From Pseudomonadota bacterium (GTDB lineage: Bacteria > Myxococcota_A > UBA796 > GCA-2862545), in the NCBI GenBank assembly GCA_023954855.1, contig JAGSGY010000011.1, positions 1-64,000 on the forward strand: DNA of 64,000 nucleotides, in the 5' to 3' direction. How positions within the stretch are numbered: position 1 is the stretch's first letter; the number at the start of each line of letters is the position of its first letter. The translations under genes and the position numbers were made by a program. Positions 1 to 64,000 of the stretch are shown here, piece after piece. The notes under the pieces were generated by a model, which searched no databases, was not told where the DNA came from, and saw nothing but the letters and a program-made list of their open reading frames with translations.

Positions 1-89
1 CCCGATCCCATTTCGAACTCGGAAGTTAAGCTTCGTCACGCCGATGGTACTGCAGCTTCTGGCTGTGGGAGAGTAGGTCATCGCCGGTC
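1..89 (+). rRNA. rrf: 5S ribosomal RNA, 3' part (5' end outside window)
   Basis: The first ~89 bases carry the conserved 5S core (CCCGATCCCATTTCGAACTC, then GAAGTTAAGC) and the 3' arm ending near TCGCCGGTCA. About 25-30 bases of the 5' end are missing because the window starts inside the gene. A strong terminator follows directly, so this is the distal end of an rRNA operon whose 16S and 23S genes would lie upstream of the window. The exact 3' end is estimated. Confidence 0.93.
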
Positions 90-100
90 ATTCCTCTAGA

Positions 101-139
101 CCCCGGGTCGAGCTCTTCGTGAGCTCCCCGGGGTTTTTT
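101..139 (+). terminator. Intrinsic terminator of the rRNA operon
   Basis: CCCCGGG and GAGCTC pair with GAGCTC and CCCGGGG around a TTCG-containing loop, and a run of six T follows. It lies just after the 5S gene, as expected for the end of an rRNA operon. Confidence 0.9.
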
Positions 140-204
140 GTGTTCCCGTCTTGGGGAATTGCGTATCGATTAGGGCGGAGCTAGACTTTGCTGGTGGAGG
201 TCGG

Positions 205-1248
205 GTGCGCACACTGTTGCTCTCGCTGCTAGTTCTGCTCGCGGCATGCCAGGACTATGAATTGGTGCAGGACGCTTCGGTTCTCGGTGCGCCGAACCCG
301 CCGGATTTGTCGGCTCGAGTGCAGGTCGACCGTGCTGTGCAGATGACGGTGCCCGCGGTCGACGTCCTCTGGGTCATCGATGACTCCTGTTCGATGGCTG
401 CCGAGCAGGAACGGCTCCGTACGAACTTCCCACGGTTCATGACCTACTTCGAAGAGTCCGGTCTCGACTACCATATCGGCGTTGTGTCGACCGACATGCG
501 CAGCCCCGATGCACAGGGGCGGCTCAAGAACGCCTCAGGGTTCCGCTGGATTGACCCCGAGACGCCCTCTCCGGACCTTGTGTTTTCGGCGCTCGCCGAC
601 TTGGGTACGTCCGGTGACGCGGATGAGCGCGGACGGGATGCGGCTTGGACCGCAATTGTGACGCGCCGCCACACCGAGAACTTCGGTTTCTACAGAGATG
701 ATGCGGCTCTCTCGGTCATCGTCATCTCGGATGAGGATGATCAGTCGGCCGAGGAAGTGATCTCCCTACCTGACTTCATCACCAATTTGCCTGCGCTCAA
801 AGAGCGTCCGGGCATGGTGTCCTTCTCGTCCATCGTGGGTCCGCAGGGAGGGTGCCAGACACTCTCCGACTCGGGCTTCCCCACCACAACGGAGGCGGGG
901 CTCGCCTACCTCATCGCCACCGATGCCATTGGCGGCATTAGCTGGCCGATTTGCGATGAAGACTGGAGCGCACTGCTATCGCAGCTCGGCATTCAGGCGG
1001 CGGGCTTGCGCACTGAGTTTTTCCTCTCTGAGATTCCCGTGGAGTCCACAGTCTCGGTCTGGGTCGAGGTCGACGGGGAAGCGGTGGAGATCGAGAATGA
1101 GGGCCCGAGCGGGTTGCCTGCCTGGAGCTACGACCGCACCCGAAACAGTGTGAGCTTCCGCGTGTTCGTTCCGCCGCCGCTGTCTGAAGTCTTCATTGAG
1201 TACCAAGTGCTGTCAGGCATTCAGGGCCCGTCGGACTCAGGGCTCTAG
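205..1248 (+). CDS. Exported lipoprotein with von Willebrand A-like domain
   Basis: The GTG start at 205 is chosen because GGTGGAGG lies 5 bases upstream and the product (347 aa) then opens with a lipoprotein signal ending LLVLLAAC. An open frame extends upstream to 151 but adds residues before the signal peptide. After the lipid anchor, DVLWVIDDSCSM has the DxSxS layout of a VWA metal-ion-dependent adhesion site, and later segments (HIGVVSTDM, VIVISDEDD) fit the beta strands of a VWA fold. It is probably anchored in the envelope and binds a protein partner; substrate and pathway are unknown. It stands alone between the rRNA terminator and convergent rarA, and the two genes end in a shared CTAG. 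Confidence 0.8.
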   Translation: MRTLLLSLLVLLAACQDYELVQDASVLGAPNPPDLSARVQVDRAVQMTVPAVDVLWVIDDSCSMAAEQERLRTNFPRFMTYFEESGLDYHIGVVSTDMRSPDAQGRLKNASGFRWIDPETPSPDLVFSALADLGTSGDADERGRDAAWTAIVTRRHTENFGFYRDDAALSVIVISDEDDQSAEEVISLPDFITNLPALKERPGMVSFSSIVGPQGGCQTLSDSGFPTTTEAGLAYLIATDAIGGISWPICDEDWSALLSQLGIQAAGLRTEFFLSEIPVESTVSVWVEVDGEAVEIENEGPSGLPAWSYDRTRNSVSFRVFVPPPLSEVFIEYQVLSGIQGPSDSGL

Positions 1249-2501
1249 TCGCGAAGCTTTCGCTTCCACCACGCCAGACGCTCGGTGATGCGCTTCTCTT
1301 CGGCGCGGGTCGTTGGTAGGTAGAACTGGCGGCCGGCCAGTGTCTCTGGCAAGTGCTGCTGGTCCGCGATGCCGTGTGGCTCGTCGTGGGGGTAGACGTA
1401 GCCGTCACCGAAGCCGGCTCTCCGCGCCTCTGCCGATGAAGCTTGGCGTAGATGAAGGGGAACCGCCTGGGCTCCGCTGCGCTGGACTTCGGCCATGGCT
1501 GCGTTGATGGCCAGATAGGCCGCGTTGCTCTTGGGAGCGCACGCGCACCAAAGCACTGCTTGAGCGAGGGGAATGCGGGCCTCCGGCATGCCGACCAGGC
1601 GCGCAGCGTCGGTGGCGGCCACAGCAATCTGGAGGGCGCGTGGGTCCGCGTTGCCCACATCTTCCGCGGCAAACACGACCAGTCGTCGGGCGACGGCGAT
1701 GGGATCTTCGCCACCCTCGAGTAGGCGAGCGAGCCAGTACACGGCAGCGTCTGGGTCTGAGCCGCGCATGCTCTTGATGAGTGCGGACAGGACGTTGTAG
1801 TGGTCCTCGCCTCCGCGATCGTGGCGCACATCCCGGCGCTGAAGGGCGCGTTGTGCGCGCTCAATCGTCAGCGTCTCGCCCTTAGGAATGCTCGAGTAGG
1901 CCCGGTCGAGGTCGTCGAGTGCACGACGCGCGTCTCCGGCGGCGCCGAGTGAGAGTGCGTCGAGCACGTCTGCGTCGACCTTTGCCTCGGGCAGACCCTC
2001 GGCATGGGTGAGCGCCCGGTCCAGGACTCTGCGTACGTCTTCGGTCGTGAGGGGTTCGAGGCGAACCACCTGGAGCCGAGACCGGAGTGCCGCGTTGAGT
2101 TCGAAGGACGGGTTCTCGGTGGTGGCGCCGACGAGAGTGACATCGCCGCGCTCGACATTGGGCAGCAGGGCGTCTTGCTGGGCCTTGTTCCAGCGATGGA
2201 TCTCGTCGACGAACAGTAGGGTAGGGATCATGGATCCAGTGGCGTCCGCGAGCACTTCGCGGAGGCGCTTCACGCCGTCGAAGACTGCCGAGATCTGCAC
2301 GAAGCTGGCGCTGATGTCTTGGGAAATGGCTCGGGCAATGGTGGTCTTCCCGCAGCCTGGAGGGCCCCACAACACGATGGACCGCAGCTTGCCCGCACGA
2401 ATGGCCGGCGTGAGAGCGCCCTGCTCACCAAACCACTTTTCGTGGCCGATGATCTCTTCGAGGCGACGCGGGCGCACACGTTCGGGAAGGGGCGGGCGCA
2501 C
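1245..2501 (-). CDS. rarA: Replication-associated recombination protein A (AAA+ ATPase)
   Basis: This RarA/MgsA (WRNIP1-family) clamp-loader-like AAA+ ATPase acts at stalled replication forks. Walker A is GPPGCGKT, Walker B is LLFVDEIHRWNK (the family's DEIH-RFNK box), and an arginine-finger region ENPSFELNAALRSR follows, with the MgsA C-terminal domain after it. The GTG start at 2501 gives 418 aa. The frame stays open to 2573, but that part lies inside the upstream gene. GTG overlaps the stop of the MreB-like gene (TAGTG), which suggests translational coupling. It is the last gene of a minus-strand operon that starts near 4668. Confidence 0.93.
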   Translation of the reverse strand: MRPPLPERVRPRRLEEIIGHEKWFGEQGALTPAIRAGKLRSIVLWGPPGCGKTTIARAISQDISASFVQISAVFDGVKRLREVLADATGSMIPTLLFVDEIHRWNKAQQDALLPNVERGDVTLVGATTENPSFELNAALRSRLQVVRLEPLTTEDVRRVLDRALTHAEGLPEAKVDADVLDALSLGAAGDARRALDDLDRAYSSIPKGETLTIERAQRALQRRDVRHDRGGEDHYNVLSALIKSMRGSDPDAAVYWLARLLEGGEDPIAVARRLVVFAAEDVGNADPRALQIAVAATDAARLVGMPEARIPLAQAVLWCACAPKSNAAYLAINAAMAEVQRSGAQAVPLHLRQASSAEARRAGFGDGYVYPHDEPHGIADQQHLPETLAGRQFYLPTTRAEEKRITERLAWWKRKLRD

Positions 2502-3526
2502 TACAGGGCCTCGGCGACACGCTCGAACAGTGGGGTATCGCTGAGCAGCGAGGCGGCCCCGCGCGCGACGCACCGTGCGGGCTCTTCGGCCAGCAGGAAT
2601 GGCAAGCCCGTGGCGTCGCGAAGGACGCGGTCGAGGCCGCGAAGTCTTCCGCTGCCGCCGGCGAGGATCGCTCCTCGCTCCATGATGTCTCCCGCGAGCT
2701 CGGGAGGAGTTTGGGCCAGGGTGTCGAGCACTACCTGGCGGATGCGGGCAATGGGCTCAGCAAGGGCCTCGGTGACCTCATCACCCGTGACTTCGACCTC
2801 TCGTGGTGCGCCGTTGGTGAGGTCGCGGCCTCGCACGCGGCTTGTGGCTGCGGCGCCACCCTCGGCGGAACCGATCTGGATCTTCAACGCCTCCGCGCTT
2901 CGCGAGCCGACGGCGAGTCCGTGCTTGCGGCGAAGCCAGTGGGCGATGGCGTCATCCATCGCGGTACCGGCGACGCGTTCGGACTGCTGTACGACCAATC
3001 CGCCCAGGCTGGTGACTGCCGAGGTGGTGCGTCCGCCTCCGACCTCGACGAGGAAGGATCCAACCGCCTCTGAGACGGCAAGCCCGGCGCCGATGGCGGC
3101 GAGAAGTGGAGCTGCTGCCAGCGTGACGTCCCGTGCACCGGCGGCGCGTACGGATTCTTGCACCGCCCGTCGCTCGACCTCTGTGGTGCCAGGCGGCACC
3201 GAGACCAAGATGCGAGGCTTGAGGAGACTTCTGCCGACCGTCTTCTGCAGAACCACACGAATCAACCGCTCGGTCGCCTCGAAGTCGGCAATCACTCCAC
3301 CCTGCACGGGGCGGATGACCTGCGTCCCGGGCGCGGCACGGCCGAGGAGCTCGCGGGCCTGCGAGCCAATGGCAGCGACATGAACCCCGGAACGGCCCCG
3401 CGCGAGGGCGATGACCGTGGGCTGCTCGAAGACGACCCCGCCGCCGCGGAGGACGACACGAAGGTTCGAGGAGCCCAGATCGAGCGCTACATCTGCGCCG
3501 GAACGAGCGAGCGGGTTCTCGATCAC
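2501..3526 (-). CDS. MreB-family actin-like protein, divergent paralogue
   Basis: The 341-aa product aligns along its length with MreB. It has phosphate-1 DLGSSN, the motif VIRPVQGGVIADF, the segment RILVSVPPGTTEVERRAV, phosphate-2 EVGGGRTTS and an adenosine loop AGGSGRLRGLDR. The usual EEP-x-AAAIGAGL segment reads AAAPLLAAIGAGL here, so the glutamate implicated in nucleotide hydrolysis in MreB is absent, and the phosphate-2 Asp is Glu. No mreC, mreD or rodA is adjacent, so this is probably not the main cell-shape MreB. GTG start at 3526 overlaps the preceding stop (TAGTG), and the stop overlaps rarA the same way. The function is inferred to be a filament or scaffold protein; an inactive ATPase is possible. 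Confidence 0.85.
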   Translation of the reverse strand: MIENPLARSGADVALDLGSSNLRVVLRGGGVVFEQPTVIALARGRSGVHVAAIGSQARELLGRAAPGTQVIRPVQGGVIADFEATERLIRVVLQKTVGRSLLKPRILVSVPPGTTEVERRAVQESVRAAGARDVTLAAAPLLAAIGAGLAVSEAVGSFLVEVGGGRTTSAVTSLGGLVVQQSERVAGTAMDDAIAHWLRRKHGLAVGSRSAEALKIQIGSAEGGAAATSRVRGRDLTNGAPREVEVTGDEVTEALAEPIARIRQVVLDTLAQTPPELAGDIMERGAILAGGSGRLRGLDRVLRDATGLPFLLAEEPARCVARGAASLLSDTPLFERVAEAL

Positions 3527-4014
3527 TAGTTCGCGGTGCCGCTCTTGTGGAAACCGCGGGTGTTGTCGATCAAATCGAGGGGCTTGTCCATCATGCGGGC
3601 GTAGTGCTCGGCGTTTCCGCGGAGTGAGCCCTGCTCGGACTCCTCGATCACGTGGCGCTCACCTTCGATCGACACGGCCACGATCTCGTGGGTGCCAGAC
3701 GATGAAGTCACGTGTTCGAGCTTGATGATGTCAGTCCATTTCAGGCGAACGGTCTGCGGACCGCTGCGGTAGGTGGTCGTCCAAACGACAGACTGGGTCT
3801 GCTCGTCGACGAGAATTCGCTCGTCGAGGGGACGCAGCGAGATGACGTAGAACGTAGTCGCGCCGATGACGGCCATGGCAGCGAGGGCGCCGAGAAGCAC
3901 CAGCGGGCCGGCCTTTTTCGGGGCGATCTCGTTGAAGTCATGGAAGCACTCCTTGCAACGAGCGGCAGCGAGCGGCACCTCAGCCTGGCAGGACGGGCAG
4001 GTCTTCGTCGACAA
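3526..4014 (-). CDS. Zinc-ribbon membrane protein of unknown function
   Basis: A short zinc ribbon (CPSC, 11 residues, CKEC) is followed by one transmembrane helix (PLVLLGALAAMAVIGATTFY) and a ~110-aa soluble tail with beta-rich segments (VRLKWTDIIKLEHV, HEIVAVSIEGERHV). The tail resembles a PH-like fold, but I cannot confirm this. A TTG start at 4014 is preferred because GGAG lies 7 bases upstream and the zinc ribbon then begins at once. An ATG at 4107 in the same frame (193 aa) is the alternative. It is the third gene of the operon that ends with the MreB-like gene and rarA. Confidence 0.7.
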   Translation of the reverse strand: MSTKTCPSCQAEVPLAAARCKECFHDFNEIAPKKAGPLVLLGALAAMAVIGATTFYVISLRPLDERILVDEQTQSVVWTTTYRSGPQTVRLKWTDIIKLEHVTSSSGTHEIVAVSIEGERHVIEESEQGSLRGNAEHYARMMDKPLDLIDNTRGFHKSGTAN

Positions 4015-4129
4015 AGCGGTCTCCGGGGAGTCGAATCCAGCTCGGTTTATGGCGGATGCATGCATGAGACGCAAGCGTCCGCGCCCTCGAGAGGGAGTAT
4101 TTGGCATCCCTTTCGCAAATGCAGCGATC

Positions 4130-4519
4130 TCAGCGGTGCGAGGCTCTAGCTACAGCGGTGAGCAGCATGGGAAGCATGAGGGCGACCTGGCTATTCGGTC
4201 GCGTCTTCTGAAGTGCTTTGAGGGTGCGCTGGCCGGAAGCCAGGACCGAGGCGACCTCGGCGCGGGTGCCGATGACCGTGGCGAGCGCAACAAGGTGTTC
4301 TCGGGGCAACGACTCAAGGTCTTCGCGATCGTACTTCGAGAAGGGGAGGCCGTCGGAACGCCCCACCTCCACAAGCTGAAGCACGCACTGGACGACCAAT
4401 GTTCTGCGGTCAATCTCGGCCGGCGGAATGAGTCCAAGCTCGGCGGCGAGGTCCACGAGGTCCAGCTCCGGCAGGTGCTCGACCATCGACCACTCGATTT
4501 CGGTCAGTACGAAGGACAT
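4130..4519 (-). CDS. Hypothetical soluble protein (129 aa)
   Basis: The product starts MSFVLTEIEWSM and is a leucine-rich, predicted all-helical protein with no signal peptide, membrane helix or cysteine pair. I do not recognise the family. The frame stays open upstream to 4993, but that extension runs antisense to sppA and lacks protein-like composition, so the ATG at 4519 is used. It lies 22 bases before the longest version of the zinc-ribbon gene and belongs to the same minus-strand operon. Its first codons overlap the end of the small membrane protein gene. Confidence 0.65.
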   Translation of the reverse strand: MSFVLTEIEWSMVEHLPELDLVDLAAELGLIPPAEIDRRTLVVQCVLQLVEVGRSDGLPFSKYDREDLESLPREHLVALATVIGTRAEVASVLASGQRTLKALQKTRPNSQVALMLPMLLTAVARASHR

Positions 4520-4668
4520 TGCGGCTCCGAAGTTGCGACCCAGACCGCTCGACTGAGTAGGCAGACGCCGCCCGCGGCGAACCACCAGCTGGACTGGGAC
4601 AGTGCAATCACCACAAGTCCGACAGCGGAAATGCTGAGCAGTGCGGTGCGGATTGCTGGACGGGTCAT
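4504..4668 (-). CDS. Small membrane protein (54 aa), putative
   Basis: This short frame encodes a basic N-terminus (MTRPAIR) and one or two hydrophobic stretches (LLSISAVGLVVIAL and WWFAAGGVCLLSRAVWV), consistent with a tiny inner-membrane protein. Upstream at 4680-4690 is AAGGAGGTGAT, a full complement to the 16S rRNA 3' end, although its distance to the ATG (11 bases from its end) is long. It overlaps the start of the next gene by 16 bases. It could instead be leader sequence carrying a strong Shine-Dalgarno site. No homologue is known to me. Confidence 0.5.
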   Translation of the reverse strand: MTRPAIRTALLSISAVGLVVIALSQSSWWFAAGGVCLLSRAVWVATSEPQCPSY

Positions 4669-4738
4669 GCCGTCCGGGTATCACCTCCTTGAAGCTTCGG
4701 CAGTGGTCGCATCGGTCGTGGTGACTAGACTTGCGAAC

Positions 4739-6415
4739 ATGTCTGACTCGATTCGCGATTTCGTGCGCCTCGGCGCGTCCTTTTTCGCCCTTCCGTTTGC
4801 TGCGGTGGGGGGATTTCTGCACCGGCGGTTGACGGGGGACGTGGCCATCTTGCAGCTGCGCGTCACTGCGAAGCCTTCGCTGATCGAGCGCAGAGAGCTG
4901 ATTCACCGGCTCGGTCGTGCGCAAGCTGACGAGCAGGTGGCGGCGGTGGTGTTCATGTTCGACACCGGGCTGGGCGGCTGGGCGGCGAATCAAGACCTTC
5001 GCAGCGCGATTCGCTCGCTGTCGGTATCGGGTACCCGGACGTACGCCTTCTTGGAGTCGGCGTCGAATGCGACCATGTATCTGGCATCTGCCTGCGACCG
5101 GGTCGTACTCGTGCCAACTGGCGAGGTCGCCCTCCTCGGTGCGGGCACCGAACTGACCTTCTTCGGAACACTGCTCAATCGGCTTGGGGTCCAGCCCGAT
5201 TTCGAGGCCGCTGGCGAGTACAAGTCCTTCGGTGAGCCATTCACCCGAGCGTACGCCTCACCCGCGAATCGCGAAGCGACCCAGGCGCTCATCGAAGACC
5301 TCCACGCTCAGCTTGCGGATGGGGTGGCCGATGGACGCGGGCTCGAGAGATCTGAGGTGGATGCACTCATTGAGCGTGCACCGCTTTCGGCCTCGGACGC
5401 GCTCGAGGCTCACCTTGTCGATGATCTGCTCTACGCAGACGAACTTCTCTCATGGCTAAAGGGCGTGCATGGTCAGCGGTGCAACCTTCAGCCCTTCGGG
5501 TCCTGGGCGCGCCGAGATGCAGCACTCGACCGTATGGAGGGTCTGTCTCGTGGGGGCCGCCGCGTTGCAGTGCTCCACCTCCAGGGGCCGGTAGTGCTCT
5601 CTGAGGAAGTCAGGGGAGATTCGCTCCGTGCACGCACCGTGGTCCCGATCCTTCGGGGACTTCAAGAGAGCGACGACGTCGCGGCCGTGGTTCTCCACAT
5701 CTCCAGCCCTGGTGGAAGCGCCCTCGCGTCGGATCTCATCTGGCGTGAAGTGGACAAACTCGGGCGCGACAAGCCTGTCGTCGCTGTGTTCGAAGATGTC
5801 GCGGCCTCGGGGGGCTACTACCTGGCCGCGCCTGCCGCCGAGATCGTGGCCCGTCCGGGTACGCTCACCGGCTCCATTGGTGTGTTTGGGGGCAAGCTGG
5901 TGGTCGGCGATGGACTGCGCACGTTGGGGGTGAGCACGCAGCCCGTCCTCGCGAGTGAGAGCGCGACGATGTACTCGCCGACGCGACGCTTCACAGATTC
6001 CCAGCGCGAGCGGTTCCGAGCGTCCCTCCAGCGGGTCTACGACGGGTTCGTGGAGCGTGTCGCGGCGGGACGCGGAAAAGGGGTCGGTGAGATCGAGCCG
6101 CACTGCCGCGGCCGGGTCTGGACGGGTCGAGCCGCGCTGGACAATGGACTCGTCGATCGGTTCGGCACGCTGGATGTGGGCATTGAGCGGGCGAGGGCGC
6201 TGGCGTCGCTTGGTTCGTCGGCCCGGGTGGTTCACCTCGATGGTCGACCGCGGCGCCCGCTGCTTCAGAGATTGATCGGGGACCTCGTGCGCCCCACGAT
6301 CGCCCTCGGGCATCTGGAACGGCTTGGTTTTGCGATCTCGGCCCCCATCCAAGCTGTGCTTCTACACCCTGCGGAACCGCTGGCCATGCTCCCTCACGAG
6401 ATTGAGTTCCGCTAG
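4739..6415 (+). CDS. sppA: Signal peptide peptidase SppA-type serine protease
   Basis: The 558-aa product is a tandem-domain SppA, a membrane protease of the Ser/Lys dyad class (MEROPS S49) that degrades cleaved signal peptides. The N-terminal hydrophobic segment (LGASFFALPFAAVGGFL) is the likely anchor. The first domain holds the dyad lysine region GEYKSFGEPFTR. The second carries the nucleophile region HISSPGGSALASDL and ASGGYYLAAPAAEIVA. The ATG at 4739 is chosen; the frame runs open upstream to 3866 but overlaps minus-strand genes there. This is the first of two SppA proteins in the window (see 44942-47362). Confidence 0.9.
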   Translation: MSDSIRDFVRLGASFFALPFAAVGGFLHRRLTGDVAILQLRVTAKPSLIERRELIHRLGRAQADEQVAAVVFMFDTGLGGWAANQDLRSAIRSLSVSGTRTYAFLESASNATMYLASACDRVVLVPTGEVALLGAGTELTFFGTLLNRLGVQPDFEAAGEYKSFGEPFTRAYASPANREATQALIEDLHAQLADGVADGRGLERSEVDALIERAPLSASDALEAHLVDDLLYADELLSWLKGVHGQRCNLQPFGSWARRDAALDRMEGLSRGGRRVAVLHLQGPVVLSEEVRGDSLRARTVVPILRGLQESDDVAAVVLHISSPGGSALASDLIWREVDKLGRDKPVVAVFEDVAASGGYYLAAPAAEIVARPGTLTGSIGVFGGKLVVGDGLRTLGVSTQPVLASESATMYSPTRRFTDSQRERFRASLQRVYDGFVERVAAGRGKGVGEIEPHCRGRVWTGRAALDNGLVDRFGTLDVGIERARALASLGSSARVVHLDGRPRRPLLQRLIGDLVRPTIALGHLERLGFAISAPIQAVLLHPAEPLAMLPHEIEFR

Positions 6416-6485
6416 CCTTCCCGGTGACTTGTTCTTGACGAACCGGCCATCTGCGGCCATAATCGACACCATCTGGGAGCCCCAT

Positions 6486-6929
6486 ATGTTTCATCGTCGA
6501 GTCCGCCGCGGCGGAAACGCTATTGAAGTAGCGCTGACCATGCCCGTGTTCCTTGCCGGCATGTTCGGTCTGATGGACTACGGTTGGTACTTCTACAATG
6601 AAGCCATGACCATCGAGGCCACCCGTCAGGGGTGTCGGATTGGCTCTGTCGTTCCCGAGGGCAACACCCCTTCGCCGGCCTCTGTCACGACGACGTACAT
6701 CTCCGGTGAGTTGATCGATATCGGCATCCGTTCAACTGCGCCGTCGACGTCTCACTCCTCATTTTCGACCTCCAGCGGCGAAACGGTCAACGCGTTCGTG
6801 AACACCAGCACGACGCCGCATCGTCTTGAGTGCGACACCTATCTGCAGTTCCAGCCGCTGGTTGGCTTTGTGCCGACGCCTGGATTTGTGCTCTCGAGTG
6901 CGGTGTTTTCGCTTGAGCAGCCCACCTAG
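6486..6929 (+). CDS. TadE-like pseudopilin-family protein
   Basis: The product (147 aa) begins with a basic stretch MFHRRVRRGGN, then AIEVALTMPVFLAGMFGLMD, followed by YGWYFYNEA. This is the N-terminal TadE pattern: a glycine before a conserved Glu and a single membrane helix. The remaining ~100 residues are Ser/Thr-rich and probably exposed outside the inner membrane. GGGAG sits 6 bases before the ATG. No tad prepilin peptidase, ATPase or secretin gene is nearby, so it may serve a system encoded elsewhere or be a solitary minor pilin-like protein. Confidence 0.75.
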   Translation: MFHRRVRRGGNAIEVALTMPVFLAGMFGLMDYGWYFYNEAMTIEATRQGCRIGSVVPEGNTPSPASVTTTYISGELIDIGIRSTAPSTSHSSFSTSSGETVNAFVNTSTTPHRLECDTYLQFQPLVGFVPTPGFVLSSAVFSLEQPT

Positions 6930-6944
6930 CTTCCCTCCGGGCGC

Positions 6945-9014
6945 CTAGGACTCGGGGTCTCCGTAGACCCACCGGTAGCGCATGACGTGGCCAAGCACGC
7001 CCTTGACGTAGCGACGCGTCTCGGTGTAGCCGATGGTCTCCGCCCATAGATCGAAGGGTGGTGGCTCCTCTTCGGGGAAGAGGCCACGCCAGCGACGCAC
7101 GGCCTCCTCGCCGCCGTTGTAGGAGGCGATGACCGCGGGGAGTGCGCTTCCTTCGAGCAGTGGGCCCAGGCTGCGTTGCTTCATGCCGAGCTCAGCGGTG
7201 CCGAGCGAAGCGTTGTATGGGGCCCGGTAGAGGTCGTCGGAATCGTACGTCCACGCATAGAGCTCCGCGTGGATACGGTCGGCCTCCTTGGGCATCAGCT
7301 GCATGAGGCCGCGTGCTCCCGCGATCGAGGTGACGCTGGGGTCGAGCGCGGACTCGGAGGTCATGATGCCGAAGGGCAGCAGGGCAGGGAGCTCGTATGA
7401 CTCTGCGACGGTCGCTACGACGCTACCCTCTGGCATCGGAGTGCAGGCCTGCTGGGCGACCGGGTCACCTTCTTTCCACGGAGATACACAATAGGGTGCT
7501 GCAAGCTTCTTGGCGCCTCGGTAGTCCCCGGCGGCGATCAAGGCATGCGCCGCTGCGAGCGAGCCCTCCCGGCCGGAACGCCGTGCTGCAGGAATCGCCG
7601 TCTTTAGCTCCTGGCGGGCCCAGTCGGTAAAGCCTGCCCCGAGCAGCGCCTCGGCCTGAACGATGTCTTGTCTGGCACTGAGGGCGGTCGGCCATGCGGG
7701 GCGGTCCACTCTCGCTTTGGCGGGGAAGCTCTTGCCGAGCCGCTGCGCCGCGAACCAGGCGTATCCCGACACAGGGTAGGACCGGATGACTCGCTCGAGC
7801 CCCTTGGAGCGCGCCTCGGTCTCGGTCTCGGTCTGCGCGAGCCAGTAGAGGGCACCTGGAACGAGAGAGGACCGCGGCCGGTCTGCGATCAGCTGGGACC
7901 ACGCGGCTCTCGCCTGCTCAAGCCGATCGAGGCGATGGAGGCAGCTCGCGTTGAACCACAGGGCATCGTCGAGGTGGTCCGACTGGGGGAAGGCCGCGAG
8001 GTGCTTGGAGAAGGCGGCTTCGCCATCCTCAAAACGCCGCTCGTCCCAAGCCATGTAGCCGATCTTGTACGAGGCGGTGTCGGCGCGCGGATCGCTGGGA
8101 TGCTGCGCGATTAGACGGCCGTAGATGGTGCTCGAGGTGGCGTAGTCGCCAGTCCGAGCCGTTCCCAGCGCATAGTCGTAGAGGTCTCGGGCTGCGCCGC
8201 TGGCCTGATCTGGACGTCCGAGAACCTCGCGGTACAGCGCGTTGGCCGCCGAGTAGTCGCGGCCCTTGAAGGTGGCCCGGGCGAGCGCGAGCTTCGATGC
8301 ACCACTCACGGGTGGTTCGTCTTCGGCGAGGGCCCGTCGGAGCTCGAGAGCGGCGCCATGTTGGTGGTCCTTGGCCAGGGCTGCAGCACGTTCCCTCGCA
8401 AGCGCCCGGCCGTCCGGCGTGGAGAGGTCAGGGACTGTGGATCCGAGGCCTGCGAGTCGCTCTGCGGCGCGTTCTGCCCACCCACCGCGGGTGGAGTCCG
8501 CCCAGACCCGCTTGTACGTGGCGATTGCCGCGGCCTTGTCCCCGCGATCTTCACCCCCGACCGCAAGCCAGTAGCGGGCCTCTTGGCCGTGCTCGGTGCC
8601 AAGGAGGTCGCGGAGGCTCTCGCGGACCTCAAGAGACTTGCCGGCGAGGACCCCGGCGCGGGCGCGCAAGAGTGTGGCGGACTGCGCGGTGGGGCTCGGG
8701 AGGTCGAGGTTTTCGAGCCGCGTGAGCGCTTCCTCGTGTCTCCCGAGTCGTACGAGTGCCTGACCAGAGGCCAGCTGGGCGTAGTCGGTAAGCGCATCGC
8801 CCTCAACGGCCTCGAGCCATGCGAGACCTTGTTCTGCCTTGTCGCGGCGAATGGCGCACCAGCCGGCGCCCAGCCGCTCAATGTCGGTACTGGGCTCGCC
8901 GATGGTCTTCAGTACCTCGGTGCAGTCGCCGACCTTCAGTGCGTCCGCCCAGGGCTCGGCGGCCTGAGCGGGCAGGCTCAGCGAGAAGAACAGGACGGCT
9001 GAGGGCCACTTCAA
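6945..9014 (-). CDS. Soluble lytic murein transglycosylase (Slt70-like) with TPR region
   Basis: The 689-aa product has a signal peptide (LKWPSAVLFFSLSLPAQA), a long helical TPR-like superstructure, and a C-terminal SLT domain. In the SLT domain the catalytic Glu lies in IMTSESALDP (near residue 555), followed by GARGLMQLMP, ASYNGGEEAVRRW and ETIGYTETRRYVKGVL. It cleaves peptidoglycan glycan strands in the periplasm. The TTG start at 9014 is supported by GGAGG 6 bases upstream. It overlaps the stop of the upstream gene (TTGA), so the two are translationally coupled. Confidence 0.9.
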   Translation of the reverse strand: MKWPSAVLFFSLSLPAQAAEPWADALKVGDCTEVLKTIGEPSTDIERLGAGWCAIRRDKAEQGLAWLEAVEGDALTDYAQLASGQALVRLGRHEEALTRLENLDLPSPTAQSATLLRARAGVLAGKSLEVRESLRDLLGTEHGQEARYWLAVGGEDRGDKAAAIATYKRVWADSTRGGWAERAAERLAGLGSTVPDLSTPDGRALARERAAALAKDHQHGAALELRRALAEDEPPVSGASKLALARATFKGRDYSAANALYREVLGRPDQASGAARDLYDYALGTARTGDYATSSTIYGRLIAQHPSDPRADTASYKIGYMAWDERRFEDGEAAFSKHLAAFPQSDHLDDALWFNASCLHRLDRLEQARAAWSQLIADRPRSSLVPGALYWLAQTETETEARSKGLERVIRSYPVSGYAWFAAQRLGKSFPAKARVDRPAWPTALSARQDIVQAEALLGAGFTDWARQELKTAIPAARRSGREGSLAAAHALIAAGDYRGAKKLAAPYCVSPWKEGDPVAQQACTPMPEGSVVATVAESYELPALLPFGIMTSESALDPSVTSIAGARGLMQLMPKEADRIHAELYAWTYDSDDLYRAPYNASLGTAELGMKQRSLGPLLEGSALPAVIASYNGGEEAVRRWRGLFPEEEPPPFDLWAETIGYTETRRYVKGVLGHVMRYRWVYGDPES

Positions 9015-12000
9015 AAAGAACCTCCGAGGCGGAAGTACACGGTGCGGGCATCATTGTAGGGGTAGCCGCCTGCGGTCAGTCCCGTGCCGTATCCGAGGCG
9101 GCCCGTCAGGCTTGTGTTGTACCAGTAGATGCCCGAGAGCCGAAGCTCACCGCCGACGCCGATAAGCGGCTCCTCAACCAGGTCATCCACGCTGTTCACC
9201 GTGGAGAAGGCGTTTCCAGCGTCGAAGAACACCACACCAGACAAGGCACGCAAAAACGCGGGAATGGTCCCGACTCCGCGGTCAATACGCCAGAGGGGAA
9301 GGCGATACTCGAGGCCTGCTAGCCAGTACATGTCACCGCTCTTTGCTCCAGTCGGGTAACCCCGCAGCATGCGAAACTGATCCGGTGTCACCGCAAATGA
9401 GCCGTCTCCGAAGCTGCCGCCGAGCGAGTACCGACCGAGGAATGTCGCATCTTCGAAGGCCGCAGACTGTCCGATCGCAATGCCCGCTCCCGCCCGTCCG
9501 GCGAGCACGTGGTTCGGGATCCACGGGTTCACGACGTACTGGCGCGCCTCGGCAGTGACGCGGACTTGAGTGAGCCCGGATGGCTCGACCACGCCAGGCA
9601 CCTCCAGCCGGGTGCCGAGCTGAGGGGCCACCAACCCGACGACCAAGCTGAGCACGCGTGCGTCCTCGGCTGAGATCGCGTAGGCCGTCGGCTGGGAGTA
9701 CGAGTAGCGCCAGCCGAGTGAGAGTTCGCCAATCCTGCCCTGGAGCGGGCTCTCTCCGGCGTTGTCGGGGATCCCTCCGTAGCCGTCGAACACGTCGAGG
9801 CTGTACCGGCCAAAGATCCAGGTGCGGAAGGTGTAGGGGTAGCTGACGGTGATGTTTCCGACCGTGTGTCGATCCCAGTAGACGAGGCGGCGGTCGGGGT
9901 CGGTCGCATCGGTGAGGGGTAGCGGTCGGACCGAGTGCGAGATGGCGGCCGAATAGACCGGAATCCATCGGTTCACGGTCAGGCCGAAGTAGCCTCCGCC
10001 GTACATCGCGTCGGTGCGGAAATGCGCGCCCGCACTCCAAGCCAGGAACCGCAGGGGGTCACTCGCGCCGGTTGCTGCAGAGAGTCGTAGGTTCGGGAGG
10101 CGAAGGCCGCCGAGAGCGTGGTTGGAGGGCACTGCAGTTGTGTTGATGAACGGCAGCCAATACCGCGGAGCCAGCCCGGGAAGCGGGTTGTAGCGCTTTG
10201 GCGTGAGCGTAAACGGGAAGTCTTGCTCGTCCCCAAAGACATCGAGGCCTTCGGGTTGGTCGAAGGAGTCCACGCTCTCTGAGTCTTGGGGGAAGCCGGC
10301 GAGAGCACTCTTCAGCAGGGAGGGGCGTCGGCTCGGAGCGAGGGGCTCGCCCGACCAGTCGAGAGTGGCGACCGAGGCTTCTTCGACGGGGGTGACTAGG
10401 TCCGCGAGCGCACTGTCAGCCGTGAGGTCCCGGGGAAGCAGTCCTCGGTCGAGGAACTGATCTGGGTCGATGTCGAGAATGCGGACATCCCAGCCGTCGG
10501 CGCTGTATTGCTGGTAGGCGAGGAGCTTGCCATCGGGCGAGATGGAGGGATGGATCGCGCCGGTGCGCACGTTGGTGACCTGGTACAGCCGCTCCGTGGC
10601 GATCTCGATGGCGTAGATGTTCGGAATGCCAGACCGGTCGGAGCTGAAGAATAGCCAGCGTCCGTCGGCGGACCAACGCGGGGTTCGGTCGGGGTGTGCG
10701 TCGGCCGTCAGCCGTCTGAGCGGCTCACCCTCGGGCGTGTAGAGCCACAAGTCTCGCCGGCCGTTCTGCCACGAAGAGACCGCGACGCTGTTGCCGTCCG
10801 GGGCGAAGCGCGGGCTGGAGTACTGCGTGTGGTCGGTGTTCTCGGTGAGAGCAATGCGTCTCTTGTCGACGGTGAGCTGCTCGATTTGGTTGTTCTGGGC
10901 CTTGTTCGTCACCACCCAGAGCTTGCTGCCGTCCGGCGAGAACTCAGGGTCGCGTGCGCGCGCACCGCTCGTGAGCGATGTCGTCCGCTTGCTTCCCAGG
11001 TCGTGTAGGTACACGTCCGAGAAGGTGTTGAAGCGGTTCACGATATGCATGCCCGAGTAGGCAAAGGCCTTCGAGTCGCTGCGCCAGGTGAAGGAGCTCG
11101 CACCACGGTTTTCGAGCAGCACTTCCGGGGCGAATCCCGAGCCGTCGGAGATCCAGATGGCCGAGCCCGTCTGGCGGTCGCTGCAGGACCACACCAAATG
11201 ATCGCCATTTGGTGAGAAGGCCGGTGCCCCGCACGAGGCCACGCCACCGGAGATGAGCCGTCCTTCGAGGACTCCTTCCGCAATCACCGGTTCGAGCTGT
11301 GCGGTGTAGCGCTCGGTCATGGCGTCTTCCCAGCCGCGGTAGTGGGAGACCAAGCTGTCCCCGAAGACGCGCTTGCTCGGGAGCAGGTAGGGGATGGAGG
11401 AGCCGTAGCGTGCCACCCACTCCGTCCAGGCTCGGTCGCCGGATTGGTCGGCGACGTGCTGCATAAAGTCCTGGCCGAATAGGTAGCGGAGGTTTCCAGA
11501 CGGTGGGTCGGCTTGGAAGCCGCTCAGGTTTCCCAGTGGCGGGAAGTCGTCGTCGACCACGGCGGTGCGCTTGATCATGTCCGCGATCGGGGCGCGTCCG
11601 CGTCCGCCCGTCGTGTGGCGTGTCTCTTGGAGGGTGGCGAGACCCTCGACCATCCAGCGTGGTGAGAGGCGATTGGTGGTCGCCACCCGTCCGACGGTGG
11701 AGCGCGCGAGCCGCACCAAGCCGTGATTCGAGTCGATGTGGAGGACGTGCGTCAGCTCGTGGGTCGTGATCGTCTCGGCCCAGTCCTCGTAGTAGTCGAG
11801 GGTCGAGGCCTCGGTGGGGGCGGTGACGTAGATGACGATGGCGTTGTACGGGACGGTTACCGCGTAGCCGTTCGCGGAGTCGGTCCGGTCGACCAGGACG
11901 AGCTCCGTCCGACGACGCGGGTGCCACTCGAGCTCGTCGGTCATGGTGTCGTAGATGTCGTCGACGATCTGCGAGAACTCTTCCGCGATGGGCTCGATGC

Positions 12001-12124
12001 CCTGGTGGAAGTGGATTCGGAAGTGGTCGGTCTCGATGCTTCGCCACGTCAAGTCCGGGTCGTAGGACGCGCCGTGGGCGAGGCCAGCGAGGAACAAGAG
12101 AGCAGTCGAGATCAGGGCGCGCAT
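9011..12124 (-). CDS. Fusion of gluzincin-like metallopeptidase, TolB-like propeller and BamA-like barrel
   Basis: The product is 1037 aa with a signal peptide. An N-terminal domain has HELTH at residues 122-126 and WMVEGLATL with Glu160, an HExxH plus distal Glu arrangement of clan MA peptidases. Residues ~310-620 contain repeated TolB/WD40-like blades (FSPNGDHLVWSC, FSPDGSKLWVV, FAPDGNSVAVSS, WSADGRWLFFSS, ISPDGKLLAY). The last ~350 residues are a surface-antigen/BamA-like barrel ending in a C-terminal Phe (VYFRLGGSF), the outer-membrane signal. It is probably anchored in the outer membrane with the peptidase in the periplasm. The ATG at 12124 is chosen because it begins the signal peptide. 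It is coupled to the lytic transglycosylase downstream. Confidence 0.85.
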   Translation of the reverse strand: MRALISTALLFLAGLAHGASYDPDLTWRSIETDHFRIHFHQGIEPIAEEFSQIVDDIYDTMTDELEWHPRRRTELVLVDRTDSANGYAVTVPYNAIVIYVTAPTEASTLDYYEDWAETITTHELTHVLHIDSNHGLVRLARSTVGRVATTNRLSPRWMVEGLATLQETRHTTGGRGRAPIADMIKRTAVVDDDFPPLGNLSGFQADPPSGNLRYLFGQDFMQHVADQSGDRAWTEWVARYGSSIPYLLPSKRVFGDSLVSHYRGWEDAMTERYTAQLEPVIAEGVLEGRLISGGVASCGAPAFSPNGDHLVWSCSDRQTGSAIWISDGSGFAPEVLLENRGASSFTWRSDSKAFAYSGMHIVNRFNTFSDVYLHDLGSKRTTSLTSGARARDPEFSPDGSKLWVVTNKAQNNQIEQLTVDKRRIALTENTDHTQYSSPRFAPDGNSVAVSSWQNGRRDLWLYTPEGEPLRRLTADAHPDRTPRWSADGRWLFFSSDRSGIPNIYAIEIATERLYQVTNVRTGAIHPSISPDGKLLAYQQYSADGWDVRILDIDPDQFLDRGLLPRDLTADSALADLVTPVEEASVATLDWSGEPLAPSRRPSLLKSALAGFPQDSESVDSFDQPEGLDVFGDEQDFPFTLTPKRYNPLPGLAPRYWLPFINTTAVPSNHALGGLRLPNLRLSAATGASDPLRFLAWSAGAHFRTDAMYGGGYFGLTVNRWIPVYSAAISHSVRPLPLTDATDPDRRLVYWDRHTVGNITVSYPYTFRTWIFGRYSLDVFDGYGGIPDNAGESPLQGRIGELSLGWRYSYSQPTAYAISAEDARVLSLVVGLVAPQLGTRLEVPGVVEPSGLTQVRVTAEARQYVVNPWIPNHVLAGRAGAGIAIGQSAAFEDATFLGRYSLGGSFGDGSFAVTPDQFRMLRGYPTGAKSGDMYWLAGLEYRLPLWRIDRGVGTIPAFLRALSGVVFFDAGNAFSTVNSVDDLVEEPLIGVGGELRLSGIYWYNTSLTGRLGYGTGLTAGGYPYNDARTVYFRLGGSF

Positions 12125-12246
12125 CGCTTGACGGTAGCGCGAAATCCAAGTCCTGGCCGCATTGAGGGGCAGATCGTCGGCTCCGGCGTAAACCAGGACT
12201 GGAGCGGCATGCGTCGGCCGTGCTATGGCGCACCCGGGGAGGATGT

Positions 12247-12966
12247 ATGTCCGAAGCACCAATTCTCATCGTGGATGACGAAGATGACCTCCGCGAGTTG
12301 CTGGTCATCAACTTCGAGCGGGACGGTCTGACCACGCTCCAGGCGTCGACGGGGCAGCAGGCTCTCGACATCTGCGCGGCCCAGACGCCGGCGCTGGTGG
12401 TGCTCGACCTGATGCTCCCAGACATCAGCGGCAATGAAGTGTGCCGTCGACTGCGCGCAGAGGCTGCCACGGCTGACGTACCGGTGATCATGCTGACGGC
12501 GAAGGGCGAAGAGATCGACCGGGTCGTGGGCTTTGAAGTGGGCGCGGACGACTATGTCGTGAAGTCCAGTTTTTCGGTGCGGGAGCTTGTTCTTCGCGTT
12601 CGTGCGGTGTTGCGCCGTCGCGGAAACGCGGCCCCAGCCCCTGCAGCCGAGCCTGCAGTCGGACAGCGCCTCATTCATGGAGACCTCTCGGTCGACGCAG
12701 ATGCGCACCGTGTCTGGGTGCAGGGCGACGAGATCCTGCTTACCGCCACCGAGTTTCGCTTGCTCTGGGTCCTCGCGAGCCGTCCCGGGCGCGTGCTGAC
12801 GCGCGGCGTGCTCCTCCAGGATGTGTGGGACATGCCGCCCGACCTCAACACTCGGACGGTCGACACCCACGTGAAGCGCCTGCGTGAGAAGCTTGGACCG
12901 GCCGCTCGCCACGTCGAGACGGTTCGCGGCGTCGGTTACCGTTTCAACCCGTCGCCCAGGGCGTGA
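12247..12966 (+). CDS. OmpR/PhoB-family response regulator
   Basis: The 239-aa product has a receiver domain (acidic pair in LIVDDEDD, phospho-acceptor Asp54 in VVLDLMLPD, Lys106) and a winged-helix DNA-binding domain (LLTATEFRLLWVLASRPG, TVDTHVKRLREKLG). It is closest in style to PhoB. The position after Lys106, normally Pro, is replaced by two Ser (VVKSSFSVREL), a one-residue insertion in the loop that transmits phosphorylation. The ATG at 12247 has GGGGAGGA just upstream. The following kinase gene overlaps its stop (GTGA). No pst or phoU genes lie nearby, so the stimulus is unknown. Confidence 0.93.
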   Translation: MSEAPILIVDDEDDLRELLVINFERDGLTTLQASTGQQALDICAAQTPALVVLDLMLPDISGNEVCRRLRAEAATADVPVIMLTAKGEEIDRVVGFEVGADDYVVKSSFSVRELVLRVRAVLRRRGNAAPAPAAEPAVGQRLIHGDLSVDADAHRVWVQGDEILLTATEFRLLWVLASRPGRVLTRGVLLQDVWDMPPDLNTRTVDTHVKRLREKLGPAARHVETVRGVGYRFNPSPRA

Positions 12967-14312
12967 CCCTCGCCGAGCGGGTAGCCTCGCACACCACCCG
13001 AGTGGTGTTGCTATCCGCTGTACTTGTCGCCCTCGGCCTGATCGGCGCCGATACGCTGGGTGGGGGTTGGCAGCTTCGCCTCGTCGGGCTTGCGATTGCC
13101 GCAGGCGTCGCGCTCGGCCTTGCGCACCTCTCCGCAAGAGACGCAGCGCTGCCCGGACTCAAACGCCTGCACGCAGTGGCGAAACAGACCGAGTCGATTG
13201 CGCAGCGCGATGCCCTCGACGAGCGGCTGGTCGAGATTGGTGAGCCCGAAGTGTCTCGGGTCTCCCGTGCAGTGAACGAGCTTCTCGAGCGGGTTCGGAC
13301 TGAGCGCGAGACGCTCGCCGCCGAGTCTTCACGCTCGCGTTCGATGGCGGATGCGTCCCCCAACGGTGTGCTCGTCGTCGGTACATCCGGCGAGATCAAC
13401 TACCTGAACGCAGCCTTTGTGAGCACCTTCGGACTCGAGGGCGAGGCCATGGGCCGCCGCCCCCTCGAAGTCGTCGATGTCGTGGCGGTGCAGCGACTCA
13501 TCGATGCTGTCGTGGAGAGCGGGGAGAGCGCCGAGGTTCCGGCGCAGGCAGGGGACCGGGAGCTTGCATTGCTTGGTGTGCCCCTAAGCGGCGGCGCGAT
13601 GGTGATCTGTCAAGACGTGACGCGTTTCCGGCGCGCCGAACAGGCCCGCACCGACTTCGTGACCAACGTCTCCCACGAGCTGCGCACGCCGATTGCCACC
13701 ATCATGGGCTACGCCGAGACCTTGCAGGGCGATGACCTTCCACCCGGCTCGGACCGCCTCGTCGCCGCCATCGTTCGCAATGGCCGTCGCCTCTCCGACC
13801 TCTTCGAGGACCTGCTCGAGCTATCGCGCATCGAGGCGCGGCGTCGCGAGCTGCCGGTGGCGCGCAGAAAGCTGCAGTCGCTGGTGCAGGAGGCGGTGGC
13901 GATGGCTGCCGAGCAAGCGGCGAACAAGGGCCAGGCCTTCTCGCTGACCTGCCCACCCGACGTTGTGGCGCGGGTGAACCCCGAGGCGTTGGTCGCGGTG
14001 ATCAGCAATCTCGCGCTCAATGCTTGCAACTACACCCCCGAAGGTGGCCACATCGAGGTTGTGGTGAGTCAGGAAGAGGATGCCGCAGTCGTTCGCGTGA
14101 GCGATGACGGCATCGGCATCGAACGAGCGCAGCAAGCCCGAATCTTCGAGCGATTCTACCGGGTCGATAGTGGCCGAAGCCGCAACGTGGGCGGCACGGG
14201 CCTAGGCCTTGCCATCGTGAAGCACCTCTGCAAGGCGTCGGGTGCCGAGGTCTCACTCGAGAGTGTGCCCGGCGAAGGAAGCACGTTTACGGTGCGCTTC
14301 CCTACCGCCTAG
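12963..14312 (+). CDS. PhoR-like membrane sensor histidine kinase
   Basis: The 449-aa product has two N-terminal membrane helices (roughly 14-33 and 38-55) and almost no periplasmic loop. A linker and PAS domain (SMADASPNGVLVVGTSGEINYLN...) follow, then HisKA with phospho-His in FVTNVSHELRTPIATIMGY, and a HATPase domain with N box (NLALNACNYTPEGG), G1 (VSDDGIGIE) and G2 (GGTGLGLAIVKHL). It presumably phosphorylates the response regulator encoded immediately upstream, with which it overlaps. The gene ends tail-to-tail with the helicase gene in a shared CTAG. Confidence 0.93.
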   Translation: MTLAERVASHTTRVVLLSAVLVALGLIGADTLGGGWQLRLVGLAIAAGVALGLAHLSARDAALPGLKRLHAVAKQTESIAQRDALDERLVEIGEPEVSRVSRAVNELLERVRTERETLAAESSRSRSMADASPNGVLVVGTSGEINYLNAAFVSTFGLEGEAMGRRPLEVVDVVAVQRLIDAVVESGESAEVPAQAGDRELALLGVPLSGGAMVICQDVTRFRRAEQARTDFVTNVSHELRTPIATIMGYAETLQGDDLPPGSDRLVAAIVRNGRRLSDLFEDLLELSRIEARRRELPVARRKLQSLVQEAVAMAAEQAANKGQAFSLTCPPDVVARVNPEALVAVISNLALNACNYTPEGGHIEVVVSQEEDAAVVRVSDDGIGIERAQQARIFERFYRVDSGRSRNVGGTGLGLAIVKHLCKASGAEVSLESVPGEGSTFTVRFPTA

Positions 14313-16375
14313 CCGACGACCATCACTTCGTCGCGGGCGACCGTCTTCGAGAGCTTGTGCAGGCGCTCGTCCATGTCGGGAAAGTCGGAGTACACGTCGC
14401 GGAGCTGACCGACGAGGTCCTTGGCGCGCCGGAAGGTGCTGATCAGGTCGCCGGCGACGTCGGTGTCACTGGCCACGAGCAGCTGGACTTCCGAGAAGCT
14501 TCGGCCATTGGCCCAGGCGCGGCCGAGAGCGATGAGGTCGGGGCCCCAGCTACTTGCGATTCCGGTGATCTCATCCGCCGAGGTCACGATCTCGGAGGTG
14601 AGCACCTTGAGCACTCGGGCGTGAATGCTCCGGTCCTCACGGGTGACGCGGAAGTTCGGGGTCGCCGCGCGCGGCAGCTCCGACACGAGCGCACAGCACA
14701 CACCGAACAGGGTGGGGGACTCGAGCTCGTCCCAGATTCCCGCAAGCACGAGCTCAGTGATCAAGATCTCGCTCATCTGCAGGTTGCGAACGACCTTGGC
14801 GCCCGCGTTGAAGCCGAGGTTCTCGTCGAGGTAGCCCACGCGCTGCAAGAACTTCACGCGGTGCTGGAACTCACGCCAGACCTGCCCGTCTTCGAGTTCG
14901 GCCTGCTTGCGCAGCCGCCGCGCCTGCTTCTTCTGCTTGGCGTTTCGCGAGCCATCGAGCCCCTCGGCCCGGGTGAGCTTCTGTGCGGAGCTCCGACGCA
15001 GGTGCCAAGAGAGGAAGCTGCGCTCGACGACCTCGCGGATGCGCTCCATCGAGAGGCGCTCCAGCAGGCTGACGACCGAGTTCCACGACAGGTTGAAGCT
15101 CGAGTGGACGGCCTCGTAGTCGCCTTTGCGGTACTGCTCCAGGTTGCCCTTGATCTCGTCGTAGTCGCCCACGTCGACGCGCACGAGCACGTGTCCCTGG
15201 TCATCCAGTCCCCGGCGTCCAGCGCGACCGGCCTTCTGCATGAATCCACGCGTAGGGAGGGGACGCATTGCGGTGCCGTCGAACTTGACGATGCCGTCGA
15301 AAATCACCGAACGGGCGGGCATGTTGATGCCGAGCGCGAAGGTCGAAGTGCAGTACAGCACGCGGACGAGGTGGTTCTCGTAGAGCTCCTCGACCAGGGA
15401 CTTGAGCTGCACATGGAGACCGGCATGGTGGAAGGCGATGCCTTTCTCGAGCATGTCGATGAAGTCTTGATCGAGGGTCTCGCCGAGCTCGGCGCGGGCA
15501 GTGTGGAGGCGCTCGCGGAGGCGTTGCTGGGCCTCGCGGTCCAACATCGAGCTGTGCATCCAGTTCGATAGGCCCCGCGCAAAGCGTTCCGTGTCTCTGC
15601 GTGAGAAGACGAAGTACAGCGCCGGCAGCAGGTCGTTCTTCTGTGCCATGCGCACGAGGTCGACATCGCGCGTGCGGCGAGGGGGGCGGCGGGAGCGGCT
15701 GCGTCCTCTGCCTCGGCCGCTGCTGGCTTCGCTCAAGATCTGACGACCCTTGCGCTTGAAGAACGAGGCGTACTGATCGGGCGTCAGGATGCCGCAGTCC
15801 TTCGAGGCGTAGTGAATCTCGAGGGGCACGATGCGCTCGAAGGCCCGCACAACCTCAACGGGGCTTCCGCGAACCTCGGTCAGCCAGTCGGCGAAAGTCT
15901 CCAGGTTCGATAGCGTGGCCGACAGCCCGACAATCTGGACCGACGGTGGCAGGTAGATGAGAACTTCTTCCCAGACCGTGCCGCGCTCGCGGTCGTCGAG
16001 AAAGTGAATCTCGTCGAGGATGACCGCCTTCAGGTCCGAGAGGTCTTCGCCGGACAGCAGCATGTTGCGCAGGATCTCGGTCGTCATCACTCGACACGGA
16101 GCATCGCGACGAATGACGAGGTCGCCGGTGACGAGGCCCACTGCGCTCTCGCCGTAAAGGCGGGTGTAGTCGCGGTACTTCTGGTTCGAGAGGGCCTTGA
16201 CGGGTGCGGTGTAGACGACCCGCCGGTTCTCTTCGAGCGACTTCTCGACAATCCAGTCGGCGACCAGCGTCTTGCCGTTTCCGGTGGGGGCGGAGACCAG
16301 CACGCTTCGGCCCTCTTCGAGGTGCTTGATAGCGGTGGCTTGGAATGGGTCGAGAGTGAGGCCGCGGTACTGCAT
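14309..16375 (-). CDS. Ski2/Mtr4-like DEAD/DEAH-box RNA helicase
   Basis: The product carries helicase motifs I (SAPTGNGKT), Ia (YTAPVKALSNQKY), II (DEIH), III (LSATLSN), V (TSTFALGINMPARSVIF) and VI (QKAGRAGRRG). A C-terminal region resembles the helical DSHCT part of Ski2/Mtr4/HelY enzymes. These unwind structured RNA with ATP and in some lineages feed exonucleases; the bacterial partner is not evident here. An Arg-rich low-complexity insert (SSGRGRGRSRSRRPPRR) sits between the two RecA-like domains. The ATG at 16375 (688 aa, MQYRGLTLDPFQ) is chosen; in-frame starts at 16414 and 16441 would add 13 or 22 residues. Confidence 0.9.
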   Translation of the reverse strand: MQYRGLTLDPFQATAIKHLEEGRSVLVSAPTGNGKTLVADWIVEKSLEENRRVVYTAPVKALSNQKYRDYTRLYGESAVGLVTGDLVIRRDAPCRVMTTEILRNMLLSGEDLSDLKAVILDEIHFLDDRERGTVWEEVLIYLPPSVQIVGLSATLSNLETFADWLTEVRGSPVEVVRAFERIVPLEIHYASKDCGILTPDQYASFFKRKGRQILSEASSGRGRGRSRSRRPPRRTRDVDLVRMAQKNDLLPALYFVFSRRDTERFARGLSNWMHSSMLDREAQQRLRERLHTARAELGETLDQDFIDMLEKGIAFHHAGLHVQLKSLVEELYENHLVRVLYCTSTFALGINMPARSVIFDGIVKFDGTAMRPLPTRGFMQKAGRAGRRGLDDQGHVLVRVDVGDYDEIKGNLEQYRKGDYEAVHSSFNLSWNSVVSLLERLSMERIREVVERSFLSWHLRRSSAQKLTRAEGLDGSRNAKQKKQARRLRKQAELEDGQVWREFQHRVKFLQRVGYLDENLGFNAGAKVVRNLQMSEILITELVLAGIWDELESPTLFGVCCALVSELPRAATPNFRVTREDRSIHARVLKVLTSEIVTSADEITGIASSWGPDLIALGRAWANGRSFSEVQLLVASDTDVAGDLISTFRRAKDLVGQLRDVYSDFPDMDERLHKLSKTVARDEVMVVG

Positions 16376-16457
16376 GCCGCCTTGTACCCTCGGAAAGCGG
16401 CTTCGGCGATGCATCGGGGGCGGAATGCATGCCGATGACATCGCATTTTCCGGCCTG

Positions 16458-17069
16458 TCAGGCGGTGTGGGTCTCGCCCGAGATGAGGACGGGGAGGTCG
16501 GCTGTCGCCATCACGTCGACCAGCGACCGGCGCAGGGCCTCGCTGCGCAGCTTGTTGGCGGCCAGCGCTACGCGGCCACCTTCCCGGATCCCTACTTGGT
16601 CGAGGACCAGACGCACCAACACCTTCCCGGACTCGAGGCTCAGGCGAATCTCCCACTCGTCTTCAGAGCCGTTGGTTTGTCCGTGAGCCACCGCAGACAG
16701 CTCGGTCCAGGCAAAGCTACGCTCGGCGCGCGCCTCAGGCCAGTGCGTCACGGTCCAGGACGACCAGCTGACCTGGTCCGCCGGGCCGGTGTCGACGAAG
16801 GCATCGGGCGTCCCCTCTGGCTCGAGCACGAGGGTCACACCCGCCTCGCTAAACGAGGCGTGAGCCCAGCGAAGCTCCGGGGCGCTGCCGAACCAAACCA
16901 GTGCGCTCGAGACGCACGCGGCGAAGACCCCCAGCCACAAGCCGAATGGCGACGTGACCCACAATACGAGGCCGCAGACGCCAACGGACAGGGCCGCCAT
17001 CCCAGGGCGTCTCCACCTTGGGCTCGGGTCACACCGAAACCTCAATAGCGCTGGAGGTAAGGGGGTCAT
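16458..17069 (-). CDS. Hypothetical membrane protein, two helices
   Basis: The ~203-aa product has two adjacent hydrophobic segments near the N-terminus (AALSVGVCGLVLWVTSPFGLW and LGVFAACVSSALVWFG), followed by a soluble ~140-aa tail rich in beta strands, with regular Trp residues (VSWSSWTVTHW). I recognise no family. The start is taken at ATG 17069; a GTG at 17084 is possible. It lies 82 bases upstream of the helicase gene on the same strand and is divergent from the barrel/ECF/caspase cluster. Confidence 0.6.
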   Translation of the reverse strand: MTPLPPALLRFRCDPSPRWRRPGMAALSVGVCGLVLWVTSPFGLWLGVFAACVSSALVWFGSAPELRWAHASFSEAGVTLVLEPEGTPDAFVDTGPADQVSWSSWTVTHWPEARAERSFAWTELSAVAHGQTNGSEDEWEIRLSLESGKVLVRLVLDQVGIREGGRVALAANKLRSEALRRSLVDVMATADLPVLISGETHTA

Positions 17070-17168
17070 AGCTGAGGCTAGCACTCGGTTCGCAGAATTC
17101 TCTCAGTTTCTCGTGACATCCGTGGCGGTCGTGCCTCTTGTCTTGTGAACCCCTGACGCGAGGACCCC

Positions 17169-17795
17169 ATGCTCACACTTCTCCTTCTGTTTGGAGCTGC
17201 CGAGGCAGCGCCGAAACTGACGCTGTCCGGAGGCATGCGAACGACCGTCAGTGCGTTTAGCGAGGGTCGACTCGACAGGGTGGGCCTCGGAGTGGGTGGC
17301 CAGTCCCGCATTCAGATTGGCGATAGGGTCGGGACCGAGTGGTTCTTGGACTACATCTCCACGGACCTCGAGGGTGGCGCCCACCGCGTCGACGACCACA
17401 TCGGCTGGTCAGTGATGTTCTATCCGCTGCCCACCGACGGGTTCACCAAGCCGGTCCTGCCCTATGTCCTCGCGGGGCATTGCTTCGACTACACCGTGAT
17501 CTCGATTCCCGGCGCCGGTCACATCCATCCCGGGGAGACCTCTCCCGCGGAAGCGACCCGGGCCAGCCGCCTCTCGAGTGCGGTCCAGTTTGGCGTGGGC
17601 ACGCACTTCAACCTGACCGAGCGCTTCGATATCTCTCCGACGGCCCAGTACATGATTCACCTGGGCAATGACCTTCACTACGACCCGAAGGGGCATGGCC
17701 ACGCGGAGCAGAGTCGAGCGGGTGCCCTCGAAGGACACCTGCTCTTCAATGTGAGCGTCAACTACCGCTTCAAGATGCCGGGGGTGCGGTCATGA
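17169..17795 (+). CDS. Outer-membrane beta-barrel protein (cluster gene 1)
   Basis: The 208-aa product has a short hydrophobic signal (MLTLLLLFGAAEAAP) and then alternating amphipathic strands (KLTLSGGMRTTVSAF, LSSAVQFGVGTHFNL, FDISPTAQYMIHL, HLLFNVSVNYRFKM), typical of an eight-strand-type outer-membrane barrel. It contains several His residues (GHIHPGE; HYDPKGHGHAE) in apparent loops, which might bind metal; this is speculative. GAGGACCCC precedes the ATG. It overlaps the next gene by ATGA and is the likely first gene of the cluster that includes the ECF sigma and caspase genes. Confidence 0.75.
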   Translation: MLTLLLLFGAAEAAPKLTLSGGMRTTVSAFSEGRLDRVGLGVGGQSRIQIGDRVGTEWFLDYISTDLEGGAHRVDDHIGWSVMFYPLPTDGFTKPVLPYVLAGHCFDYTVISIPGAGHIHPGETSPAEATRASRLSSAVQFGVGTHFNLTERFDISPTAQYMIHLGNDLHYDPKGHGHAEQSRAGALEGHLLFNVSVNYRFKMPGVRS

Positions 17796-18298
17796 CCGAG
17801 TTCCTGCCTATCCTCACGACGATGGCGACCCTCTCCCTCGGCTGGTCGAACAACGCCGCAGAGCAGAACCTGTACGTGCACGGCAGTAGTGACCTGTATG
17901 TGTCGGAGAGAGTGTCTCTGCGTGGAGACGCGTACTGGTTCGCCGGAGAACAGCACCAACAGCGGCGCATCATCGATAACCACAGCGTTCTTGCCGGCGC
18001 TGCCTTCCACTTCGGCAAGGGGCGCTTCGATCCGTTCGTGGCGATGCAGCCCGGTGTGTCCTTCACCCGCTCTGAGTTCCGCGTGGATGGCGAGCGAACG
18101 CCCAGCAACTGGAAGGTCACGCCCGTAGCCTCCGCAACGATGGGGGCCCGGTACTTCGTGAGCCCGAACTTCCACTTCTTCACCGAGCTTCGCCAGATGG
18201 CCGGCACCCACCTCTCGGATGACCCACGCACCATCGGCCTCGCCGAGACGCGCGTGTCGTTTGGATTGGGCGCTCAGCTCGGTAGAACGGGGCGGTGA
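17792..18298 (+). CDS. Outer-membrane beta-barrel protein (cluster gene 2)
   Basis: The 168-aa product consists of amphipathic strands (LYVHGSSDLYVSERVSLRGDAYWF, VLAGAAFHFGKGRFDPFVAMQPGVSF, VTPVASATMGARYFVSP, RVSFGLGAQLGRTGR) like the previous gene, which suggests a related small barrel. Its signal peptide is weak (MTEFLPILTTMATLSLGWS). The start overlaps the upstream stop (ATGA). The ECF sigma gene follows after only 43 bases, so the pair probably shares transcription with it. Confidence 0.7.
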   Translation: MTEFLPILTTMATLSLGWSNNAAEQNLYVHGSSDLYVSERVSLRGDAYWFAGEQHQQRRIIDNHSVLAGAAFHFGKGRFDPFVAMQPGVSFTRSEFRVDGERTPSNWKVTPVASATMGARYFVSPNFHFFTELRQMAGTHLSDDPRTIGLAETRVSFGLGAQLGRTGR

Positions 18299-18341
18299 GT
18301 GGTCTTCGTTTCCGGTACGCTCATGGTCAGGAGGGCGCTCG

Positions 18342-18905
18342 CTGAGCCAAGCCACCGCCGTATCCATCGACCTCCGCGCGGCTCAGTCGGGCGACAGGGC
18401 TGCGTGTCAGCGCCTCTACGAGACGCATGTGGCCGCGGTCTTTGGCTTCTGTGTGCGCTTCTGCGAGGGGGACCGAGGCCGGGCGAGCGACTTGGCTCAA
18501 GAGGCTTTCGCGACCGCTTGGACCCACCTGTCCGACGTGCGCGAGCCCGAGCGGTTCTCGGGCTGGTTGATGACCATCACGCGCCGTACCTGCCTGCAGT
18601 CCGTTGCCCGCGACCGACGCGAGAAGCGGGCGCTCATCGACCTTCACGCAGAGCCGAGACCTCCCACAAGGTCCGTCAACCGGGCAGCTTCGATTGTGGC
18701 CGAGGTCATCGCCGCGTGCCCAGATGCCGCGTTGCGCGAGGTGGCTTCGCTGTTCTACATCGAGCCCGGCCATGAGACGCTCGCCATCGCCGAGAGGCTG
18801 GGCGTGAGCCGCTCGGTGGTCACCACCCGCCTGTACCGCTTCCGCATCTGGGCAAAAACGCGCATGCTGGGGCGGCTGACCGAAGCACTCGAGGAGACGC
18901 TGTGA
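18342..18905 (+). CDS. ECF-type RNA polymerase sigma factor, probable CTG start
   Basis: The product (187 aa) has sigma region 2 (LYETHVAAVFGFCVRF ... ASDLAQEAFATAWTHLSDV, FSGWLMTITRRTC) and region 4 (HETLAIAERLGVSRSVVTTRL), the core of an extracytoplasmic-function sigma factor. No ATG, GTG or TTG gives a sensible N-terminus: the nearest upstream ATG (18219) lies deep in the barrel gene. A CTG at 18342 has AGGAGGG 6 bases upstream, so it is taken as the start. The anti-sigma gene overlaps the stop (GTGA). Predicted role: activates its own cluster when released by the anti-sigma. Confidence 0.82.
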   Translation: MSQATAVSIDLRAAQSGDRAACQRLYETHVAAVFGFCVRFCEGDRGRASDLAQEAFATAWTHLSDVREPERFSGWLMTITRRTCLQSVARDRREKRALIDLHAEPRPPTRSVNRAASIVAEVIAACPDAALREVASLFYIEPGHETLAIAERLGVSRSVVTTRLYRFRIWAKTRMLGRLTEALEETL

Positions 18906-19657
18906 GTCACATCTCCCCAAAGCAGATCGACGACGCGCTCGCTGGTGATGTGGGCGCCCTGAGCGTGGTCGTTGCGCATGTCGAGGGGGGCTGTGAGCCT
19001 TGTGAGTCACTGCTCGACGGCGTCGACCTCGACACGCTCGCACTTCTGGTCGCCGCCTCGGAGGCACCCCCCGTCGAACCGACGGCCGCCGAGTCCGCGC
19101 AGATTCGACCGGACTTTGGGGCCGCAGCGTTCCGGCCGACGCGGTGGTTGGCCCCCGTGCTGCTGGTTGCGGTGGCCCTGTTTGCAGTGGTTCAGCTGGC
19201 CGTACCGCCTGCGAGTGTCGACGGCATCAAGGGCAGTGAGGTGGCACGTCCCGACGTCGCTGTGCAGGTGCTTGTCGGCGTCGCCAGTGCCGCGGGCTTC
19301 AAGCTGGAGCGGCGTCTTGAAGCCAACGGGGAACTCTCTCGGGACGCGACCCTGCTGTTCGAGCTGGACACCAAGACCGCCTCGGCACGGTATCTGTTCG
19401 TCCTCGACGGGGAGGGGGAGGCCACGCTGCTGTTTCCGGGCGACGCGGCGGCCGTCGAGGGTCCAGGGCCTCGTCGTGTGGGCGTGGGGGAGGACTGGGT
19501 CGCGTTCGCACTTGACGACTGGGCGGGACCGATCACCGTTGTCGCGGCGGCCTCACAGCAGCCGCACCCCGCAGCGGACGTGATCGAGGCCTATGCCTCT
19601 CGACGTGCGACGCCGGGCATTGGCTTCGCAGACGTGTCTGCGGTGGTGGTGCCATGA
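18902..19657 (+). CDS. Putative zinc-finger anti-sigma factor with periplasmic domain
   Basis: The 251-aa product begins with a short cytoplasmic helical domain holding HVEGGCEPC (His26, Cys31, Cys34), close to the HxxxCxxC of ZAS anti-sigma factors though with one extra residue. A membrane helix follows (WLAPVLLVAVALFAVVQLAV). The ~150-aa periplasmic part (LLFELDTKTASARYLFVLD, GEATLLFPGD) resembles DUF4384-type beta domains often found near bacterial caspases. It likely holds the upstream ECF sigma at the membrane. It overlaps both neighbours, GTGA before and ATGA after. Confidence 0.78.
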   Translation: MSHISPKQIDDALAGDVGALSVVVAHVEGGCEPCESLLDGVDLDTLALLVAASEAPPVEPTAAESAQIRPDFGAAAFRPTRWLAPVLLVAVALFAVVQLAVPPASVDGIKGSEVARPDVAVQVLVGVASAAGFKLERRLEANGELSRDATLLFELDTKTASARYLFVLDGEGEATLLFPGDAAAVEGPGPRRVGVGEDWVAFALDDWAGPITVVAAASQQPHPAADVIEAYASRRATPGIGFADVSAVVVP

Positions 19658-21174
19658 TTCTCGCCGCGCTCACCCTGTTCGCTCTGGCCGGTCCCACCGT
19701 GATCTCAGCGGACCAGGTCGATGAACAGCAGGCTGAGGCGCTGCTTCGGGGACGGCGACTCGCGCTGGTCGTCGGCCCGAGCAGCTTCACAGAGGGTTTT
19801 GCACCGCTTCGCTTCACTGATGACGACGCGTCTGCACTGGGTGAGGTGCTCGCGGACCCCGCGCATGGGCAGTTCGATGAGGTGTGGTCGCTCACCTCGC
19901 CAGGCGACACGACCTTGGCCTCGACACGGTCGGCCATGCGTGCGCTTGGCGAACAGTCCACGTCCCCGGATGACACGGTGGTCGTCTACTTCTCGACCCA
20001 CGGCACTCTCGAGGGCACACCGAGGCAGCTCAGCCAGTACCTCGTGCTCTCGGACACGGCGATCGACGACGTCGCTCGTACGGCACTTCCGCATGATGAA
20101 GTCCTGCTCTGGCTCGATGCGCTGCCGTCGAGAAGAAAGGTACTCGTCCTCGCAACTTGTCACTCTGGTCAGGGGAAGTCGGCCTTCTCGCCCGGCGTGC
20201 GTGCGCTTGCTGACAGCACAAAAGGGGCGCTCGTCACTCCGCTTCGCGATGTCTCGGAAGCGACCGTTATTATCGGCGTCTGCGCCTTCGACGAAACAGC
20301 GCGCGAGTCCGAACAGCTCGGCCACGACATCTACACGGCCTTCTTCCTGGACGCGCTTCGAGACGGCGACGCCAATGGGGACGGCGCGGTGACGATCACC
20401 GAGGCCCACAGCGCTGCACGCGAGCAGACCTGGGCGTTCACCGAGGGCACCCAGCGGCCATACGCCCGGGCAGAGATCTTGGGCGAAGACCCGATTGTGC
20501 TCACCGGCGAGCGTGTACGCGCTGGCAAGCCCTCGCTCGGCTCTTACCTGTCCGAGTATGTAGGCTATTCGGTCTTCGTAGACGGTCAGTCGAAGGGGGT
20601 GTTGCCGGGCGAGGTGACGCTCGACGAGGGCAATCACCTAGTTGAGGTGCAGGCGCCGGGACGTCGCGGCTTTGTCGCGAGACAGCGGGTTCGACTGCGT
20701 GCGGGCACGAGGACCGATCTCAATACCCTGGTTCGTCAGGACACGGTGCGCTTCGCGTTTGGCGGCGGTGGGCAGTGGTTCAGCGAGCCGATGCGCTCGG
20801 CACCGGTCGGACGCGGAGAGCTGCATGTGCCGTGGCTTCCCGGCCGTGGCTGGGAACTCATTGCGTCGGGGAGTGCGAGTGCGCGGTGGCCGAACCCGAC
20901 GCTCGATGGGGCGATTGTCGTGGAGCGTGCTCTCACCCCCGGGCCCTGGGAGTTTCGCCTCGGAGCGGGCGTGCATGGCTATCTGATCGGCGCAGAGGGG
21001 CTCCTCGCACCGTCGGTGGTGCCTGAACCCGTTGCGGCGGTGGTGTTCTTGCCTCGGCAGCCGCTCGTGATGCGCTTGTCAGCGAGCGGCAGCTACCTGT
21101 GGTTCACCGACGCCGGTGCCTGGAACCACGGGTGGACCGCGCGGGTTGGTCTGGTGGCCGGAGGAGCCTTCTAG
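19654..21174 (+). CDS. Exported caspase-family (C14) peptidase with EF-hand and barrel-like C-terminus
   Basis: The 506-aa product has a signal peptide and a p20-like caspase domain with catalytic His116 (YFSTHG) and Cys169 (LATCHSGQ). A perfect EF-hand loop spans residues 239-250 (DANGDGAVTITE), suggesting Ca2+ control as in type-I-like metacaspases. Residues ~290-345 resemble a PEGA-type domain (SVFVDGQSKGVLPGEVTLDEG). The last ~150 residues alternate in barrel-like strands ending in Phe (VGLVAGGAF), consistent with outer-membrane insertion. It is coupled to the anti-sigma gene by ATGA. Substrate unknown; a proteolytic stress or self-damage role is inferred from the family. Confidence 0.85.
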   Translation: MILAALTLFALAGPTVISADQVDEQQAEALLRGRRLALVVGPSSFTEGFAPLRFTDDDASALGEVLADPAHGQFDEVWSLTSPGDTTLASTRSAMRALGEQSTSPDDTVVVYFSTHGTLEGTPRQLSQYLVLSDTAIDDVARTALPHDEVLLWLDALPSRRKVLVLATCHSGQGKSAFSPGVRALADSTKGALVTPLRDVSEATVIIGVCAFDETARESEQLGHDIYTAFFLDALRDGDANGDGAVTITEAHSAAREQTWAFTEGTQRPYARAEILGEDPIVLTGERVRAGKPSLGSYLSEYVGYSVFVDGQSKGVLPGEVTLDEGNHLVEVQAPGRRGFVARQRVRLRAGTRTDLNTLVRQDTVRFAFGGGGQWFSEPMRSAPVGRGELHVPWLPGRGWELIASGSASARWPNPTLDGAIVVERALTPGPWEFRLGAGVHGYLIGAEGLLAPSVVPEPVAAVVFLPRQPLVMRLSASGSYLWFTDAGAWNHGWTARVGLVAGGAF

Positions 21175-23678
21175 CGCGGCATTTGAGTACGCCTCAAGAG
21201 CGGCTTGGTCAGCTCGAGGGTGAGGAAGAGGATGGCGGCGAGGCCAAGAATGGGGGCCCACACCCAGGCCGGCAGCGGCACGAGGTGGAGCAGGGTGCCC
21301 AAGGGTGAGTAGACCAGGATCACGTGCAGCACGAGCACGGCGGCGCTGGCGGCGACGAGCCACGGACTCGACCGGAGCGGGCGGGTCCACGTGGGGGCGT
21401 GGGTGCGGACCGAGAAGGCGAGGGCGAGCTCGAGCACCACAGCGAAGGTGAGCGTGGCGGTGCGAGCCAGTGGCAGGTCCTCGGTGGCGTTCAGTACGCC
21501 CAGGTAGATTGCCAGGGCACCGGCGAAGCTAATCAGTGTCGCCACCACGAGACCGGGCCCTTCGCCTGCCAGCAGGTGCTCGTCGGGCGGACGGGGGGGC
21601 CGCTCCATGATGTCGGGCTCTGCAGGCTCGGCGGTGAGTGCGAGCGCAGGCAAGCCATCCGTGAGTAGGTTGATCCACAGGATGTGCACCGGCAGGTAGG
21701 GGATGGGCAGCGCGAGCGCGAAGGTGACGATGACCAGCAGCAGTTCGTCGAAGTTGGCGCGGAGCAGGAACAGGGTGAAGCGTCGGATGTTGTCGTGACT
21801 CCGACGGCCCTCGGCAATGGCGCCGACGAGCGTGGCGTAGTGGTCGTCCGCGAGGACAATCGACGCGGCCTCTCGAGCGACATCCGTTCCTCGACCACCC
21901 ATGGCGACGCCGACGTGAGCGGTCTTCAGCGCAGGAGCGTCGTTCACGCCGTCACCGGTCATCGCGACCACTGCTCCGCCGCGCTGCAGGGCGCTGCAGA
22001 GCTGAACTTTGTGCTCCGGCGAGACCCGGGCGAAGACGGAACGCGACGCAACCCAGCGCTCGATCTCAGCGTCATCGCAACCGTCGAGCTGGCGTCCTTC
22101 GGCGACGGTGGGCTCGATGCCCACGCGCTCGGCGATAGCTTTGGCGGTTCCTTGGTGGTCTCCGGTAATCATCACGGTGCGGACCCCGGCCGAACGGGCG
22201 CTCGCCACGGCGCCGCTTACACCCTCTCGTGGTGGGTCCTCGAGGCCAAATAAGCCCACGATCTGGGGGGTGGCGTTTGGCTCGGCGACCGCAGCGGCGA
22301 GTACCCGGCGGCCCCGCGAGGCCATTGCATCCACGCGCTCGCGAACGGAACCATCGTCGCCGGTGAGCTCGAGGAGCCGCTCTGGAGCGCCCTTGTAGAA
22401 GGTGCGTCCCGCGTGGGTCGTCGCCATGTACTTCACGGCGGAGGAGAAGGGGACGGGCTCGCTGTCGATGGCGAGGCGCTTGGCCTTCTGCTCTTCCGCG
22501 AATCGCAGCAGGGCCGTCTCGGTGGGGGCGCCGTGAGAACCATCCGATGCGCGATTGCAGCTCGCTCCGACCTGCGCGAGCACTCTCGCGTCCGCAGCCC
22601 AGTGCTCCACGACGGTCATGCGGTTCTCGGTGAGCGTGCCGGTCTTGTCGGTGCACAGGACCGATACCGATCCAAGGGTCTCGAGCGCGTCTAGACGCCG
22701 AACGAGAGCGCCTTGCTGGGCCATGTGGCGGGCGCCGACCGCGAAGCACACCGTGACCACGGCCGGCAGTCCCTCCGGAACCATCGACACGCCCAAGCTT
22801 ACGGCCACCAGCAGAAGCTCCCCGGTGGGCATGCCTCTCAGAGTGCCTACGACCATGATGATGACTACGGCAACCGCAGCCACGATGGCGAGCAAGCGGG
22901 CGAGGCGCTGGAGCTGGAGTTCAAGTGGGGTCGGCGGCGGCTCGGCACTCTGCAGGAGCCCAGCGAGATGTCCCACCTCGGTGTGCCGGCCAATCGCGGT
23001 GACGACAGCCTGGCACGATCCAGCCGTGACGAGCGTCCCGGCAAAGACCATGCTCTTCTGGTCCGCGACGGCCGCATCGGCTGGGACCGCGTCGGCCTGT
23101 TTCGGGACCGGGAGCGACTCTCCGGTCAGCGCTGACTCGTCGACGCGAAGCCCAGAATGGGTGGTGACGCGTGCATCGGTGGGGATGCGGTCTCCCGCGG
23201 AGAGGACGAGGACGTCGCCGCGGACGACTTCGGTTGCGGGTACCTCCGTGGCGGTACCTTCGCGGAGCACGTTGGCTCGTGGGGCCGCGAAGCTCGCGAG
23301 CTGGGCGATGGCCTTCTCGGCGCGGGCCTCCTGGAACACGCCGAGGGCGGTGTTCATCACCAAAATGCCGGCAATCACAATGGCGTCCACGAAGTCCGAG
23401 AGCCCGAGCGCATGCTCAGCCTCGAGGACGGGCAAGGCGATGGACAGCACCAACGCGAAGGCAAGGATCCAGACGAAGATGCTCTTCAGCTGCTTCACAA
23501 CGAGTGCGAAAGGGCTTCGCTTTGACTCGGGGAGCGCGTTCTCTCCCTCCGCGGCCAGCCTTCGGGCGGCTTCGGCTTGGCTGAGACCGTCCTCCTGGCT
23601 CTGCTGCGTGGCCCACACCTGATCGGTGGACTGTGCATGGGGCGGCAGGACGGCCATGGCACTCGCGTCGGACGCCAT
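21171..23678 (-). CDS. Cation-transporting P-type ATPase, Ca2+ (SERCA/PMCA) type
   Basis: The 835-aa product is a type II P-ATPase: actuator TGES, phosphorylation motif DKTGTLT, nucleotide-domain KGAPE, hinge MTGDGVNDAPAL, and about ten membrane helices. Metal-site residues match Ca2+ pumps: PEGLP in M4, the N-x-x-E pattern in M5 (RANFDELLLV) and NLLTDGLPAL in M6. It probably exports Ca2+ or a similar divalent ion. It is convergent with the EF-hand caspase gene, the two stops interlocking in CTAG. An internal ATG at 23657 is an alternative start. Confidence 0.92.
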   Translation of the reverse strand: MASDASAMAVLPPHAQSTDQVWATQQSQEDGLSQAEAARRLAAEGENALPESKRSPFALVVKQLKSIFVWILAFALVLSIALPVLEAEHALGLSDFVDAIVIAGILVMNTALGVFQEARAEKAIAQLASFAAPRANVLREGTATEVPATEVVRGDVLVLSAGDRIPTDARVTTHSGLRVDESALTGESLPVPKQADAVPADAAVADQKSMVFAGTLVTAGSCQAVVTAIGRHTEVGHLAGLLQSAEPPPTPLELQLQRLARLLAIVAAVAVVIIMVVGTLRGMPTGELLLVAVSLGVSMVPEGLPAVVTVCFAVGARHMAQQGALVRRLDALETLGSVSVLCTDKTGTLTENRMTVVEHWAADARVLAQVGASCNRASDGSHGAPTETALLRFAEEQKAKRLAIDSEPVPFSSAVKYMATTHAGRTFYKGAPERLLELTGDDGSVRERVDAMASRGRRVLAAAVAEPNATPQIVGLFGLEDPPREGVSGAVASARSAGVRTVMITGDHQGTAKAIAERVGIEPTVAEGRQLDGCDDAEIERWVASRSVFARVSPEHKVQLCSALQRGGAVVAMTGDGVNDAPALKTAHVGVAMGGRGTDVAREAASIVLADDHYATLVGAIAEGRRSHDNIRRFTLFLLRANFDELLLVIVTFALALPIPYLPVHILWINLLTDGLPALALTAEPAEPDIMERPPRPPDEHLLAGEGPGLVVATLISFAGALAIYLGVLNATEDLPLARTATLTFAVVLELALAFSVRTHAPTWTRPLRSSPWLVAASAAVLVLHVILVYSPLGTLLHLVPLPAWVWAPILGLAAILFLTLELTKPLLRRTQMPR

Positions 23679-23997
23679 CAGGGCAGCTCAACCAAGGGGG
23701 CGCTGCTCACAGCCACCGTGCCCCAATCGGCGCAACCGTTCCCGAAGTGCATTCGTCTCTCCCTTCCCAAGCCTAGATGCAATCCTTGTGCCGTCCTCCG
23801 GGGAGCTGTTCTTGCGCTCTCGACGGGCCAGGCCTGTGCAAGAACACCCACCGCGCGGTGGACTTCGCCCAGTCCCTCACCCGGATCTCGGTGTCTTGGT
23901 CCCGGGACCGCCACCGGCCATGAGTCGTGGGAGAGTGCGGCCGTAGGGGCACCCTGGGCGAGGCATGGGTCTTGCAGCTAGGGGCCTGGAGGTGGAG
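23679..23997. other. 319-base intergenic region between divergent genes
   Basis: This lies between the divergent ATPase and small lipoprotein genes and must hold both promoters. I saw no convincing -35/-10 pair, RNA gene, repeat or protein-like frame. The only clear element is the GGAGGTGGAG ribosome-binding site just before 23998. Confidence 0.5.
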
Positions 23998-24306
23998 ATG
24001 CTCAAGCGTGCTGTGTGGCTGCTCGTACTCGTAGGTTGTGGCTCCGAGACGGCGGTGCAGGAGCGGTGGGATGACTGGGTGGCCGAGCACAACACGTGCG
24101 ACGTCGCCGAGGACTGCGCAGCGGTGTTTCCCGGGTGTCCACTCGGCTGCTACGAAGCCGTCAATGCGTCCTTCGAAGAGGAGGCGGATGCAATGGTCGA
24201 CCGGCTCATCCGCCGGTACGAGTCCGCGGGCCGAAGCTGCGCCTATGACTGCATCGAGATGCCTGCCCTGACCTGTGACGCCGGGGTGTGCGGCTTCGCC
24301 GAGTAG
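23998..24306 (+). CDS. Small cysteine-rich lipoprotein
   Basis: The 102-aa product has a lipoprotein signal (MLKRAVWLLVLVGC) and a mature part with paired cysteines (CDVAEDCAAVFPGCPLGC ... CAYDC ... LTCDAGVC), probably disulfide-bonded in the periplasm. GGAGGTGGAG directly precedes the ATG at 23998; the frame is open from 23965 but this start fits the signal peptide. Function unknown. Small Cys-rich lipoproteins of this style are frequent in Myxococcota. It converges with the DUF4336-like gene, 6 bases apart. Confidence 0.75.
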   Translation: MLKRAVWLLVLVGCGSETAVQERWDDWVAEHNTCDVAEDCAAVFPGCPLGCYEAVNASFEEEADAMVDRLIRRYESAGRSCAYDCIEMPALTCDAGVCGFAE

Positions 24307-24312
24307 CCTCGG

Positions 24313-25272
24313 TCAAGGGGCGGGAAGGCTGCCGGATGGCATGGGTACTGCTGACCAGTCACCACCGACGATGGGGGCGAGTGCCTCCTCGAACAGCGCC
24401 TTGGCCCCTGAGTCGACGTTCTTGTCGGGCTGAGCGTGCACGTCGAGCATCTTGTCGAAGTCCCAGGACAAGATCTCTCTACAGCTCTGTTGGAAGGCTT
24501 CGCGGTCGTGGATCGCGAACGAGTTTCCGGGCTCGAGAGTGATCTTCCCCGGCACGGCAAAGCGAAGGTCGGCACCGATCATCAGCTTCATCATGAAGCG
24601 CATCATCGCGGGTGCCTCGAACACGCCCTCTTCATCGGGGGGGACGTACATCCACTGGTGGCCACCGCTGGTGACCGTGCCTGTGGGCTCGTGAAGCACC
24701 ATGAGCGGCTCTGTTGTGTTCGGCACGTAGCTGAAGTTGAACTCGGTCATCATCGCGACCCGCTTGGAGCTCCAGCCTTCCATCAACCCGGCGACGACCA
24801 TTACCTTCAGTCCCGCTTCGCCGAGCTCGGCTGGCGGCTCGTCGACCGGGTAGGCCACCGCGTTTGGCATCGCCATCAACTCTGGGTTGACCCGGGGGAT
24901 TCGGCCTTGAGCGACGCAGACCTTGGCCTCGGGAAAGGCCTTGGCGTAGTGAATCAGGCTCAGGTTGTGGCTCGAGGCAGGAGCGAGCACGTAGCGCACC
25001 TTGGCTCCCGTCTCGGCCTCCAGGGCATGCAGTCCCTTGAACGGCTGACCCGAGTCCTCGTCACACCAAACGCCGTTGAGGATGACGAGGAAGGGCTCGC
25101 CCTGTTTGGGGTGCAGGCGGTAGATAATCGAGCGGTTGGTGATGCTCAGCGGTCCCTTCTGTTGTCCGGGCCCGTGTCGCACCACCTGGGTCCAGATGTC
25201 CTCATCGACCACAACCGGTACGCAGTCCGTGACTGCGACACCGAAGTCCATGCATGTACATTCGCTAGCCAT
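24313..25272 (-). CDS. DUF4336-like protein (metallo-beta-lactamase-like fold)
   Basis: The 319-aa product resembles the DUF4336 family: a substrate-free-looking beta-lactamase fold with YRLHPKQGEPFLVILNGVW, VRYVLAPASSHNLSLIHYAKAFP, and a later segment TSGGHQWMY. The first His motif is degenerate (SSHNLS in place of HxHxDH), so zinc-hydrolase activity is doubtful. The ATG at 25272 is chosen because GGAGG lies 4 bases upstream (two earlier in-frame starts lack this). It is 29 bases behind the SRPBCC gene on the same strand and likely co-transcribed. The divergent LysR gene probably regulates the pair. Confidence 0.7.
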   Translation of the reverse strand: MASECTCMDFGVAVTDCVPVVVDEDIWTQVVRHGPGQQKGPLSITNRSIIYRLHPKQGEPFLVILNGVWCDEDSGQPFKGLHALEAETGAKVRYVLAPASSHNLSLIHYAKAFPEAKVCVAQGRIPRVNPELMAMPNAVAYPVDEPPAELGEAGLKVMVVAGLMEGWSSKRVAMMTEFNFSYVPNTTEPLMVLHEPTGTVTSGGHQWMYVPPDEEGVFEAPAMMRFMMKLMIGADLRFAVPGKITLEPGNSFAIHDREAFQQSCREILSWDFDKMLDVHAQPDKNVDSGAKALFEEALAPIVGGDWSAVPMPSGSLPAP

Positions 25273-25301
25273 GTGACCTCCGAAGGCGTTCATCGTAGAC
25301 C

Positions 25302-25805
25302 TCACCCGGCCTTAGCGATGACGGGAGCCGGAAGGCGCGCACCCTTGTTGCCGATGAACACTCCGTTGAGCAGGTGGTCCTCCAGGCACTCGAGCAGCGA
25401 GTCGTGCTCTTTGCGAATGGCGCTTCGGACCAGAAGCACATCCAGCGTGGCTCCGAAGATGCCGCCTGAAAGGGCGTAATCAGCCTCGAAGTAGACGGTG
25501 CAAGAGTCGGGGTCGGCGGCCTCGACACGGAACTCGACCTGCATGGACGCGAAGGGCATCGGCAGTTCGAAGACGTCGAGGGACAGCACACGGCGGGCCT
25601 CATCGAGCTGTGAGACCTCCTGCACCATGGTGCCTCCGTCGTACGTGGCCAGGCGAGTGCGGGCGCCGAGTCCGCGGTTTGCGTTTTCGGCCGTGACCTC
25701 AGAGACCGTGTGATGCCAGTCAGGCAGCCGGTCGAAGTCGGTGATGAGTGCCCAGACGCGGCTGGCGGGGACGGGAATCGGGCGGGTTGCGATGACGTGG
25801 GCCAT
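25302..25805 (-). CDS. SRPBCC-family protein (polyketide cyclase/START-like)
   Basis: The 167-aa product starts MAHVIATRPIPVPASRVWAL and shows the SRPBCC pattern: an N-terminal strand, VWALITDFDRLPDWHHTV, repeated beta strands, and a long C-terminal helix (LLVRSAIRKEHDSLLECLEDHLL) that closes the ligand cavity. It binds or modifies a hydrophobic small molecule of unknown identity. The ATG at 25805 follows GGAGGTG. It is the first gene of a two-gene operon, divergent from the LysR gene 92 bases away. Confidence 0.85.
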   Translation of the reverse strand: MAHVIATRPIPVPASRVWALITDFDRLPDWHHTVSEVTAENANRGLGARTRLATYDGGTMVQEVSQLDEARRVLSLDVFELPMPFASMQVEFRVEAADPDSCTVYFEADYALSGGIFGATLDVLLVRSAIRKEHDSLLECLEDHLLNGVFIGNKGARLPAPVIAKAG

Positions 25806-25880
25806 GAGGCACCTCCTGGGTGGTGCTCTCAATGTAGTTGTGCGTTCACACATGGAAAATGAGAGATATTGCGTGTTTCA

Positions 25881-25900
25881 CATGCGAATATGCACGCATG
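25881..25900. promoter_or_regulatory. Inverted repeat overlapping the LysR gene start (candidate operator)
   Basis: CATGCG, 8 bases, CGCATG forms a 6-bp inverted repeat whose right arm contains the ATG of the LysR gene. The surrounding 92-base divergent region is unusually A/T-rich. LysR-type regulators commonly bind such divergent intergenic dyads and repress themselves; that role here is inferred. Confidence 0.4.
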
Positions 25901-26785
25901 AACTGGGACGACTTTCGCTATGTGCTCGCACTGGCGCGCGGGGGCACTTTGACCCGGGCCGCGTCGTCCCTCGGTGTGCACTACACCTCGGTGGCACGGC
26001 GAATCGCCCAGGCCGAAGCGTCACTCGGAACACAGCTCTTTCATCATGGACGGCGGGACCACGTCCTGACCGAGGCGGGAGAGGAACTCGTTAGGGTCGC
26101 AGAGAGGATGGAGGACGAGGTCTTCGCTCTCGACCGGGAGTTGTTGGGTAAGGATGCGACGCTCTCGGGCACGCTTCGTGTTGGGATGGTGGGTTCGATG
26201 GCCCGGGCCTTGGGCGCGGATCTCGCCGAATTCGCCGACAATCATCCCGACATCGACCTGCAGCTCACGTGTGGATTGACCATGCACAGCCTGACCCGAC
26301 GCGAGGCTGATGTCGCTGTTCGGGCGTCGGCCTCTCCGGGTGACCAGCTGGTTGGGCGCCGGGTGAGCGCGATTCAGCTGGCTCCGTATGCTCACAAGGC
26401 CCTGGTCGCCCGCATGGAGGGGCGTCCATGGTCGGAGTGGCCTTGGGTCCGCATGGAGGACCGGGTCGGCGGAACGATGGGCAAGGAATGGCTCGACGCG
26501 CATGCACCCGGGTGGTCAGGCCCGTTCTTACTCGACGACTGGGATGTCATGGAGCACCACATCGCGACAGGCGTGCTTGCTGGAATGAGTGCCACCGGCA
26601 TGGAGAGGGTGTTTCCCGACCTCGTCAGGCTCGCGGATCCGATGCCGTTCAGCATGAGTCTCTGGGTCCTCACTCATCCCGACCTACGGCACACCGCAAG
26701 AGTGCGGGCGTTCATGCGGTTCATCTCGGGGCGGCTCAAACGGCTCTTCGATGAGCCCGGCGACACCACTTCCTCCGAGCCGTGA
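25898..26785 (+). CDS. LysR-family transcriptional regulator
   Basis: The 295-aa product has an N-terminal winged helix (FRYVLALARGGTLTRAASSLGVHYTSVARRIAQAEASLG) and a periplasmic-binding-protein-like effector domain starting near LSGTLRVGMVGS. The ATG at 25898 gives the normal LysR N-terminus (MNWDDFRYVLAL). It is divergent from the SRPBCC/DUF4336-like pair, the classic layout for a regulator of its neighbours; the inducer is unknown. Confidence 0.93.
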   Translation: MNWDDFRYVLALARGGTLTRAASSLGVHYTSVARRIAQAEASLGTQLFHHGRRDHVLTEAGEELVRVAERMEDEVFALDRELLGKDATLSGTLRVGMVGSMARALGADLAEFADNHPDIDLQLTCGLTMHSLTRREADVAVRASASPGDQLVGRRVSAIQLAPYAHKALVARMEGRPWSEWPWVRMEDRVGGTMGKEWLDAHAPGWSGPFLLDDWDVMEHHIATGVLAGMSATGMERVFPDLVRLADPMPFSMSLWVLTHPDLRHTARVRAFMRFISGRLKRLFDEPGDTTSSEP

Positions 26786-26849
26786 CAGGGCAACGAGAAA
26801 ATCGACGTGGCGTGTGCAACCTTTGCGACGCTGTCCCGTGTCACCTGCC

Positions 26850-27386
26850 ATGAATCAACCCGCACCGCTCTCGACGGATGTTCTCGCGCTTGCCCGCGAT
26901 GGGGACAAGTCTGCCCGGTCAGCTCTCCTAGAGCGGTACGGCCCGGTGGTGTGGAGCATGGCGCGTCGGCTCACCCCGGAGCCCGAGGATGCGTACCAAG
27001 AGGTGTGGCTCAAGGTGTTCGCGGCGCTGCACCGTTTCGACCCGTACGGGTCGGCCTCCTTCTCGACCTGGGTGGCGACGGTGGCCCATCGGCACCTCAT
27101 TGACCGGTACCGCAAGACCGAGACCCGCGGGGTGGTTGTGTCCCTGGACCGACTCGGAACCGCGGAGTCCCAGGCGGATGCGCACCTCGATCAGCGCCGC
27201 CGACTCGTTCGGACCGAGGAAGCACTGCGCACCCTACCGGCCCATGCGAGGCGGGTGGTGATCGCGCACTGCCTCCATGGCGTCGCGCTCAAGGACATTG
27301 CCGCGGATGAGGGTGTGGCGGTCGGAACCATCAAGGCGCGGCTCCATCGCGCGCGGGCAGAACTTGTCGAGAAGGTGGGACGATGA
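26850..27386 (+). CDS. ECF-type RNA polymerase sigma factor
   Basis: The 178-aa product has sigma region 2 (LLERYGPVVWSMARRL ... PEDAYQEVWLKVFAALHRF, FSTWVATVAHRHLIDRYRK) and region 4 (LKDIAADEGVAVGTIKARLHRAR). The ATG at 26850 matches the family length; the frame extends upstream to 26751 into the LysR gene. A possible ECF-type promoter (TGCAACC at 26815-26821 and CGTGTC at 26837-26842) precedes it and might be autoregulated, but its start point would fall almost at the ATG, so this is weak. The next gene overlaps the stop (ATGA) and probably encodes its inhibitor. Confidence 0.9.
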   Translation: MNQPAPLSTDVLALARDGDKSARSALLERYGPVVWSMARRLTPEPEDAYQEVWLKVFAALHRFDPYGSASFSTWVATVAHRHLIDRYRKTETRGVVVSLDRLGTAESQADAHLDQRRRLVRTEEALRTLPAHARRVVIAHCLHGVALKDIAADEGVAVGTIKARLHRARAELVEKVGR

Positions 27387-29455
27387 CCGAGCTCGAACAA
27401 CTCTGGGCCCTCCGAGATGGCGATCTGCCTGAAGCTGAGGCTGCGAGGCTTCGCGACCGGCTCGCGACGGAGCCTGAACTCCAGGCGCTGTGGGCGCGAG
27501 TCGACCAACTCGCCCTCGATCTGCCTGAACTCCCTCTCGATGCGCCGCCGGCTGGACTGAATGCCGCGCTTGTCGACCAAGAGCCCCCTGCGCCCTCGGC
27601 CAGTGTCGACAGTGGGGTCCGGTCTGGGCGGTGGCGCGTCATCGGTGGGATGGTTGTGCTCGCGGGTGCGGCGGCTGCGAGCTCGCTGCTCACGCAGTGG
27701 TGGATGGCTCCGCTCGACGCGCCCTTGGGACCCACCATGGAAGAGCCGGTGGCCACCGTGCCGGTGGAGGTCGAGCCCGAGGTCGAGCTCAGTCCACCCG
27801 AGGACCGCCCATCGGTCGCGGCTCCACGCGAGGTGGATCTGCTCGACACTGGAATGGCTCCAGGGGACGCGATGCCGGGCAGGCCAACCAGGCAAGCACC
27901 CGCTCCCGCTCCGGTGGCCGCCTACGAGGGGCTCCCGCAGGAGTTTGGAACCGCATTGGTCGGCATCGTGGGGCATGCACTCGGCCCGGATGCAACCGGA
28001 GAGCGTGGCTACTGGGTCGTCGGAAACCCGCTGCCGACTCACGCAATGATTGGCGGAGACACAGTGTGCGGCACGGAGGCAGAGCTGCTCGAGTCGCGAC
28101 GCGGCGGGCTCTCCACAGCTGTGCGCGGCTGTCTTGCTGGCGTGGCGGCCTCAGACGCGGTGGGGGCACGCCGGGCGAGCTTCTGGCTCCTCGGTGACCT
28201 CTCCGGAACGCCGAAGTGGGAGGCCGCTGCGGTGCGGCACCTCGAGCGCTGGGACGAGCAAGTGCTGGCTGCGTCGCTTGCCCACGCGCGGATGCAGAGG
28301 GGTGAGCCCGACTTCACGCATTACGCGTCGCTAGCCTTTCCCTACAAGGGACGCAGCAGGGCGAGCAAGCGCGCAACGACTGCGCTCTATGCGGGCTGGC
28401 GCGAGGCGGAGTGGCGGCAGGATGGTGGCCGGATTGCCTGGCACGAGGCGGTGGATGCGGCGGGCTTGTGGCGTGTGACGGACAGCGCCGGAGCGGGTCA
28501 GCAGGCGCTCTGGGGCGAGCTCGTGGCAGCGACGCCGCCGCCGAGTGGCTGCGAGCAGGGCATGGCGGGTGACCTCGAAACCCGTGCGAACTGCTGGCTT
28601 CGGGTTGTCGAGGATGACGCGTACCCCGCTTCGCTGCGGTCCTGGGCGGCTCCCCAAGTTGTGGTGGTGTTTTCAGGCCAAGGCGACAGCGATCGGCAGC
28701 TTCGCGCCCTGCGGGGGCATCTCGACGCGGACCCACTGAACGCGGACGTGCACCTCGAACTCGCGCAGCTTCTCGCCGAACGTCAGGCGTTCCCCGAAGC
28801 CCTCGCCATGCTGGAGCAGGCCGAGGTTCTCGCCGACCCCACGGCCGAGACGCGCATGCTTCGGCGTCGGCTCGAAGACACCGTCTCGGGCGCCCCATCG
28901 ACGGCCTTGACCCCGGCGGGACCCGCATCGGTCGAGGTCTGTTCGGATCTGCGAGCCCTTGAACCGGCAGCCATGATGGGCCGTCTCAACACTTCGCAGC
29001 GTGCCTGTCTTGCGGCGAGGGCCGAGGACGCAGCGGATCCCGAGCGTCGCCGAGTCGCTCTGGTGATCCTTCAGAACCTCTGGAGTCGTGGCGACCGAGC
29101 CGAGTGGACCGAAGCGGCACAGCTCGAGCTCAAGCGCACATGGGACCTCGACATCGCGTATCGCCTTGCGGTTCTTCTGCATCGTGACGGGGGGCAGGAT
29201 CCAGAGGTCGTGGCGTTGACCGAGCGAGTACTCGTGGACGGCCTGCGATGGGAGGGCCAGACCCGGACCACTCGACTCGCCAAGACCCACAAGACCCGAG
29301 TCGCGGCGCTTCGTCGGCTGTCGCTCACCGATGCGAGTGTGGTGTCCGAGCTGCAGCGGTCGGCTGAAGACTGGCACGCCTACGCCGAGAAGACTGGAAT
29401 GGACCTAGACGCAGCGCTGGCCGCCTGTCTCGAAGCGGGTGGGAGCTGCCGCTAG
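27383..29455 (+). CDS. Membrane-anchored anti-sigma-like protein with large TPR-like periplasmic domain
   Basis: The 690-aa product has an N-terminal cytoplasmic helical region (ELEQLWALRDGDLPEAEAARLRDRLATEPELQALW-like composition) that resembles anti-sigma domains without zinc ligands. One membrane helix follows (VIGGMVVLAGAAAASSLL), then a Pro/Glu-rich linker and a ~500-aa periplasmic domain with TPR-like helices (LNADVHLELAQLLAERQAFPEAL). Coupling to the ECF gene (ATGA) supports an anti-sigma role; the envelope signal it senses is unknown. Confidence 0.72.
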   Translation: MTELEQLWALRDGDLPEAEAARLRDRLATEPELQALWARVDQLALDLPELPLDAPPAGLNAALVDQEPPAPSASVDSGVRSGRWRVIGGMVVLAGAAAASSLLTQWWMAPLDAPLGPTMEEPVATVPVEVEPEVELSPPEDRPSVAAPREVDLLDTGMAPGDAMPGRPTRQAPAPAPVAAYEGLPQEFGTALVGIVGHALGPDATGERGYWVVGNPLPTHAMIGGDTVCGTEAELLESRRGGLSTAVRGCLAGVAASDAVGARRASFWLLGDLSGTPKWEAAAVRHLERWDEQVLAASLAHARMQRGEPDFTHYASLAFPYKGRSRASKRATTALYAGWREAEWRQDGGRIAWHEAVDAAGLWRVTDSAGAGQQALWGELVAATPPPSGCEQGMAGDLETRANCWLRVVEDDAYPASLRSWAAPQVVVVFSGQGDSDRQLRALRGHLDADPLNADVHLELAQLLAERQAFPEALAMLEQAEVLADPTAETRMLRRRLEDTVSGAPSTALTPAGPASVEVCSDLRALEPAAMMGRLNTSQRACLAARAEDAADPERRRVALVILQNLWSRGDRAEWTEAAQLELKRTWDLDIAYRLAVLLHRDGGQDPEVVALTERVLVDGLRWEGQTRTTRLAKTHKTRVAALRRLSLTDASVVSELQRSAEDWHAYAEKTGMDLDAALAACLEAGGSCR

Positions 29456-29550
29456 CCGCGGTGGTGATCAAGCGTGGGCGCGTAATAGCGTCACGCACGC
29501 TCGGGAACGCGTCCGTCCACGCCGCGAGAGCGCGGGGCGTTCGGCATCCA

Positions 29551-31704
29551 TCAGCGAACGGGAATTGCGGCGTGAGCGGCGTCTAAGGCTTCTCGGACGC
29601 TTCGGGTGAGGGCATCGATGCCAAAGGGCTTCGCCAAGAAGTGTCCTCGGTGGTGGTGGGGGGCGTCGAGCTCTGGGGCCTCGGCCGTGTAGCCAGACAT
29701 CAGCAAGATCGCGATGGTGTCCAGCTGTGCGGCGACGTGGTTGGCGAGCTGAACGCCGCTCTCTCCGGGCATCGTGATGTCGGTGAGGAGCAGTGCGGGT
29801 GGTGTCTTCATGTGGGCGAGCGAGCGCCGGGCGTCGGCGGCGTGCGAGCAGGCCACGACGTGGTAGCCCCGACTTTCGAGCATCGCGCAGACCATGCGGC
29901 GAACGCGGTCGTCGTCTTCGACGAGCAGGATGGTCTCGGTTCCCTTGCTCGCGCCGGTCCTACGGACTTGCGGTGTCGGCGAATCGGTCGGTTGAGCGTG
30001 TGGCAACAGGATGTGCACACAGGTGCCATCGCCAGGGGTGGTGTCGATCTCGACGTGTCCACCGGCCTGCTCCACGATCCAGTACACCGTCGATAGACCA
30101 AGACCCGTACCGCGGCCGATACCCTTCGTCGTGAAGAACGGCTCCATGGCCCGCTGTCGGACGGCCTCGTCCATACCGGTGCCCTCGTCGCAGACCTCGA
30201 GGTCGACCCAGGCGTCGCCGTCTCGCTCGAGCTGCTGGGTGCGGATCGTGATGGTCCCGCCGCCCGGCATCGCGTCCCGGGCGTTGACCACCAGGTTGAG
30301 CAGGACCTGCTGCACCTGGCTCGGATCGGCCTTCACGTGAAGCGGCTCTCCGGCGAGCTCCGTGGTGATCTGAATCGGGTCGCCGACAAGACGCGCGTAC
30401 ATGGCCTCGTGGCCGCGGACGAGCTCCGACGCATCGAGGACCGCAACGCTCGTGGGAGTGGCCCGGCCATACGCGAGAAGCTGACCCGTGAGTGCGCTCG
30501 CCTCTTTCACCGCGGCGACGATGCCCTTCACGTGCTCCGCGACGGCTGGCTCGGTTCCCCAGTCGATCTCGAGCAGGTCCGCATGCCCCTGAACCGCGGC
30601 GAGAAGGTTGTTGAAGTCATGAGCGATGCCACCTGCCAGCTGGCCCAGCGCTTCCATCTTCTGTGACTGCAGAAAGCGCTGCTCTCGTTCACGCAGGGCC
30701 TGCTGCGCATGGTGACGCTCGGTGTCGTCTACGGCGACGATGACCGCGTGGGGCTCATCGGGTAGCCGTGTGGCGCGGCACTCCCAAACCCATGAGCCGC
30801 CTTTGGCGCCGCCGATGACCTCGAAGGTGGCGACTTCGCCGCCGGTCAGGACCGCTGAGGAGATGTCCGAGCTGCGGAAGGTGGCCACGACCTGGTCGAT
30901 CACATCCGGTGGCGCGGTGACGGATCCATAGGGCCCTCGGACAGGCCCATCGACGCCGACAACCAACACGAGTCCGGGAATGCCTTCGGCGAGGCTCCGC
31001 CATCGCGCCTCGCTCTCGCTCAGGCGGTGGTTGGCGGCCCGCACGTCTTCGAGCAGTTCCGAGATGGACTCGCGAAGCCGCACCAAGGCGGTGTCGTAGC
31101 CGACCTGGTCGGTGAGGGTGCTCCAGCTCCTCCGCAGTCGGGCCCAGACACTGGTGGAGGAGGGGAGGACGATGTCGTAGGTGGCCTCGAGATCGCTGGC
31201 CTTTACGCTCACCACGGCGTCTGCTTGGCCAAAGTTGCGGGGCAGCGCCGTCATCGTTCCGGCGACTGTGTAGAAGAAGGGTTTGGAGGGGCCCAGCGAG
31301 GGATCCACGCGAACGACGCAGCGGAGGCGACCCGGCTCGACCTCGCTCAACTCCATCTCCACGTTCTTCATCATCGACTGCATGACCCAGCCGAACGTCG
31401 CTTGGTACAGCGGCTTCGAGCCACCGACGACGGTCCCCAGGTGTCGGAAGGGCCCCCTGGCCGAGAACTCCATCGAGAGAATGCCGATTTCCGTGAACGC
31501 CTCGGGGGTGTTCAGGCAGCCCGTGAGACCGCGCAGCACGCCTTGGTACTCGTCCCAGGAGATCCAGGAGGAGGTGTCCCGAACGGCCTGCTCGTTGCGG
31601 ACACCACCACCCGCGAGATCCAGCTCGAACGGCCAGTCGAGTTCCGCTGCCGACTCCAACATCGACTGCGTGACTTTGCCGGAGACATGGTGCAAATCAG
31701 CCAT
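29551..31704 (-). CDS. Hybrid histidine kinase with C-terminal receiver
   Basis: The 717-aa product has an N-terminal ~200-aa domain of unknown family (WISWDEYQGVLRGLTGCL ... FFYTVAGTMTALP), a coiled linker, a PAS-like region, HisKA with phospho-His in GGIAHDFNNLLA, HATPase (LLNLVVNARDAMPGGG, CDEGTGMDE, GRGTGLGLSTVYWIV) and a receiver with LLLTDITMPGESG. It has no membrane helices, so it is cytoplasmic. The ATG at 31704 is used (an in-frame start exists at 31758). No dedicated response regulator is adjacent; the output may be phosphorelay to a distant protein. Confidence 0.9.
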   Translation of the reverse strand: MADLHHVSGKVTQSMLESAAELDWPFELDLAGGGVRNEQAVRDTSSWISWDEYQGVLRGLTGCLNTPEAFTEIGILSMEFSARGPFRHLGTVVGGSKPLYQATFGWVMQSMMKNVEMELSEVEPGRLRCVVRVDPSLGPSKPFFYTVAGTMTALPRNFGQADAVVSVKASDLEATYDIVLPSSTSVWARLRRSWSTLTDQVGYDTALVRLRESISELLEDVRAANHRLSESEARWRSLAEGIPGLVLVVGVDGPVRGPYGSVTAPPDVIDQVVATFRSSDISSAVLTGGEVATFEVIGGAKGGSWVWECRATRLPDEPHAVIVAVDDTERHHAQQALREREQRFLQSQKMEALGQLAGGIAHDFNNLLAAVQGHADLLEIDWGTEPAVAEHVKGIVAAVKEASALTGQLLAYGRATPTSVAVLDASELVRGHEAMYARLVGDPIQITTELAGEPLHVKADPSQVQQVLLNLVVNARDAMPGGGTITIRTQQLERDGDAWVDLEVCDEGTGMDEAVRQRAMEPFFTTKGIGRGTGLGLSTVYWIVEQAGGHVEIDTTPGDGTCVHILLPHAQPTDSPTPQVRRTGASKGTETILLVEDDDRVRRMVCAMLESRGYHVVACSHAADARRSLAHMKTPPALLLTDITMPGESGVQLANHVAAQLDTIAILLMSGYTAEAPELDAPHHHRGHFLAKPFGIDALTRSVREALDAAHAAIPVR

Positions 31705-31819
31705 CGATGGCAGCCTAGCACCTGCGGAAGGCCCCTCGGATGGATGCGGATGCAGCACGGGTTAGCCCAGCTCGAACCGACGTTTGCGGTTGCGCCTTGG
31801 GCACGATCCTGGTGCCGAA

Positions 31820-31857
31820 ACCAAAAGTCCCCGGCACTCTTTCGAGTACCGGGGACC
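31820..31857 (-). terminator. Intrinsic terminator after tRNA-Glu
   Basis: Read on the minus strand, GTCCCCGG and CCGGGGAC form a stem extended by ACT/AGT pairs around a GAAA-like loop, followed by TTTTGGTTT. A second small hairpin (AGCC/GGCT) lies between it and the tRNA. It would end the tRNA-Gln/tRNA-Glu transcript. Confidence 0.85.
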
Positions 31858-31884
31858 TAGGTTTTAAGCCCGTTAAGGCTAAAA

Positions 31885-31959
31885 TGGTACTCCCAAGGGG
31901 AATCGAACCCCTGTCTCCGCCGTGAGAGGGCGGTGTCCTAACCGCTAGACGATGGGAGC
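31885..31959 (-). tRNA. tRNA-Glu (anticodon CTC)
   Basis: The minus strand folds as a cloverleaf: acceptor GCTCCCA/TGGGAGT, anticodon stem CCGCC/GGCGG with loop CTCTCAC (anticodon CTC), T arm AGGGGTTCGATTCCCCT. Discriminator A and an encoded CCA are included. It is transcribed together with tRNA-Gln, 13 bases upstream. Confidence 0.96.
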
Positions 31960-31972
31960 ACATTTTGAAAGA

Positions 31973-32048
31973 TGGTTGACCCGCCAGGGTTCGAACCTGG
32001 AGCCTTCGGGGCCAGAACCCGACGTCTTGCCAATTCGACCACGGGTCA
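31973..32048 (-). tRNA. tRNA-Gln (anticodon CTG)
   Basis: The minus strand gives acceptor TGACCCG/CGGGTCA (U1-A72, as is common for tRNA-Gln), anticodon stem TCGGG/CCCGA with loop TTCTGGC (anticodon CTG), and T arm CCAGGTTCGAACCTGG. The 3' CCA is encoded. It is the first gene of the tRNA pair. Confidence 0.96.
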
Positions 32049-32077
32049 GCGTGGAGACTACTCGTCTCGGCGCCGGC

Positions 32078-32105
32078 TATTTAACAAGTCGGATCGGGGT
32101 GTCAA
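32078..32105 (-). promoter_or_regulatory. Sigma-70-like promoter of the tRNA-Gln/tRNA-Glu operon
   Basis: On the minus strand a perfect -35 box TTGACA (32105-32100) is followed after 16 bases by TAAATA (32083-32078). The predicted start falls about 25 bases before the tRNA-Gln 5' end. Confidence 0.7.
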
Positions 32106-32139
32106 GGGAGACGACCTCTGCAAGATCGTCCGTGACCCT

Positions 32140-32625
32140 TCAGGGGAGCTGATCGAGTGCAATTCCGTGCGGAGCGAGTAGCCGGTTGACCTCGATAAAC
32201 CACCGCTCCTCGCGAACCTTACTCTCATCCGCTTGCTTGCGGCCTTCGCGCCATTGGTCGCGATCGCCCCTGGCCAGAGCGTCGGTCAGGGCGCGATAGC
32301 CGTCGGCTCGGTCGGTCCAGATTTCGACCAACTCGTCGTGGCGGGTCTCCCATCCGGTGGGAGGAATGATCAGCTCGGCCTGGTCGGCGAGGTGCTCAGC
32401 GACCGGAGTCACCCGCGAGGCCCAACGGACTTCTACGGCTGCGGCGTCGAGCTTTCCGCCCTGTGCGGCTGCGGCCGTCTCGTAGATCTGGTCGGCCAAC
32501 AAGCCGTTCTCATAGAGGAGCGGCTTGAGTTGGTCGGAATACGTCGCGGCCAGGCCCGTCTCGGGACTCGGTTCGCCGCACGCAACGAGAAGCATGAAGA
32601 GGAGGGGTGACATCGCGCGGAGCAT
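32140..32625 (-). CDS. Lipoprotein of unknown function
   Basis: The 161-aa product has a lipoprotein signal (MSPLLFMLLVAC, after an optional four-residue lead) and a mature, mainly helical domain with regular Trp and Arg residues (LVEIWTDRADGYRALTDALARGDRDQW) and no cysteines beyond the lipidated one. No family is recognised. The start could be 32625 or the ATG at 32613; neither has a strong ribosome-binding site. It is divergent from yceD. Confidence 0.72.
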   Translation of the reverse strand: MLRAMSPLLFMLLVACGEPSPETGLAATYSDQLKPLLYENGLLADQIYETAAAAQGGKLDAAAVEVRWASRVTPVAEHLADQAELIIPPTGWETRHDELVEIWTDRADGYRALTDALARGDRDQWREGRKQADESKVREERWFIEVNRLLAPHGIALDQLP

Positions 32626-32703
32626 ACCCCATGCGCGCTTGGGCGGCGTCGGGCTTGCCAGGCACCACTCGATACGCTAAGAGCGCGGGGTTTCGGAGGA
32701 CTC

Positions 32704-33225
32704 TTGAACCTCGGTGTCGGTAACATTCCAGTCGGTGGTCGAGAGCTCGTGCTCTCGGGTGCGGACGAGTGGGTCCGGCGCGCGGCATCGCAAGCGGCAG
32801 GAGGCCCGGTTTCTCGGGTCGAGGGTACGCTTCGTGTCGAGGATCAAGACAGCAGGCGAGCCGATGTCACTGGGACCGTCAAGGTCTCGGCGAAGCTCGA
32901 CTGCGATCGTTGTGGCGAGCCCACGGAGGTCGATGTCTCTGCAGATGTCGAACTGACGTACGCTCCAGCAGCCTCCCTAAGCAGTGACTCACTCATCGCC
33001 GACGAAGAGGTTGAGCTTGCACGAGCCGATCTCGACGTGGGCTGGTACGAGGGCACCTCGCTCAACATGGAATCCGTGTTGTGCGAAGCGATCTCACTGG
33101 CCTGGCCGAGTCGAGTCGTCTGTTCCGATACAACTTCATGTGAGGGGCGTGTTGAAGCGCTTCTCGAACCAGGTAAGGCAGCGACGAGCCCGTTTTCGGC
33201 GCTCCGTGGCTTTACCGACGCCTAG
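32704..33225 (+). CDS. yceD: YceD/DUF177 family protein
   Basis: The 173-aa product has the DUF177 core: KLDCDRCGEPTEVDVSADVELTY with a CxxC pair, and a later conserved acidic/hydrophobic segment (SVLCEAISLAWPSRVVC). YceD homologues are encoded next to rpmF and are linked to 23S rRNA or ribosome assembly. TTG start at 32704 with GGAGGA 3 bases upstream; rpmF follows after 17 bases. This begins the long housekeeping run to 43068. Confidence 0.88.
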   Translation: MNLGVGNIPVGGRELVLSGADEWVRRAASQAAGGPVSRVEGTLRVEDQDSRRADVTGTVKVSAKLDCDRCGEPTEVDVSADVELTYAPAASLSSDSLIADEEVELARADLDVGWYEGTSLNMESVLCEAISLAWPSRVVCSDTTSCEGRVEALLEPGKAATSPFSALRGFTDA

Positions 33226-33242
33226 ACTTTCCGGAGGATCCC

Positions 33243-33431
33243 ATGGCCGTCCCCAAGAAGCGGATGTCCCGCTCCCAGCGCGATCAGCGTCGTGCCCACG
33301 ACGCGCTCAAGTTCACCGCAGCCTCGGAGCTCTGCCCCGAGTGTGGAGAGCTCAAGCTTCGCCACCGCCTGTGTGAGGCCTGCGGCATGTACCGCGGCAA
33401 GAAGATCATCGAGGTCTCCGGAGACGAGTAG
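33243..33431 (+). CDS. rpmF: 50S ribosomal protein bL32
   Basis: The 62-aa product starts MAVPKKRMSRSQRDQRRAHD, the standard bL32 N-terminus, and retains both zinc-binding pairs (CPEC and CEAC). GGAGG precedes the ATG. The order yceD-rpmF-plsX is widely conserved. Confidence 0.98.
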   Translation: MAVPKKRMSRSQRDQRRAHDALKFTAASELCPECGELKLRHRLCEACGMYRGKKIIEVSGDE

Positions 33432-33434
33432 TCT

Positions 33435-34421
33435 GTGTCGGACGAATCAACCGTCCGACCGGTAGCCGTCGACGCGATGGGTGGTGACCGTGCTCCCGAG
33501 TCCATAGTGGCCGGGGCGGTCGCCGCCGTGCGTTCGGGGGTGCCGGTCATTCTTTTCGGCGACCAGGCGGTCATTCGGCCGCTGGTTCCCCGCAATGTCG
33601 ATATCTCCATTGTCCACACCGATGACGCTGTGGGCATGAGCGATGCTGCAGTAGGTGTTCGCCGTCGTCCCGACAGCTCCATGCGCCTTGCACTTCGCGA
33701 GGTGGCGAGCGGACGTGCCAGAGCTGCGGTGACGTGCGGCCATACGGGTGCTGCTCTCGTCGCCGCCGTCCTCGACCTCGGCGTGTTGAGCGGGGTTGAG
33801 CGCCCAGCGGTGGCCACGGTCCTGCCTCGCAGTGACGGCGGGCAGCTGGTCCTTGCGGATGCGGGCGCCAACGTGGATTGCCGTCCCGAGCAGCTCGCGA
33901 GCTTTGCGGTTCTCGGTGCCGCGTTCGCAGAGAGCCTCGGCGTCGAGTCGCCGCGGGTGGGACTGCTCTCGAACGGAAGCGAGCCTGGCAAGGGCAACAT
34001 GCAGGTGCGCGCCACGCTTCCGCTCATCGAGGCGCTACCCGTCCACGTCGTAGGCAACATCGAGCCGCCGGCAGCCTTTCGCGGTGAGTGCGATGTGCTC
34101 GTCTGCGACGGCTTTGCGGGCAACATCATGCTGAAGAGTGTGGAGGGGGCCGCCGAGACGGTGCTGGCTCTCCTCAAGGCCGAACTGAAGCAGCACCGCA
34201 GCGCGCAAGTGGGTGCGTGGCTGCTCCAGAGGGTGCTTCGCAAGCTCCGCGGCAAGGTCTCATGGGAGTCGATTGGCGGAGGGCTTCTGCTTGGCGTGGA
34301 CGGCGTTGTGGTGATCGGCCACGGTCGGTCAACGGAAGAGGCTGTGACGGCTGCCATCCATCTCGCTGCCCGCTCGTCAGAGGGAGAACTCGTTGATCGG
34401 CTTCGGGAGCGGCTCTCCTAA
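33435..34421 (+). CDS. plsX: Phosphate acyltransferase PlsX
   Basis: PlsX makes acyl-phosphate from acyl-ACP for phospholipid synthesis. The 328-aa product contains VAVDAMGGDRAPESIVAGA at the N-terminus, CGHTGAALVAAVL, LADAGANVDCRPEQLASFA and CDGFAGNIMLKSVEG, all PlsX hallmarks. GTG start three bases after the rpmF stop. acpP and fabF, both in the same acyl pathway, follow. Confidence 0.96.
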   Translation: MSDESTVRPVAVDAMGGDRAPESIVAGAVAAVRSGVPVILFGDQAVIRPLVPRNVDISIVHTDDAVGMSDAAVGVRRRPDSSMRLALREVASGRARAAVTCGHTGAALVAAVLDLGVLSGVERPAVATVLPRSDGGQLVLADAGANVDCRPEQLASFAVLGAAFAESLGVESPRVGLLSNGSEPGKGNMQVRATLPLIEALPVHVVGNIEPPAAFRGECDVLVCDGFAGNIMLKSVEGAAETVLALLKAELKQHRSAQVGAWLLQRVLRKLRGKVSWESIGGGLLLGVDGVVVIGHGRSTEEAVTAAIHLAARSSEGELVDRLRERLS

Positions 34422-34462
34422 TCAGAGGGGCTGGCTAGATTCCGCGATGATGAAGGCTGTGA

Positions 34463-34490
34463 TTGCCCCATCTCAGCGCCGCGATATAGT
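34463..34490 (+). promoter_or_regulatory. Sigma-70-like promoter before acpP
   Basis: TTGCCC (34463-34468), 16 bases, TATAGT (34485-34490) lie in the 119-base gap after plsX. A separate promoter would suit the high expression that acyl carrier protein needs. Confidence 0.6.
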
Positions 34491-34540
34491 CCCGAACTTC
34501 ACAGACACGACCCCGGGTCTTCCCCGGAACAGGAGGTTGG

Positions 34541-34783
34541 ATGTCCAAGGACGAGGTCACCCAGAAGGTGCAGGACATCATCGCCGAGAGCCTCGGTGTG
34601 AACCGCAACGAGGTCGCGGTCGACGCGGACTTCGTGCAAGACCTGAACGCCGATTCGCTCGACATTGTCGAGCTCGTCATGGCGATCGAGAAGGAATTCA
34701 AGATCGACATCCCCGACGAGCAGGCCGAAGTGATTCGCACCGTCCAGGACGCGATCGACTACATCGTCGCCCACGTCTCGTAA
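34541..34783 (+). CDS. acpP: Acyl carrier protein
   Basis: The 80-aa acidic helical protein carries the phosphopantetheine attachment motif [12 protein letters not shown] with Ser39. It carries growing acyl chains in type II fatty-acid synthesis. AGGAGG precedes the ATG. fabF follows directly. Confidence 0.98.
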
Positions 34784-34816
34784 GACCGGGCGAGACCTCC
34801 TGACCGCGGAGTCATC

Positions 34817-36076
34817 GTGAACACGCGACGTCGGGTGGTCATCACGGGGCTCGGAGCTGTCTCTCCCTGCGGGAATGACGCGCCGAGTACCTGGTCTTCG
34901 TTGATCGAAGGCCGCACAGGCATCGGGCCGATCACTCGGTTCGACGCGTCCACCTTTCCCTGCCGAATCGCGGGAGAGGTGAAGGGCTTTGATGCCGCTG
35001 AGCGCCTAGGGCGCCGCCGCATCCGTAGGCTCGGACTGTTCATGCAGTACGCGCTCGCGGCGGGGCTCGAGGCGGTCGCCGACGCCGGCTTCACGCGCGA
35101 CGGGCAATGGCCGGACGCAGAGCGCTTCGGTGTTTACGTCGGCTCTGGCATCGGGGGCTTTCCCGAGATCGTGCACGGCGCTGACACGATGAACGAGGAG
35201 GGCCTCAAGGGCATCTCTCCGTTCTTCATTCCTCGGTCGCTGATCAACCTGGCCACAGGTCAACTCGCGATCGAACTCAACGCCCAGGGGCCGAGTCTCT
35301 GCATCGCGACCGCTTGCGCCGTGGGCAACCACTCGATCGGCGAAGCCTGGCGCGCGATTGTGCTCGACGATGTCGATGTGGTGGTCGCCGGCGGAACCGA
35401 GGCGAGCGTGTCACCGCTGGGTCTCGGTGGCTTCATGGCGATGAAGGCTCTGTCCCGCCGCAACGATGATCCAGCGCGGGCCTCCCGGCCGTTCGATGTC
35501 ACACGCGATGGCTTCGTGATGGGAGAGGGGGCCGGACTGGTCGTGCTCGAGGAGTACGAACACGCGAAGGCGCGAGGGGCGCGCATCTACTGCGAACTGG
35601 CCGGCTACGGCGCGAGCACAGACGCCCACCACATCACGGCGCCGGCGCCGGGTGGTGCTGGAGCGGCGAGGTGTATGAAAGCCGCGCTGCGATCCGCGGG
35701 TCTGTCGACGACCGATGTGGACTACATCAACGCGCACGGCACTTCGACCCCGCTTAATGACACCAACGAGACCGCGGCTATTCGCTCGGTTTTCGGGGAA
35801 CATGCTGACGCCCTCGCGGTGAGCAGCACCAAGAGCCTCACGGGGCATTTGCTCGGTGCTGCCGGCGGGCTCGAGGCGGTCGCTACGGCGATGGCGATTC
35901 ACACCGGTATCGTCCCGCCCACCGCGAACCTGCATCATCCGGACCCGACCTGCGATCTCGACTTCGTTCGAGAGGGTGCGCGAACCATCCACCCCAAAGT
36001 CGCGCTGTCCAACGCGTTTGGCTTTGGCGGTACCAATGCAACGCTCGTGTTCTCACGAGTCGAGGACACCCCATGA
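34817..36076 (+). CDS. fabF: 3-oxoacyl-ACP synthase II
   Basis: The 419-aa condensing enzyme elongates acyl-ACP with malonyl-ACP. The Cys-His-His triad is visible: Cys167 in CIATACAVGNHS, His in INAHGTSTPLNDTNE, and His in SLTGHLLGAAGG; the C-terminal SNAFGFGGTNATLVF is also present. GTG start at 34817. The stop overlaps rpiB (ATGA). fabD, fabG and fabH are not in this cluster. Confidence 0.97.
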   Translation: MNTRRRVVITGLGAVSPCGNDAPSTWSSLIEGRTGIGPITRFDASTFPCRIAGEVKGFDAAERLGRRRIRRLGLFMQYALAAGLEAVADAGFTRDGQWPDAERFGVYVGSGIGGFPEIVHGADTMNEEGLKGISPFFIPRSLINLATGQLAIELNAQGPSLCIATACAVGNHSIGEAWRAIVLDDVDVVVAGGTEASVSPLGLGGFMAMKALSRRNDDPARASRPFDVTRDGFVMGEGAGLVVLEEYEHAKARGARIYCELAGYGASTDAHHITAPAPGGAGAARCMKAALRSAGLSTTDVDYINAHGTSTPLNDTNETAAIRSVFGEHADALAVSSTKSLTGHLLGAAGGLEAVATAMAIHTGIVPPTANLHHPDPTCDLDFVREGARTIHPKVALSNAFGFGGTNATLVFSRVEDTP

Positions 36077-36504
36077 AGCTCGTCATCGCCAGCGATCACG
36101 GAGGCCTCGACCTGAAGGCCGCGATCATTAGCCACCTCGACGGCACCCATGAAGTGGCTGACCTGGGGCCGAATGACACCACCTCGGTGGACTATCCAGA
36201 CTTCGCGCACAAGCTCAGCGAGGCGATCCTCACTGGGCACGCTGACAGGGGAGTCCTCGTCTGCGGTACAGGGCAGGGCATGGCGATCGCCGCGAACAAG
36301 CACCCGGGTATCCGCGCAGCGGTGGTCTCCGACGTGTTCAGCGCTCGGATGGCGAGCCTGCACAACGACGCCAATGTGCTCTGCCTCGGTCAGCGCGTAC
36401 TTGGGCCGGGTCTTGCGCTCGAACTGGTAGATGCCTGGTTGGCGGCCGAATTTGAAGGCGGACGTCACGCGCGTCGCGTCGGGAAGATCGATCTGAGCGC
36501 CTGA
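36073..36504 (+). CDS. rpiB: Ribose-5-phosphate isomerase B
   Basis: RpiB interconverts ribose-5-phosphate and ribulose-5-phosphate. The 143-aa product shows ASDHGGLDLK at the N-terminus, YPDFAHKL, and the catalytic Cys64 in CGTGQGMAIAANK. Its product, ribulose-5-phosphate, is also a substrate of RibB encoded downstream. It is coupled to fabF by ATGA. Confidence 0.97.
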   Translation: MKLVIASDHGGLDLKAAIISHLDGTHEVADLGPNDTTSVDYPDFAHKLSEAILTGHADRGVLVCGTGQGMAIAANKHPGIRAAVVSDVFSARMASLHNDANVLCLGQRVLGPGLALELVDAWLAAEFEGGRHARRVGKIDLSA

Positions 36505-36541
36505 TCGGAATAGGGGGCCGGCCTGCTAGGGAGGTCCCACC

Positions 36542-37792
36542 ATGCTCGACGCACTCGCAGCCTTTGACCCCGAGGTCTTCGCCTCCATCCGCTCCGAGTT
36601 CCGGCGTCAGCAAGACGGCATCGAGCTCATCGCGAGTGAGAACTACGTGTCCGAGGCGGTAATGGCCGCGATGGGCACCCATCTCACCAACAAGTACGCG
36701 GAAGGCTTGCCCAACCGTCGCTACTACGGTGGCTGCGAGTTTGTGGACCAGGTCGAGGTGATCGCTCGCAACCGCGCTCGCGAGATCTTCGGCGCCGTCG
36801 GCGTCAACGTTCAGCCCCACTCGGGCGCGCAGGCGAATGCCGCCGTGTACCTCGCGGCGTGCGAGCCCGGAGACACCGTCCTCGGACTCGACCTCACCCA
36901 CGGCGGACACCTCACCCACGGCTCGCCCGTGAACATGTCCGGCAAGATCTACAACGCCGTGCACTACAAGCTCGACGAGGCCACCGGCCGCATCGACTTG
37001 GACAAGGTTCGCGAGCTGGCTCTCGAGCATCGTCCGAAGATGATCGTCACCGGCGCCTCAGCCTACCCCCGTGCCATCGATTTCGAGGGCTTCCGGTCGA
37101 TCGCTGATGAGGTCGGCGCCGTTCTCTTCGCCGACATCGCACACATCGCTGGCTTGGTCGCGACCGGGCACCACGCGAATCCCGTTCCCCACTGCGACTT
37201 CGTCACGACCACGACCCACAAGACCCTGCGTGGTCCGCGTGGCGGCCTGATCATGGCGAACCGAGAGTGGGCGAACAAGATGAACAAGGCGGTGTTTCCG
37301 GGCACGCAGGGAGGCCCCCTGATGCACGTGATTGCCGCCAAGGCCGTGTGCTTCAAGGAAGCGCTCCAGCCCTCGTTCAAGGACTACATCGGCGGTGTGG
37401 TCGAGAACGCCAATGGCATGGCCGAGCGGCTCATGGAGCGCGGCTACAACCTGGTTTCGGGCGGTACCGACAACCACCTCATGCTGGTGGACCTGGGCGA
37501 GACTTGTAGCGGCAAGGAAGCCGAGGATGCGCTCGGAAAGGCCGACATCACGGTCAACAAGAACACCGTCCCGGGTGAGCAGCGCTCACCGTTCGTGACC
37601 TCGGGCATCCGGATTGGAACGCCTGCAGTCACCACCCGTGGCATGGCGCTCGGCGAGGCCCTGCAGATTGCGGACTGGATCGCCGATGCCATCGAAGCCC
37701 GCGAGGACGATGCGAAGCTCGCCACCATTCGCTCGCAGGTTCACGAACTGTGCGGACGCTTCCCCGTGTACCGCGAGGACCTGATCGGCTGA
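36542..37792 (+). CDS. glyA: Serine hydroxymethyltransferase
   Basis: This PLP enzyme converts serine and tetrahydrofolate to glycine and methylene-THF. The 416-aa product has [29 protein letters not shown], and the PLP-binding lysine in [14 protein letters not shown]. The stop overlaps the nrdR start (TGATG). The glyA-nrdR-ribD order is common in Deltaproteobacteria. Confidence 0.98.
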
Positions 37793-38241
37793 TGCGCTGC
37801 CCCACCTGCCAGCACGAAGACTCGAAGGTTGTGGATTCCCGGACGTCCGGCGATGCGATCCGCCGTCGTCGTGAGTGCCTGGAGTGCAGTGAGCGGTTCA
37901 CCACGCACGAACGGGTCGAGCGGCCCACGCTGTGGGTGTTGAAGAAGGATGGACGCAAGGAGCCTTTCCGCAGCGAGAAGGTGCTCACCGGGCTTGCACT
38001 CGCATGCCGCAAACGTCCGATCACCGCCGCCGACATGGATGATGCGGCGCGAAAGGTCGAGGCCATGCTCCAAGAGCGACGCGGAACCGAGGTTCCGGCT
38101 GCAGCCGTAGGCGAAGCCGTCATGGAAGTGCTGCGCACCGTCGATGAGGTGGCCTACATCCGCTTTGCGAGTGTGTATCGGGAGTTCGAGAGCGCCGACC
38201 AGTTCATCGAGACCATTCGCCCTCTGCAGGAGGGCGCGTGA
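37792..38241 (+). CDS. nrdR: Transcriptional repressor NrdR
   Basis: NrdR represses ribonucleotide reductase genes. The 149-aa product has the N-terminal zinc ribbon (CPTCQHEDSKVVDSR ... CLECSERFTTHE) and an ATP-cone (VLKKDGRKEPFRSEKVLTGL). The ATG at 37792 starts with the canonical MRCPTC and overlaps the glyA stop. ribD overlaps its stop (GTGA). Confidence 0.97.
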   Translation: MRCPTCQHEDSKVVDSRTSGDAIRRRRECLECSERFTTHERVERPTLWVLKKDGRKEPFRSEKVLTGLALACRKRPITAADMDDAARKVEAMLQERRGTEVPAAAVGEAVMEVLRTVDEVAYIRFASVYREFESADQFIETIRPLQEGA

Positions 38242-39323
38242 GCCGTGATGTGCGCTGGATGGCTCGCGCACTCGAGATCGCCGAGCGGGGACTGGGCACG
38301 ACGGCACCGAATCCCGCGGTAGGCTCGGTCATCGTGCGGGACTGCTTGCTCATCGGCGAGGGCCATACGCAGCCCGTCGGTGGCGCCCACGCCGAGGTCA
38401 TGGCGTTGGAGGACTGCCGCGCGCGAGGAGAGGATCCACGCGGGGGCACGCTCTACGTGACGCTCGAGCCGTGTCGCCACCACGGACGCACCCCGCCATG
38501 TACAGACGCCATCGTCGAGGCCGGGATTGCTCGCGTGGTCGTCGGCTGCGTCGACCCATTCCTCGAGATGCAGGGGCGCAGCCTCGCCGTCCTGCGAGAG
38601 GCTGGGATCGAGGTTGTACTCGGCGTGCTCGGTGGGCAGTGCCGAGACCTGATTCGCGGCTTCGCCCGCGCTCTCGTGCATCACCTGCCCGAAGTCACGT
38701 CGAAGGTGGCGATGAGCTTGGATGGACACATCGCGACGGCGACGGGCGAGTCCAAGTGGATTTCCGGGCCCGAATCGCGTGAACACGCGCACAGCCTGCG
38801 CCACCGCCATGACGCAATCTTGGTCGGACGGGCCACCGTCGACGCGGACGACCCGCGGCTCACCACCCGCGTCCCTGGCGGAGTGGACCCTGTCCCGGTC
38901 GTGCTCGATACCGAACTCCGGATCTCCGCGGATGCGCGCTTGTTCGCGTCCTCCCGAACTCCGGTGATCGTCTGCGCCGAGGATGCTCCCGAACGCGAGC
39001 TCCCTGGCACCATCGTGCGTGTTCCTCGTGGGCCGGGCGGCGTCGATGTCGAACAAGCGTTGCGCGCGTTGGCGGATGCCGGGCTTCACCGCATTCTCGT
39101 CGAGGGTGGGGGAATGGTGCACCGGAGCCTGCTCGACGCGCAGCTTGTCGACACACTCTGTGTGTACGTTGCTGGCGTGATCGTCCCCGGCGGGCGCTCG
39201 TGGATTGGCGGCGGCCCACTCGCATCGCTCGCGGAGGCCCAGCGCCTCAATGCGCCAACGGTCCGCTCGCTCGGTCCGGATGTCCTGCTGGAATACAGCC
39301 TTCCTCACCGCGTGGGGGCCTGA
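38238..39323 (+). CDS. ribD: Bifunctional riboflavin biosynthesis deaminase/reductase
   Basis: RibD carries out the second and third steps of riboflavin synthesis. The 361-aa product has a cytidine-deaminase-like domain with zinc ligands (GGAHAEVMAL, EPCRHHGRTPPCTDAI) and a reductase domain (SKVAMSLDGHIATATGESKW, RILVEGGGMVHRSLL). GTG start overlaps the nrdR stop; its own stop overlaps ribE (TGATG). I saw no FMN riboswitch upstream. Confidence 0.97.
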   Translation: MSRDVRWMARALEIAERGLGTTAPNPAVGSVIVRDCLLIGEGHTQPVGGAHAEVMALEDCRARGEDPRGGTLYVTLEPCRHHGRTPPCTDAIVEAGIARVVVGCVDPFLEMQGRSLAVLREAGIEVVLGVLGGQCRDLIRGFARALVHHLPEVTSKVAMSLDGHIATATGESKWISGPESREHAHSLRHRHDAILVGRATVDADDPRLTTRVPGGVDPVPVVLDTELRISADARLFASSRTPVIVCAEDAPERELPGTIVRVPRGPGGVDVEQALRALADAGLHRILVEGGGMVHRSLLDAQLVDTLCVYVAGVIVPGGRSWIGGGPLASLAEAQRLNAPTVRSLGPDVLLEYSLPHRVGA

Positions 39324-39973
39324 TGTTTACCGGACTCGTCGAGGACGTCGGCACGATCGCGAGTGTGCTGGCGCGAGGCGGCGGCAAAGAGCTGCTCATT
39401 CGCTGCCCTAAGCTGCCGCTGTCGGAGTGCGCTCTCGGTGACTCCATCGCGGTGGACGGCGCTTGTCTCACGGTCGACCGCTTCGAGGGGGCGAACGGCT
39501 TCGTGGCGATTGCGGGCCGAGAGACCATTGAGCGGACCTCCCTCGCGGACGCACGACCAGGCCGCCAGGTTCACCTCGAGCGGGCCATGCAGCTCGGCGG
39601 ACGTCTGGGAGGGCACCTCGTCCAAGGCCACGTCGATGGGGTAGGGCGCATCACACGCATCCAGGACCAGCAGGAAACCTGGGTGCTTTGGGTAGAGATG
39701 CCCGAAGATCTCGGTCGGTATGTAGCCTCGAAGGGCAGCATCACCATCGATGGTGTCTCGCTGACCGTCAACGAAATCGAGGGCCGTATGGCCCGCGTCA
39801 ACATCGTGCCCCACACCCGTCGAGTCACGCACCTGGGCCGCAAACGCCCAGGTGGGAGTGTGAACCTCGAGGTCGATGTTCTGGCCAAGTACGTTGAGCG
39901 CCTGCTCAATGCGCCGGAATCGGGTAAAGGCACCCTCTTGTCCACTCTCGCACGTAGCGGGTTCCTCGACTGA
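39323..39973 (+). CDS. ribE: Riboflavin synthase, alpha subunit
   Basis: It dismutates two lumazine molecules to riboflavin. The 216-aa product shows the two-fold repeat typical of the family, each starting near MFTGLVEDVG or LGGHLVQGHVDGVG, with DGACLTV and DGVSLTVNEI as the matching motif pair. The ATG at 39323 (TGATG overlap with ribD) is chosen; the frame extends upstream inside ribD. Confidence 0.97.
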   Translation: MFTGLVEDVGTIASVLARGGGKELLIRCPKLPLSECALGDSIAVDGACLTVDRFEGANGFVAIAGRETIERTSLADARPGRQVHLERAMQLGGRLGGHLVQGHVDGVGRITRIQDQQETWVLWVEMPEDLGRYVASKGSITIDGVSLTVNEIEGRMARVNIVPHTRRVTHLGRKRPGGSVNLEVDVLAKYVERLLNAPESGKGTLLSTLARSGFLD

Positions 39974-39989
39974 GGCCTCGGAGCGACTC

Positions 39990-41117
39990 TTGCAAGTTTT
40001 CGATCCAGATCCAATTCGCCGTGTCGAACTCGCGCTCGAGGACCTTCGGGCCGGGCGCATGATCATCCTCGTCGACGACGAAGACCGCGAGAATGAGGGC
40101 GACATTGTCGTGGCCTCAGAGCTGGTCACGCCTGAGCACATCAACTTCATGGCAGTCCACGCACGTGGCCTCATCTGCCTGACGCTGACGAACGACCAGG
40201 TCGACAAGCTCGCGCTCCCGATGATGGCCACCAATAATCAGAGCGCCTACCAGACAGCGTTCACGGTGTCGATCGAGGCTCGCGAGGGCGTGACGACCGG
40301 CATCTCGGCGGCTGACCGCGCTCTGACCGTGCACGCGGCTATCGCGCCCGGCGCCAACCCGCGCTCCGTCGTGACGCCTGGCCACATGTTCCCTCTTCGC
40401 GCTCGCGATGGAGGCGTGCTGGAGCGCGTCGGCCAGACCGAGGGCTCGGTCGACCTTGCTCGCCTCGCGGGCTTGAACCCGAGTGGCGTGATCTGCGAGA
40501 TCATGAACGCCGACGGCACCATGGCCCGCATGCCCGACCTCGAGGTCTTCGGCGAAGAGCATGGCATTCGCATCTGCACTGTCGCCGACATCATCAAGTA
40601 CCGCATGCAGCGGGAGCGGGTGGTGCGTCGCGAGAGCAACGGCCAGATCGAGGTCCCCGGCATCGGCACCTTCCAGACGGTGCTCTACCGCAGTCTTCGG
40701 ACCGATGGGCTCCACATGGCCCTCACGCTCGGCGAGCCGAACGCGGATGGCGCGCTCGTTCGCGTGCAGGCCTCCCCTCCGCCGTGGGCCTTCCTCGACG
40801 AGACGGTGAGCAAGGCCGCCGGCTCTGCGAAGTCTGCGCTTCGGCGCATCGCCGCAGAGGGCTCGGGTGCCGTCGTGTTTATGCATGCCTCCATGGGCAC
40901 GCTCGATCAGCTGCAACACTCCTTCGTGCGCGACTTTGGCGGCGAGGGCAGCGCACCGGTGCAGGCTTCGGCCGAGGCACTCCGCGACCTAGGCACCGGC
41001 TGCCAGATTTTGGCAGACCTCGGCTTTACCAATCTTCGCATTCTGACTTCTTCGACCCGACCCATCGTCGGCGTCGAGGCCTACGGACTGCACATCATCG
41101 ACAAGGTGCCGCTGTAG
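39990..41117 (+). CDS. ribB: DHBP synthase with degenerate GTP cyclohydrolase II-like domain
   Basis: The N-terminal half is 3,4-dihydroxy-2-butanone-4-phosphate synthase: [53 protein letters not shown]. The C-terminal half resembles GTP cyclohydrolase II only in outline ([22 protein letters not shown]). It lacks the zinc cysteines and the usual GDVFGSLRCDCG-type segment, so RibA activity is unlikely and must come from another gene. TTG start at 39990 with GGAG 6 bases upstream; the open frame reaches back to 39876 inside ribE. 375 aa. Confidence 0.9.
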
Positions 41118-41136
41118 CGGCGACTGGGGAGAGAGC

Positions 41137-41610
41137 ATGGCGCGCATCATCGAAGGGAAGCTCGTCGACGCAGGCGGTCGCTACGCGATCGTGGCCGGTC
41201 GCTTCAACGAATTCATCACCAGCCGGCTGATCGCCGGTGCCGAGGACGCTCTCGCGCGTCACGGTGTGAACACCGATGAGCGTCTCGACCTCATTTGGGT
41301 GCCGGGTGCCTTTGAGATTCCGTTGGCCTGCCAGAAGGTCGCGGCCAGTGGCGAGTACGCGGCTGTCATCGCGCTCGGCGCGGTCATCCGTGGCTCGACC
41401 CCGCACTTTGACTACGTGTCCTCCGAGGTCAGCAAGGGCGTCGCGAACGCGTCCATGAAGACGGAAGTTCCCGTGGTGTTCGGCGTGCTCACGACCGACA
41501 CTATCGAGCAAGCCGTCGAGCGCGCTGGAACCAAGGCTGGAAACAAGGGTTTCGAGGCTGGGCTCTCCGCGCTCGAGATGGTCTCGCTATTCACCGCGTT
41601 GGGGAACTAG
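41137..41610 (+). CDS. ribH: 6,7-dimethyl-8-ribityllumazine synthase
   Basis: It joins the RibB product to the pyrimidine from RibD to form lumazine. The 157-aa product has [42 protein letters not shown] and [22 protein letters not shown] ribosome-binding site precedes the ATG. nusB starts one base after its stop. Confidence 0.97.
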
Positions 41611-41611
41611 C

Positions 41612-42067
41612 GTGGCGTCGCGTCGTCGCGCTCGCGAGTACGCTCTACAGGCGCTGTACACGGCCGATCTCAAGGGAGACACCATCCCCGCCGCGCTCAA
41701 CGCCCTCTGGGCAGGGTTGGTCGACGGCGAGGGAATCGACGAGTCCCGTCCCGCCGAGAGCGAGGAGGTCGAGTTCGCGCAGCGGCTGGCCCTTGGCGTC
41801 GACAGCAACCGCGAGGGCATCGACGCGCTGATCGAGGAGTGCTCGACGAACTGGCGCATTCCGCGCATGCCGGTGGTCGACCGCAATATTCTGCGTCTCG
41901 CCGCTTTCGAGCTCCAAGAGTGCTCTGACATCCCTGCAAATGTGTCCGTGAATGAGGCGATCGAGCTCGCGAAGAAATACGGCACCAAAGAGTCCCGCGC
42001 CTTTGTGAACGGCATCGTCGATCGCATGGGCCGCAAGCTCGACAGATTGGGGAGTCGTCCATCGTGA
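41612..42067 (+). CDS. nusB: Transcription antitermination factor NusB
   Basis: NusB joins NusE in rRNA antitermination complexes. The 151-aa helical product has RRRAREYALQALY at the N-terminus and VVDRNILRLAAFEL, PANVSVNEAIELAKKYG and FVNGIVDRM, all typical. GTG start. The ribH-nusB pair is a widespread arrangement. The next gene overlaps its stop (GTGA). Confidence 0.96.
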   Translation: MASRRRAREYALQALYTADLKGDTIPAALNALWAGLVDGEGIDESRPAESEEVEFAQRLALGVDSNREGIDALIEECSTNWRIPRMPVVDRNILRLAAFELQECSDIPANVSVNEAIELAKKYGTKESRAFVNGIVDRMGRKLDRLGSRPS

Positions 42068-42426
42068 GCACCGCTGGAGCACAGTCCAAACCCAGGCCAA
42101 AGAGCGTCTTCGCGTCGTGGTGGTTTGGCGACGTGCTCCTGTTCACGATCAGCTTCCTGGTCGTGCTTGCCGCTGTGCTGCTCACGCCCACGCCAGAGCT
42201 CGTCGAGTTCTTTGGCTGGCCCGTTCCAGAGACCTGCGGGTACAAGCGCGTGCTCGGAATGGGATGCCCCGGCTGCGGGCTGACGCGCAGCTTCACCTAC
42301 ATGGCGCACTTCAACCCGGTTCAGGCGTTTCGGATGAACTGGATGGGACCTCCGTTCTTCCTGTTTGTCGCTGTGCAAGTGCCTTATCGGGTGCTTCGGC
42401 TGGTTCGGTCGTACCGCAAGCTCTAA
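42064..42426 (+). CDS. DUF2752 membrane protein
   Basis: The 120-aa product has two membrane helices (LLFTISFLVVLAAVLL and FFLFVAVQVPYRVLRL) flanking the DUF2752 signature GCPGCGLTRSFTYMAHF. The family is found in many bacteria and has no established function. GTG start at 42064 overlaps nusB. Confidence 0.88.
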   Translation: MSTAGAQSKPRPKSVFASWWFGDVLLFTISFLVVLAAVLLTPTPELVEFFGWPVPETCGYKRVLGMGCPGCGLTRSFTYMAHFNPVQAFRMNWMGPPFFLFVAVQVPYRVLRLVRSYRKL

Positions 42427-42454
42427 CCGTCGAAAAGTGGGTTAAGTTCGACGT

Positions 42455-42793
42455 ATGACTGCACCCATCTCCGTGACCGAAGACGCGGCCGTCCGCATGA
42501 AGAAGCTCCAGAAGGCCCAGAGCTGGCAGGGCTGGGGTCTTCGTTTTGGCCTCAAGGAGAGCGGCTGCTCGGGCTACAGCTACCAGCTCGACTTCGAACA
42601 GACCCCGGAAGACGATGACCTGGTCTATGACCTGCATGGCGTTCAGGTCTTCGTCCACCCGCTTCACCTACCGTTTCTCACCGGCTCGACGATTCGCTGG
42701 AAAGACGAGCTGATGGAGTCGGGCTTCGTGGTCGACAACCCGAATGTTAGCCGCGAGTGCGGCTGCGGCGCGTCTTTCGACGTCCAGGCCTGA
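42455..42793 (+). CDS. A-type Fe-S cluster assembly protein (IscA/ErpA/HesB family)
   Basis: The 112-aa product has Cys38 (SGCSGYSY), Cys102 and Cys104 (ECGCGASF), with the C-x63-C-x-C spacing of A-type carriers, which pass Fe-S clusters to client proteins. The adjacent ferredoxin (TGATG overlap) fits an Fe-S assembly pair. iscS and iscU are not in the window. Confidence 0.95.
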   Translation: MTAPISVTEDAAVRMKKLQKAQSWQGWGLRFGLKESGCSGYSYQLDFEQTPEDDDLVYDLHGVQVFVHPLHLPFLTGSTIRWKDELMESGFVVDNPNVSRECGCGASFDVQA

Positions 42794-43068
42794 TGCCCCG
42801 CGTACAGGTCGAGGGCTTCACCAGCGCCGATGCCGCAGAGGGGCAGACGCTGCTTGAGTTCTGCGAGGAGCACGGCATTCCTATGGAGTGCGCCTGCGGC
42901 GGATTTGCGGCTTGCAACTCGTGCCGCGTCGAGGTGCTCGACGGCGAGGGTGCTCTGAGCCCAGTGGTGGAAGAGGAACACGACTTTCTCGACGCGCCGA
43001 ATCAGCGACTCGGATGCCAAGCCGAAGTGCTCGGGGACGTGTCGGTACGTCTTGCAAGCGGCATGTAG
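42793..43068 (+). CDS. fdx: Adrenodoxin-type [2Fe-2S] ferredoxin
   Basis: The 91-aa product has ligands Cys35, Cys41, Cys44 and Cys75 (ACGGFAACNSC ... LGCQA), the C-x5-C-x2-C-xn-C pattern of Isc-type ferredoxins, and it supplies electrons for Fe-S assembly. The ATG at 42793 is chosen because it overlaps the upstream stop and gives a normal N-terminus. It ends tail-to-tail with the next minus-strand gene (TAGCTAG). Confidence 0.93.
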   Translation: MPRVQVEGFTSADAAEGQTLLEFCEEHGIPMECACGGFAACNSCRVEVLDGEGALSPVVEEEHDFLDAPNQRLGCQAEVLGDVSVRLASGM

Positions 43069-43392
43069 CTAGAAGGGGGCGTAGAGCGTCAGGAGCGTGT
43101 CGCAGGACATGGTCTCCAGGTCGTCTGCGCTGATGCCGCACAGGTCGAGCGCCTCTTCGAGTTCGTGAGTCGGCAGCGTGCCACTGGCCTGGCTCCAAGA
43201 CCGCCGGCACTCGGAGGCAAAGTCCGAGCGGCTCCGTGCGCCCAAATCGCCCCACGAGATGGCTTCCCACCCCGGATCGGTCTCCTTGCAGGTGTCAATC
43301 GCCGACGCGACGTTTCCGCACAGAGACTCACAGCGGTCGCCGCAGCCCGTGGCCAGGGTGGCTACCAGAATCAATGCGCGAGCGATGCTCAA
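43069..43392 (-). CDS. Small lipoprotein downstream of tRNA-Phe
   Basis: The 107-aa product has a lipoprotein signal (LSIARALILVATLATGC) and a mature domain with four further cysteines (DRCESLCGNVAS ... CKETDPGW ... CRRSW). A TTG start at 43392 is used because the frame upstream runs through the tRNA-Phe gene. No clear ribosome-binding site was seen. No separate promoter lies in the 20 bases between the tRNA and this gene, so it may depend on read-through from the tRNA promoter. Confidence 0.65.
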   Translation of the reverse strand: MSIARALILVATLATGCGDRCESLCGNVASAIDTCKETDPGWEAISWGDLGARSRSDFASECRRSWSQASGTLPTHELEEALDLCGISADDLETMSCDTLLTLYAPF

Positions 43393-43412
43393 GCGCGATG
43401 GGGCGAAAGAGG

Positions 43413-43485
43413 TGGCCAGGGAGGGAGTCGAACCCCCGACACAGGGATTTTCAATCCCCCGCTCTACCAACTGAGCTACCTGGCC
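43413..43485 (-). tRNA. tRNA-Phe (anticodon GAA)
   Basis: The minus strand has acceptor GGCCAGG/CCTGGCC, D arm AGCTCAGTTGGTAGAGC, anticodon stem GGGGA/TCCCT with loop TTGAAAA (anticodon GAA) and T arm GGGGGTTCGACTCCCTC. The 3' end reads ACCT after the acceptor, so CCA is not encoded, unlike the two other tRNAs in the window. Confidence 0.96.
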
Positions 43486-43510
43486 GTGCATCTCTTTCGA
43501 TTGCCCCCGC

Positions 43511-43539
43511 CGATTAACGAGGCTGCCCAGAGGCGTCAA
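43511..43539 (-). promoter_or_regulatory. Sigma-70-like promoter of tRNA-Phe
   Basis: On the minus strand TTGACG (43539-43534), 17 bases, then TAATCG (43516-43511). The predicted start is about 20 bases before the tRNA 5' end. Confidence 0.7.
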
Positions 43540-43559
43540 CGCGTTCGGGTTCGACTTCC

Positions 43560-44945
43560 TCACTCGTACTCGATCTCTTTGACCGCGATGCTAAGTCGGC
43601 CGATGCGGTAGTTGAGGTTCGAGCGGGAGAGCCCGAGACGGCGGGCCGCACGAGCCTGCACACCGCCTGCCTGCTTTAATGCTTCGACGATCAGGTCTCT
43701 CTCGTAGGTGGCAAGGGCTTCCTGCAAGGTAGAGCCCACCTCCGGGAGAGTTGTGGAGCTCTGCGTGGGCGCCTCGAGCCTTGGTGCGCCGGCCGGCGGC
43801 TCGATTTCAAGCACGTCTTGTTTGCCGAGGATGACGGCTCGCTCGATGTGGTGCTGTAGCTGCCGGACATTTCCGGGCCAGTCATACGCGACAAGCAGCT
43901 CCATCGACTGCTGCGAGACCGAAGGGACCGGGCGGTTGGAGCGAGCCGCGTACATGCGCACGAAGTGGTCGACGAGCAGGGGAATGTCCGCGCGCCGCTG
44001 GGCGAGGGAGGGCACGTGCAGGGCCACGACGTTCAGCCGGTAATAGAGGTCTTCGCGAAACCGCTTCTCACGGACCTCTTCCGCGAGATCTTTGTTTGTC
44101 GCCGCGATGACGCGGACGTCAACGGTCAGCGTCTGCGATCCGCCGACCCGCTGGAAGCTGCTCGACTCGAGGACTCGCAGCAGCTTGATCTGCACATGAG
44201 GCTCGATCTCGCCGATCTCGTCGAGCAGCAAGGTGCCGCCGTCGGCCTGCTCGAACTTCCCTTGGTGCTGCCGGATCGCGCCCGTGAATGCGCCCTTCTC
44301 ATGTCCAAAGAGCTCGCTCTCCAACAGGGGCTGCGGAATCGCTGCACAGTTGACGCGGACGAAGGCACCATCGCGGCGGGGGCTTCGCTCGTGGATGGCT
44401 TCGGCGAGCAGCTCCTTGCCCGTGCCGGTGGGGCCCATGAGCAACACGGTGGAGGGCGTTTCCGCGACTGCGGCGATGTCTTCGTAGAGCGAGAGCATCG
44501 ATGGAGTGGTGCCGATCAGACGGGAGAAGCCGTGCGTTTCCTCTACCTGCTTACGAAGCTGTACGAGCTCTGCGCGCAGTGCCTTGGTCTCGAGTGCGCG
44601 CTCCAGGACGAGGAGAAGCTCGTCCTTGCCGACGGGCTTGATGAGGTAGTCCGCGGCGCCGTGCTTCATGGCCCCCACGGCGTCCTCGACGGAGCCGTAG
44701 CCAGTCATCACGACAACGGGCAGCTCTGGCCAGCTCTCGCGAACGGAGGCAAGGAGCTCGATGCCCGTGGCCCCGGGCATCTTCACATCGGTCAGGACGA
44801 GGTCGAAGGGCTCGGCTCGCAGTTGCTCCAGGGCCTCTCCCGGGTGGGTGGCTAGGGTCACGTCCATGCCGGCCTTGCGCAGGTTGACGCGCAACGCAGT
44901 CCGCACCGCCCGATCGTCGTCGACCACGAGGATTCGAGCGCTCAT
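43560..44945 (-). CDS. NtrC-family sigma-54-dependent response regulator
   Basis: The 461-aa product has a receiver (VVDDDRAV, Asp53 in VLTDVKMPG, Lys in LIKPVGKDEL), an AAA+ sigma-54 activation domain with Walker A GPTGTGKE, the sigma-54 contact loop GAFTGA and LLLDEIGEI, and a C-terminal Fis-type HTH (ARRLGLSRSNLNYRIGRL). It drives transcription from sigma-54 promoters after phosphorylation. The ATG at 44945 overlaps the stop of the barrel-SppA gene (ATGA); the frame upstream runs through that gene. No cognate kinase is adjacent. Confidence 0.94.
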   Translation of the reverse strand: MSARILVVDDDRAVRTALRVNLRKAGMDVTLATHPGEALEQLRAEPFDLVLTDVKMPGATGIELLASVRESWPELPVVVMTGYGSVEDAVGAMKHGAADYLIKPVGKDELLLVLERALETKALRAELVQLRKQVEETHGFSRLIGTTPSMLSLYEDIAAVAETPSTVLLMGPTGTGKELLAEAIHERSPRRDGAFVRVNCAAIPQPLLESELFGHEKGAFTGAIRQHQGKFEQADGGTLLLDEIGEIEPHVQIKLLRVLESSSFQRVGGSQTLTVDVRVIAATNKDLAEEVREKRFREDLYYRLNVVALHVPSLAQRRADIPLLVDHFVRMYAARSNRPVPSVSQQSMELLVAYDWPGNVRQLQHHIERAVILGKQDVLEIEPPAGAPRLEAPTQSSTTLPEVGSTLQEALATYERDLIVEALKQAGGVQARAARRLGLSRSNLNYRIGRLSIAVKEIEYE

Positions 44946-47362
44946 CGGATTTCCACGCTCAGCAGGGACGGGTCGACCATCCAGACCAGATCCTCTTGTT
45001 GTGCAAGGGTGAGCCCCATGCTGAGTGCGGGCGGGATGAGTTGCCCTGGTTGCTTGTGCAGACGAGCCTCCCACGACTGCAGGATCGGCAGGGGGACGAA
45101 GGCCTGAATCAGGGACGGAGCGAGGCTTTCGAGGGGGGCCGCCGTGGGGCTGTAGGAGATCAACGAGATCTTCCGACGCTCGGGAATACCCGCCAGCTCG
45201 CGGGCCGCGACGACGGCCTCCTGCAGACCGCCGAGTTCGTCCACCAAACCCACTTCTGCAGCGCGCTTGCCGGACCAAACGCGACCTCGCGCGACTTCTT
45301 CAACCTGTTCGTCCGTCAGCCCGCGACCCGTCGACACCCGGTCCTTGAACTGGTCGTAGGTCGCTTCGACGAGCGACTCCATCCGCGCTTCTTGAATGCC
45401 ATCCCAGGGTGCGAAAGGGGACTCGATGGTGGCGTTACGCCCCCGTGCCAGCTGCTCCGAGTGCACCCCGAGATTCTCGGCGAGGCCCTCGAGGGCGAAC
45501 TTGCCGCTGTAGACGCCGATGGAGCCGGTAATTGTGGTGGGCTCGGCGAGGATTTGGTCGGCGCCGGCGCTCACGTAGTACCCACCCGAAGCGGCCACGC
45601 CGCCCATGCTGACGACGACGGGCTTGCCTTCTCGCTGGACGAGCTGAGTGGCTCGCCAGATTTCGTCCGAGGCGTAGGCGGATCCGCCTGGAGAGTCCAC
45701 GCGCATCACGACGGCGCGAACGGTGGGGTCCTTCGCGGCCTCGAAGAGCTGCTTGGTAACCGTGGCGCTGCCGGAACTCTTCGCCCCCAGAATGCCGCCC
45801 GAACTGGACGGTCCGCTGGTGATGACTCCCTCCACGTAGATGACGGCGATTCGGGACGGGTCTTCCCAGGGCGATCGCGGCTGCGGAAGGCGGTCAATGG
45901 GCGTGATGCGCACCGAACCGCCGTACAGCCAGTCGAGCTCGCCTTCGACCTGATCCGGGTAGAGCAGCACATCCACCAGCCCAAGATCGAGCGCGCGCTC
46001 CGCGGGCCACGGCGCACCGTTCACCCACTCCTCGACAACCTCGGGCGAGACCTCCCGGCCCTCGGCTACGCCAGTCACGAGTGACTCGTAGGTGTCGTCG
46101 AGAATGGCGTTCATCTGCTCAAGGCTCGCTTCGCTGGGCCCGGTCTCGGTGTACTGTTCGACGGCGGACTTGTATTCGCTGCGGCGTACGAACTGAGGCT
46201 CCACCCCGAGCACGTCGAACGCTCCACCGAAGTGGGTGAGTTCGGCCGAGAGACCGACGAATCGCAGTTCTGCTGCGGGGTGAAGGGCGACTCGGTCCGC
46301 AGCGGCGGCCACATAGTAGGCACCATTTCCGGGTGCGCCCTGCAGGTACACCAGTACGTTCTTACCGTGGCTGCGCAGGGACGTGACGCGGGCTCGGATT
46401 TCCTCGTAGCGCGCGAAGGACATCGAGCCTGCTCCGAGGGAGATCACCACGCCGCGGGTGCCTCGGTCAGACTCAACTTGTCGCAGCAGCTCCAGGGTCT
46501 GAAGCCAGGACCGCTCCGGCTCGAGGAAGAGGGTCGTCGGTGGTTGATACGGGTGATCTGCAATCGGGGCTGCAGCCACCCTGCGGCCCGACCGGAAGAG
46601 CGTCTCCCCTGGTTCGTCGGTCCCCAGGAAGGCCGTGACGGCGCCGTCGGTCCACTCGGATGTGGTGCCGACCCCGCCGCCGAAGCCGTTGAAGTAGAGC
46701 TCGAGCCCCATGGACCAGGTGAGGGGGGTGCCATCGTCGAGCACCTTGCTGGCGGCGCCGCGAAGGAACAGCCCCTCCACGGGCCGAAGTCGGGCTGCAA
46801 CCTGCACGCGATCCGTGCTCACCGGACCGAAGTCGCGAAACAGGTCTGCACCGACCGTCAAAGCATCGCCAAACGGGCGCACAGCGAATCCACCACCCGT
46901 GTGAGCAGGGGCTCCTGTGTGTGGGCTGCCCATGTTGCGAAACGTGGTTCCAATTCCAAACCAAGGGAGGGGACGCCAAGATGCGCTGCCGTCGTACGCG
47001 ACGAAGTTGCCGTCCTCGGCGCCGAGGTGCCACGCGAGACGCCAGCCGATGGCGAGCCGCTCGGGCAGCTCGAACCCACTGGCGTAGTCAATGGTCCACT
47101 GGTTGGTTCCGTCGGCGCCGCTGAAGTTGTGGACGCCGAAACCCAGGCTGCCGACCCCTGCGGTGAGCGCGATGGAGCGTGCTCCACCTTGAATGGGTTG
47201 GTGGATGAAGATCCCGCCGCGCCGATCGGCGTCGTAGGCGAGGTTGGCGGGGTTCACCCACAGTGTGCCCGGTCCGGACTCGGTCGCGATGGAGCTGGCT
47301 ACCAAGGCCGGCCGGTCGGGGCTTTGTCCGAGTGCAAGTGCGATGAGCAGCGAAGCGAGCAT
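44942..47362 (-). CDS. SppA-type protease fused to an N-terminal beta-barrel-like domain
   Basis: The 806-aa product has a signal peptide (MLASLLIALALGQS) and then ~240 residues of alternating strands (GGIFIHQPIQGGARSIALTAGVGSLGFGV, TWSMGLELYFNGFGGGVG) resembling an outer-membrane barrel. Tandem SppA domains follow, with dyad Lys in RRSEYKSAVEQY and nucleophile Ser in RVDSPGGSAYASDE, plus ASGGYYVSAGADQI. Normal SppA is ~600 aa and anchored in the inner membrane, so this architecture places the protease elsewhere in the envelope. GGGAGAGG precedes the ATG. The downstream NtrC-type regulator is coupled by ATGA. Confidence 0.85.
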   Translation of the reverse strand: MLASLLIALALGQSPDRPALVASSIATESGPGTLWVNPANLAYDADRRGGIFIHQPIQGGARSIALTAGVGSLGFGVHNFSGADGTNQWTIDYASGFELPERLAIGWRLAWHLGAEDGNFVAYDGSASWRPLPWFGIGTTFRNMGSPHTGAPAHTGGGFAVRPFGDALTVGADLFRDFGPVSTDRVQVAARLRPVEGLFLRGAASKVLDDGTPLTWSMGLELYFNGFGGGVGTTSEWTDGAVTAFLGTDEPGETLFRSGRRVAAAPIADHPYQPPTTLFLEPERSWLQTLELLRQVESDRGTRGVVISLGAGSMSFARYEEIRARVTSLRSHGKNVLVYLQGAPGNGAYYVAAAADRVALHPAAELRFVGLSAELTHFGGAFDVLGVEPQFVRRSEYKSAVEQYTETGPSEASLEQMNAILDDTYESLVTGVAEGREVSPEVVEEWVNGAPWPAERALDLGLVDVLLYPDQVEGELDWLYGGSVRITPIDRLPQPRSPWEDPSRIAVIYVEGVITSGPSSSGGILGAKSSGSATVTKQLFEAAKDPTVRAVVMRVDSPGGSAYASDEIWRATQLVQREGKPVVVSMGGVAASGGYYVSAGADQILAEPTTITGSIGVYSGKFALEGLAENLGVHSEQLARGRNATIESPFAPWDGIQEARMESLVEATYDQFKDRVSTGRGLTDEQVEEVARGRVWSGKRAAEVGLVDELGGLQEAVVAARELAGIPERRKISLISYSPTAAPLESLAPSLIQAFVPLPILQSWEARLHKQPGQLIPPALSMGLTLAQQEDLVWMVDPSLLSVEIR

Positions 47363-47528
47363 GGTTCCTCTCCCGGGGAGAGTAGCCCGAGTGAGGCGGA
47401 GATGGCCGTCACGTGGAACTCAGCGGGGTAATCGCGGTCTCAGAAGGGGCACCAACACGCTATGCTGATTGTGCCGGCGCTCTCCATGAGGGCCGTTTCC
47501 CCTCCGCTCTCGCCCCCCCCGAGCCTTC

Positions 47529-49019
47529 ATGCAGTCTCTCGCGCGAATCCTTATGGTCATCCTGGCGACCTCTCTGCTGTTCGAGCCTCCGGCCGTCGCG
47601 GAGCCTGCCGACGCACCGACGATCGAGCAGATGCTCGAGCCGATCACGAAGGAGCGGGCGTTTCGCTCGTTCCGTTCAGCTATGCAGGTCATCCACGTCG
47701 CGTCCGGCGAAGAGGTGTTCTCGCGTAGCGAAGAGCGCGCCCTCGTTCCCGCATCCACGATGAAGGCCATCACCGCTGCTACTGCCCTCCGGACGTTGGG
47801 GCCGGCCCACCGCTTCGAGACGGAGTTCCTCATCGACGGGAAGGTGGATGCCTCCGGAGTGCTCCGCGGGGACCTCGTCGTTCGAGGGGGAGGGGATCCC
47901 ACACTGGTGGTCGAGAAGCTCTGGAAGATGGTGGTGGATCTGGAACTCGAAGGCGTCGAACGTATCGACGGCAACGTGATCTACGACGACAGCTACATGT
48001 CCAGGAACCACCGCATCGCAGGCTGGAACAAGGCCAACGACATCAAGCGCGGGCCGTCCTACTTCGCCCCCATCGGCGCGCTCTCGGTGAACTTCAACAA
48101 CGTGTCCCTCGTGATTCGTCCCGGTGCCGAGGTCGGCAAGCCTGCCCGGGCCCGGCTCGAGACCGAGGCCGGCGACTACGTCGAGATTCACTCCGAGGAG
48201 CTGATCACCTCTGCTGCGGACGGCCGTCTGCGTCTGTCGATTGACAGGGTCGTAGAGGATGATGGCTCCATGGCCTTCACTCTCGACGGCTCGGTGCCCC
48301 TCGACATGGATGCTCGCCGTTTCTACCGCACCGTCGAGGATCCGACGGCCCACTTCATGGCGGTGTTCGAGGGCTTGCTGGACCGTCAGGGCATTCGGGT
48401 CGACGGTCGGCACAAGCGCGGAGCGGTTCCGGACTCAGCCGAGCGGATCGTGAAGCTTCGCTCGCCTCCGCTCACGGCCATCCTGATGGACATGAACAAG
48501 TTCTCGAACAACTTCATGGCTGAGCAGGTCACCCGCGCGCTCGGAGCCGAGGTCCACGGCGAGGGCTCAAATGATCAGGGAGTCAGGGTCATCACCGATT
48601 ACATGGTCTCCCTCGGCCTTGATGCGGACGACTTCGCCATCGCGAACGGCAGTGGCCTGTCTCGAGAGACGCGACTACAGCCCACCCACCTGACGGCGGT
48701 GCTCCTCGATATGGTCGATGATCCTCGCGTAGGTGCGGAGTTCCGTGCTTCGCTCGCGATCGCAGGGACGGACGGAACACTGTGGCGTCGCCTAAACGAC
48801 CAGCCCGGGCGGTTGCGCGGGAAGACGGGGACGGTCGATGGCGTGCACTGCTTGGCTGGGTACATGGAGGCGGCCGATGGCGAGCTGTATGCGTTTGCCT
48901 TTCTTGCGAATGATATTCGCGGCGGCACCGGCAAGGTGAAGGGCATTCACGACCGTCTCGCGCGTAAGATCTTTGAGACCACATGGTCTCCGAACACGTC
49001 GGGGGGAGCGACTCAATGA
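47529..49019 (+). CDS. dacB: D-alanyl-D-alanine carboxypeptidase/endopeptidase (PBP4)
   Basis: The 496-aa exported penicillin-binding protein of the S13 family trims or cleaves peptidoglycan cross-links. Motifs are SxxK (Ser76 in VPASTMKAI), SxN (KFSNNFMAEQVTR) and KTG (RGKTGTVDGVHC), with the long inserted domain between the first two motifs typical of PBP4. The signal peptide is at residues 1-24. It is divergent from the barrel-SppA gene. Confidence 0.95.
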   Translation: MQSLARILMVILATSLLFEPPAVAEPADAPTIEQMLEPITKERAFRSFRSAMQVIHVASGEEVFSRSEERALVPASTMKAITAATALRTLGPAHRFETEFLIDGKVDASGVLRGDLVVRGGGDPTLVVEKLWKMVVDLELEGVERIDGNVIYDDSYMSRNHRIAGWNKANDIKRGPSYFAPIGALSVNFNNVSLVIRPGAEVGKPARARLETEAGDYVEIHSEELITSAADGRLRLSIDRVVEDDGSMAFTLDGSVPLDMDARRFYRTVEDPTAHFMAVFEGLLDRQGIRVDGRHKRGAVPDSAERIVKLRSPPLTAILMDMNKFSNNFMAEQVTRALGAEVHGEGSNDQGVRVITDYMVSLGLDADDFAIANGSGLSRETRLQPTHLTAVLLDMVDDPRVGAEFRASLAIAGTDGTLWRRLNDQPGRLRGKTGTVDGVHCLAGYMEAADGELYAFAFLANDIRGGTGKVKGIHDRLARKIFETTWSPNTSGGATQ

Positions 49020-49131
49020 GGCTGTGTGGCTCGCCGCGGATGCCTCTGACCCGATAGGTGGGGGCGCCTAAGTTCGAGTTGCGAGCAATTTCTTGGACCT
49101 CGGGTCCACCCGACAAGGTCCGGTCGGACGT

Positions 49132-49161
49132 TTGACACCTCAAACGAGGCGACGGTATACC
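49132..49161 (+). promoter_or_regulatory. Sigma-70-like promoter of the Agl/Glt-like locus
   Basis: A perfect TTGACA (49132-49137), an 18-base spacer and TATACC (49156-49161) lie in the 200-base gap after dacB. The predicted start near 49168 would leave a leader of about 50 bases before the first gene. Confidence 0.7.
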
Positions 49162-49219
49162 CACCCGCCGACCGGCTCAGATACACTGCAGCGGGTTGGC
49201 GATCTCCGGAGACAGCTAG

Positions 49220-49885
49220 ATGCGAATTTCCACCGTGGCGCGAGCAGCAGCGTTCAGCGCTCTGCTCCTCGCAAGCACGGCCCTCGCGCAGGATGAGGGC
49301 GGCTTGAGTGATGGCGATTCCGCCGCAGCCGAGCCGGAGCTGCCCGATGCGGCGGCTACCGAGCGAAGCTTCAACAGAGAGCTACGCACCGTTGAGCAAG
49401 ACGTCACGCGCCTCAAAGAGCGTGTGTTTCGGTCAAAAGCGACGCTGCAGCTTCTGAAGGAACTGGTCGTCGAGGGCGCGAGTCTCGGGTCGCGGGTGGT
49501 CATCCACCACGTCAACGAGATGGGGCCGTCCTACACGATGGAGTCGATTCAGTACTTCCTCGATGGGCGAAACGTCTACAACAACGCCGACTTCGAGGAC
49601 GGTCTCGACCATCTTCGCGACATGAAGGTGCATGAGCAGAGCGTGCCCCCCGGGCCCCACACCTTGCAGGTGCAGTACTCGCTGCGCGGCAACGGCTTCG
49701 GCATCTTCAGCTACCTGCGTACGTACTCGTTCAAGGTTCAGTCCTCGTTCGAGTTCGAAGTCGACGACGGTATGGCGACCTCAGTACGGGTCATCGCCGA
49801 CGAGCACAAGGGCTTGACGCGGACCTTCATGGACCGCCCCAACGTCAAGTACATGCCCGACACCCAGCCGATCCGGTCGGAGTAG
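49220..49885 (+). CDS. Exported coiled-coil/beta protein, first gene of the Agl/Glt-like locus
   Basis: The 221-aa product has a signal peptide (MRISTVARAAAFSALLLASTALA), an acidic linker, a coiled-coil segment (NRELRTVEQDVTRLKERVFRSKATLQLLKELV) and a C-terminal domain that looks like a beta sandwich (HTLQVQYSLRGNGFGIFSYLRTYSFKVQ). I do not recognise a named family. Its place at the head of the operon, 24 bases before the TPR gene, implies a periplasmic part of the machine. Confidence 0.8.
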   Translation: MRISTVARAAAFSALLLASTALAQDEGGLSDGDSAAAEPELPDAAATERSFNRELRTVEQDVTRLKERVFRSKATLQLLKELVVEGASLGSRVVIHHVNEMGPSYTMESIQYFLDGRNVYNNADFEDGLDHLRDMKVHEQSVPPGPHTLQVQYSLRGNGFGIFSYLRTYSFKVQSSFEFEVDDGMATSVRVIADEHKGLTRTFMDRPNVKYMPDTQPIRSE

Positions 49886-49909
49886 GCGGTTTTCGCCAAG
49901 GAGCTGAGA

Positions 49910-52234
49910 ATGCCATTCCCGCTCGTGCGCCGTGGTCTTGTGGTGCGCCTTGCGACGCTGGGTCTACTGCTCGCTCCCGCGGTTTCGCTGGGAGCCGATT
50001 CGTTCAAGCAACGGATCAATGAGCTGACCAAGGCTGTCGACAACCTCGACGGACAGGCGCGCACGCTTGATTCCAGCATTGCGCCTGGACGGGGCATCCT
50101 CTCTCGCGAGATGGCGACGCTTCGCTACCAAGATGCCGTCTACGACTTCATGCTCGGCGAGTACGAGCCCGCTGCCGAGGAGTTCTTTTCTCTGGTCGCG
50201 AGCGGAGTCCTCACTGACGCCGGCCTCCATCGCGACAGCGAGTGGTACCTGGCGGAGTCCCTGTTTCAGATGGGGAACGCGGCCACAGCGGAAGGCCAGT
50301 ACCAGTCGATCGCCTCGAACAACAACCACCCGTTTCGCGAGGATGCTGTCAGGCGTCTTCTCGAGCTCTACGCCGTCACGGGTCAGTCCGAGCTGTTCTA
50401 CGAGATCTATCGACGTGAGATCGTCTCGGGAAAGGTCGCTCCGAGTCCGCTGGTCACGTACACGGTCGCCAAGGCCTTCTACGCTCAGTCCGAGCGCACT
50501 GAGGCACGCGAGCAGTTTGCGCGCATTCCGGCCGAGTCCGAGTGGTATGCCCGCGCACGGTACTTCCTTGGCGTCATCGAAGTCGCTGGCGGAAGCTTTG
50601 AGACCGCGCTTCCGTACTTCCTCGAAGTGGCGGACTTGCCTCCGCAGACCGTGGCCGACCGTCAGGTGCAGGACCAGGCGTTGCTCGCCATCGGTCGTCT
50701 TCAGTATGAGCTCGGTCGCTACGACGAGGCGAGTTCTGCCTACATCCGAATCGGCGGTGACTCCGAGTTTCTCGCGGACAAGCTCTACGAAGTGGTTTGG
50801 GTCTACGTGAAGCAAGAGCGCTGGGCAGAAGCCCTGCGCGCCGTCGAGGTGTTCCTCCTCGGCTTCCCGGAGCACGAGTACACCGCTCGCCTCAAGCTAC
50901 TTGAAGGTCACCTGCACCTGCAGCAGGACCAGTATGAGCCGGCGCTGGTGTCGTACGAAGATGTGATCAGCGACTACACACCGGTTCGTGACCGCTTCGC
51001 TGATCTCGCGGGGTCCGACGATGATCCTGGCCGCTATTTTCAGCGTGTGCTCGAGATCTCGCGCGGCGAGCTCTCTGCCGATCGCGCCCTTCCGGCATAC
51101 GCGGTCGCGATGATGCTCGCGGATGACGAGCTCTCTCGCTCGATCTCGGTGTACGAAGACCTCCTGATTCAGGAGGAGGTCGTTGCGACCTCCGAGGCGC
51201 TGATCGTCGAAATCAAGGATGCGCTGTCGAAATCCGAGTCCGTGGGTGGCTTTGGCGAGATTGCCTACCAGGCCTCGACCAACCAGTACCTCACGCTGCG
51301 CACTGAGCTCGATGTGCTCGCACTCGAAGAAGAGTGGCTCATTAAGAACTCGCCGAACAAGCGTATGGCTGACGAGATCGGCCCGCTCGTCGTGCAACGC
51401 GACTCGATTGAGGCTCGCCTGGCTGACCAGGGCGGTACGGGAAGCTCAACGACTCCCGATCAGCCCGCTCCCAAGACCTACTCCGCCGAAGAGCGCCGCC
51501 GGATCGACCTGACCAAAGAGGTGGCGTCGCTCCGTGAGCAGGCTGAGCGGCTGATCGAGGTCGCTGCGGATCCGAGTGCAGACCCGGACGCCAAGGCCGA
51601 AGCAGCCCTGGCACTCGAGGACGTGGAACTCTCGCTCGCGGAGCAGGGAGCCAATCTTCAGGAACTCGGCGGCCCCCTCGAAGGCGACACGACTGTGAGC
51701 GTCGCTGGGTCTGGGTCTGGCGGTGGGGGTTGGGCGCTGGAGCTGTCACGGGAGATTCAGCAGCTGCGCGCCCAGTACCAGCCGTATCGACCTGCCGGTG
51801 ACACGGGCCAGGCGGCGCTCATGAGTGCTCGCTTTGACGGCATGTACACGACGCTCGAGCACGACAGTGACTTGTACGCCGAGATCCTCGACCGCGTTGC
51901 GAGCGCACAGTCCTCTGAGATGGACAAGATTCGCAGCCGTTTCGAGGCCGAAGTGCGGCAGGTCGAGCGCCAGAAGGGCGACCTCGTCGGGACACTCACC
52001 GAGGTCGAGAACGTGTCGGTAGCACTGACGCGCGATGGCTTTGGCCGCCTAGAGGGCTTCTTCAGCGAAGCGCTTCTGGGAGCAGACGTCGGCATTGTCG
52101 ACGTCTTCTGGGCCGAGAAGCTCGAGACAGGTGAGCGCCGCGAGCGACTCGCCGAGGAACGCAACGAGCTGATCGACGAACTCGAGAGTCGCTTCTCTCT
52201 GATTCGCTCCAAGCTCGGTGAGGAGAAGAACTGA
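49910..52234 (+). CDS. Periplasmic TPR/coiled-coil protein (GltC-like in style)
   Basis: The 774-aa product has a signal peptide (VVRLATLGLLLAPAVSLGA), TPR-like helical repeats over about residues 50-430 (YQDAVYDFMLGEYEPAAEEFFSLV, ALLAIGRLQYELGRYDEASSAYI) and a coiled-coil C-terminal third (EERRRIDLTKEVASLREQAERL). Size and layout recall periplasmic TPR protein GltC of the Myxococcus gliding machine, but this is a resemblance, not a proven orthology. Its stop overlaps the next start (TGATG). Confidence 0.8.
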   Translation: MPFPLVRRGLVVRLATLGLLLAPAVSLGADSFKQRINELTKAVDNLDGQARTLDSSIAPGRGILSREMATLRYQDAVYDFMLGEYEPAAEEFFSLVASGVLTDAGLHRDSEWYLAESLFQMGNAATAEGQYQSIASNNNHPFREDAVRRLLELYAVTGQSELFYEIYRREIVSGKVAPSPLVTYTVAKAFYAQSERTEAREQFARIPAESEWYARARYFLGVIEVAGGSFETALPYFLEVADLPPQTVADRQVQDQALLAIGRLQYELGRYDEASSAYIRIGGDSEFLADKLYEVVWVYVKQERWAEALRAVEVFLLGFPEHEYTARLKLLEGHLHLQQDQYEPALVSYEDVISDYTPVRDRFADLAGSDDDPGRYFQRVLEISRGELSADRALPAYAVAMMLADDELSRSISVYEDLLIQEEVVATSEALIVEIKDALSKSESVGGFGEIAYQASTNQYLTLRTELDVLALEEEWLIKNSPNKRMADEIGPLVVQRDSIEARLADQGGTGSSTTPDQPAPKTYSAEERRRIDLTKEVASLREQAERLIEVAADPSADPDAKAEAALALEDVELSLAEQGANLQELGGPLEGDTTVSVAGSGSGGGGWALELSREIQQLRAQYQPYRPAGDTGQAALMSARFDGMYTTLEHDSDLYAEILDRVASAQSSEMDKIRSRFEAEVRQVERQKGDLVGTLTEVENVSVALTRDGFGRLEGFFSEALLGADVGIVDVFWAEKLETGERRERLAEERNELIDELESRFSLIRSKLGEEKN

Positions 52235-55200
52235 TGCGGCGCGTCACTCTGCTGTTGGCACTTGCGCTCGCGCTTCCCGCGGTCGCCCAGGATGTGCCGG
52301 CTCCCACAGGCTCTTCCGCCGAGAAGGTTGCGGGCTACAACGCCGAAGAGGCGGCCGCATACCGCGCTGTCAAGGAGCGCTTCGCCTCTCGTATGGCCGA
52401 GTTCGAGGCCGATACGCGCGCGTTCGTCGACCGAAAGGAAACGATCGAGCGGGACAAGCTGTCCGCGAATTACGACGGCGTGATCTCGACCCTCGAGTCC
52501 GCCGAGACCGGCCAGCGGGAACAGGCGATCACCCGCATGGAAGCCTTCCTCGAGAAGTATGCGGTGAGCGACTACCACGATCATGTCCGCTTCCGCCTGG
52601 CCGAGATGCACTTCGAACTCGCCCGCGAGACGTGGCTGACCGAGGGTGCCGAGTTTGAGCGCCTTGCCGCCGAGCTTGGATTTGACCGCCTCGATGAGCT
52701 CCCGCCAGAGCCGAAGGTCGATTTCTCTCGGTCGCTGGGGCTGTACGAAGAGATCTTGGCTGCGAATGCCGACCGCCCCACTGACCAAAAGTACCAGTTC
52801 ATGGACGGCGTCCACTACATGATGGGCTGGTGCTACAACGAGCCCAACGCCGCTCAGTACGACGAAGACACGTCGCTCGTCTCGTACAGTGCTCTGGTCG
52901 ATGGGTATCCGGATTCGGGCCTAGCGGATCCCGCGCACCTCTTCATCGGCAACTTCCACTTCGACCGCAACGATCTCGGTCCGGCGCTGGAGCACTACCA
53001 GGCTGTCTTCGATAAGGGCTCCGAGGGCGACTACTACATTGCGTCCCTCTACCAGCTGGCTTGGGCCTTCTACAAGCAGGCCAATGAGCCTGAGGAGTAC
53101 GACCAGGCCCTCGACATGTTCGCTCAGGTACTTGATGACTCCGAGATCTCGCTTCGCGAGAGTGGGCGCGAGTCCGAGTACGCTCCGGACGCCATCAAGT
53201 ACATGGCGATCTCGATCTCTGACATCGGCGACAAGATGGGCGAGGACCCAGTCGCGGTGGCCCAGGGCTATTTCTCGCGTAGCACCCCGGGCTCCTATGA
53301 GCGGGACGTTTACGTCGAGCTGGGCGAGGTGCTTACGCAACAGGCTCGTTGGGAAGAGGCCATCGCGGTCTACCGCCATCTCCAGAATGAACCTCGTTGG
53401 GCCGAGAGCGCTGAGAACCCAGACTGGCAGATGAAGATTGTGCGGCTCTGGCTGCAGCCCGAGCCCCCGGACCTCGCGGCATCCGCGGCGGCGCGGATCG
53501 AGCTGACCGAGCGCTACGCTGACGGCTCAGATTGGTGGGTGTCGAACCGGAGCAACCCCGAGGCGCTCGCCACGGCTCGGGCCTACATCGAGGCATCGCT
53601 GGCCGACGTAGCCATCGAGTACCGCCTCAATGCGGACAAGACGGGCAACCCAGACGACTACTCGCTCGCAGCTGCGAAGTTCCGCGAGTACATGGACAAG
53701 TTCCCGATCTCCGACGACTACTACCAGATTCAGTGGTACCTGTCGGACACCCTGTACCGGGGTGGCTTCCACGACGAGGCCTTGGCTGAGAACGCCGACC
53801 TGATCCGTACCCAGCGCGCGCACGACTACGGCGACGCGGCCACCTACTTCTCCATGGACGCGACCCTTTCGTTGCTCCAAGAGAACAACGCGCCCCCGAA
53901 GCTCTCGGAAGAGTTGCTCGACCCCGAACAGCGTCAGCTGGCTCTCGAGCTCAAGGGGCCGCTCTGGGTGGTTCCGCGGAAGGGCGCCGTTGAGCGCACT
54001 TACGAGGCTGGCACCAAGCAGATCAAGGTGCACTCCCTTGGCGAAGACCACGTCGACTTCATGGCGGCGGCAGACCTCGTGCTTCAGCATGAGTTCTCGG
54101 AAGAAGCCATCGAGGGACTGCCGGATTTCCAGGCCGTCCTCGCACAGCGTCGCCACAAGGTCATGTACCTGATCGGGCAGACCCTGTTCTTCCACAACCG
54201 CTACGACGAGGCTCGTCCGAGGCTCGAGAAGCTGGTTGAGGAATACCCGCAGACCAACGAAGGCGCCTTCGCCGCTGGCCTCCTAGTCACCAGCTACCAG
54301 ATCGAAGAGAACCTCGCGGAAGTGCGCCGTCTCACGACCCGCTTTGCGACGATGCAGCTCGGCGAGGATGCCGAGTTCATCGCTGCCCGTCAGGCCGAGT
54401 TCAAGAACCTGCTCGAGGGCACGGCCTTCAAGCAGGCACTCGCGTTCGTTGACGCAGACGATCGCGCCTCCGCCGCCGCGAGCTTCCTCTCCTTCACCGA
54501 GGAGTTCCCGGAGTCCGAGTACGTCCCGCTAGCGCTTTACAACTCGGCGAACAGCTATGAGCTGATCGGTGAGGCGGCCAGGGCAAACGAGCTCTTCGAA
54601 GAGTACGTGAATCGGTACCCGGACGACGACCGCTCGCGAGCCTTGTACTTCCGTATCGCCGCGAACTACGAAGCGACCTTCGAGCTCGAGAAGGCTGTCG
54701 ACTACTATGGTCGTCTGGTCCAGCGTTTCCCGGACTACACGGACACACCGAACGCGATCTACAACTCGTCGTTCCTGCTCATCGGCATGGGTGACCACGC
54801 CGGTGCAGCCAAGGGCTACATCGAGTACGCCACGAAGTACCCCGACTTGCTCGACCGTGAGGAAGTCTACTTCGAGGCTGGAAAGCAGTGGGAAGAAGTA
54901 GGGGACCGCGAAGCTCGTCGCTTCTACGAGGGCTACCTCGCGGAATGGGGCTTCTCGAACCCAGACCATGCGCTGTACGCGAAGTATTGGCTCGCACAGA
55001 TGCACCGCGACTCCGGTCGGGTCACCAAGTACCGGGCCATGATGGATGAGATCGTCGAAGACTACGACCGTCTTGTTTCCGAAGGTCTTCCCGTTCGCGC
55101 CGGCCGTGGCTATGCGGCAGGACGTGCATTCGAGTTGCTCGAAGAGGAGTACGCGACGCTGATCGCGGACAAGCTGATTCGCGACGAGGCGAAGGACGCC

Positions 55201-55659
55201 GAGCTGATCTTCCAGATCAAGCCTGGCCAAGTCGTCGAGTTCGAGAAGAAGGCCCTCGATATCGTCACTCGCTACCAGGACTTTGAGTACAGCGGCGCCG
55301 CGTTGTACTTGGCTGGCTCCGGTTATCTCTACCTTGCCGACCTGGGCTACAGCATCGAGTGCCCACGTGGCTACTCCGAGGCAGAGTGCGACCTGTTCAT
55401 GGAAGTCATCTACGCCGAGGGCTACCCGCAGTTTGATGCGGCGCAAGCCAAGGCTGTGGCCCGCTTCGAGCGGATCATCAAGACGGCGAGTGACCAGAAG
55501 CAGTACAGCGAGTGGGTGGGCAAGGCCTACGACGCGCTCAACGAGCTCGATCCCAAGGGCTACCCGGCTCTGAAGCTCGAGATTCGCGGTGAGCCCCGGG
55601 CTGCCGATGTGCCGCCGATTCTACCGGTTACTGCAGCACCCAACGAGGAGGCCAACTAA
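52234..55659 (+). CDS. Large periplasmic TPR protein (GltD/AgmU-like)
   Basis: The 1141-aa product has a signal peptide (MRRVTLLLALALALPAVAQ) and is built almost wholly of TPR-type helical hairpins (for example LFIGNFHFDRNDLGPALEHYQAVF, ALYNSANSYELIGEAARANELFEEYV, ALYFRIAANYEATFELEKAVDYYG). Length, composition and neighbours match GltD (AgmU), a periplasmic scaffold of Myxococcus gliding machinery. It overlaps both neighbours (TGATG before, TAATG after), so translation is coupled. Confidence 0.8.
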   Translation: MRRVTLLLALALALPAVAQDVPAPTGSSAEKVAGYNAEEAAAYRAVKERFASRMAEFEADTRAFVDRKETIERDKLSANYDGVISTLESAETGQREQAITRMEAFLEKYAVSDYHDHVRFRLAEMHFELARETWLTEGAEFERLAAELGFDRLDELPPEPKVDFSRSLGLYEEILAANADRPTDQKYQFMDGVHYMMGWCYNEPNAAQYDEDTSLVSYSALVDGYPDSGLADPAHLFIGNFHFDRNDLGPALEHYQAVFDKGSEGDYYIASLYQLAWAFYKQANEPEEYDQALDMFAQVLDDSEISLRESGRESEYAPDAIKYMAISISDIGDKMGEDPVAVAQGYFSRSTPGSYERDVYVELGEVLTQQARWEEAIAVYRHLQNEPRWAESAENPDWQMKIVRLWLQPEPPDLAASAAARIELTERYADGSDWWVSNRSNPEALATARAYIEASLADVAIEYRLNADKTGNPDDYSLAAAKFREYMDKFPISDDYYQIQWYLSDTLYRGGFHDEALAENADLIRTQRAHDYGDAATYFSMDATLSLLQENNAPPKLSEELLDPEQRQLALELKGPLWVVPRKGAVERTYEAGTKQIKVHSLGEDHVDFMAAADLVLQHEFSEEAIEGLPDFQAVLAQRRHKVMYLIGQTLFFHNRYDEARPRLEKLVEEYPQTNEGAFAAGLLVTSYQIEENLAEVRRLTTRFATMQLGEDAEFIAARQAEFKNLLEGTAFKQALAFVDADDRASAAASFLSFTEEFPESEYVPLALYNSANSYELIGEAARANELFEEYVNRYPDDDRSRALYFRIAANYEATFELEKAVDYYGRLVQRFPDYTDTPNAIYNSSFLLIGMGDHAGAAKGYIEYATKYPDLLDREEVYFEAGKQWEEVGDREARRFYEGYLAEWGFSNPDHALYAKYWLAQMHRDSGRVTKYRAMMDEIVEDYDRLVSEGLPVRAGRGYAAGRAFELLEEEYATLIADKLIRDEAKDAELIFQIKPGQVVEFEKKALDIVTRYQDFEYSGAALYLAGSGYLYLADLGYSIECPRGYSEAECDLFMEVIYAEGYPQFDAAQAKAVARFERIIKTASDQKQYSEWVGKAYDALNELDPKGYPALKLEIRGEPRAADVPPILPVTAAPNEEAN

Positions 55660-56981
55660 TGCGCACTCTCGCTTCATTGGCCCTTCTTGGAATGGTCGCC
55701 TGCGGTCCGAAGAACGGCGGCGTCGAGAGTCCTGCGGCCACGCCGGCTGAAGAGCCGGCGGCGTCCGCACCGGACGAAGGCGGCACGACCCCCGAACCTG
55801 CGCCAGCAGCACCGACCTCCGAGTCCGTGTCCAAGGCGGACGCGGCGGCGTACGACAAGATCAACGAGGCTGTGGCGCTGCTCGACCCCGGGAAGAACAA
55901 TCACAACCCGGCGGGCGCAAAGACAATTCTGTCCCAGGTCATTGCCTCGAACCCCGATATCGCCACTGCCCACCTGAACATGGGAGTCGCTAAGCACCAG
56001 ATGGGCGACCTGGCCGGTGCTCGCTCCAGCTACATGTCCGCTGGCGACTTGGACAGAGAACTGTCCTTCGTACCTCTGTACATGGGGCGCTTGCAGGAAC
56101 AAGCTGGGCGTCCGGATCTTGCTCTTGCGCAGTACAAGGCCGCAGTGGAGAAGTCGCCGAACGACATCATTCTCCGCGAGGCGCTCGTCGGTGGCCTCGT
56201 CCAAGCAGGTGAGATCGATGAGGCCATCCGGCAGGCCAAGGATGCCCTCAAGGTGAATACGCAGAGCGTTCAGCTCTACAACAGCCTTGGGCTGGCCTAT
56301 CTACAGAAGGGCGAGATCGCGCTTGCGCGCTTCGTCTTCGAGAAGGCACGCAACACGGTCGAGGGAGCGGACGAGAGCGCGGCAATCCACGCCAATCTCG
56401 GACGAGTCCTGCGCCAACAGGAAGACCTGCCGAACGCACGGTTCCATCTCACGAAGTCGGTCGAGCTCGACGAACGCTACCTCCCTGGTCTCGTCTTCCT
56501 GTCGGACCTCTACCTAGAGGACCGGAACTACGGTGATGCCGTTGGTCTCCTCGAGAAGGCCAAGGCGCTCGACGGACGGAACTTCTGGATTCTGCTCAAC
56601 CTCGGTATCGCCTACCGAGGCACCGATGAGTTCGACAAGGCAGAAGCTGCCTACGAAGAGGCCATGAAGGTCGACGCCGAGAACCCGGCGCCGATGTTCA
56701 ACATGGGCATTCTCGATGGCGACTATCGCAAAGACTACGGCAAGGGCATCAAAGCGCTTCAGTCGTACATCGACATGGGCGGCGAACGGGCCGATGTCGC
56801 TGCGAAGTACATCGAGGGACTCGAGAAAGAGAAGCGTCGCGCCGAGCGGCGCCGTCAGCGAGAAGAGCAGCGCAAGCAGGCTGAGGCCGAGGCCGCAGAG
56901 CGGCAGCGTTTGCTTGAACAGGAAGCTGCCCAGGGTGGGGGAGAGGAGACTCCCGCACCCGCACCTGAAGGAGGCGAGTGA
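55659..56981 (+). CDS. TPR lipoprotein (GltE/AglT-like)
   Basis: The 440-aa product starts MRTLASLALLGMVACG, a plausible though non-standard lipobox, followed by a Pro/Glu/Ala linker and about eight TPRs (DIATAHLNMGVAKHQMGDLAGARSSYM, VQLYNSLGLAYLQKGEIALARFVFE, FWILLNLGIAYRGTDEFDKAEAAYEEAM). The tail is a charged coiled coil. GltE (AglT) of Myxococcus is a TPR outer-membrane lipoprotein next to GltD, the same order as here. The stop overlaps the next start (TGATG). Confidence 0.82.
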   Translation: MRTLASLALLGMVACGPKNGGVESPAATPAEEPAASAPDEGGTTPEPAPAAPTSESVSKADAAAYDKINEAVALLDPGKNNHNPAGAKTILSQVIASNPDIATAHLNMGVAKHQMGDLAGARSSYMSAGDLDRELSFVPLYMGRLQEQAGRPDLALAQYKAAVEKSPNDIILREALVGGLVQAGEIDEAIRQAKDALKVNTQSVQLYNSLGLAYLQKGEIALARFVFEKARNTVEGADESAAIHANLGRVLRQQEDLPNARFHLTKSVELDERYLPGLVFLSDLYLEDRNYGDAVGLLEKAKALDGRNFWILLNLGIAYRGTDEFDKAEAAYEEAMKVDAENPAPMFNMGILDGDYRKDYGKGIKALQSYIDMGGERADVAAKYIEGLEKEKRRAERRRQREEQRKQAEAEAAERQRLLEQEAAQGGGEETPAPAPEGGE

Positions 56982-57223
56982 TGAAGCGCATTGCCCTCGC
57001 GATCGTCGTCATAGTGAGCACGCTCTCCGTCTGGTCTAGCTCCGATGCCGAGGCTGCTCGGAAGCGCATCAGCTTCGAGGAGACTCAGATCACGGCTGAG
57101 GTGCAGAAGCCTCAGGTTGCCGTCTTCATCAGTCGGGAAAACCTCCACAAGGGGTATCGACTGGAGCTCCGCGAGAGCTTCATTCCTCGCATTCTCGAGA
57201 GCGTCGAGCGCGCTCCCTTCTAG
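56981..57223 (+). CDS. Small exported protein of the Agl/Glt-like locus
   Basis: The 80-aa product has a signal peptide (MKRIALAIVVIVSTLSVWSSSDAEA) and a short mature part (ISFEETQITAEVQKPQVAVF). GAAGGAGG precedes the ATG at 56981, which overlaps the upstream stop. It closes the TPR part of the locus; a 257-base gap with probable regulatory sites follows before the motor genes. No function is assigned. Confidence 0.75.
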   Translation: MKRIALAIVVIVSTLSVWSSSDAEAARKRISFEETQITAEVQKPQVAVFISRENLHKGYRLELRESFIPRILESVERAPF

Positions 57224-57244
57224 TCTTCGGTCGTAGCGCTGCGC

Positions 57245-57383
57245 GATCGTCAGCCCACCGGTGATCGTCATTGAGGCACACCTTGCTTCCCCTTGACGAA
57301 CCGACGTGGCCTGATGTGGTCGATAGAAGCGGCAAACCCGTCCGTCAGTAAGCTCTGACAGGCTCCTGACGATCCCATACTCA
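57245..57383 (+). promoter_or_regulatory. Candidate promoter and repeated 8-mers before the motor genes
   Basis: GATCGTCA occurs at 57245-57252 and 57263-57270 (18-base period) and inverted, as TGACGATC, at 57367-57374. The inverted copy lies inside a possible promoter, CTGACA (57355-57360) and TACTCA (57378-57383) with a 17-base spacer. These could be binding sites of a repressor that controls the TolQ/ExbD-like genes; this is inference. Confidence 0.4.
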
Positions 57384-57480
57384 CCAAAACCGGCCCGGTC
57401 GTTTACAGTCCCCGGGTCCTGCAATCCGCCCTCACCGGTCAGACCGGGTGGGGGAGATAAACCCAGCGGAGTCTCACGAC

Positions 57481-58140
57481 ATGATCAACCCCATCACCAT
57501 GTTCCAGGACGGCGGTCCGTTCATGTACTTCATCCTCATCGCGGCTGTGTTCGCGATGGCGATTGCATTTGAGCGGCTGTTCTACATCTTCTTCCGCGCC
57601 AACATCAACGCAACCGCGTTCATGGCGCAGGTCCAGAAGCTGATCATGGCCAACAACATCGACCGCGCGATCAAGCTCTGCAACGCAGAGCCGCACGCTG
57701 CTCTCCCCAAGGTTGTCAAGGCCGGCCTCACCCGCGCCAACCGCACCGAGAAGGAGATTGAGAACGCGATCGACGAGGCGACCCTCGAGGTCGGCCCGAT
57801 CCTCAACAAGCGCACCGGCTACCTGTCGATGCTCGCCAACGTTGCAACGCTGCTCGGCCTGCTCGGAACCATCATGGGTCTGATTCAGGCTTTCGAGGCT
57901 GTGGCCCATGCCTCCGCCGAGATGAAGCAGACGCTGCTGGCTGCCGGTATCTCCGTCGCCATGTACACCACCGCTGGTGGTCTGGTCGTCGCTATCCCGA
58001 CCCTCATCCTGCACGCCATCGTCTTGGCGCGTACCAACAAGATCCTCGACGACATTGACCAGTACGGTCTCAAGACGGTGAACCTGCTCACCGCTCGTCG
58101 TCGCGGCGGTCTCAAGGAAGAGGTTGCGGCAGAGGCCTAG
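57481..58140 (+). CDS. TolQ/ExbB/MotA-family proton channel protein (AglR-like)
   Basis: The 219-aa product has one N-terminal helix (FMYFILIAAVFAMAIAFERLFYIFF), a cytoplasmic domain and two C-terminal helices containing TLLGLLGTIMGLIQAF and GISVAMYTTAGGLVVAIPTLILHAIV, the conserved TolQ/ExbB core. With its two ExbD-like partners it would form a proton-driven motor like AglRQS, which powers gliding and spore-coat export in Myxococcus. The ATG at 57481 is preferred over an in-frame GTG at 57448 because it gives the family's usual N-terminus. Confidence 0.92.
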   Translation: MINPITMFQDGGPFMYFILIAAVFAMAIAFERLFYIFFRANINATAFMAQVQKLIMANNIDRAIKLCNAEPHAALPKVVKAGLTRANRTEKEIENAIDEATLEVGPILNKRTGYLSMLANVATLLGLLGTIMGLIQAFEAVAHASAEMKQTLLAAGISVAMYTTAGGLVVAIPTLILHAIVLARTNKILDDIDQYGLKTVNLLTARRRGGLKEEVAAEA

Positions 58141-58196
58141 GCCTTTAACCGCACTGTTCGCCCGCCGACCTCCCCACCGGTCATTGGAGCCACTCT

Positions 58197-58742
58197 ATGG
58201 CTAAGAAGCGACTCGGAACTGCTGAGGAATTGAACCTGGTTCCTATCATGAACCTGGTCACCATCCTCATCCCGTTCCTTCTGATGGCAGCACAGTTCAT
58301 CAGCTTGGCTGTCATCGACTCAACCTTGCCCGCTATCGGCCCACCACAGCCGCCTAGTGAGCAAGAAGATGACGACCCGCCGCTGAGTCTGTCCGTGATG
58401 ATCACGGATGAGGGCTTCACGGTGAAGGGCAGTGGCATCGACGAGATCGTCGGCGCCAGTGAAGACGAAGGCGAAGAAGCCGGACCGACCATTCCCTGCA
58501 CCGTGCAGGGCTGTCCGACTCCCGACACCTACAACGTCGCCGAGCTGACCCGCATGCTGACTGAGATCAAGGACCTTCCGGGCAATGAGGATGAAGAAAA
58601 CGTCATCCTCGTCCCCGAGTCACGGGTTCCGTACGAGGTCCTGGTCTTGACCATGGACTCCGCGCGTAACGATCCTTCGCAGAAGGTCGATGGCAAGTCC
58701 CGCATCCTTTTCCCCTTCGTCGTCATCGCCGGCGGCGCGTGA
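58197..58742 (+). CDS. ExbD/TolR-family protein lacking the key aspartate
   Basis: The 181-aa product has the ExbD/TolR layout: a basic N-terminus, one membrane helix (LNLVPIMNLVTILIPFLLM) and a periplasmic domain. In TolR, ExbD and AglQ the helix holds an Asp that carries the proton; the aligned residue here is Asn19 (the PIMNLV segment). An acidic insert (GASEDEGEEAG) and a CTVQGCP pair follow. It sits between the AglR-like gene and a second ExbD-like gene that keeps the Asp. It is probably a structural or regulatory subunit of the motor. Confidence 0.9.
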   Translation: MAKKRLGTAEELNLVPIMNLVTILIPFLLMAAQFISLAVIDSTLPAIGPPQPPSEQEDDDPPLSLSVMITDEGFTVKGSGIDEIVGASEDEGEEAGPTIPCTVQGCPTPDTYNVAELTRMLTEIKDLPGNEDEENVILVPESRVPYEVLVLTMDSARNDPSQKVDGKSRILFPFVVIAGGA

Positions 58743-58757
58743 TTCTGGGAGCACAGA

Positions 58758-59291
58758 ATGGCTAAGAAAAAGGGACGTCGTCCTACAGTCGAGGGTGAGC
58801 TCAGCATCACCTCGATGATGGACATGATGACCATCATTCTCGTCTTCCTCCTGAAGAGCTACTCCACCGAGGACATCTCGGTGAAGGCTTCGGATGACCT
58901 CGAGATCCCCCTGTCGTCGGCCAAAAAGCCGCCGCGTCTGGCGGTCAACCTTGTTGTCACCCGCTCTCAGGTTCTCGTTGACTCGGTTCCGGTGCTCTCG
59001 CTTGAGCGCGTCCCGGACGAGGAGACTGGCGAAGAGATCGTGCGTGTTCCCGAGGATGAGAAGAAGGGCCAGATGGTCTCGAAGCTCTACGACCGTCTCC
59101 TTGAGAAGGCGGAGTATGCCGAGGAGCTGAGCCAGCGCGCTGGCACCGAGGACTCCGAGTTCAAGGGACAGATTCTTCTCCAGTGCGATCGTCGACTTCC
59201 GTTCAACGTCATCCGTGAGGTCATGTACACCGCGGGTCAGGCAAAGTTCGGCGAGTTCAAGTTTGTCGTCATCCAGGGTGGCGAAGGCTGA
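58758..59291 (+). CDS. ExbD/TolR-family motor subunit
   Basis: The 177-aa product has a basic N-terminus (MAKKKGRRPTVEGE), one membrane helix (LSITSMMDMMTIILVFLLK) that keeps the proton-carrying Asp22, and a periplasmic domain ending FKFVVIQGGEG as in AglQ/AglS and TolR. It starts 16 bases after the first ExbD-like gene. A strong terminator follows, which ends the three-gene motor unit. Confidence 0.92.
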   Translation: MAKKKGRRPTVEGELSITSMMDMMTIILVFLLKSYSTEDISVKASDDLEIPLSSAKKPPRLAVNLVVTRSQVLVDSVPVLSLERVPDEETGEEIVRVPEDEKKGQMVSKLYDRLLEKAEYAEELSQRAGTEDSEFKGQILLQCDRRLPFNVIREVMYTAGQAKFGEFKFVVIQGGEG

Positions 59292-59310
59292 TTCGCACCA
59301 GCTGAAGCTG

Positions 59311-59350
59311 AAGTCCGCCGTAGCCTCGCTGCGGCGGACTTTGTTTTTTC
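59311..59350 (+). terminator. Intrinsic terminator after the motor genes
   Basis: AAGTCCGCCG and CGGCGGACTT form a perfect 10-bp stem with an 11-base loop, followed by TTGTTTTTTC. It separates the motor genes from the transducer gene, which therefore needs its own promoter or read-through. Confidence 0.9.
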
Positions 59351-59683
59351 TATGATGCTCAATGATGAGCAGCGTTTGGGTCGGCACGTAAGCCAGCCGT
59401 TTTGGTGGATTCCTGCGGGGTTTGGCGGCGTTCAGTCGATGCTTCGCCAGCCGGGTGCCACCGGGCTAGTCTACGTTCCGTATTTCGGCAGACCTTTGCT
59501 TGTCAGCCGCCCCTTCCAAGTCTATTCTCGCCCTGCCTTTGGTCTGTTTTCAAAGGCGCAGTGGCCCTGCAATTCCCCATGACTGACGCTGCTCTCACAA
59601 CCTGTGAACCTTTTCGGTTCACGATGGTCAGAGTGGCTAGGCGTCAGAAGGCGCTGGGGAACCAGGCATCGGAGTCCTGATCG
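59351..59683. other. Structured, A/T-richer leader before the GltG-like gene
   Basis: No convincing protein-coding frame is present in these 333 bases. Two inverted repeats stand out: GCCTTTG-N9-CAAAGGC (59535-59557) and GTGAACC-TTTTC-GGTTCAC (59604-59622). They could be operators or leader hairpins. A 33-codon frame from 59578 to 59680 ends just before the next gene but has no clear ribosome-binding site. GGAG at 59671 is the likely ribosome-binding site of the next gene. Confidence 0.5.
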
Positions 59684-61042
59684 ATGGCAGCGCAGGCCAA
59701 TAAAGAAAAGAAGAAGGTGCTCCGGATCGGCGTGATCCAGGGCGGCAAGCTCGTGCAGCAGCGCCTGATTCCCTCTGGTGAGTCCGTTACCATTGGCGAG
59801 AGCGCCAAGGCGACCTTCGTCTTTCCGAAGACGGGGCTCCCGCGGGCTGAATACCCTCTGTTTGTGCACCGGAAGGGCGACTACGTCCTGAACTTCACCG
59901 AGGGCATGAAGGGCAAGATCTCTTCTGGCGGCGTCGCGGTGACCCTGGCGAAGCTCCGGAGTGACCCGGGTGTGGCGCACCAGGGTGGTAGCTGGCGCCT
60001 CGGGCTCACGAACCAGGACCGTGGAAAGGTCGCTGTCGGCGATGTGACCGTGCTGTTCCAGTTCGTTCCGCCTCCGCCGGTACAGGCTGTCCAGCCGCTT
60101 AAGGCCATGGACTTCCGTCCCAGGCTTCTCGAAGATGACGATCCAGTCTTTCTCGGGTTCTTGGGTGTTTGGTGCGCGCTTGCGCTGATTCTTCTCGTGT
60201 TCGTCTACGTGTCAGATCCGCCGGAGTACACGCTCGAAGAGATGCCGGATCGCTTCACCAAGATCGTGCTTCAGCCCGAAGCACCCGAGGTCGAGCCTGA
60301 AGAGGCGGAAGAAACCGAAGAGGTCGACGAGAACGCGGAGGCTGCCGAGGCTGAAGAGGCCGAGCCCGAAGAGGTCGAGCCCGAAGAGCCGAAGGAGCCG
60401 AAGTCGGTCGAAGAGGTTGCTGCCGACCAGCAGCAGCAGATCGAAGAGCTCAAGGAAAAGAGCCTACTCCTCAAGATGCTCACCACTCGTAGTGAGCATG
60501 GTGTGGGCACTGCCGAGGACGCCTTCGCCGAGGGCGACGCGGGGATTGGCGATCTCGACGCGGCGCTGGAAGGCGTCGGAGGTGTTGAGATGGCTACCGG
60601 CGAGAACGGTGGCATTCGCGGCGGCACCGGCACCACCGAAGACGCTGACATCGGCGTGGTCGGTCGGGCAGGCGGCGGCTCGTCGGATCTCGGAGACGGT
60701 CCGTCGACGACGATCAAGGGCTCCGTGGCTTCAGGCACTGTCGACGCTGGCGACCTCGAGGACGGAGATCTCATCCGTCGCACGATCAGCAAGAACCAAG
60801 GTGCGCTGACGTACTGCTATGAGCAGCGTCTCCGTCAGAATCCCTCCCTCTCTGGACGCGTGGAAGTCGAGTGGGCCATCCGCCAAGGACGCCCCACGGG
60901 AATCTCGGTCTTCGCCAACTCGACGGGTGACGACGCGTTTGGTGAGTGCATTGTCGGCAAGATCGCGCGCTGGCGCTTCGATGGCGTAGACACCGATGGT
61001 GACCTCGTCAGCGCTCCGTTCGTGTTCTCTCCGAAGAACTAG
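59684..61042 (+). CDS. FHA-like/TonB-like transmembrane transducer (GltG-like)
   Basis: The 452-aa product has an N-terminal cytoplasmic domain (VLRIGVIQGGKLVQQRLI, SVTIGESAKATFVFP, a pattern like FHA), one membrane helix (FLGVWCALALILLVFVYV), a long acidic Glu/Pro repeat region and a Gly-rich stretch. The C-terminal domain (ISKNQGALTYCYEQRLRQNPSLSGRVEVEW ... CIVGKIARWRF) matches the AgmX/PglI-type C-terminal domain of gliding transducers. GltG of Myxococcus has the same order of parts. It would link the motor to the outer membrane. Confidence 0.85.
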   Translation: MAAQANKEKKKVLRIGVIQGGKLVQQRLIPSGESVTIGESAKATFVFPKTGLPRAEYPLFVHRKGDYVLNFTEGMKGKISSGGVAVTLAKLRSDPGVAHQGGSWRLGLTNQDRGKVAVGDVTVLFQFVPPPPVQAVQPLKAMDFRPRLLEDDDPVFLGFLGVWCALALILLVFVYVSDPPEYTLEEMPDRFTKIVLQPEAPEVEPEEAEETEEVDENAEAAEAEEAEPEEVEPEEPKEPKSVEEVAADQQQQIEELKEKSLLLKMLTTRSEHGVGTAEDAFAEGDAGIGDLDAALEGVGGVEMATGENGGIRGGTGTTEDADIGVVGRAGGGSSDLGDGPSTTIKGSVASGTVDAGDLEDGDLIRRTISKNQGALTYCYEQRLRQNPSLSGRVEVEWAIRQGRPTGISVFANSTGDDAFGECIVGKIARWRFDGVDTDGDLVSAPFVFSPKN

Positions 61043-61137
61043 GTCAGACCCTTCGGTTGGCCGGTCCAAGGCGTTGCTTGACGGTGATGCCTCGGAGCGG
61101 GTACGAAGGAAGTGGTGCCATCCCTCTGGAGAACCCG

Positions 61138-61677
61138 ATGTTTCGAACTCTCTCACTCCTCCTCCTCCTGGCGACGCCTGTCGCTATGGCCCAGGACGGG
61201 GGAATTGCCGGCGACCTGGAGCGGGCATCTGCGACCAGCGACGGCGAGAAGCTTGACTACGCTGAGGCTTCCACGGCGGAGCTGAAGTCGGCTGTACTCG
61301 AAGTTGCGGGCCTGCTCGAAGAGGCCCGACGGACGGGAGATGATGTGGAGCGCCTCGAGTGCATCACGCGTCACCTACAGAGCCTTCGCGTGCTTCTGAA
61401 CTCCGTTCAGGAGGGCACCGCGCAACTCTCGGCTGAGCTGAGCGGCTCGACCGCACAAGCCGATCACACCTTCCGGCGCATCGTGGTTGCGCGAGGCAAG
61501 GGACGCGAGCTGCTCGCCCTGGCCCTCCAGTGCACGGATGACGGTTCCGCCTCTGACGGAAGTACCGTTGTCGACTGGACTTCCGAGCTCCTCGACAACA
61601 CCGAAGACCTCGACGGCGTTTCTGAAGATCCGCTCGATCTTGGCTTTGACCCACCGGCTGCAAGCCCTTACCAGTAG
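61138..61677 (+). CDS. Exported helical protein of the Agl/Glt-like locus
   Basis: The 179-aa product has a signal peptide (MFRTLSLLLLLATPVAMAQ) and a mainly helical mature part (ELKSAVLEVAGLLEEARRTGDDVERLECITRHLQSL) with an acidic C-terminus and two cysteines. The ATG at 61138 with GGAG 7 bases upstream is chosen. I do not recognise a family. Its place between the transducer and the barrel suggests a periplasmic adaptor. Confidence 0.75.
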   Translation: MFRTLSLLLLLATPVAMAQDGGIAGDLERASATSDGEKLDYAEASTAELKSAVLEVAGLLEEARRTGDDVERLECITRHLQSLRVLLNSVQEGTAQLSAELSGSTAQADHTFRRIVVARGKGRELLALALQCTDDGSASDGSTVVDWTSELLDNTEDLDGVSEDPLDLGFDPPAASPYQ

Positions 61678-61769
61678 ACCCGCGTCCGCGAGTGTATTAT
61701 CGACGGCGTCGCGACTGACGTGCTGGGAGACCCTTGGGCCCGAAGAGTGTGAACGAAGGGATGCGAACG

Positions 61770-63017
61770 ATGCGCTACGGCGTGGCTGCGGTCACGTGCG
61801 CCTTGCTTGCGCCAGCCGTCGGAGTGGCCGCTCCTGGTGACCACATTCATGTGGGCGAAGCGGTGCTGACGCCCACCCTGGACCTTGGGCTCGAGCATCG
61901 GACCAATGTGTACCGGCGTGACCAGCGGTTTGTCGCAGGAACCGCCTTTCGCGTTGCGCCCGGACTCGACCTCTCTCTCGATGGTCCAGAGGTCTTCGTC
62001 GGCATCAACGGCGAGTGGGAGCTTCGCAAGTACATCCAGTCCTATGCGACCAACCTCGATCGTCTCAACGATTTCAACCTCGGTGGTCGGGTTGACCTGT
62101 TCCGCAATCGGCCGCTGGGCCTCGAGCTGCGAGAGTCCGCGACGCTGCGGAACAACACGGTGGACAGCGGTGGTGCAGAAGACCCATTCGCGACCCAGCT
62201 TCGCAACGAGGCCGGAGCACGGGTAAAGATTCGCTTCGGGCCAGCGTTGGAAGTCGTGCCCGGCTTCACGCATACATTCGACGACTTCCGCGTTCCAGAT
62301 GGCGCCATCGTCGGCAACCCCGACCGGCACTACAACACGCGGTCGGGCCTGACGCCCGGACTCGCTGCGCAGTGGAAGTTCTTTCCACGCACGGCCTTGG
62401 TCTTCGACTCAAGCCTGACGTTCTTCTCTTGGTCTGAGAATCAGATCTCACGACTTGCCCAGCAGCCTGGGTCGTTGAGCGTGGCGATTCCGAACTCGAC
62501 GCACCTGAAGGTGAAGACGGGTCTACGCGGGCGCGTGAGTGAGAACATCACGACGACCGTCGAGCTTGGGTACGGCTTCGCCAACTACAAGTCCGAGGGC
62601 CTGACCGGTTCCGGAGAGATTGCTGCCGACCTCGGTGGACTGAAGGGGCTGCTCGTCACTGCGCAGGCCCAGTACCTTCTCACGCCACGGCAGAAGTTCA
62701 CGGTCGGCTACAAGAAAGACTTCGCCGATAGCTGGTTCAGCAACTTCATGACCTACAACCACCTGTACCTCAAGCACCACGGTGCCTACGGTGAGCGGGT
62801 GACCTCCGATGTAGAGCTCATGATGCGTTTCGAAGGGTACGAAGGCGCCGTCCTCCGCGACGACCGGATGCTTCGTGTGAAGGCCGACGGCACGTTCGCA
62901 CTGCAGGACTGGGCGAGCACGACGGTGGGGCTCTGGTATACGCAGCGGAGCTCGACCGATGCGTTGGTCGCCTGGAACGACATCAACATCCACTGGCTTG
63001 CCACGTTCACCTACTAA
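61770..63017 (+). CDS. Outer-membrane beta-barrel protein (GltA/B/H-like role)
   Basis: The 415-aa product has a signal peptide (MRYGVAAVTCALLAPAVGVAA) and a continuous series of amphipathic strands with many aromatic residues (LELRESATLRNNTV, AQWKFFPRTALVFDSSLTFF, TTVELGYGFANYKSEG, WASTTVGLWYTQRSS), ending in Tyr (WLATFTY), a normal outer-membrane C-terminus. The ATG at 61770 has GAAGGG 9 bases upstream. The Glt system uses several such barrels (GltA, GltB, GltH); which one this matches cannot be told from sequence alone. Confidence 0.8.
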   Translation: MRYGVAAVTCALLAPAVGVAAPGDHIHVGEAVLTPTLDLGLEHRTNVYRRDQRFVAGTAFRVAPGLDLSLDGPEVFVGINGEWELRKYIQSYATNLDRLNDFNLGGRVDLFRNRPLGLELRESATLRNNTVDSGGAEDPFATQLRNEAGARVKIRFGPALEVVPGFTHTFDDFRVPDGAIVGNPDRHYNTRSGLTPGLAAQWKFFPRTALVFDSSLTFFSWSENQISRLAQQPGSLSVAIPNSTHLKVKTGLRGRVSENITTTVELGYGFANYKSEGLTGSGEIAADLGGLKGLLVTAQAQYLLTPRQKFTVGYKKDFADSWFSNFMTYNHLYLKHHGAYGERVTSDVELMMRFEGYEGAVLRDDRMLRVKADGTFALQDWASTTVGLWYTQRSSTDALVAWNDINIHWLATFTY

Positions 63018-63139
63018 GGTGTGCCTGGTGAGGGGATGAACGAAGGGCCCTTCGGATCCGTCGCGGAAATGAGCGGATGGAAGGGGAGGGGATTACTGCC
63101 GTCCGGGGTTCACATGGACCTCATGTATGACATTAGGTT

Positions 63140-63169
63140 TTGTCGTGACGCGTCAAGAGGTGCTAGACT
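63140..63169 (+). promoter_or_regulatory. Sigma-70-like promoter before the ftsK-like gene
   Basis: TTGTCG (63140-63145), 18 bases, TAGACT (63164-63169). The predicted start lies ~15 bases before the ATG. Upstream, CGAAGGGCCCTTCG (63041-63054) is a perfect 14-base palindrome without a U-tract and may be a separate protein-binding site. Confidence 0.55.
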
Positions 63170-63190
63170 CCGCGCACGAGAGGCCGTTCT

Positions 63191-64000
63191 ATGTCCGTAC
63201 CAGCCCTGCTCGGCGAGAAGCAGCGAGAACTTCTGATTCTGGGAGGCGTGCTCACCAGTGCGTTTGCCCTGGTTTCTGTAGCTGGCTTTCACGCTGGCGA
63301 CCCGACGCTCCTCCATCCCGGTCCCGGTCGGGTGGAGAACCCTTGTGGTCCCGCTGGTGCTCTGCTTGCGGACGTATCCCTCACGGTGGCGGGCTACGGC
63401 GCCTATGCTCTTGTCGTGCCTATGGGAGTGGGAGTGCTGGCACTTGCACGTCGGCCCCTCGGGGACCCGACGCGGTGGCTTGCGGCAGGTGGCTTGTACC
63501 TCACCGGGCTCGCGAGCCTGGGCCTTGGTGCGCGTGGCTGGCCAGGTGAGTCGCCCTTTGCCCCTGGTGGAGCGCTGGGCGGCACAATTCTGTGGGCTCT
63601 CGAGTCGGTTGTGGGCACCGTTGGGGCCGCACTCGTACTGTTCTTTTCTGCCGTCATCATGGTCACTGTGCTCGGCCACATCAACTGGCGTGCCGTTTCC
63701 GTTTGGCTGGTGGAGCGTGCTGAACGCGCCTGGCCCCCGCTTCGTGAAGCCCTTGGCCGCGGTGGTGCTGCGGCGGGCGGTGCGGTCGGTTCCGTGCTGA
63801 ATCGAGGTGCCGGAGCCGCGAAGGAAGCTGGGTTCTGGTCCGCGCGGCATGCAGGGGCCGCGGCAAAGGGCGCTACCCTCGCTGCAGGCTCGGCCGCAAA
63901 GGACGCCACGGTCGCTGCGGGTTCGGGTGCAGGGCAGCTCGGTGCACGAGCCGTTCACGCGATGCGTCGGATGGGGCGCTCGTTGTTCCGGTCCCATGAC
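63191..64000 (+). CDS. FtsK/SpoIIIE-type DNA translocase, N-terminal part (runs off window)
   Basis: An open frame of 270 codons runs from the ATG at 63191 to the window end with no stop. It starts MSVPALLGEKQRELLILGGV and has about four membrane helices (GVLTSAFALVSVAGF, YGAYALVVPMGVGVLAL, WLAAGGLYLTGLASLGLGA, LVLFFSAVIMVTVLGH), the layout of the FtsK 4TM domain, with GGALGGTILWALESVVG as a typical loop. An Ala/Gly-rich linker follows. The motor domain would lie beyond the window. GAGAGG precedes the start. Confidence 0.8.
   Translation, partial: MSVPALLGEKQRELLILGGVLTSAFALVSVAGFHAGDPTLLHPGPGRVENPCGPAGALLADVSLTVAGYGAYALVVPMGVGVLALARRPLGDPTRWLAAGGLYLTGLASLGLGARGWPGESPFAPGGALGGTILWALESVVGTVGAALVLFFSAVIMVTVLGHINWRAVSVWLVERAERAWPPLREALGRGGAAAGGAVGSVLNRGAGAAKEAGFWSARHAGAAAKGATLAAGSAAKDATVAAGSGAGQLGARAVHAMRRMGRSLFRSHD

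Follow-up and report, generated by a model that had tools for sequence, protein, structure and literature searches.

Within the window, a 64,000-nucleotide stretch of myxobacterial DNA, five genes lie on the same strand: A (17169..17795, +), B (17792..18298, +), S (18342..18905, +), R (18902..19657, +) and C (19654..21174, +). By direct sequence reading, all five sit where the initial annotation had placed a run of genes in one direction, and the 43 bases that it had counted before the sigma factor gene are the gap between B and S. Its observation was confirmed with small corrections, one of which concerns the overlaps: instead of four, three of the four junctions within the operon overlap (A/B through ATGA, S/R through GTGA and R/C through ATGA), and the fourth overlap at the locus is convergent, between C and a P-type ATPase gene (21171..23678, −). 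Neighbors over 14309–23678 are a helicase, a small ORF, and this ATPase, whose best matches are of the PMR1/SERCA type and below cut-offs. The convergent gene described as a Ca2+-type ATPase is present, but its link to S, R, and C is not conserved: downstream genes differ among the relatives' neighborhoods that we read, and we rejected the ATPase as a partner, leaving it outside the counted system.

The two small barrels at the start of the run were recovered as barrel-like ORFs, but both are near-orphans. A encodes an exported protein of ~208 amino acids that falls below the Pfam OMP_b-brl cut-off (28.4 bits, cut-off 28.7) and occurs in this genome only, apart from a single weak match in a set of 60 genomes from the order; the 168-amino-acid product of B had no sequence relatives in the same 60 genomes. 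Relatives carry a small exported barrel upstream of S, of which B is the positional counterpart, and we rejected B as its ortholog, homology not being demonstrable (hhalign E 0.06). As for the other genes of relatives, a CrtC gene sought elsewhere in this genome gave no match, and an FAD gene only partial FAD-domain matches. A search for the five-gene order, proposed earlier as a check, found the exact set in no relative, and a conserved five-gene set was rejected. The conserved core is instead sigma factor (S), anti-sigma factor (R), and caspase (C), which keep an identical order and 4-base overlaps in 7/7 intact close orthologs, and this recurrence means that the arrangement is not due to chance. 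A second clade and the Myxococcaceae, Myxococcus xanthus among them, keep the S-R-C order as well, and this genome has a second such system on contig C86.

S was correctly recognized as an ECF sigma factor: sigma-70 region 2 matched Sigma70_r2 (E 1.2e-14), and the whole-protein ECF model TIGR02937 passed its cut-off, while region 4 remained under the cut-off (Sigma70_r4_2, E 0.058). An S ortholog was found in all seven intact relatives. No ATG, GTG, or TTG start occurs at a sensible position, and the nearest upstream in-frame candidates, ATG at 18219 and TTG at 18261, fall within B. The CTG at 18342, chosen in the initial annotation, is a plausible predicted start, with a perfect AGGAGG ribosome-binding site (18329..18334, +) 7 nt before it.

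R appears to be a single-pass anti-sigma factor with a cytoplasmic zinc-finger-type N-domain and an Ig-like periplasmic domain. Its H-x4-C-x2-C motif (H26, C31, C34; 18977..19003, +) is invariant in 8/8 orthologs, four of which match zf-HC2 (best 3.6e-6); a Pfam search of this R itself gave no hit of any kind, zf-HC2 and DUF4384 included. By its H-x3/4-C-x2-C N-domain adjoining an ECF sigma factor, R is classed as a zinc-finger (zf-HC2/ZAS) anti-sigma. The structure model contains a transmembrane helix at residues 83–100 (19148..19201, +), where relatives have a hydrophobic run, and a beta sandwich at 119–250; the linker at 101–112 was modeled with low confidence and is likely flexible. In the earlier description of a membrane anti-sigma with a DUF4384-like periplasmic part, the DUF4384 likeness is weakly supported: DUF4384 (PF14326) stayed below threshold in relatives (best 18.9 bits vs. 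a cut-off of 27; best E 0.0017), and a fold search gave general Ig-like matches only (best Z 8.4), none pointing to function.

C encodes an exported caspase of 506 amino acids with a predicted C-terminal outer-membrane barrel, and its orthologs are 47–58% identical. The Peptidase C14 domain scored 47.1 bits against a Pfam cut-off of 21.4 (E 3.1e-12), the structure model matched MALT1 (Z 23.6, rmsd 2.6, 210 residues), and the modeled caspase fold is secure. Sequence searches against solved structures yielded no match with an alignment query and non-significant matches with a protein query, the best being an EF-hand. The catalytic residues named in the initial annotation, His116 (19999..20001, +) and Cys169 (in ATCHSG; 20158..20160, +), are present and invariant in 9/9 orthologs, and the fold match would imply that their side chains are within mutual reach. 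Clade-1 and Myxococcaceae caspases have Ala at the Cys-2 position, which in MALT1 and metacaspases is occupied by an S1-pocket Asp, and this counts against the cleavage model described below. The EF-hand loop at 239–250 (DANGDGAVTITE; 20368..20403, +), lying between model helices 226–237 and 248–262, is as perfect as had been claimed, and the canonical 12-residue motif is found by pattern in 56 of 58 relatives; C may be gated by Ca2+. C also contains a PEGA-like domain (20554..20727, +; Pfam PEGA E 0.0022, 18.3 bits, cut-off 20.8). Structure prediction, the check suggested for the barrel-like C-terminus, supported it with eight strands over 366–505 (20749..21171, +), Foldseek matches to the outer-membrane proteins NspA (1.6e-5), OmpW (4.9e-5), and OmpA (6.5e-5), and a C-terminal aromatic residue, Phe506. 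Myxococcaceae caspase tails end in GYRF. This barrel is predicted to place C in the outer membrane.

The best NCBIfam match of C was the EACC1-associated caspase model NF047832 (89.1 bits, under the cut-off of 140), and C further had a marginal CHAT match (24.9, cut-off 24) and a weak PADLOC caspase match. The locus might accordingly be read as a cell-death or defense module in which the caspase executes death while the sigma and anti-sigma factors control expression only, as proposed for EACC-type caspase systems; the EACC1 and PADLOC matches would fit, as would the ECF sigma genes also present in EACC2/TRADD-N caspase neighborhoods (PMC8195603). Given the EACC1 score below cut-off, the operon without an EACC or NTPase partner, and a caspase that is exported and barrel-anchored, we consider this reading highly unlikely.

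A [KR]G dipeptide is common to the anti-sigma factor and the caspase. In R, K110-G111 (19229..19234, +) in the periplasmic juxtamembrane linker is the predicted caspase cleavage site, K110 being the sole invariant lysine of R (8 orthologs). Beside the R membrane helix, [KR]G was present in 58/61 caspase-linked anti-sigmas and in 30/33 at <50% identity; counter to the rule, L038 and L085 had KA, L154 had KS, and L054 had none. In a later set of 13 anti-sigmas, gathered using the general Pfam caspase model, 12 had [KR]G within the same 32-residue span and all 13 within 40 residues, the KG of L187 lying just outside the span used for controls and therefore not being counted. Four of 27 control anti-sigmas without a caspase had the motif by chance (Fisher 3.7e-6 for 12/13 against 4/27). 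The motif had been noticed prior to this test and the sequences are akin to one another, so that the P values lack a phylogenetic correction. A looser [KR][GA] pattern matched 7 of 12 controls and did not separate cases from controls, and [KR]G was therefore adopted.

In the caspase, K190-G191 (20221..20226, +) in the p20/p10 loop is the predicted self-processing site, with KG invariant in 9/9 orthologs; elsewhere, this loop has RG in the second clade and KG, KS, or KA in Myxococcaceae. In the second system, on contig C86, the dipeptide occurs as TIKG in R and as TVKG in the loop of the caspase. Across systems, P1 identity (K or R) matched between loop and R linker in 33/36 (26 K/K and 7 R/R, the latter nearly all from one clade), with L067 scored as a mismatch even though its linker site is QRIKG; two second-clade systems had R in the loop but K in the linker. 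KG was additionally located ≤26 residues from the lipid-bearing Cys in 24/24 lipoprotein-type caspases. The presence of this motif in both proteins points to cleavage of the anti-sigma by the protease, which would turn the switch on.

The caspase could also be merely an output, with another signal or protease freeing the sigma factor, which would induce C to act on other envelope targets, and with KG in R serving a structural role where the Ig-like domain begins. Many ECF operons encode an effector, C is the last gene, and in many R proteins KG precedes the first strand by a few residues; however, a structural need would predict neither the same dipeptide at two unrelated caspase places (loop and lipid-anchor linker) nor the mostly joint change of K or R in loop and linker, and we find this explanation unlikely while leaving it appreciable weight. 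Another trypsin-like periplasmic protease that cuts [KR]G, maturing the caspase as its substrate and inactivating R, would account for three sites with one specificity. Such a gene was not seen traveling with S-R-C in the neighborhoods read, an unsystematic look, whereas the caspase is there in every case and belongs to a family of fitting specificity, orthocaspases cleaving after positively charged residues (K/R) (PMC6426788), which leaves this protease with little probability.

We consider it on balance probable that S, R, and C form an envelope sigma switch gated by a protease. In the resting state, inner-membrane R would bind S through its zinc-finger-type cytoplasmic domain. C would be exported, its 8-stranded barrel would fix it to the outer membrane, and its caspase domain with the EF-hand would point into the periplasm. 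Candidate envelope signals are Ca2+ at the EF-hand, or a failure of barrel assembly that would leave C free in the periplasm. Upon the signal, C would self-mature by cutting at K190-G191 and, as a site-1 protease, cut R at K110-G111, close to the outer face of its membrane; the R stump would then be cleared by the usual proteolysis within the membrane and in the cytoplasm, and the released S would boost transcription of its own operon. A point against this model is that C, by prediction an outer-membrane protein, and the cleavage site of R, at the inner membrane, could meet only if C were released or left unassembled, or if the two came close to each other. The initial annotation had proposed an envelope-sensing circuit that controls the protease. 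Its envelope circuit, in which a sigma/anti-sigma pair is linked with a caspase located in the outer membrane or close to it, is retained here, but the motif evidence indicates that the direction is probably the reverse, the caspase controlling the anti-sigma and not only the sigma factor the caspase. Extended more widely, barrel-anchored outer-membrane caspases would form a widespread class in Myxococcota and would be the site-1 proteases of their own ECF sigma switches. They would recognize one short [KR]-G motif in their own p20/p10 loop, next to their own lipid anchor where they have one, and in the anti-sigma encoded with them, and the preference for K or R would agree within each system, even among paralogous systems in one genome; we place this generalization close to an even chance.

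As the initial annotation had supposed, caspase/ECF neighborhoods exist in bacteria: in 2012, sigma-70 genes were noted in four metacaspase operons of M. xanthus DK 1622, and such operons also in Anaeromyxobacter, Haliangium, Sorangium, Ralstonia, and Fibrobacter, so that the pairing is not new (PMC3501461). The M. xanthus S-R-C systems found here probably include those operons, which in the available portion of that paper are described without an anti-sigma, barrel anchor, EF-hand, common cleavage motif, or mechanism. A caspase cutting an anti-sigma has a precedent in the caspase-like protease Csx29, which cleaves Csx30, an inhibitor of CASP-sigma encoded at the same locus, in a model where this cleavage relieves the inhibition (PMC10028731). 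Csx29 is an RNA-triggered, CRISPR-associated TPR-CHAT protease, whereas C is exported, C14-type, and barrel-anchored; its C14 score and its helicase, small-ORF, and P-type ATPase neighbors do not place it in CASP (Cas7-11/Csx29/Csx30). In the DegS/RseA/sigma-E system, a first protease cuts a membrane anti-sigma upon envelope stress and further proteases follow (PMC10028731). The likeness would lie in a site-1 cut of R that frees the sigma factor, predicted here from the [KR]G motif alone. DegS is an inner-membrane serine protease, whereas C, the candidate in S-R-C, is a caspase predicted in the outer membrane. MALT1 paracaspase and plant metacaspases, which have basic P1 specificity, resemble C in their caspase domain fold (Z 21–24), but C differs in its in-domain EF-hand, PEGA-like linker, and outer-membrane barrel.

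A literature search found no paper that describes a myxobacterial system with both a caspase and an anti-sigma. New here are the predicted 8-stranded barrel end of the caspase with its conserved EF-hand, and [KR]-G in R, the caspase loop, and the lipid-anchor linker. To our knowledge, what bacterial caspases cut and what triggers them is mostly unknown, and for one such caspase the genomes point to a specific candidate substrate, the bond in it that would be cut, and transcription as a readout. If the model is true, this would be a caspase-driven envelope-to-transcription signaling pathway, and if the caspase cuts the anti-sigma, these little-understood proteases would gain a concrete, testable target; S-R-C systems exist in the genetically tractable M. 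xanthus.

The conserved element of this region is the sigma/anti-sigma/caspase core, and not the five-gene unit proposed in the initial annotation. That observation was sound as a whole, and all five genes were found in their places on the forward strand: two small barrel-like ORFs, A (17169–17795) and B (17792–18298), the ECF sigma gene S (ending at 18905), the membrane anti-sigma gene R (18902–19657), and the caspase gene C (19654–21174; 506 amino acids), whose H116, C169, and EF-hand loop (239–250) are exactly as described. Overlaps had been claimed for four junctions, of which A/B (ATGA), S/R (GTGA), and R/C (ATGA) do overlap, making three of the four within the operon; B and S are separated by a 43-base gap, and the fourth overlap is the convergent one of C with a P-type ATPase gene (21171–23678, reverse strand), outside the operon junctions. 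Reading the window sequence, we found no ATG, GTG, or TTG at a sensible position for S, and a non-standard CTG codon at 18342, 7 nt behind a perfect AGGAGG, is probably its start (region 18299–18342). Another ECF-type sigma ORF (26751–27386, forward strand) overlaps by ATGA the gene of a 690-aa protein (27383–29455) that has a single membrane helix and matches zf-HC2 very weakly; no caspase was seen adjoining this pair (26751–29455).

Searching 63 genomes of the same order, we found eight close caspase relatives (47–58% identity to C in alignments). The S-R-C order was kept in all seven with upstream sequence available, with a 4-base ATGA, GTGA, or CTGA overlap at both junctions in each. A second clade from the same order, roughly 30–36% identical, also had this gene order, as did Myxococcaceae and relatives (Myxococcus xanthus, Archangium, Corallococcus, and Pyxidicoccus) in a scan of named genomes. 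The initial remark that caspase/ECF neighborhoods exist in bacteria agrees with a 2012 report that four metacaspase operons of M. xanthus contain sigma-70 genes and that other genera have operons of this structure (PMC3501461); on that account, the sigma-caspase pairing itself is not new. A and B were near-absent elsewhere, with one weak match for A and none for B in 60 genomes of the order, and the Ca2+-type ATPase, also considered a partner, was not a conserved neighbor of the core in relatives.

Instead, S was preceded in all seven close relatives by two small exported proteins, one barrel-like and the other bearing a Tat-type signal (CPHxxCR), and further upstream, on all five contigs long enough, by a CrtC/Lipocalin_9 protein and an FAD enzyme resembling amine oxidases. 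In this conserved cassette (loci L036, L038, L039, L040, and L041), the Tat-type protein had the motif CPHxxCR...C and no Pfam match. The caspase tree nests the window within the close-relative group (branches 100/100 and 96/95), and a search of the window genome gave nothing for CrtC and no more than partial matches to the FAD domain. On the simplest reading, the window lineage lost this cassette and has A-B in its place. In the second clade, S is immediately preceded by an apolipoprotein N-acyltransferase gene in the single locus examined with Pfam (L043, 3343–4908), and most other loci have a similar-looking gene there.

In R, H26, C31, and C34 were invariant in eight orthologs, half of which matched zf-HC2. 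The R model has one membrane helix (83–100), a low-confidence linker (101–112), and then an Ig-like sandwich; K110, the sole invariant lysine, sits in this linker and is followed by glycine in 7/8 orthologs. A basic residue followed by glycine ([KR]G) lies beside the membrane helix in 58/61 otherwise very different caspase-linked anti-sigmas, and in 30/33 of those less than 50% identical. Given that the motif was first noticed in this data set, a second one was drawn for testing, using caspases that the general Pfam caspase model detected in four further genomes; it comprised 13 anti-sigmas adjoining a sigma gene and a caspase, one of which (L180) is a member of the first caspase family. KG was present in 12/13 within the 32-residue control window and in 13/13 within 40 residues, compared to KG or RG in 4/27 zinc-finger anti-sigmas with a membrane helix and no caspase nearby (Fisher's test, 3.7e-6 and 2e-7, respectively). 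Four caspase-linked anti-sigmas that turned up in the control search had KG (two), KG at a more distant position in a long linker (one), and KS (one), and the second S-R-C system of the window genome (contig C86) had TIKG.

The same motif occurs in the caspases. K190-G191, in the p20/p10 loop, the classical processing place of caspases, was invariant in nine orthologs. Loop and linker mostly agreed in the basic residue (26 K/K and 7 R/R pairs; 3 mismatches, one a site-picking artefact), even where K-type and R-type systems share a genome (L039 and L044 in G030), with few independent events behind this agreement because nearly all R/R pairs belong to a single clade. At a third place, in lipoprotein-type caspases, KG lay no more than 26 residues from the lipid-bearing Cys (24/24); in M. 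xanthus, the caspase site is SGEKGGL and the anti-sigma site TGEKGRL. Orthocaspases cleave after positively charged residues (PMC6426788), and the most economical reading of these sequence patterns is that the caspase recognizes [KR]G sites. It would mature itself by cutting there and would cut R just outside the membrane, releasing S. The genes, predicted fold, and motifs of the core are shown by sequence and model; cleavage and sigma release, as well as feedback and trigger, we infer. Such cleavage would resemble that of the sigma inhibitor Csx30 by the caspase-like protease Csx29 (PMC10028731) and that of RseA by DegS. The core is a known pairing, and this candidate mechanism is testable and, to our knowledge and in the literature searched, so far unrecognized.

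In the AlphaFold2 model of C (mean pLDDT 80), the caspase domain aligns structurally with MALT1 (Z 23.6 over 210 residues) and holds the EF-hand, kept in 56/58 relatives by pattern search, between two of its helices. Residues 366–505 are modeled as eight long strands, with Foldseek matches to NspA, OmpW, and OmpA (1.6e-5 to 6.5e-5), bearing out the initially proposed barrel-like C-terminus, and the last residue is Phe. Myxococcaceae caspase tails, not alignable to that of C, are of similar length and end in GYRF, an ending of a kind frequent in outer-membrane proteins. The caspase of L075 (M. xanthus AM003, 5869–7548) has a lipoprotein-type signal (LAAC), KG between lipid and caspase domain, and a barrel-like tail with GYRF at its end; it may be anchored by a lipid as well as by a barrel. 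Given that both ends of an eight-stranded barrel lie in the periplasm, the caspase domain should face this compartment. Distance is a real difficulty, with the predicted barrel in the outer membrane and the R site at the inner membrane. We speculate that self-cleavage could release C or that the caspase could signal before outer-membrane insertion; in the latter case, the barrel might be a sensor of outer-membrane assembly.

The second system of the window genome (L143, contig C86, about 139–142 kb) is very divergent, and its sigma gene is closely preceded by a 246-aa exported barrel-like ORF with VGYQF as its last residues.

Follow-up and report, generated by a model that had tools for sequence, protein, structure and literature searches.

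An ancient sister of the gliding and spore-coat machines of Myxococcus: a gene cluster conserved in most Myxococcota lineages and probably involved in polysaccharide export or handling

Eleven genes, all on the plus strand at positions 49220-63017 (49.2-63.0 kb) of the window (the whole stretch of 64,000 nucleotides that was analysed), formed one cluster whose membership in the Agl-Glt/Nfs core family is near certain. As judged from sequence comparison, the locus, which belongs to what is called clade W below, is an ancient sister or paralogue of the machines that serve gliding and the spore coat in Myxococcus. W is probably (at roughly 0.6) a trans-envelope machine driven by the proton motive force (PMF) that serves the export or handling of polysaccharide, not gliding. 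The genes, in their order from 5' to 3', and the evidence for each were as follows.

49220..49885, plus strand: X, a secreted periplasmic protein of 221 aa, marker gene of the W locus (19-row alignment)
49910..52234, plus strand: GltC-like periplasmic TPR protein, 774 aa (NF033756 gliding_GltC, 3.6e-16, 59/450 bits; synteny)
52234..55659, plus strand: GltD-like periplasmic TPR protein, 1141 aa (TPR matches; clade W in the GltD tree)
55659..56981, plus strand: GltE-like TPR lipoprotein, 440 aa (NF033758 gliding_GltE, 2.1e-35; lipobox GMVAC|G, by eye)
56981..57223, plus strand: GltF-like small secreted protein, 80 aa (start overlapping the gltE stop; iterated HMM)
57448..58140, plus strand: AglR-like MotA/TolQ/ExbB channel subunit (PF01618, 6.3e-25; tree)
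58197..58742, plus strand: first ExbD-like subunit (AglQ position), with Asn19 in place of the ion-carrying Asp (PF02472, 4.3e-9)
58758..59291, plus strand: second ExbD-like subunit (AglS position), Asp22 retained (PF02472, 8e-10)
59309..59343, plus strand: terminator-like hairpin and T run between the motor genes and gltG (pattern scan only)
59684..61042, plus strand: GltG-like transducer, 452 aa (NF033760, 1e-42; NF033768 over cut-off; AlphaFold2 model; Foldseek)
61138..61677, plus strand: Y, a W-specific secreted protein of 179 aa (conserved beside omp)
61761..63017, plus strand: outer-membrane beta-barrel, 418 aa, predicted 18 strands, of an EpsL/BBP2_2-like family, Wzp-like (model, structural matches)

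The TPR scaffolds, TPR lipoprotein, AglR-like channel, two ExbD-like partners, GltG-like transducer and barrel that an earlier note had read from this DNA were all found; its list had missed the GltF-like gene (56981-57223), and the gene at 49220-49885 belongs to the cluster, yet does not encode a TPR protein. The Agl/Glt-type membership proposed there was upheld by NCBIfam matches to GltC, GltE and GltG (59, 122.5 and 146.5 bits, to be read against equivalog cut-offs of 450, 225 and 650) and by Pfam matches to MotA_ExbB and, twice, to ExbD. The AgmX/PglI C-terminal domain (NF033768 of NCBIfam) was over its cut-off in the GltG-like protein, and an iterated HMM placed members of the GltF-like family between gltE and gltG in loci of all three types (W, Glt and Nfs). 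A later ATG may be the true start of the AglR-like channel. Since a terminator-like hairpin follows the motor genes, the locus may comprise at least two transcription units, though the total number of hairpins found in the scan was not above that in shuffled sequences. The cluster was flanked upstream by a PBP4/S13 peptidase gene (47529-49019) and downstream by ftsK (from 63191), lolA and rimO.

Protein X consisted of a coiled coil followed by a conserved domain of about 130 aa; profile searches gave it no family match above cut-off and assigned no family to Y. Homologues of X, Y and the barrel were sought in Glt/Nfs loci and none was convincing, and the idea that these genes have counterparts there was therefore rejected. 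A lone weak match of X (E 0.098) fell on the gene before nfsC, and weak matches of Y in Glt/Nfs loci (E 0.005-0.02) fell mostly on GltF genes.

The order X-gltC-gltD-gltE-gltF-(aglR-exbD-exbD)-gltG-Y-omp recurred in Bradymonadales, Sandaracinaceae, Anaeromyxobacter, Archangium MAGs and many further families, as well as in a rumen clade labelled UBP6 or Spirochaetales, and it is conserved in most Myxococcota lineages. The locus is far beyond chance, given the recurrence of this gene order across so many families. Protein X was present in 170 of the 235 sampled genomes of the phylum (E<=1e-10) and in 134 of the 175 of good quality; many of the listed genomes without it (families f13, f17 and f19, for example) were also without a strong GltG match. 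The motor triplet lay outside the W locus in Archangium, Sandaracinaceae and some others. As to the suggestion that this was a single-locus, possibly ancestral form, the single locus stood and the novelty did not: Agl-Glt core complexes in single loci, and the idea of their ancestry, were both published in 2011 (PMC3169522), and nfsA-H itself forms one cluster (PMC3858216).

The barrel was modelled with 18 strands (pLDDT 86.7, pTM 0.83). Its top match among solved structures was AlgE, the alginate exporter (Z 20.9, rmsd 4.6, 312 aligned), tied with OccK/OprD porins, and Foldseek alone returned unspecific porins and receptors. Profile searches with the window barrel itself gave no match to a polysaccharide or other family; among its homologues, 28 of 44 matched BBP2_2 and 11 of 44 EpsL (best 5e-10). 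OMP_myx_plus (TIGR04565) did not match the window barrel and matched 2 of the 44 homologues (best E 0.024); in the absence of such a match, a GltA/B-type barrel was ruled out. In M. xanthus, EpsX, ExoB and WzpB are predicted to form barrels of 18 strands, and AlgE is the closest structural homologue of EpsX (PMC9601211).

A short OPX gene was found directly 3' of the barrel gene in 64 of the 69 distinct W loci with enough flank outside the window's class, the distant rumen clade included, and in one of the five exceptions it lay 3.6 kb away. Inside the class this arrangement was seen in 1 of 20 such loci. Adjacency is thus the rule outside the class and is missing inside it. At an Archangium locus (L248) the OPX lipoprotein gene, with Poly_export and one SLBB, started 5 bp after the barrel gene. 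No OPX gene stood beside the window barrel, the place being taken by ftsK, lolA and rimO; the single OPX gene of the host genome (6.1 Mb, 178 contigs) was located on contig 14 together with genes for glycosyltransferases, a sugar transferase and a sulfotransferase and with no W-type barrel. All seven class members tested likewise had an OPX gene without a W-type barrel nearby.

From these parts, we propose that the locus's own proton-driven AglR/ExbD/ExbD motor would pull or turn the GltG-like transducer, which would pass force via the periplasmic GltC/D/F, X and Y proteins and the lipoprotein GltE to the barrel. Surface polysaccharide would leave through this 18-stranded Wzp/EpsL-type barrel together with an OPX protein, in this genome putatively the single one of contig 14. 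The surface-polymer use that the earlier note had offered as an alternative is a better reading than gliding. A mechanically driven release, in which PMF motor, Glt-type periplasmic complex and OPX/18-stranded-barrel pore act together and most motors (that of the window included) run on one Asp, is a more tentative idea that we hold at somewhat below even odds. Speaking against a role in polysaccharide are the lack of an OPX gene beside the barrel, in the window and in 19 of the 20 loci of its class, the tie of AlgE with OprD-type porins, and the family matches, which were obtained for relatives of the barrel only.

W might instead serve general maintenance of the envelope in the manner of Tol-Pal (outer-membrane constriction, or transport of lipids or lipoproteins), the OPX adjacency being secondary. 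This would suit the near-universal presence of W in the main lineages of the phylum, the neighbouring PBP4, ftsK and lolA genes and the class of the window, with no adjacent OPX. However, neither TolB nor Pal was found among the locus genes searched, the TolQ and TolR models scored far below cut-off, and outside the class almost every locus has an OPX gene directly after the barrel, even in the distant rumen clade; maintenance is therefore considered unlikely. Transport at the surface, by which polymer already exported would be moved round the cell with the barrel as a Wzi-like anchor, has precedents in Agl-Nfs, which moves the Exo polymer round the spore surface and is not its exporter (PMC3858216), and in the 18-stranded Wzi, which anchors the capsule (PMC9601211). 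The direct adjacency of barrel and OPX follows the pattern of a composite export pore (PMC9601211) and makes such transport quite unlikely as the role of W.

The earlier note had seen in the locus a unified Glt machine, that is, the organism's ancestral or compact Agl-Glt gliding motor. GltC, D, E, F and G and an Agl-like motor are indeed common to both, the window motor is the only close AglR-like one found in the genome (of the 8 MotA_ExbB matches, only the window channel was close to W/Agl channels) and could also power a Glt cluster, and AglRQS is known to serve both Glt and Nfs (PMC3858216). However, contig 32 of the same genome carried a separate cluster of the Glt type, which included gltC, gltD, gltE, gltF, an FHA-bearing gltG and two OMP_myx_plus barrels; its GltC scored 254 bits, versus 59 for the GltC-like protein of the window. 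In the unrooted GltD tree (FastTree, 109 rows, 79 of the W type and 26 of the Glt/Nfs type) W and Glt/Nfs were the two sides of one branch with support 100, and an IQ-TREE run on 37 rows agreed on the split between W and Glt+Nfs (support 100). The Glt/Nfs side took in clusters of both these types from Archangium MAGs, of which one had a GltG over the equivalog cut-off; the Nfs-type clusters of Archangium fell outside W, and the GltD-like protein of the window grouped with neither Glt nor NfsD proteins. Because of this second cluster and of the exclusion from Glt/Nfs in the GltD trees, the claim of a unified Glt machine was given up; with a barrel of another family, OPX-linked in relatives, gliding by this locus is improbable. 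A Tol-Pal or plain TonB system was ruled out by the profile searches suggested in the earlier note, which placed the genes in the Agl-Glt/Nfs family and gave 59.7/221 bits for TolQ and 16/127 bits for TolR.

In the W part of the GltD tree, the phylum's major lineages recurred as groups, a pattern that fits an old duplication, the root of the tree not being placed. Genomes over the GltG cut-off were sought across the phylum and in one family, and none was found; the only three to pass it were Archangium/Myxococcaceae MAGs reached through their loci. Upstream of the Glt cluster on contig 32, an ExbB gene was part of a TonB/ExbBD set with a TonB-dependent receptor, and its assignment to Tol-Pal was ruled out on this account.

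The GltG-like transducer comprised an N-terminal FHA-fold domain (about residues 10-130), a TM helix (154-176), an acidic linker of low confidence and a TonB-like C-terminal domain (345-451). The NF033760 alignment covered positions 204-647 of the 650 of the GltG model, the first ~200 residues with the canonical FHA domain being absent. The N-terminal domain was modelled with high confidence by AlphaFold2, and its Foldseek matches to FHA domains had probability 1.0 and a best TM by target of about 0.55-0.63, none passing E 0.001. No Pfam FHA match was obtained in any of 35 GltG-like homologues, and phosphothreonine-binding residues were not evident by eye. The FHA domain is thus cryptic, present as a predicted fold only, and the description of the protein as an FHA/TonB-type transducer in the earlier note was right in fold. 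The C-terminal domain matched TonB C-terminal domains in Foldseek, and 26 of the 35 homologues had a TonB_C match in Pfam.

The first ExbD of W motors had Asn at the ion-carrying Asp column in 61 of the 80 homologues with a residue there (N19 in the window), and the second retained Asp in 84 of 86 (D22 in the window), both counts taking in a few Glt-type motors. Motors of this family are of the 5:2 type, with the ExbD proteins as axle. If both ExbD subunits form the axle of such a motor, that of the window would carry one proton site only. W motors are not all limited to a single site, since the W-type motor of Archangium had Asp in both ExbD subunits. In M. xanthus, the change D28N in AglQ abolishes proton conduction (PMC3858216).

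Archangium pointed to a counterpart of W in M. xanthus. Its genes were in the order gltD, gltE, gltF, gltG, cNMP-binding gene, Y, omp and OPX, which matches, gene by gene, the descending numbers MXAN_1922 to MXAN_1915. In cluster G4, whose function was not known when published, the gltD homologue is MXAN_1922 (PMC3169522); the 18-stranded barrel WzpB is encoded by MXAN_1916 and the OPX protein WzaB by MXAN_1915, which lies 23 bp from it, both being of the biosurfactant polysaccharide (BPS) pathway (PMC9603273). On the strength of this match in numbering, W probably corresponds to the G4 cluster (MXAN_1922 to 1917) together with WzpB/WzaB (MXAN_1916/1915). Its motor in M. xanthus would be the orphan set MXAN_3003-5. 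The identity of G4 and of M2 depends on gene counting in Archangium and on domain offsets. In the channel tree, one of the two Agl-like motor sets of Archangium nested in the W AglR clade (97/99) and the other grouped with a motor adjoining a Glt-type gltG (96/99). Where the ExbD domain lies within AglQ and AglS (PMC3169522, Table 1) agrees with the second of these, and the first would then be MXAN_3003-5. Neither motility nor sporulation requires this motor, and its AglR homologue MXAN_3003 did not bind GltG or NfsG (PMC3858216), as would be expected if its partner were the W transducer. A polar insertion in MXAN_1922 caused no appreciable motility defect (PMC3169522), an observation that counts against the polysaccharide reading, as a mutant that had lost BPS could have been expected to swarm abnormally. 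No paper linking G4 to WzpB/WzaB was found in a literature search.

Several known systems can be compared with W. The Group B core complex (Luciano et al. 2011, PMC3169522) likewise has gltC, gltD, gltE, gltG, aglR and two exbD in one region, and its gammaproteobacterial and Geobacter single-locus versions carry an "additional gene" (PMC3169522); GltF, X, Y and a Wzp-type barrel are additional in W, as is an OPX gene in most relatives. The order inferred from Archangium for G4 and WzpB/WzaB fits W one for one, although in Archangium the motor triplet is elsewhere and a cNMP-binding gene is inserted, whereas the window has the motor in the locus and no OPX. The Glt gliding machine (G1/G2/M1 of M. 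xanthus) has GltC-G and motor homologues in common with W, which falls in another clade and is without an OMP_myx_plus GltA/B-like barrel, a giant GltI-like TPR gene and a canonical FHA domain. The Nfs spore-coat machine has GltC-G homologues and a polymer-related role, as W would, but belongs to the other clade and borrows AglRQS, whereas W has its own motor. The EpsX/EpsY and WzpB/WzaB translocons (PMC9601211, PMC9603273) have an 18-stranded AlgE-like barrel beside a short OPX protein, as in most W loci, but W has, in addition, a proton motor and a Glt-type complex that crosses the periplasm; for the window barrel, 18 strands are likewise predicted and the AlgE resemblance is shared with OprD-type porins.

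The single-locus core is already known; the phylum-wide W branch, the placement of G4 and M2 in that branch, its tie to the OPX/barrel translocon and the Asn in one ExbD seem to be new. The roles of G4, G5 and the second Agl motor of M. xanthus were left open in 2011-2013, and conserved gene order would link G4 both with an outer-membrane translocon for polysaccharide and with the second Agl motor. If the polysaccharide reading is true, the gliding and spore-coat machines would be relatives of a polymer-handling machine, and some polysaccharide pores would be coupled to the PMF. The Asn found in one ExbD is a change like D28N in AglQ, by which the gliding motor is stopped.

The window's cluster and its relatives (W loci, a clade of the GltD tree apart from the Glt and Nfs machines of Myxococcus) contained, in the window, a gene absent from the earlier note's list:

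56981-57223, plus strand: GltF-like gene (80 aa), overlapping the gltE stop

In most W motors, the ion-carrying Asp of the first ExbD was replaced by Asn (N19 in the window gene, 58197-58742), and the second ExbD retained its Asp. A conserved PBP4/S13 carboxypeptidase gene (47529-49019) immediately preceded the W locus throughout the window's family and also in some relatives. Myxococcaceae-type W loci carried an insertion 3' of gltG:

L248:11378-11842: cyclic-nucleotide-binding-domain gene, likewise inserted in loci L228, L233, L245, L247 and L251

The window's genome (G000) matched the AgmX/PglI C-terminal domain 17 times and encoded a separate Glt-type cluster, with a TonB/ExbB/ExbD set, a TonB-dependent receptor and two OMP_myx_plus barrels upstream:

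G000:C32:21200-41100 (L057): Glt-type cluster, extending into the contig end

GltG-like paralogues also stood alone, other glt genes being absent nearby (L056, G000:C97:38974-40254; L136, L147, L157 and others). In a UBA1177 genome (rumen UBP6-type; L301, contig 7), a W locus adjoined a Glt-type gltC-gltD-gltE-gltG locus on the same strand. Archangium MAGs (L289 and L303) carried a fourth, highly divergent gltC/gltD/gltE/gltG cluster, possibly the G5 cluster of M. xanthus (MXAN_1327).
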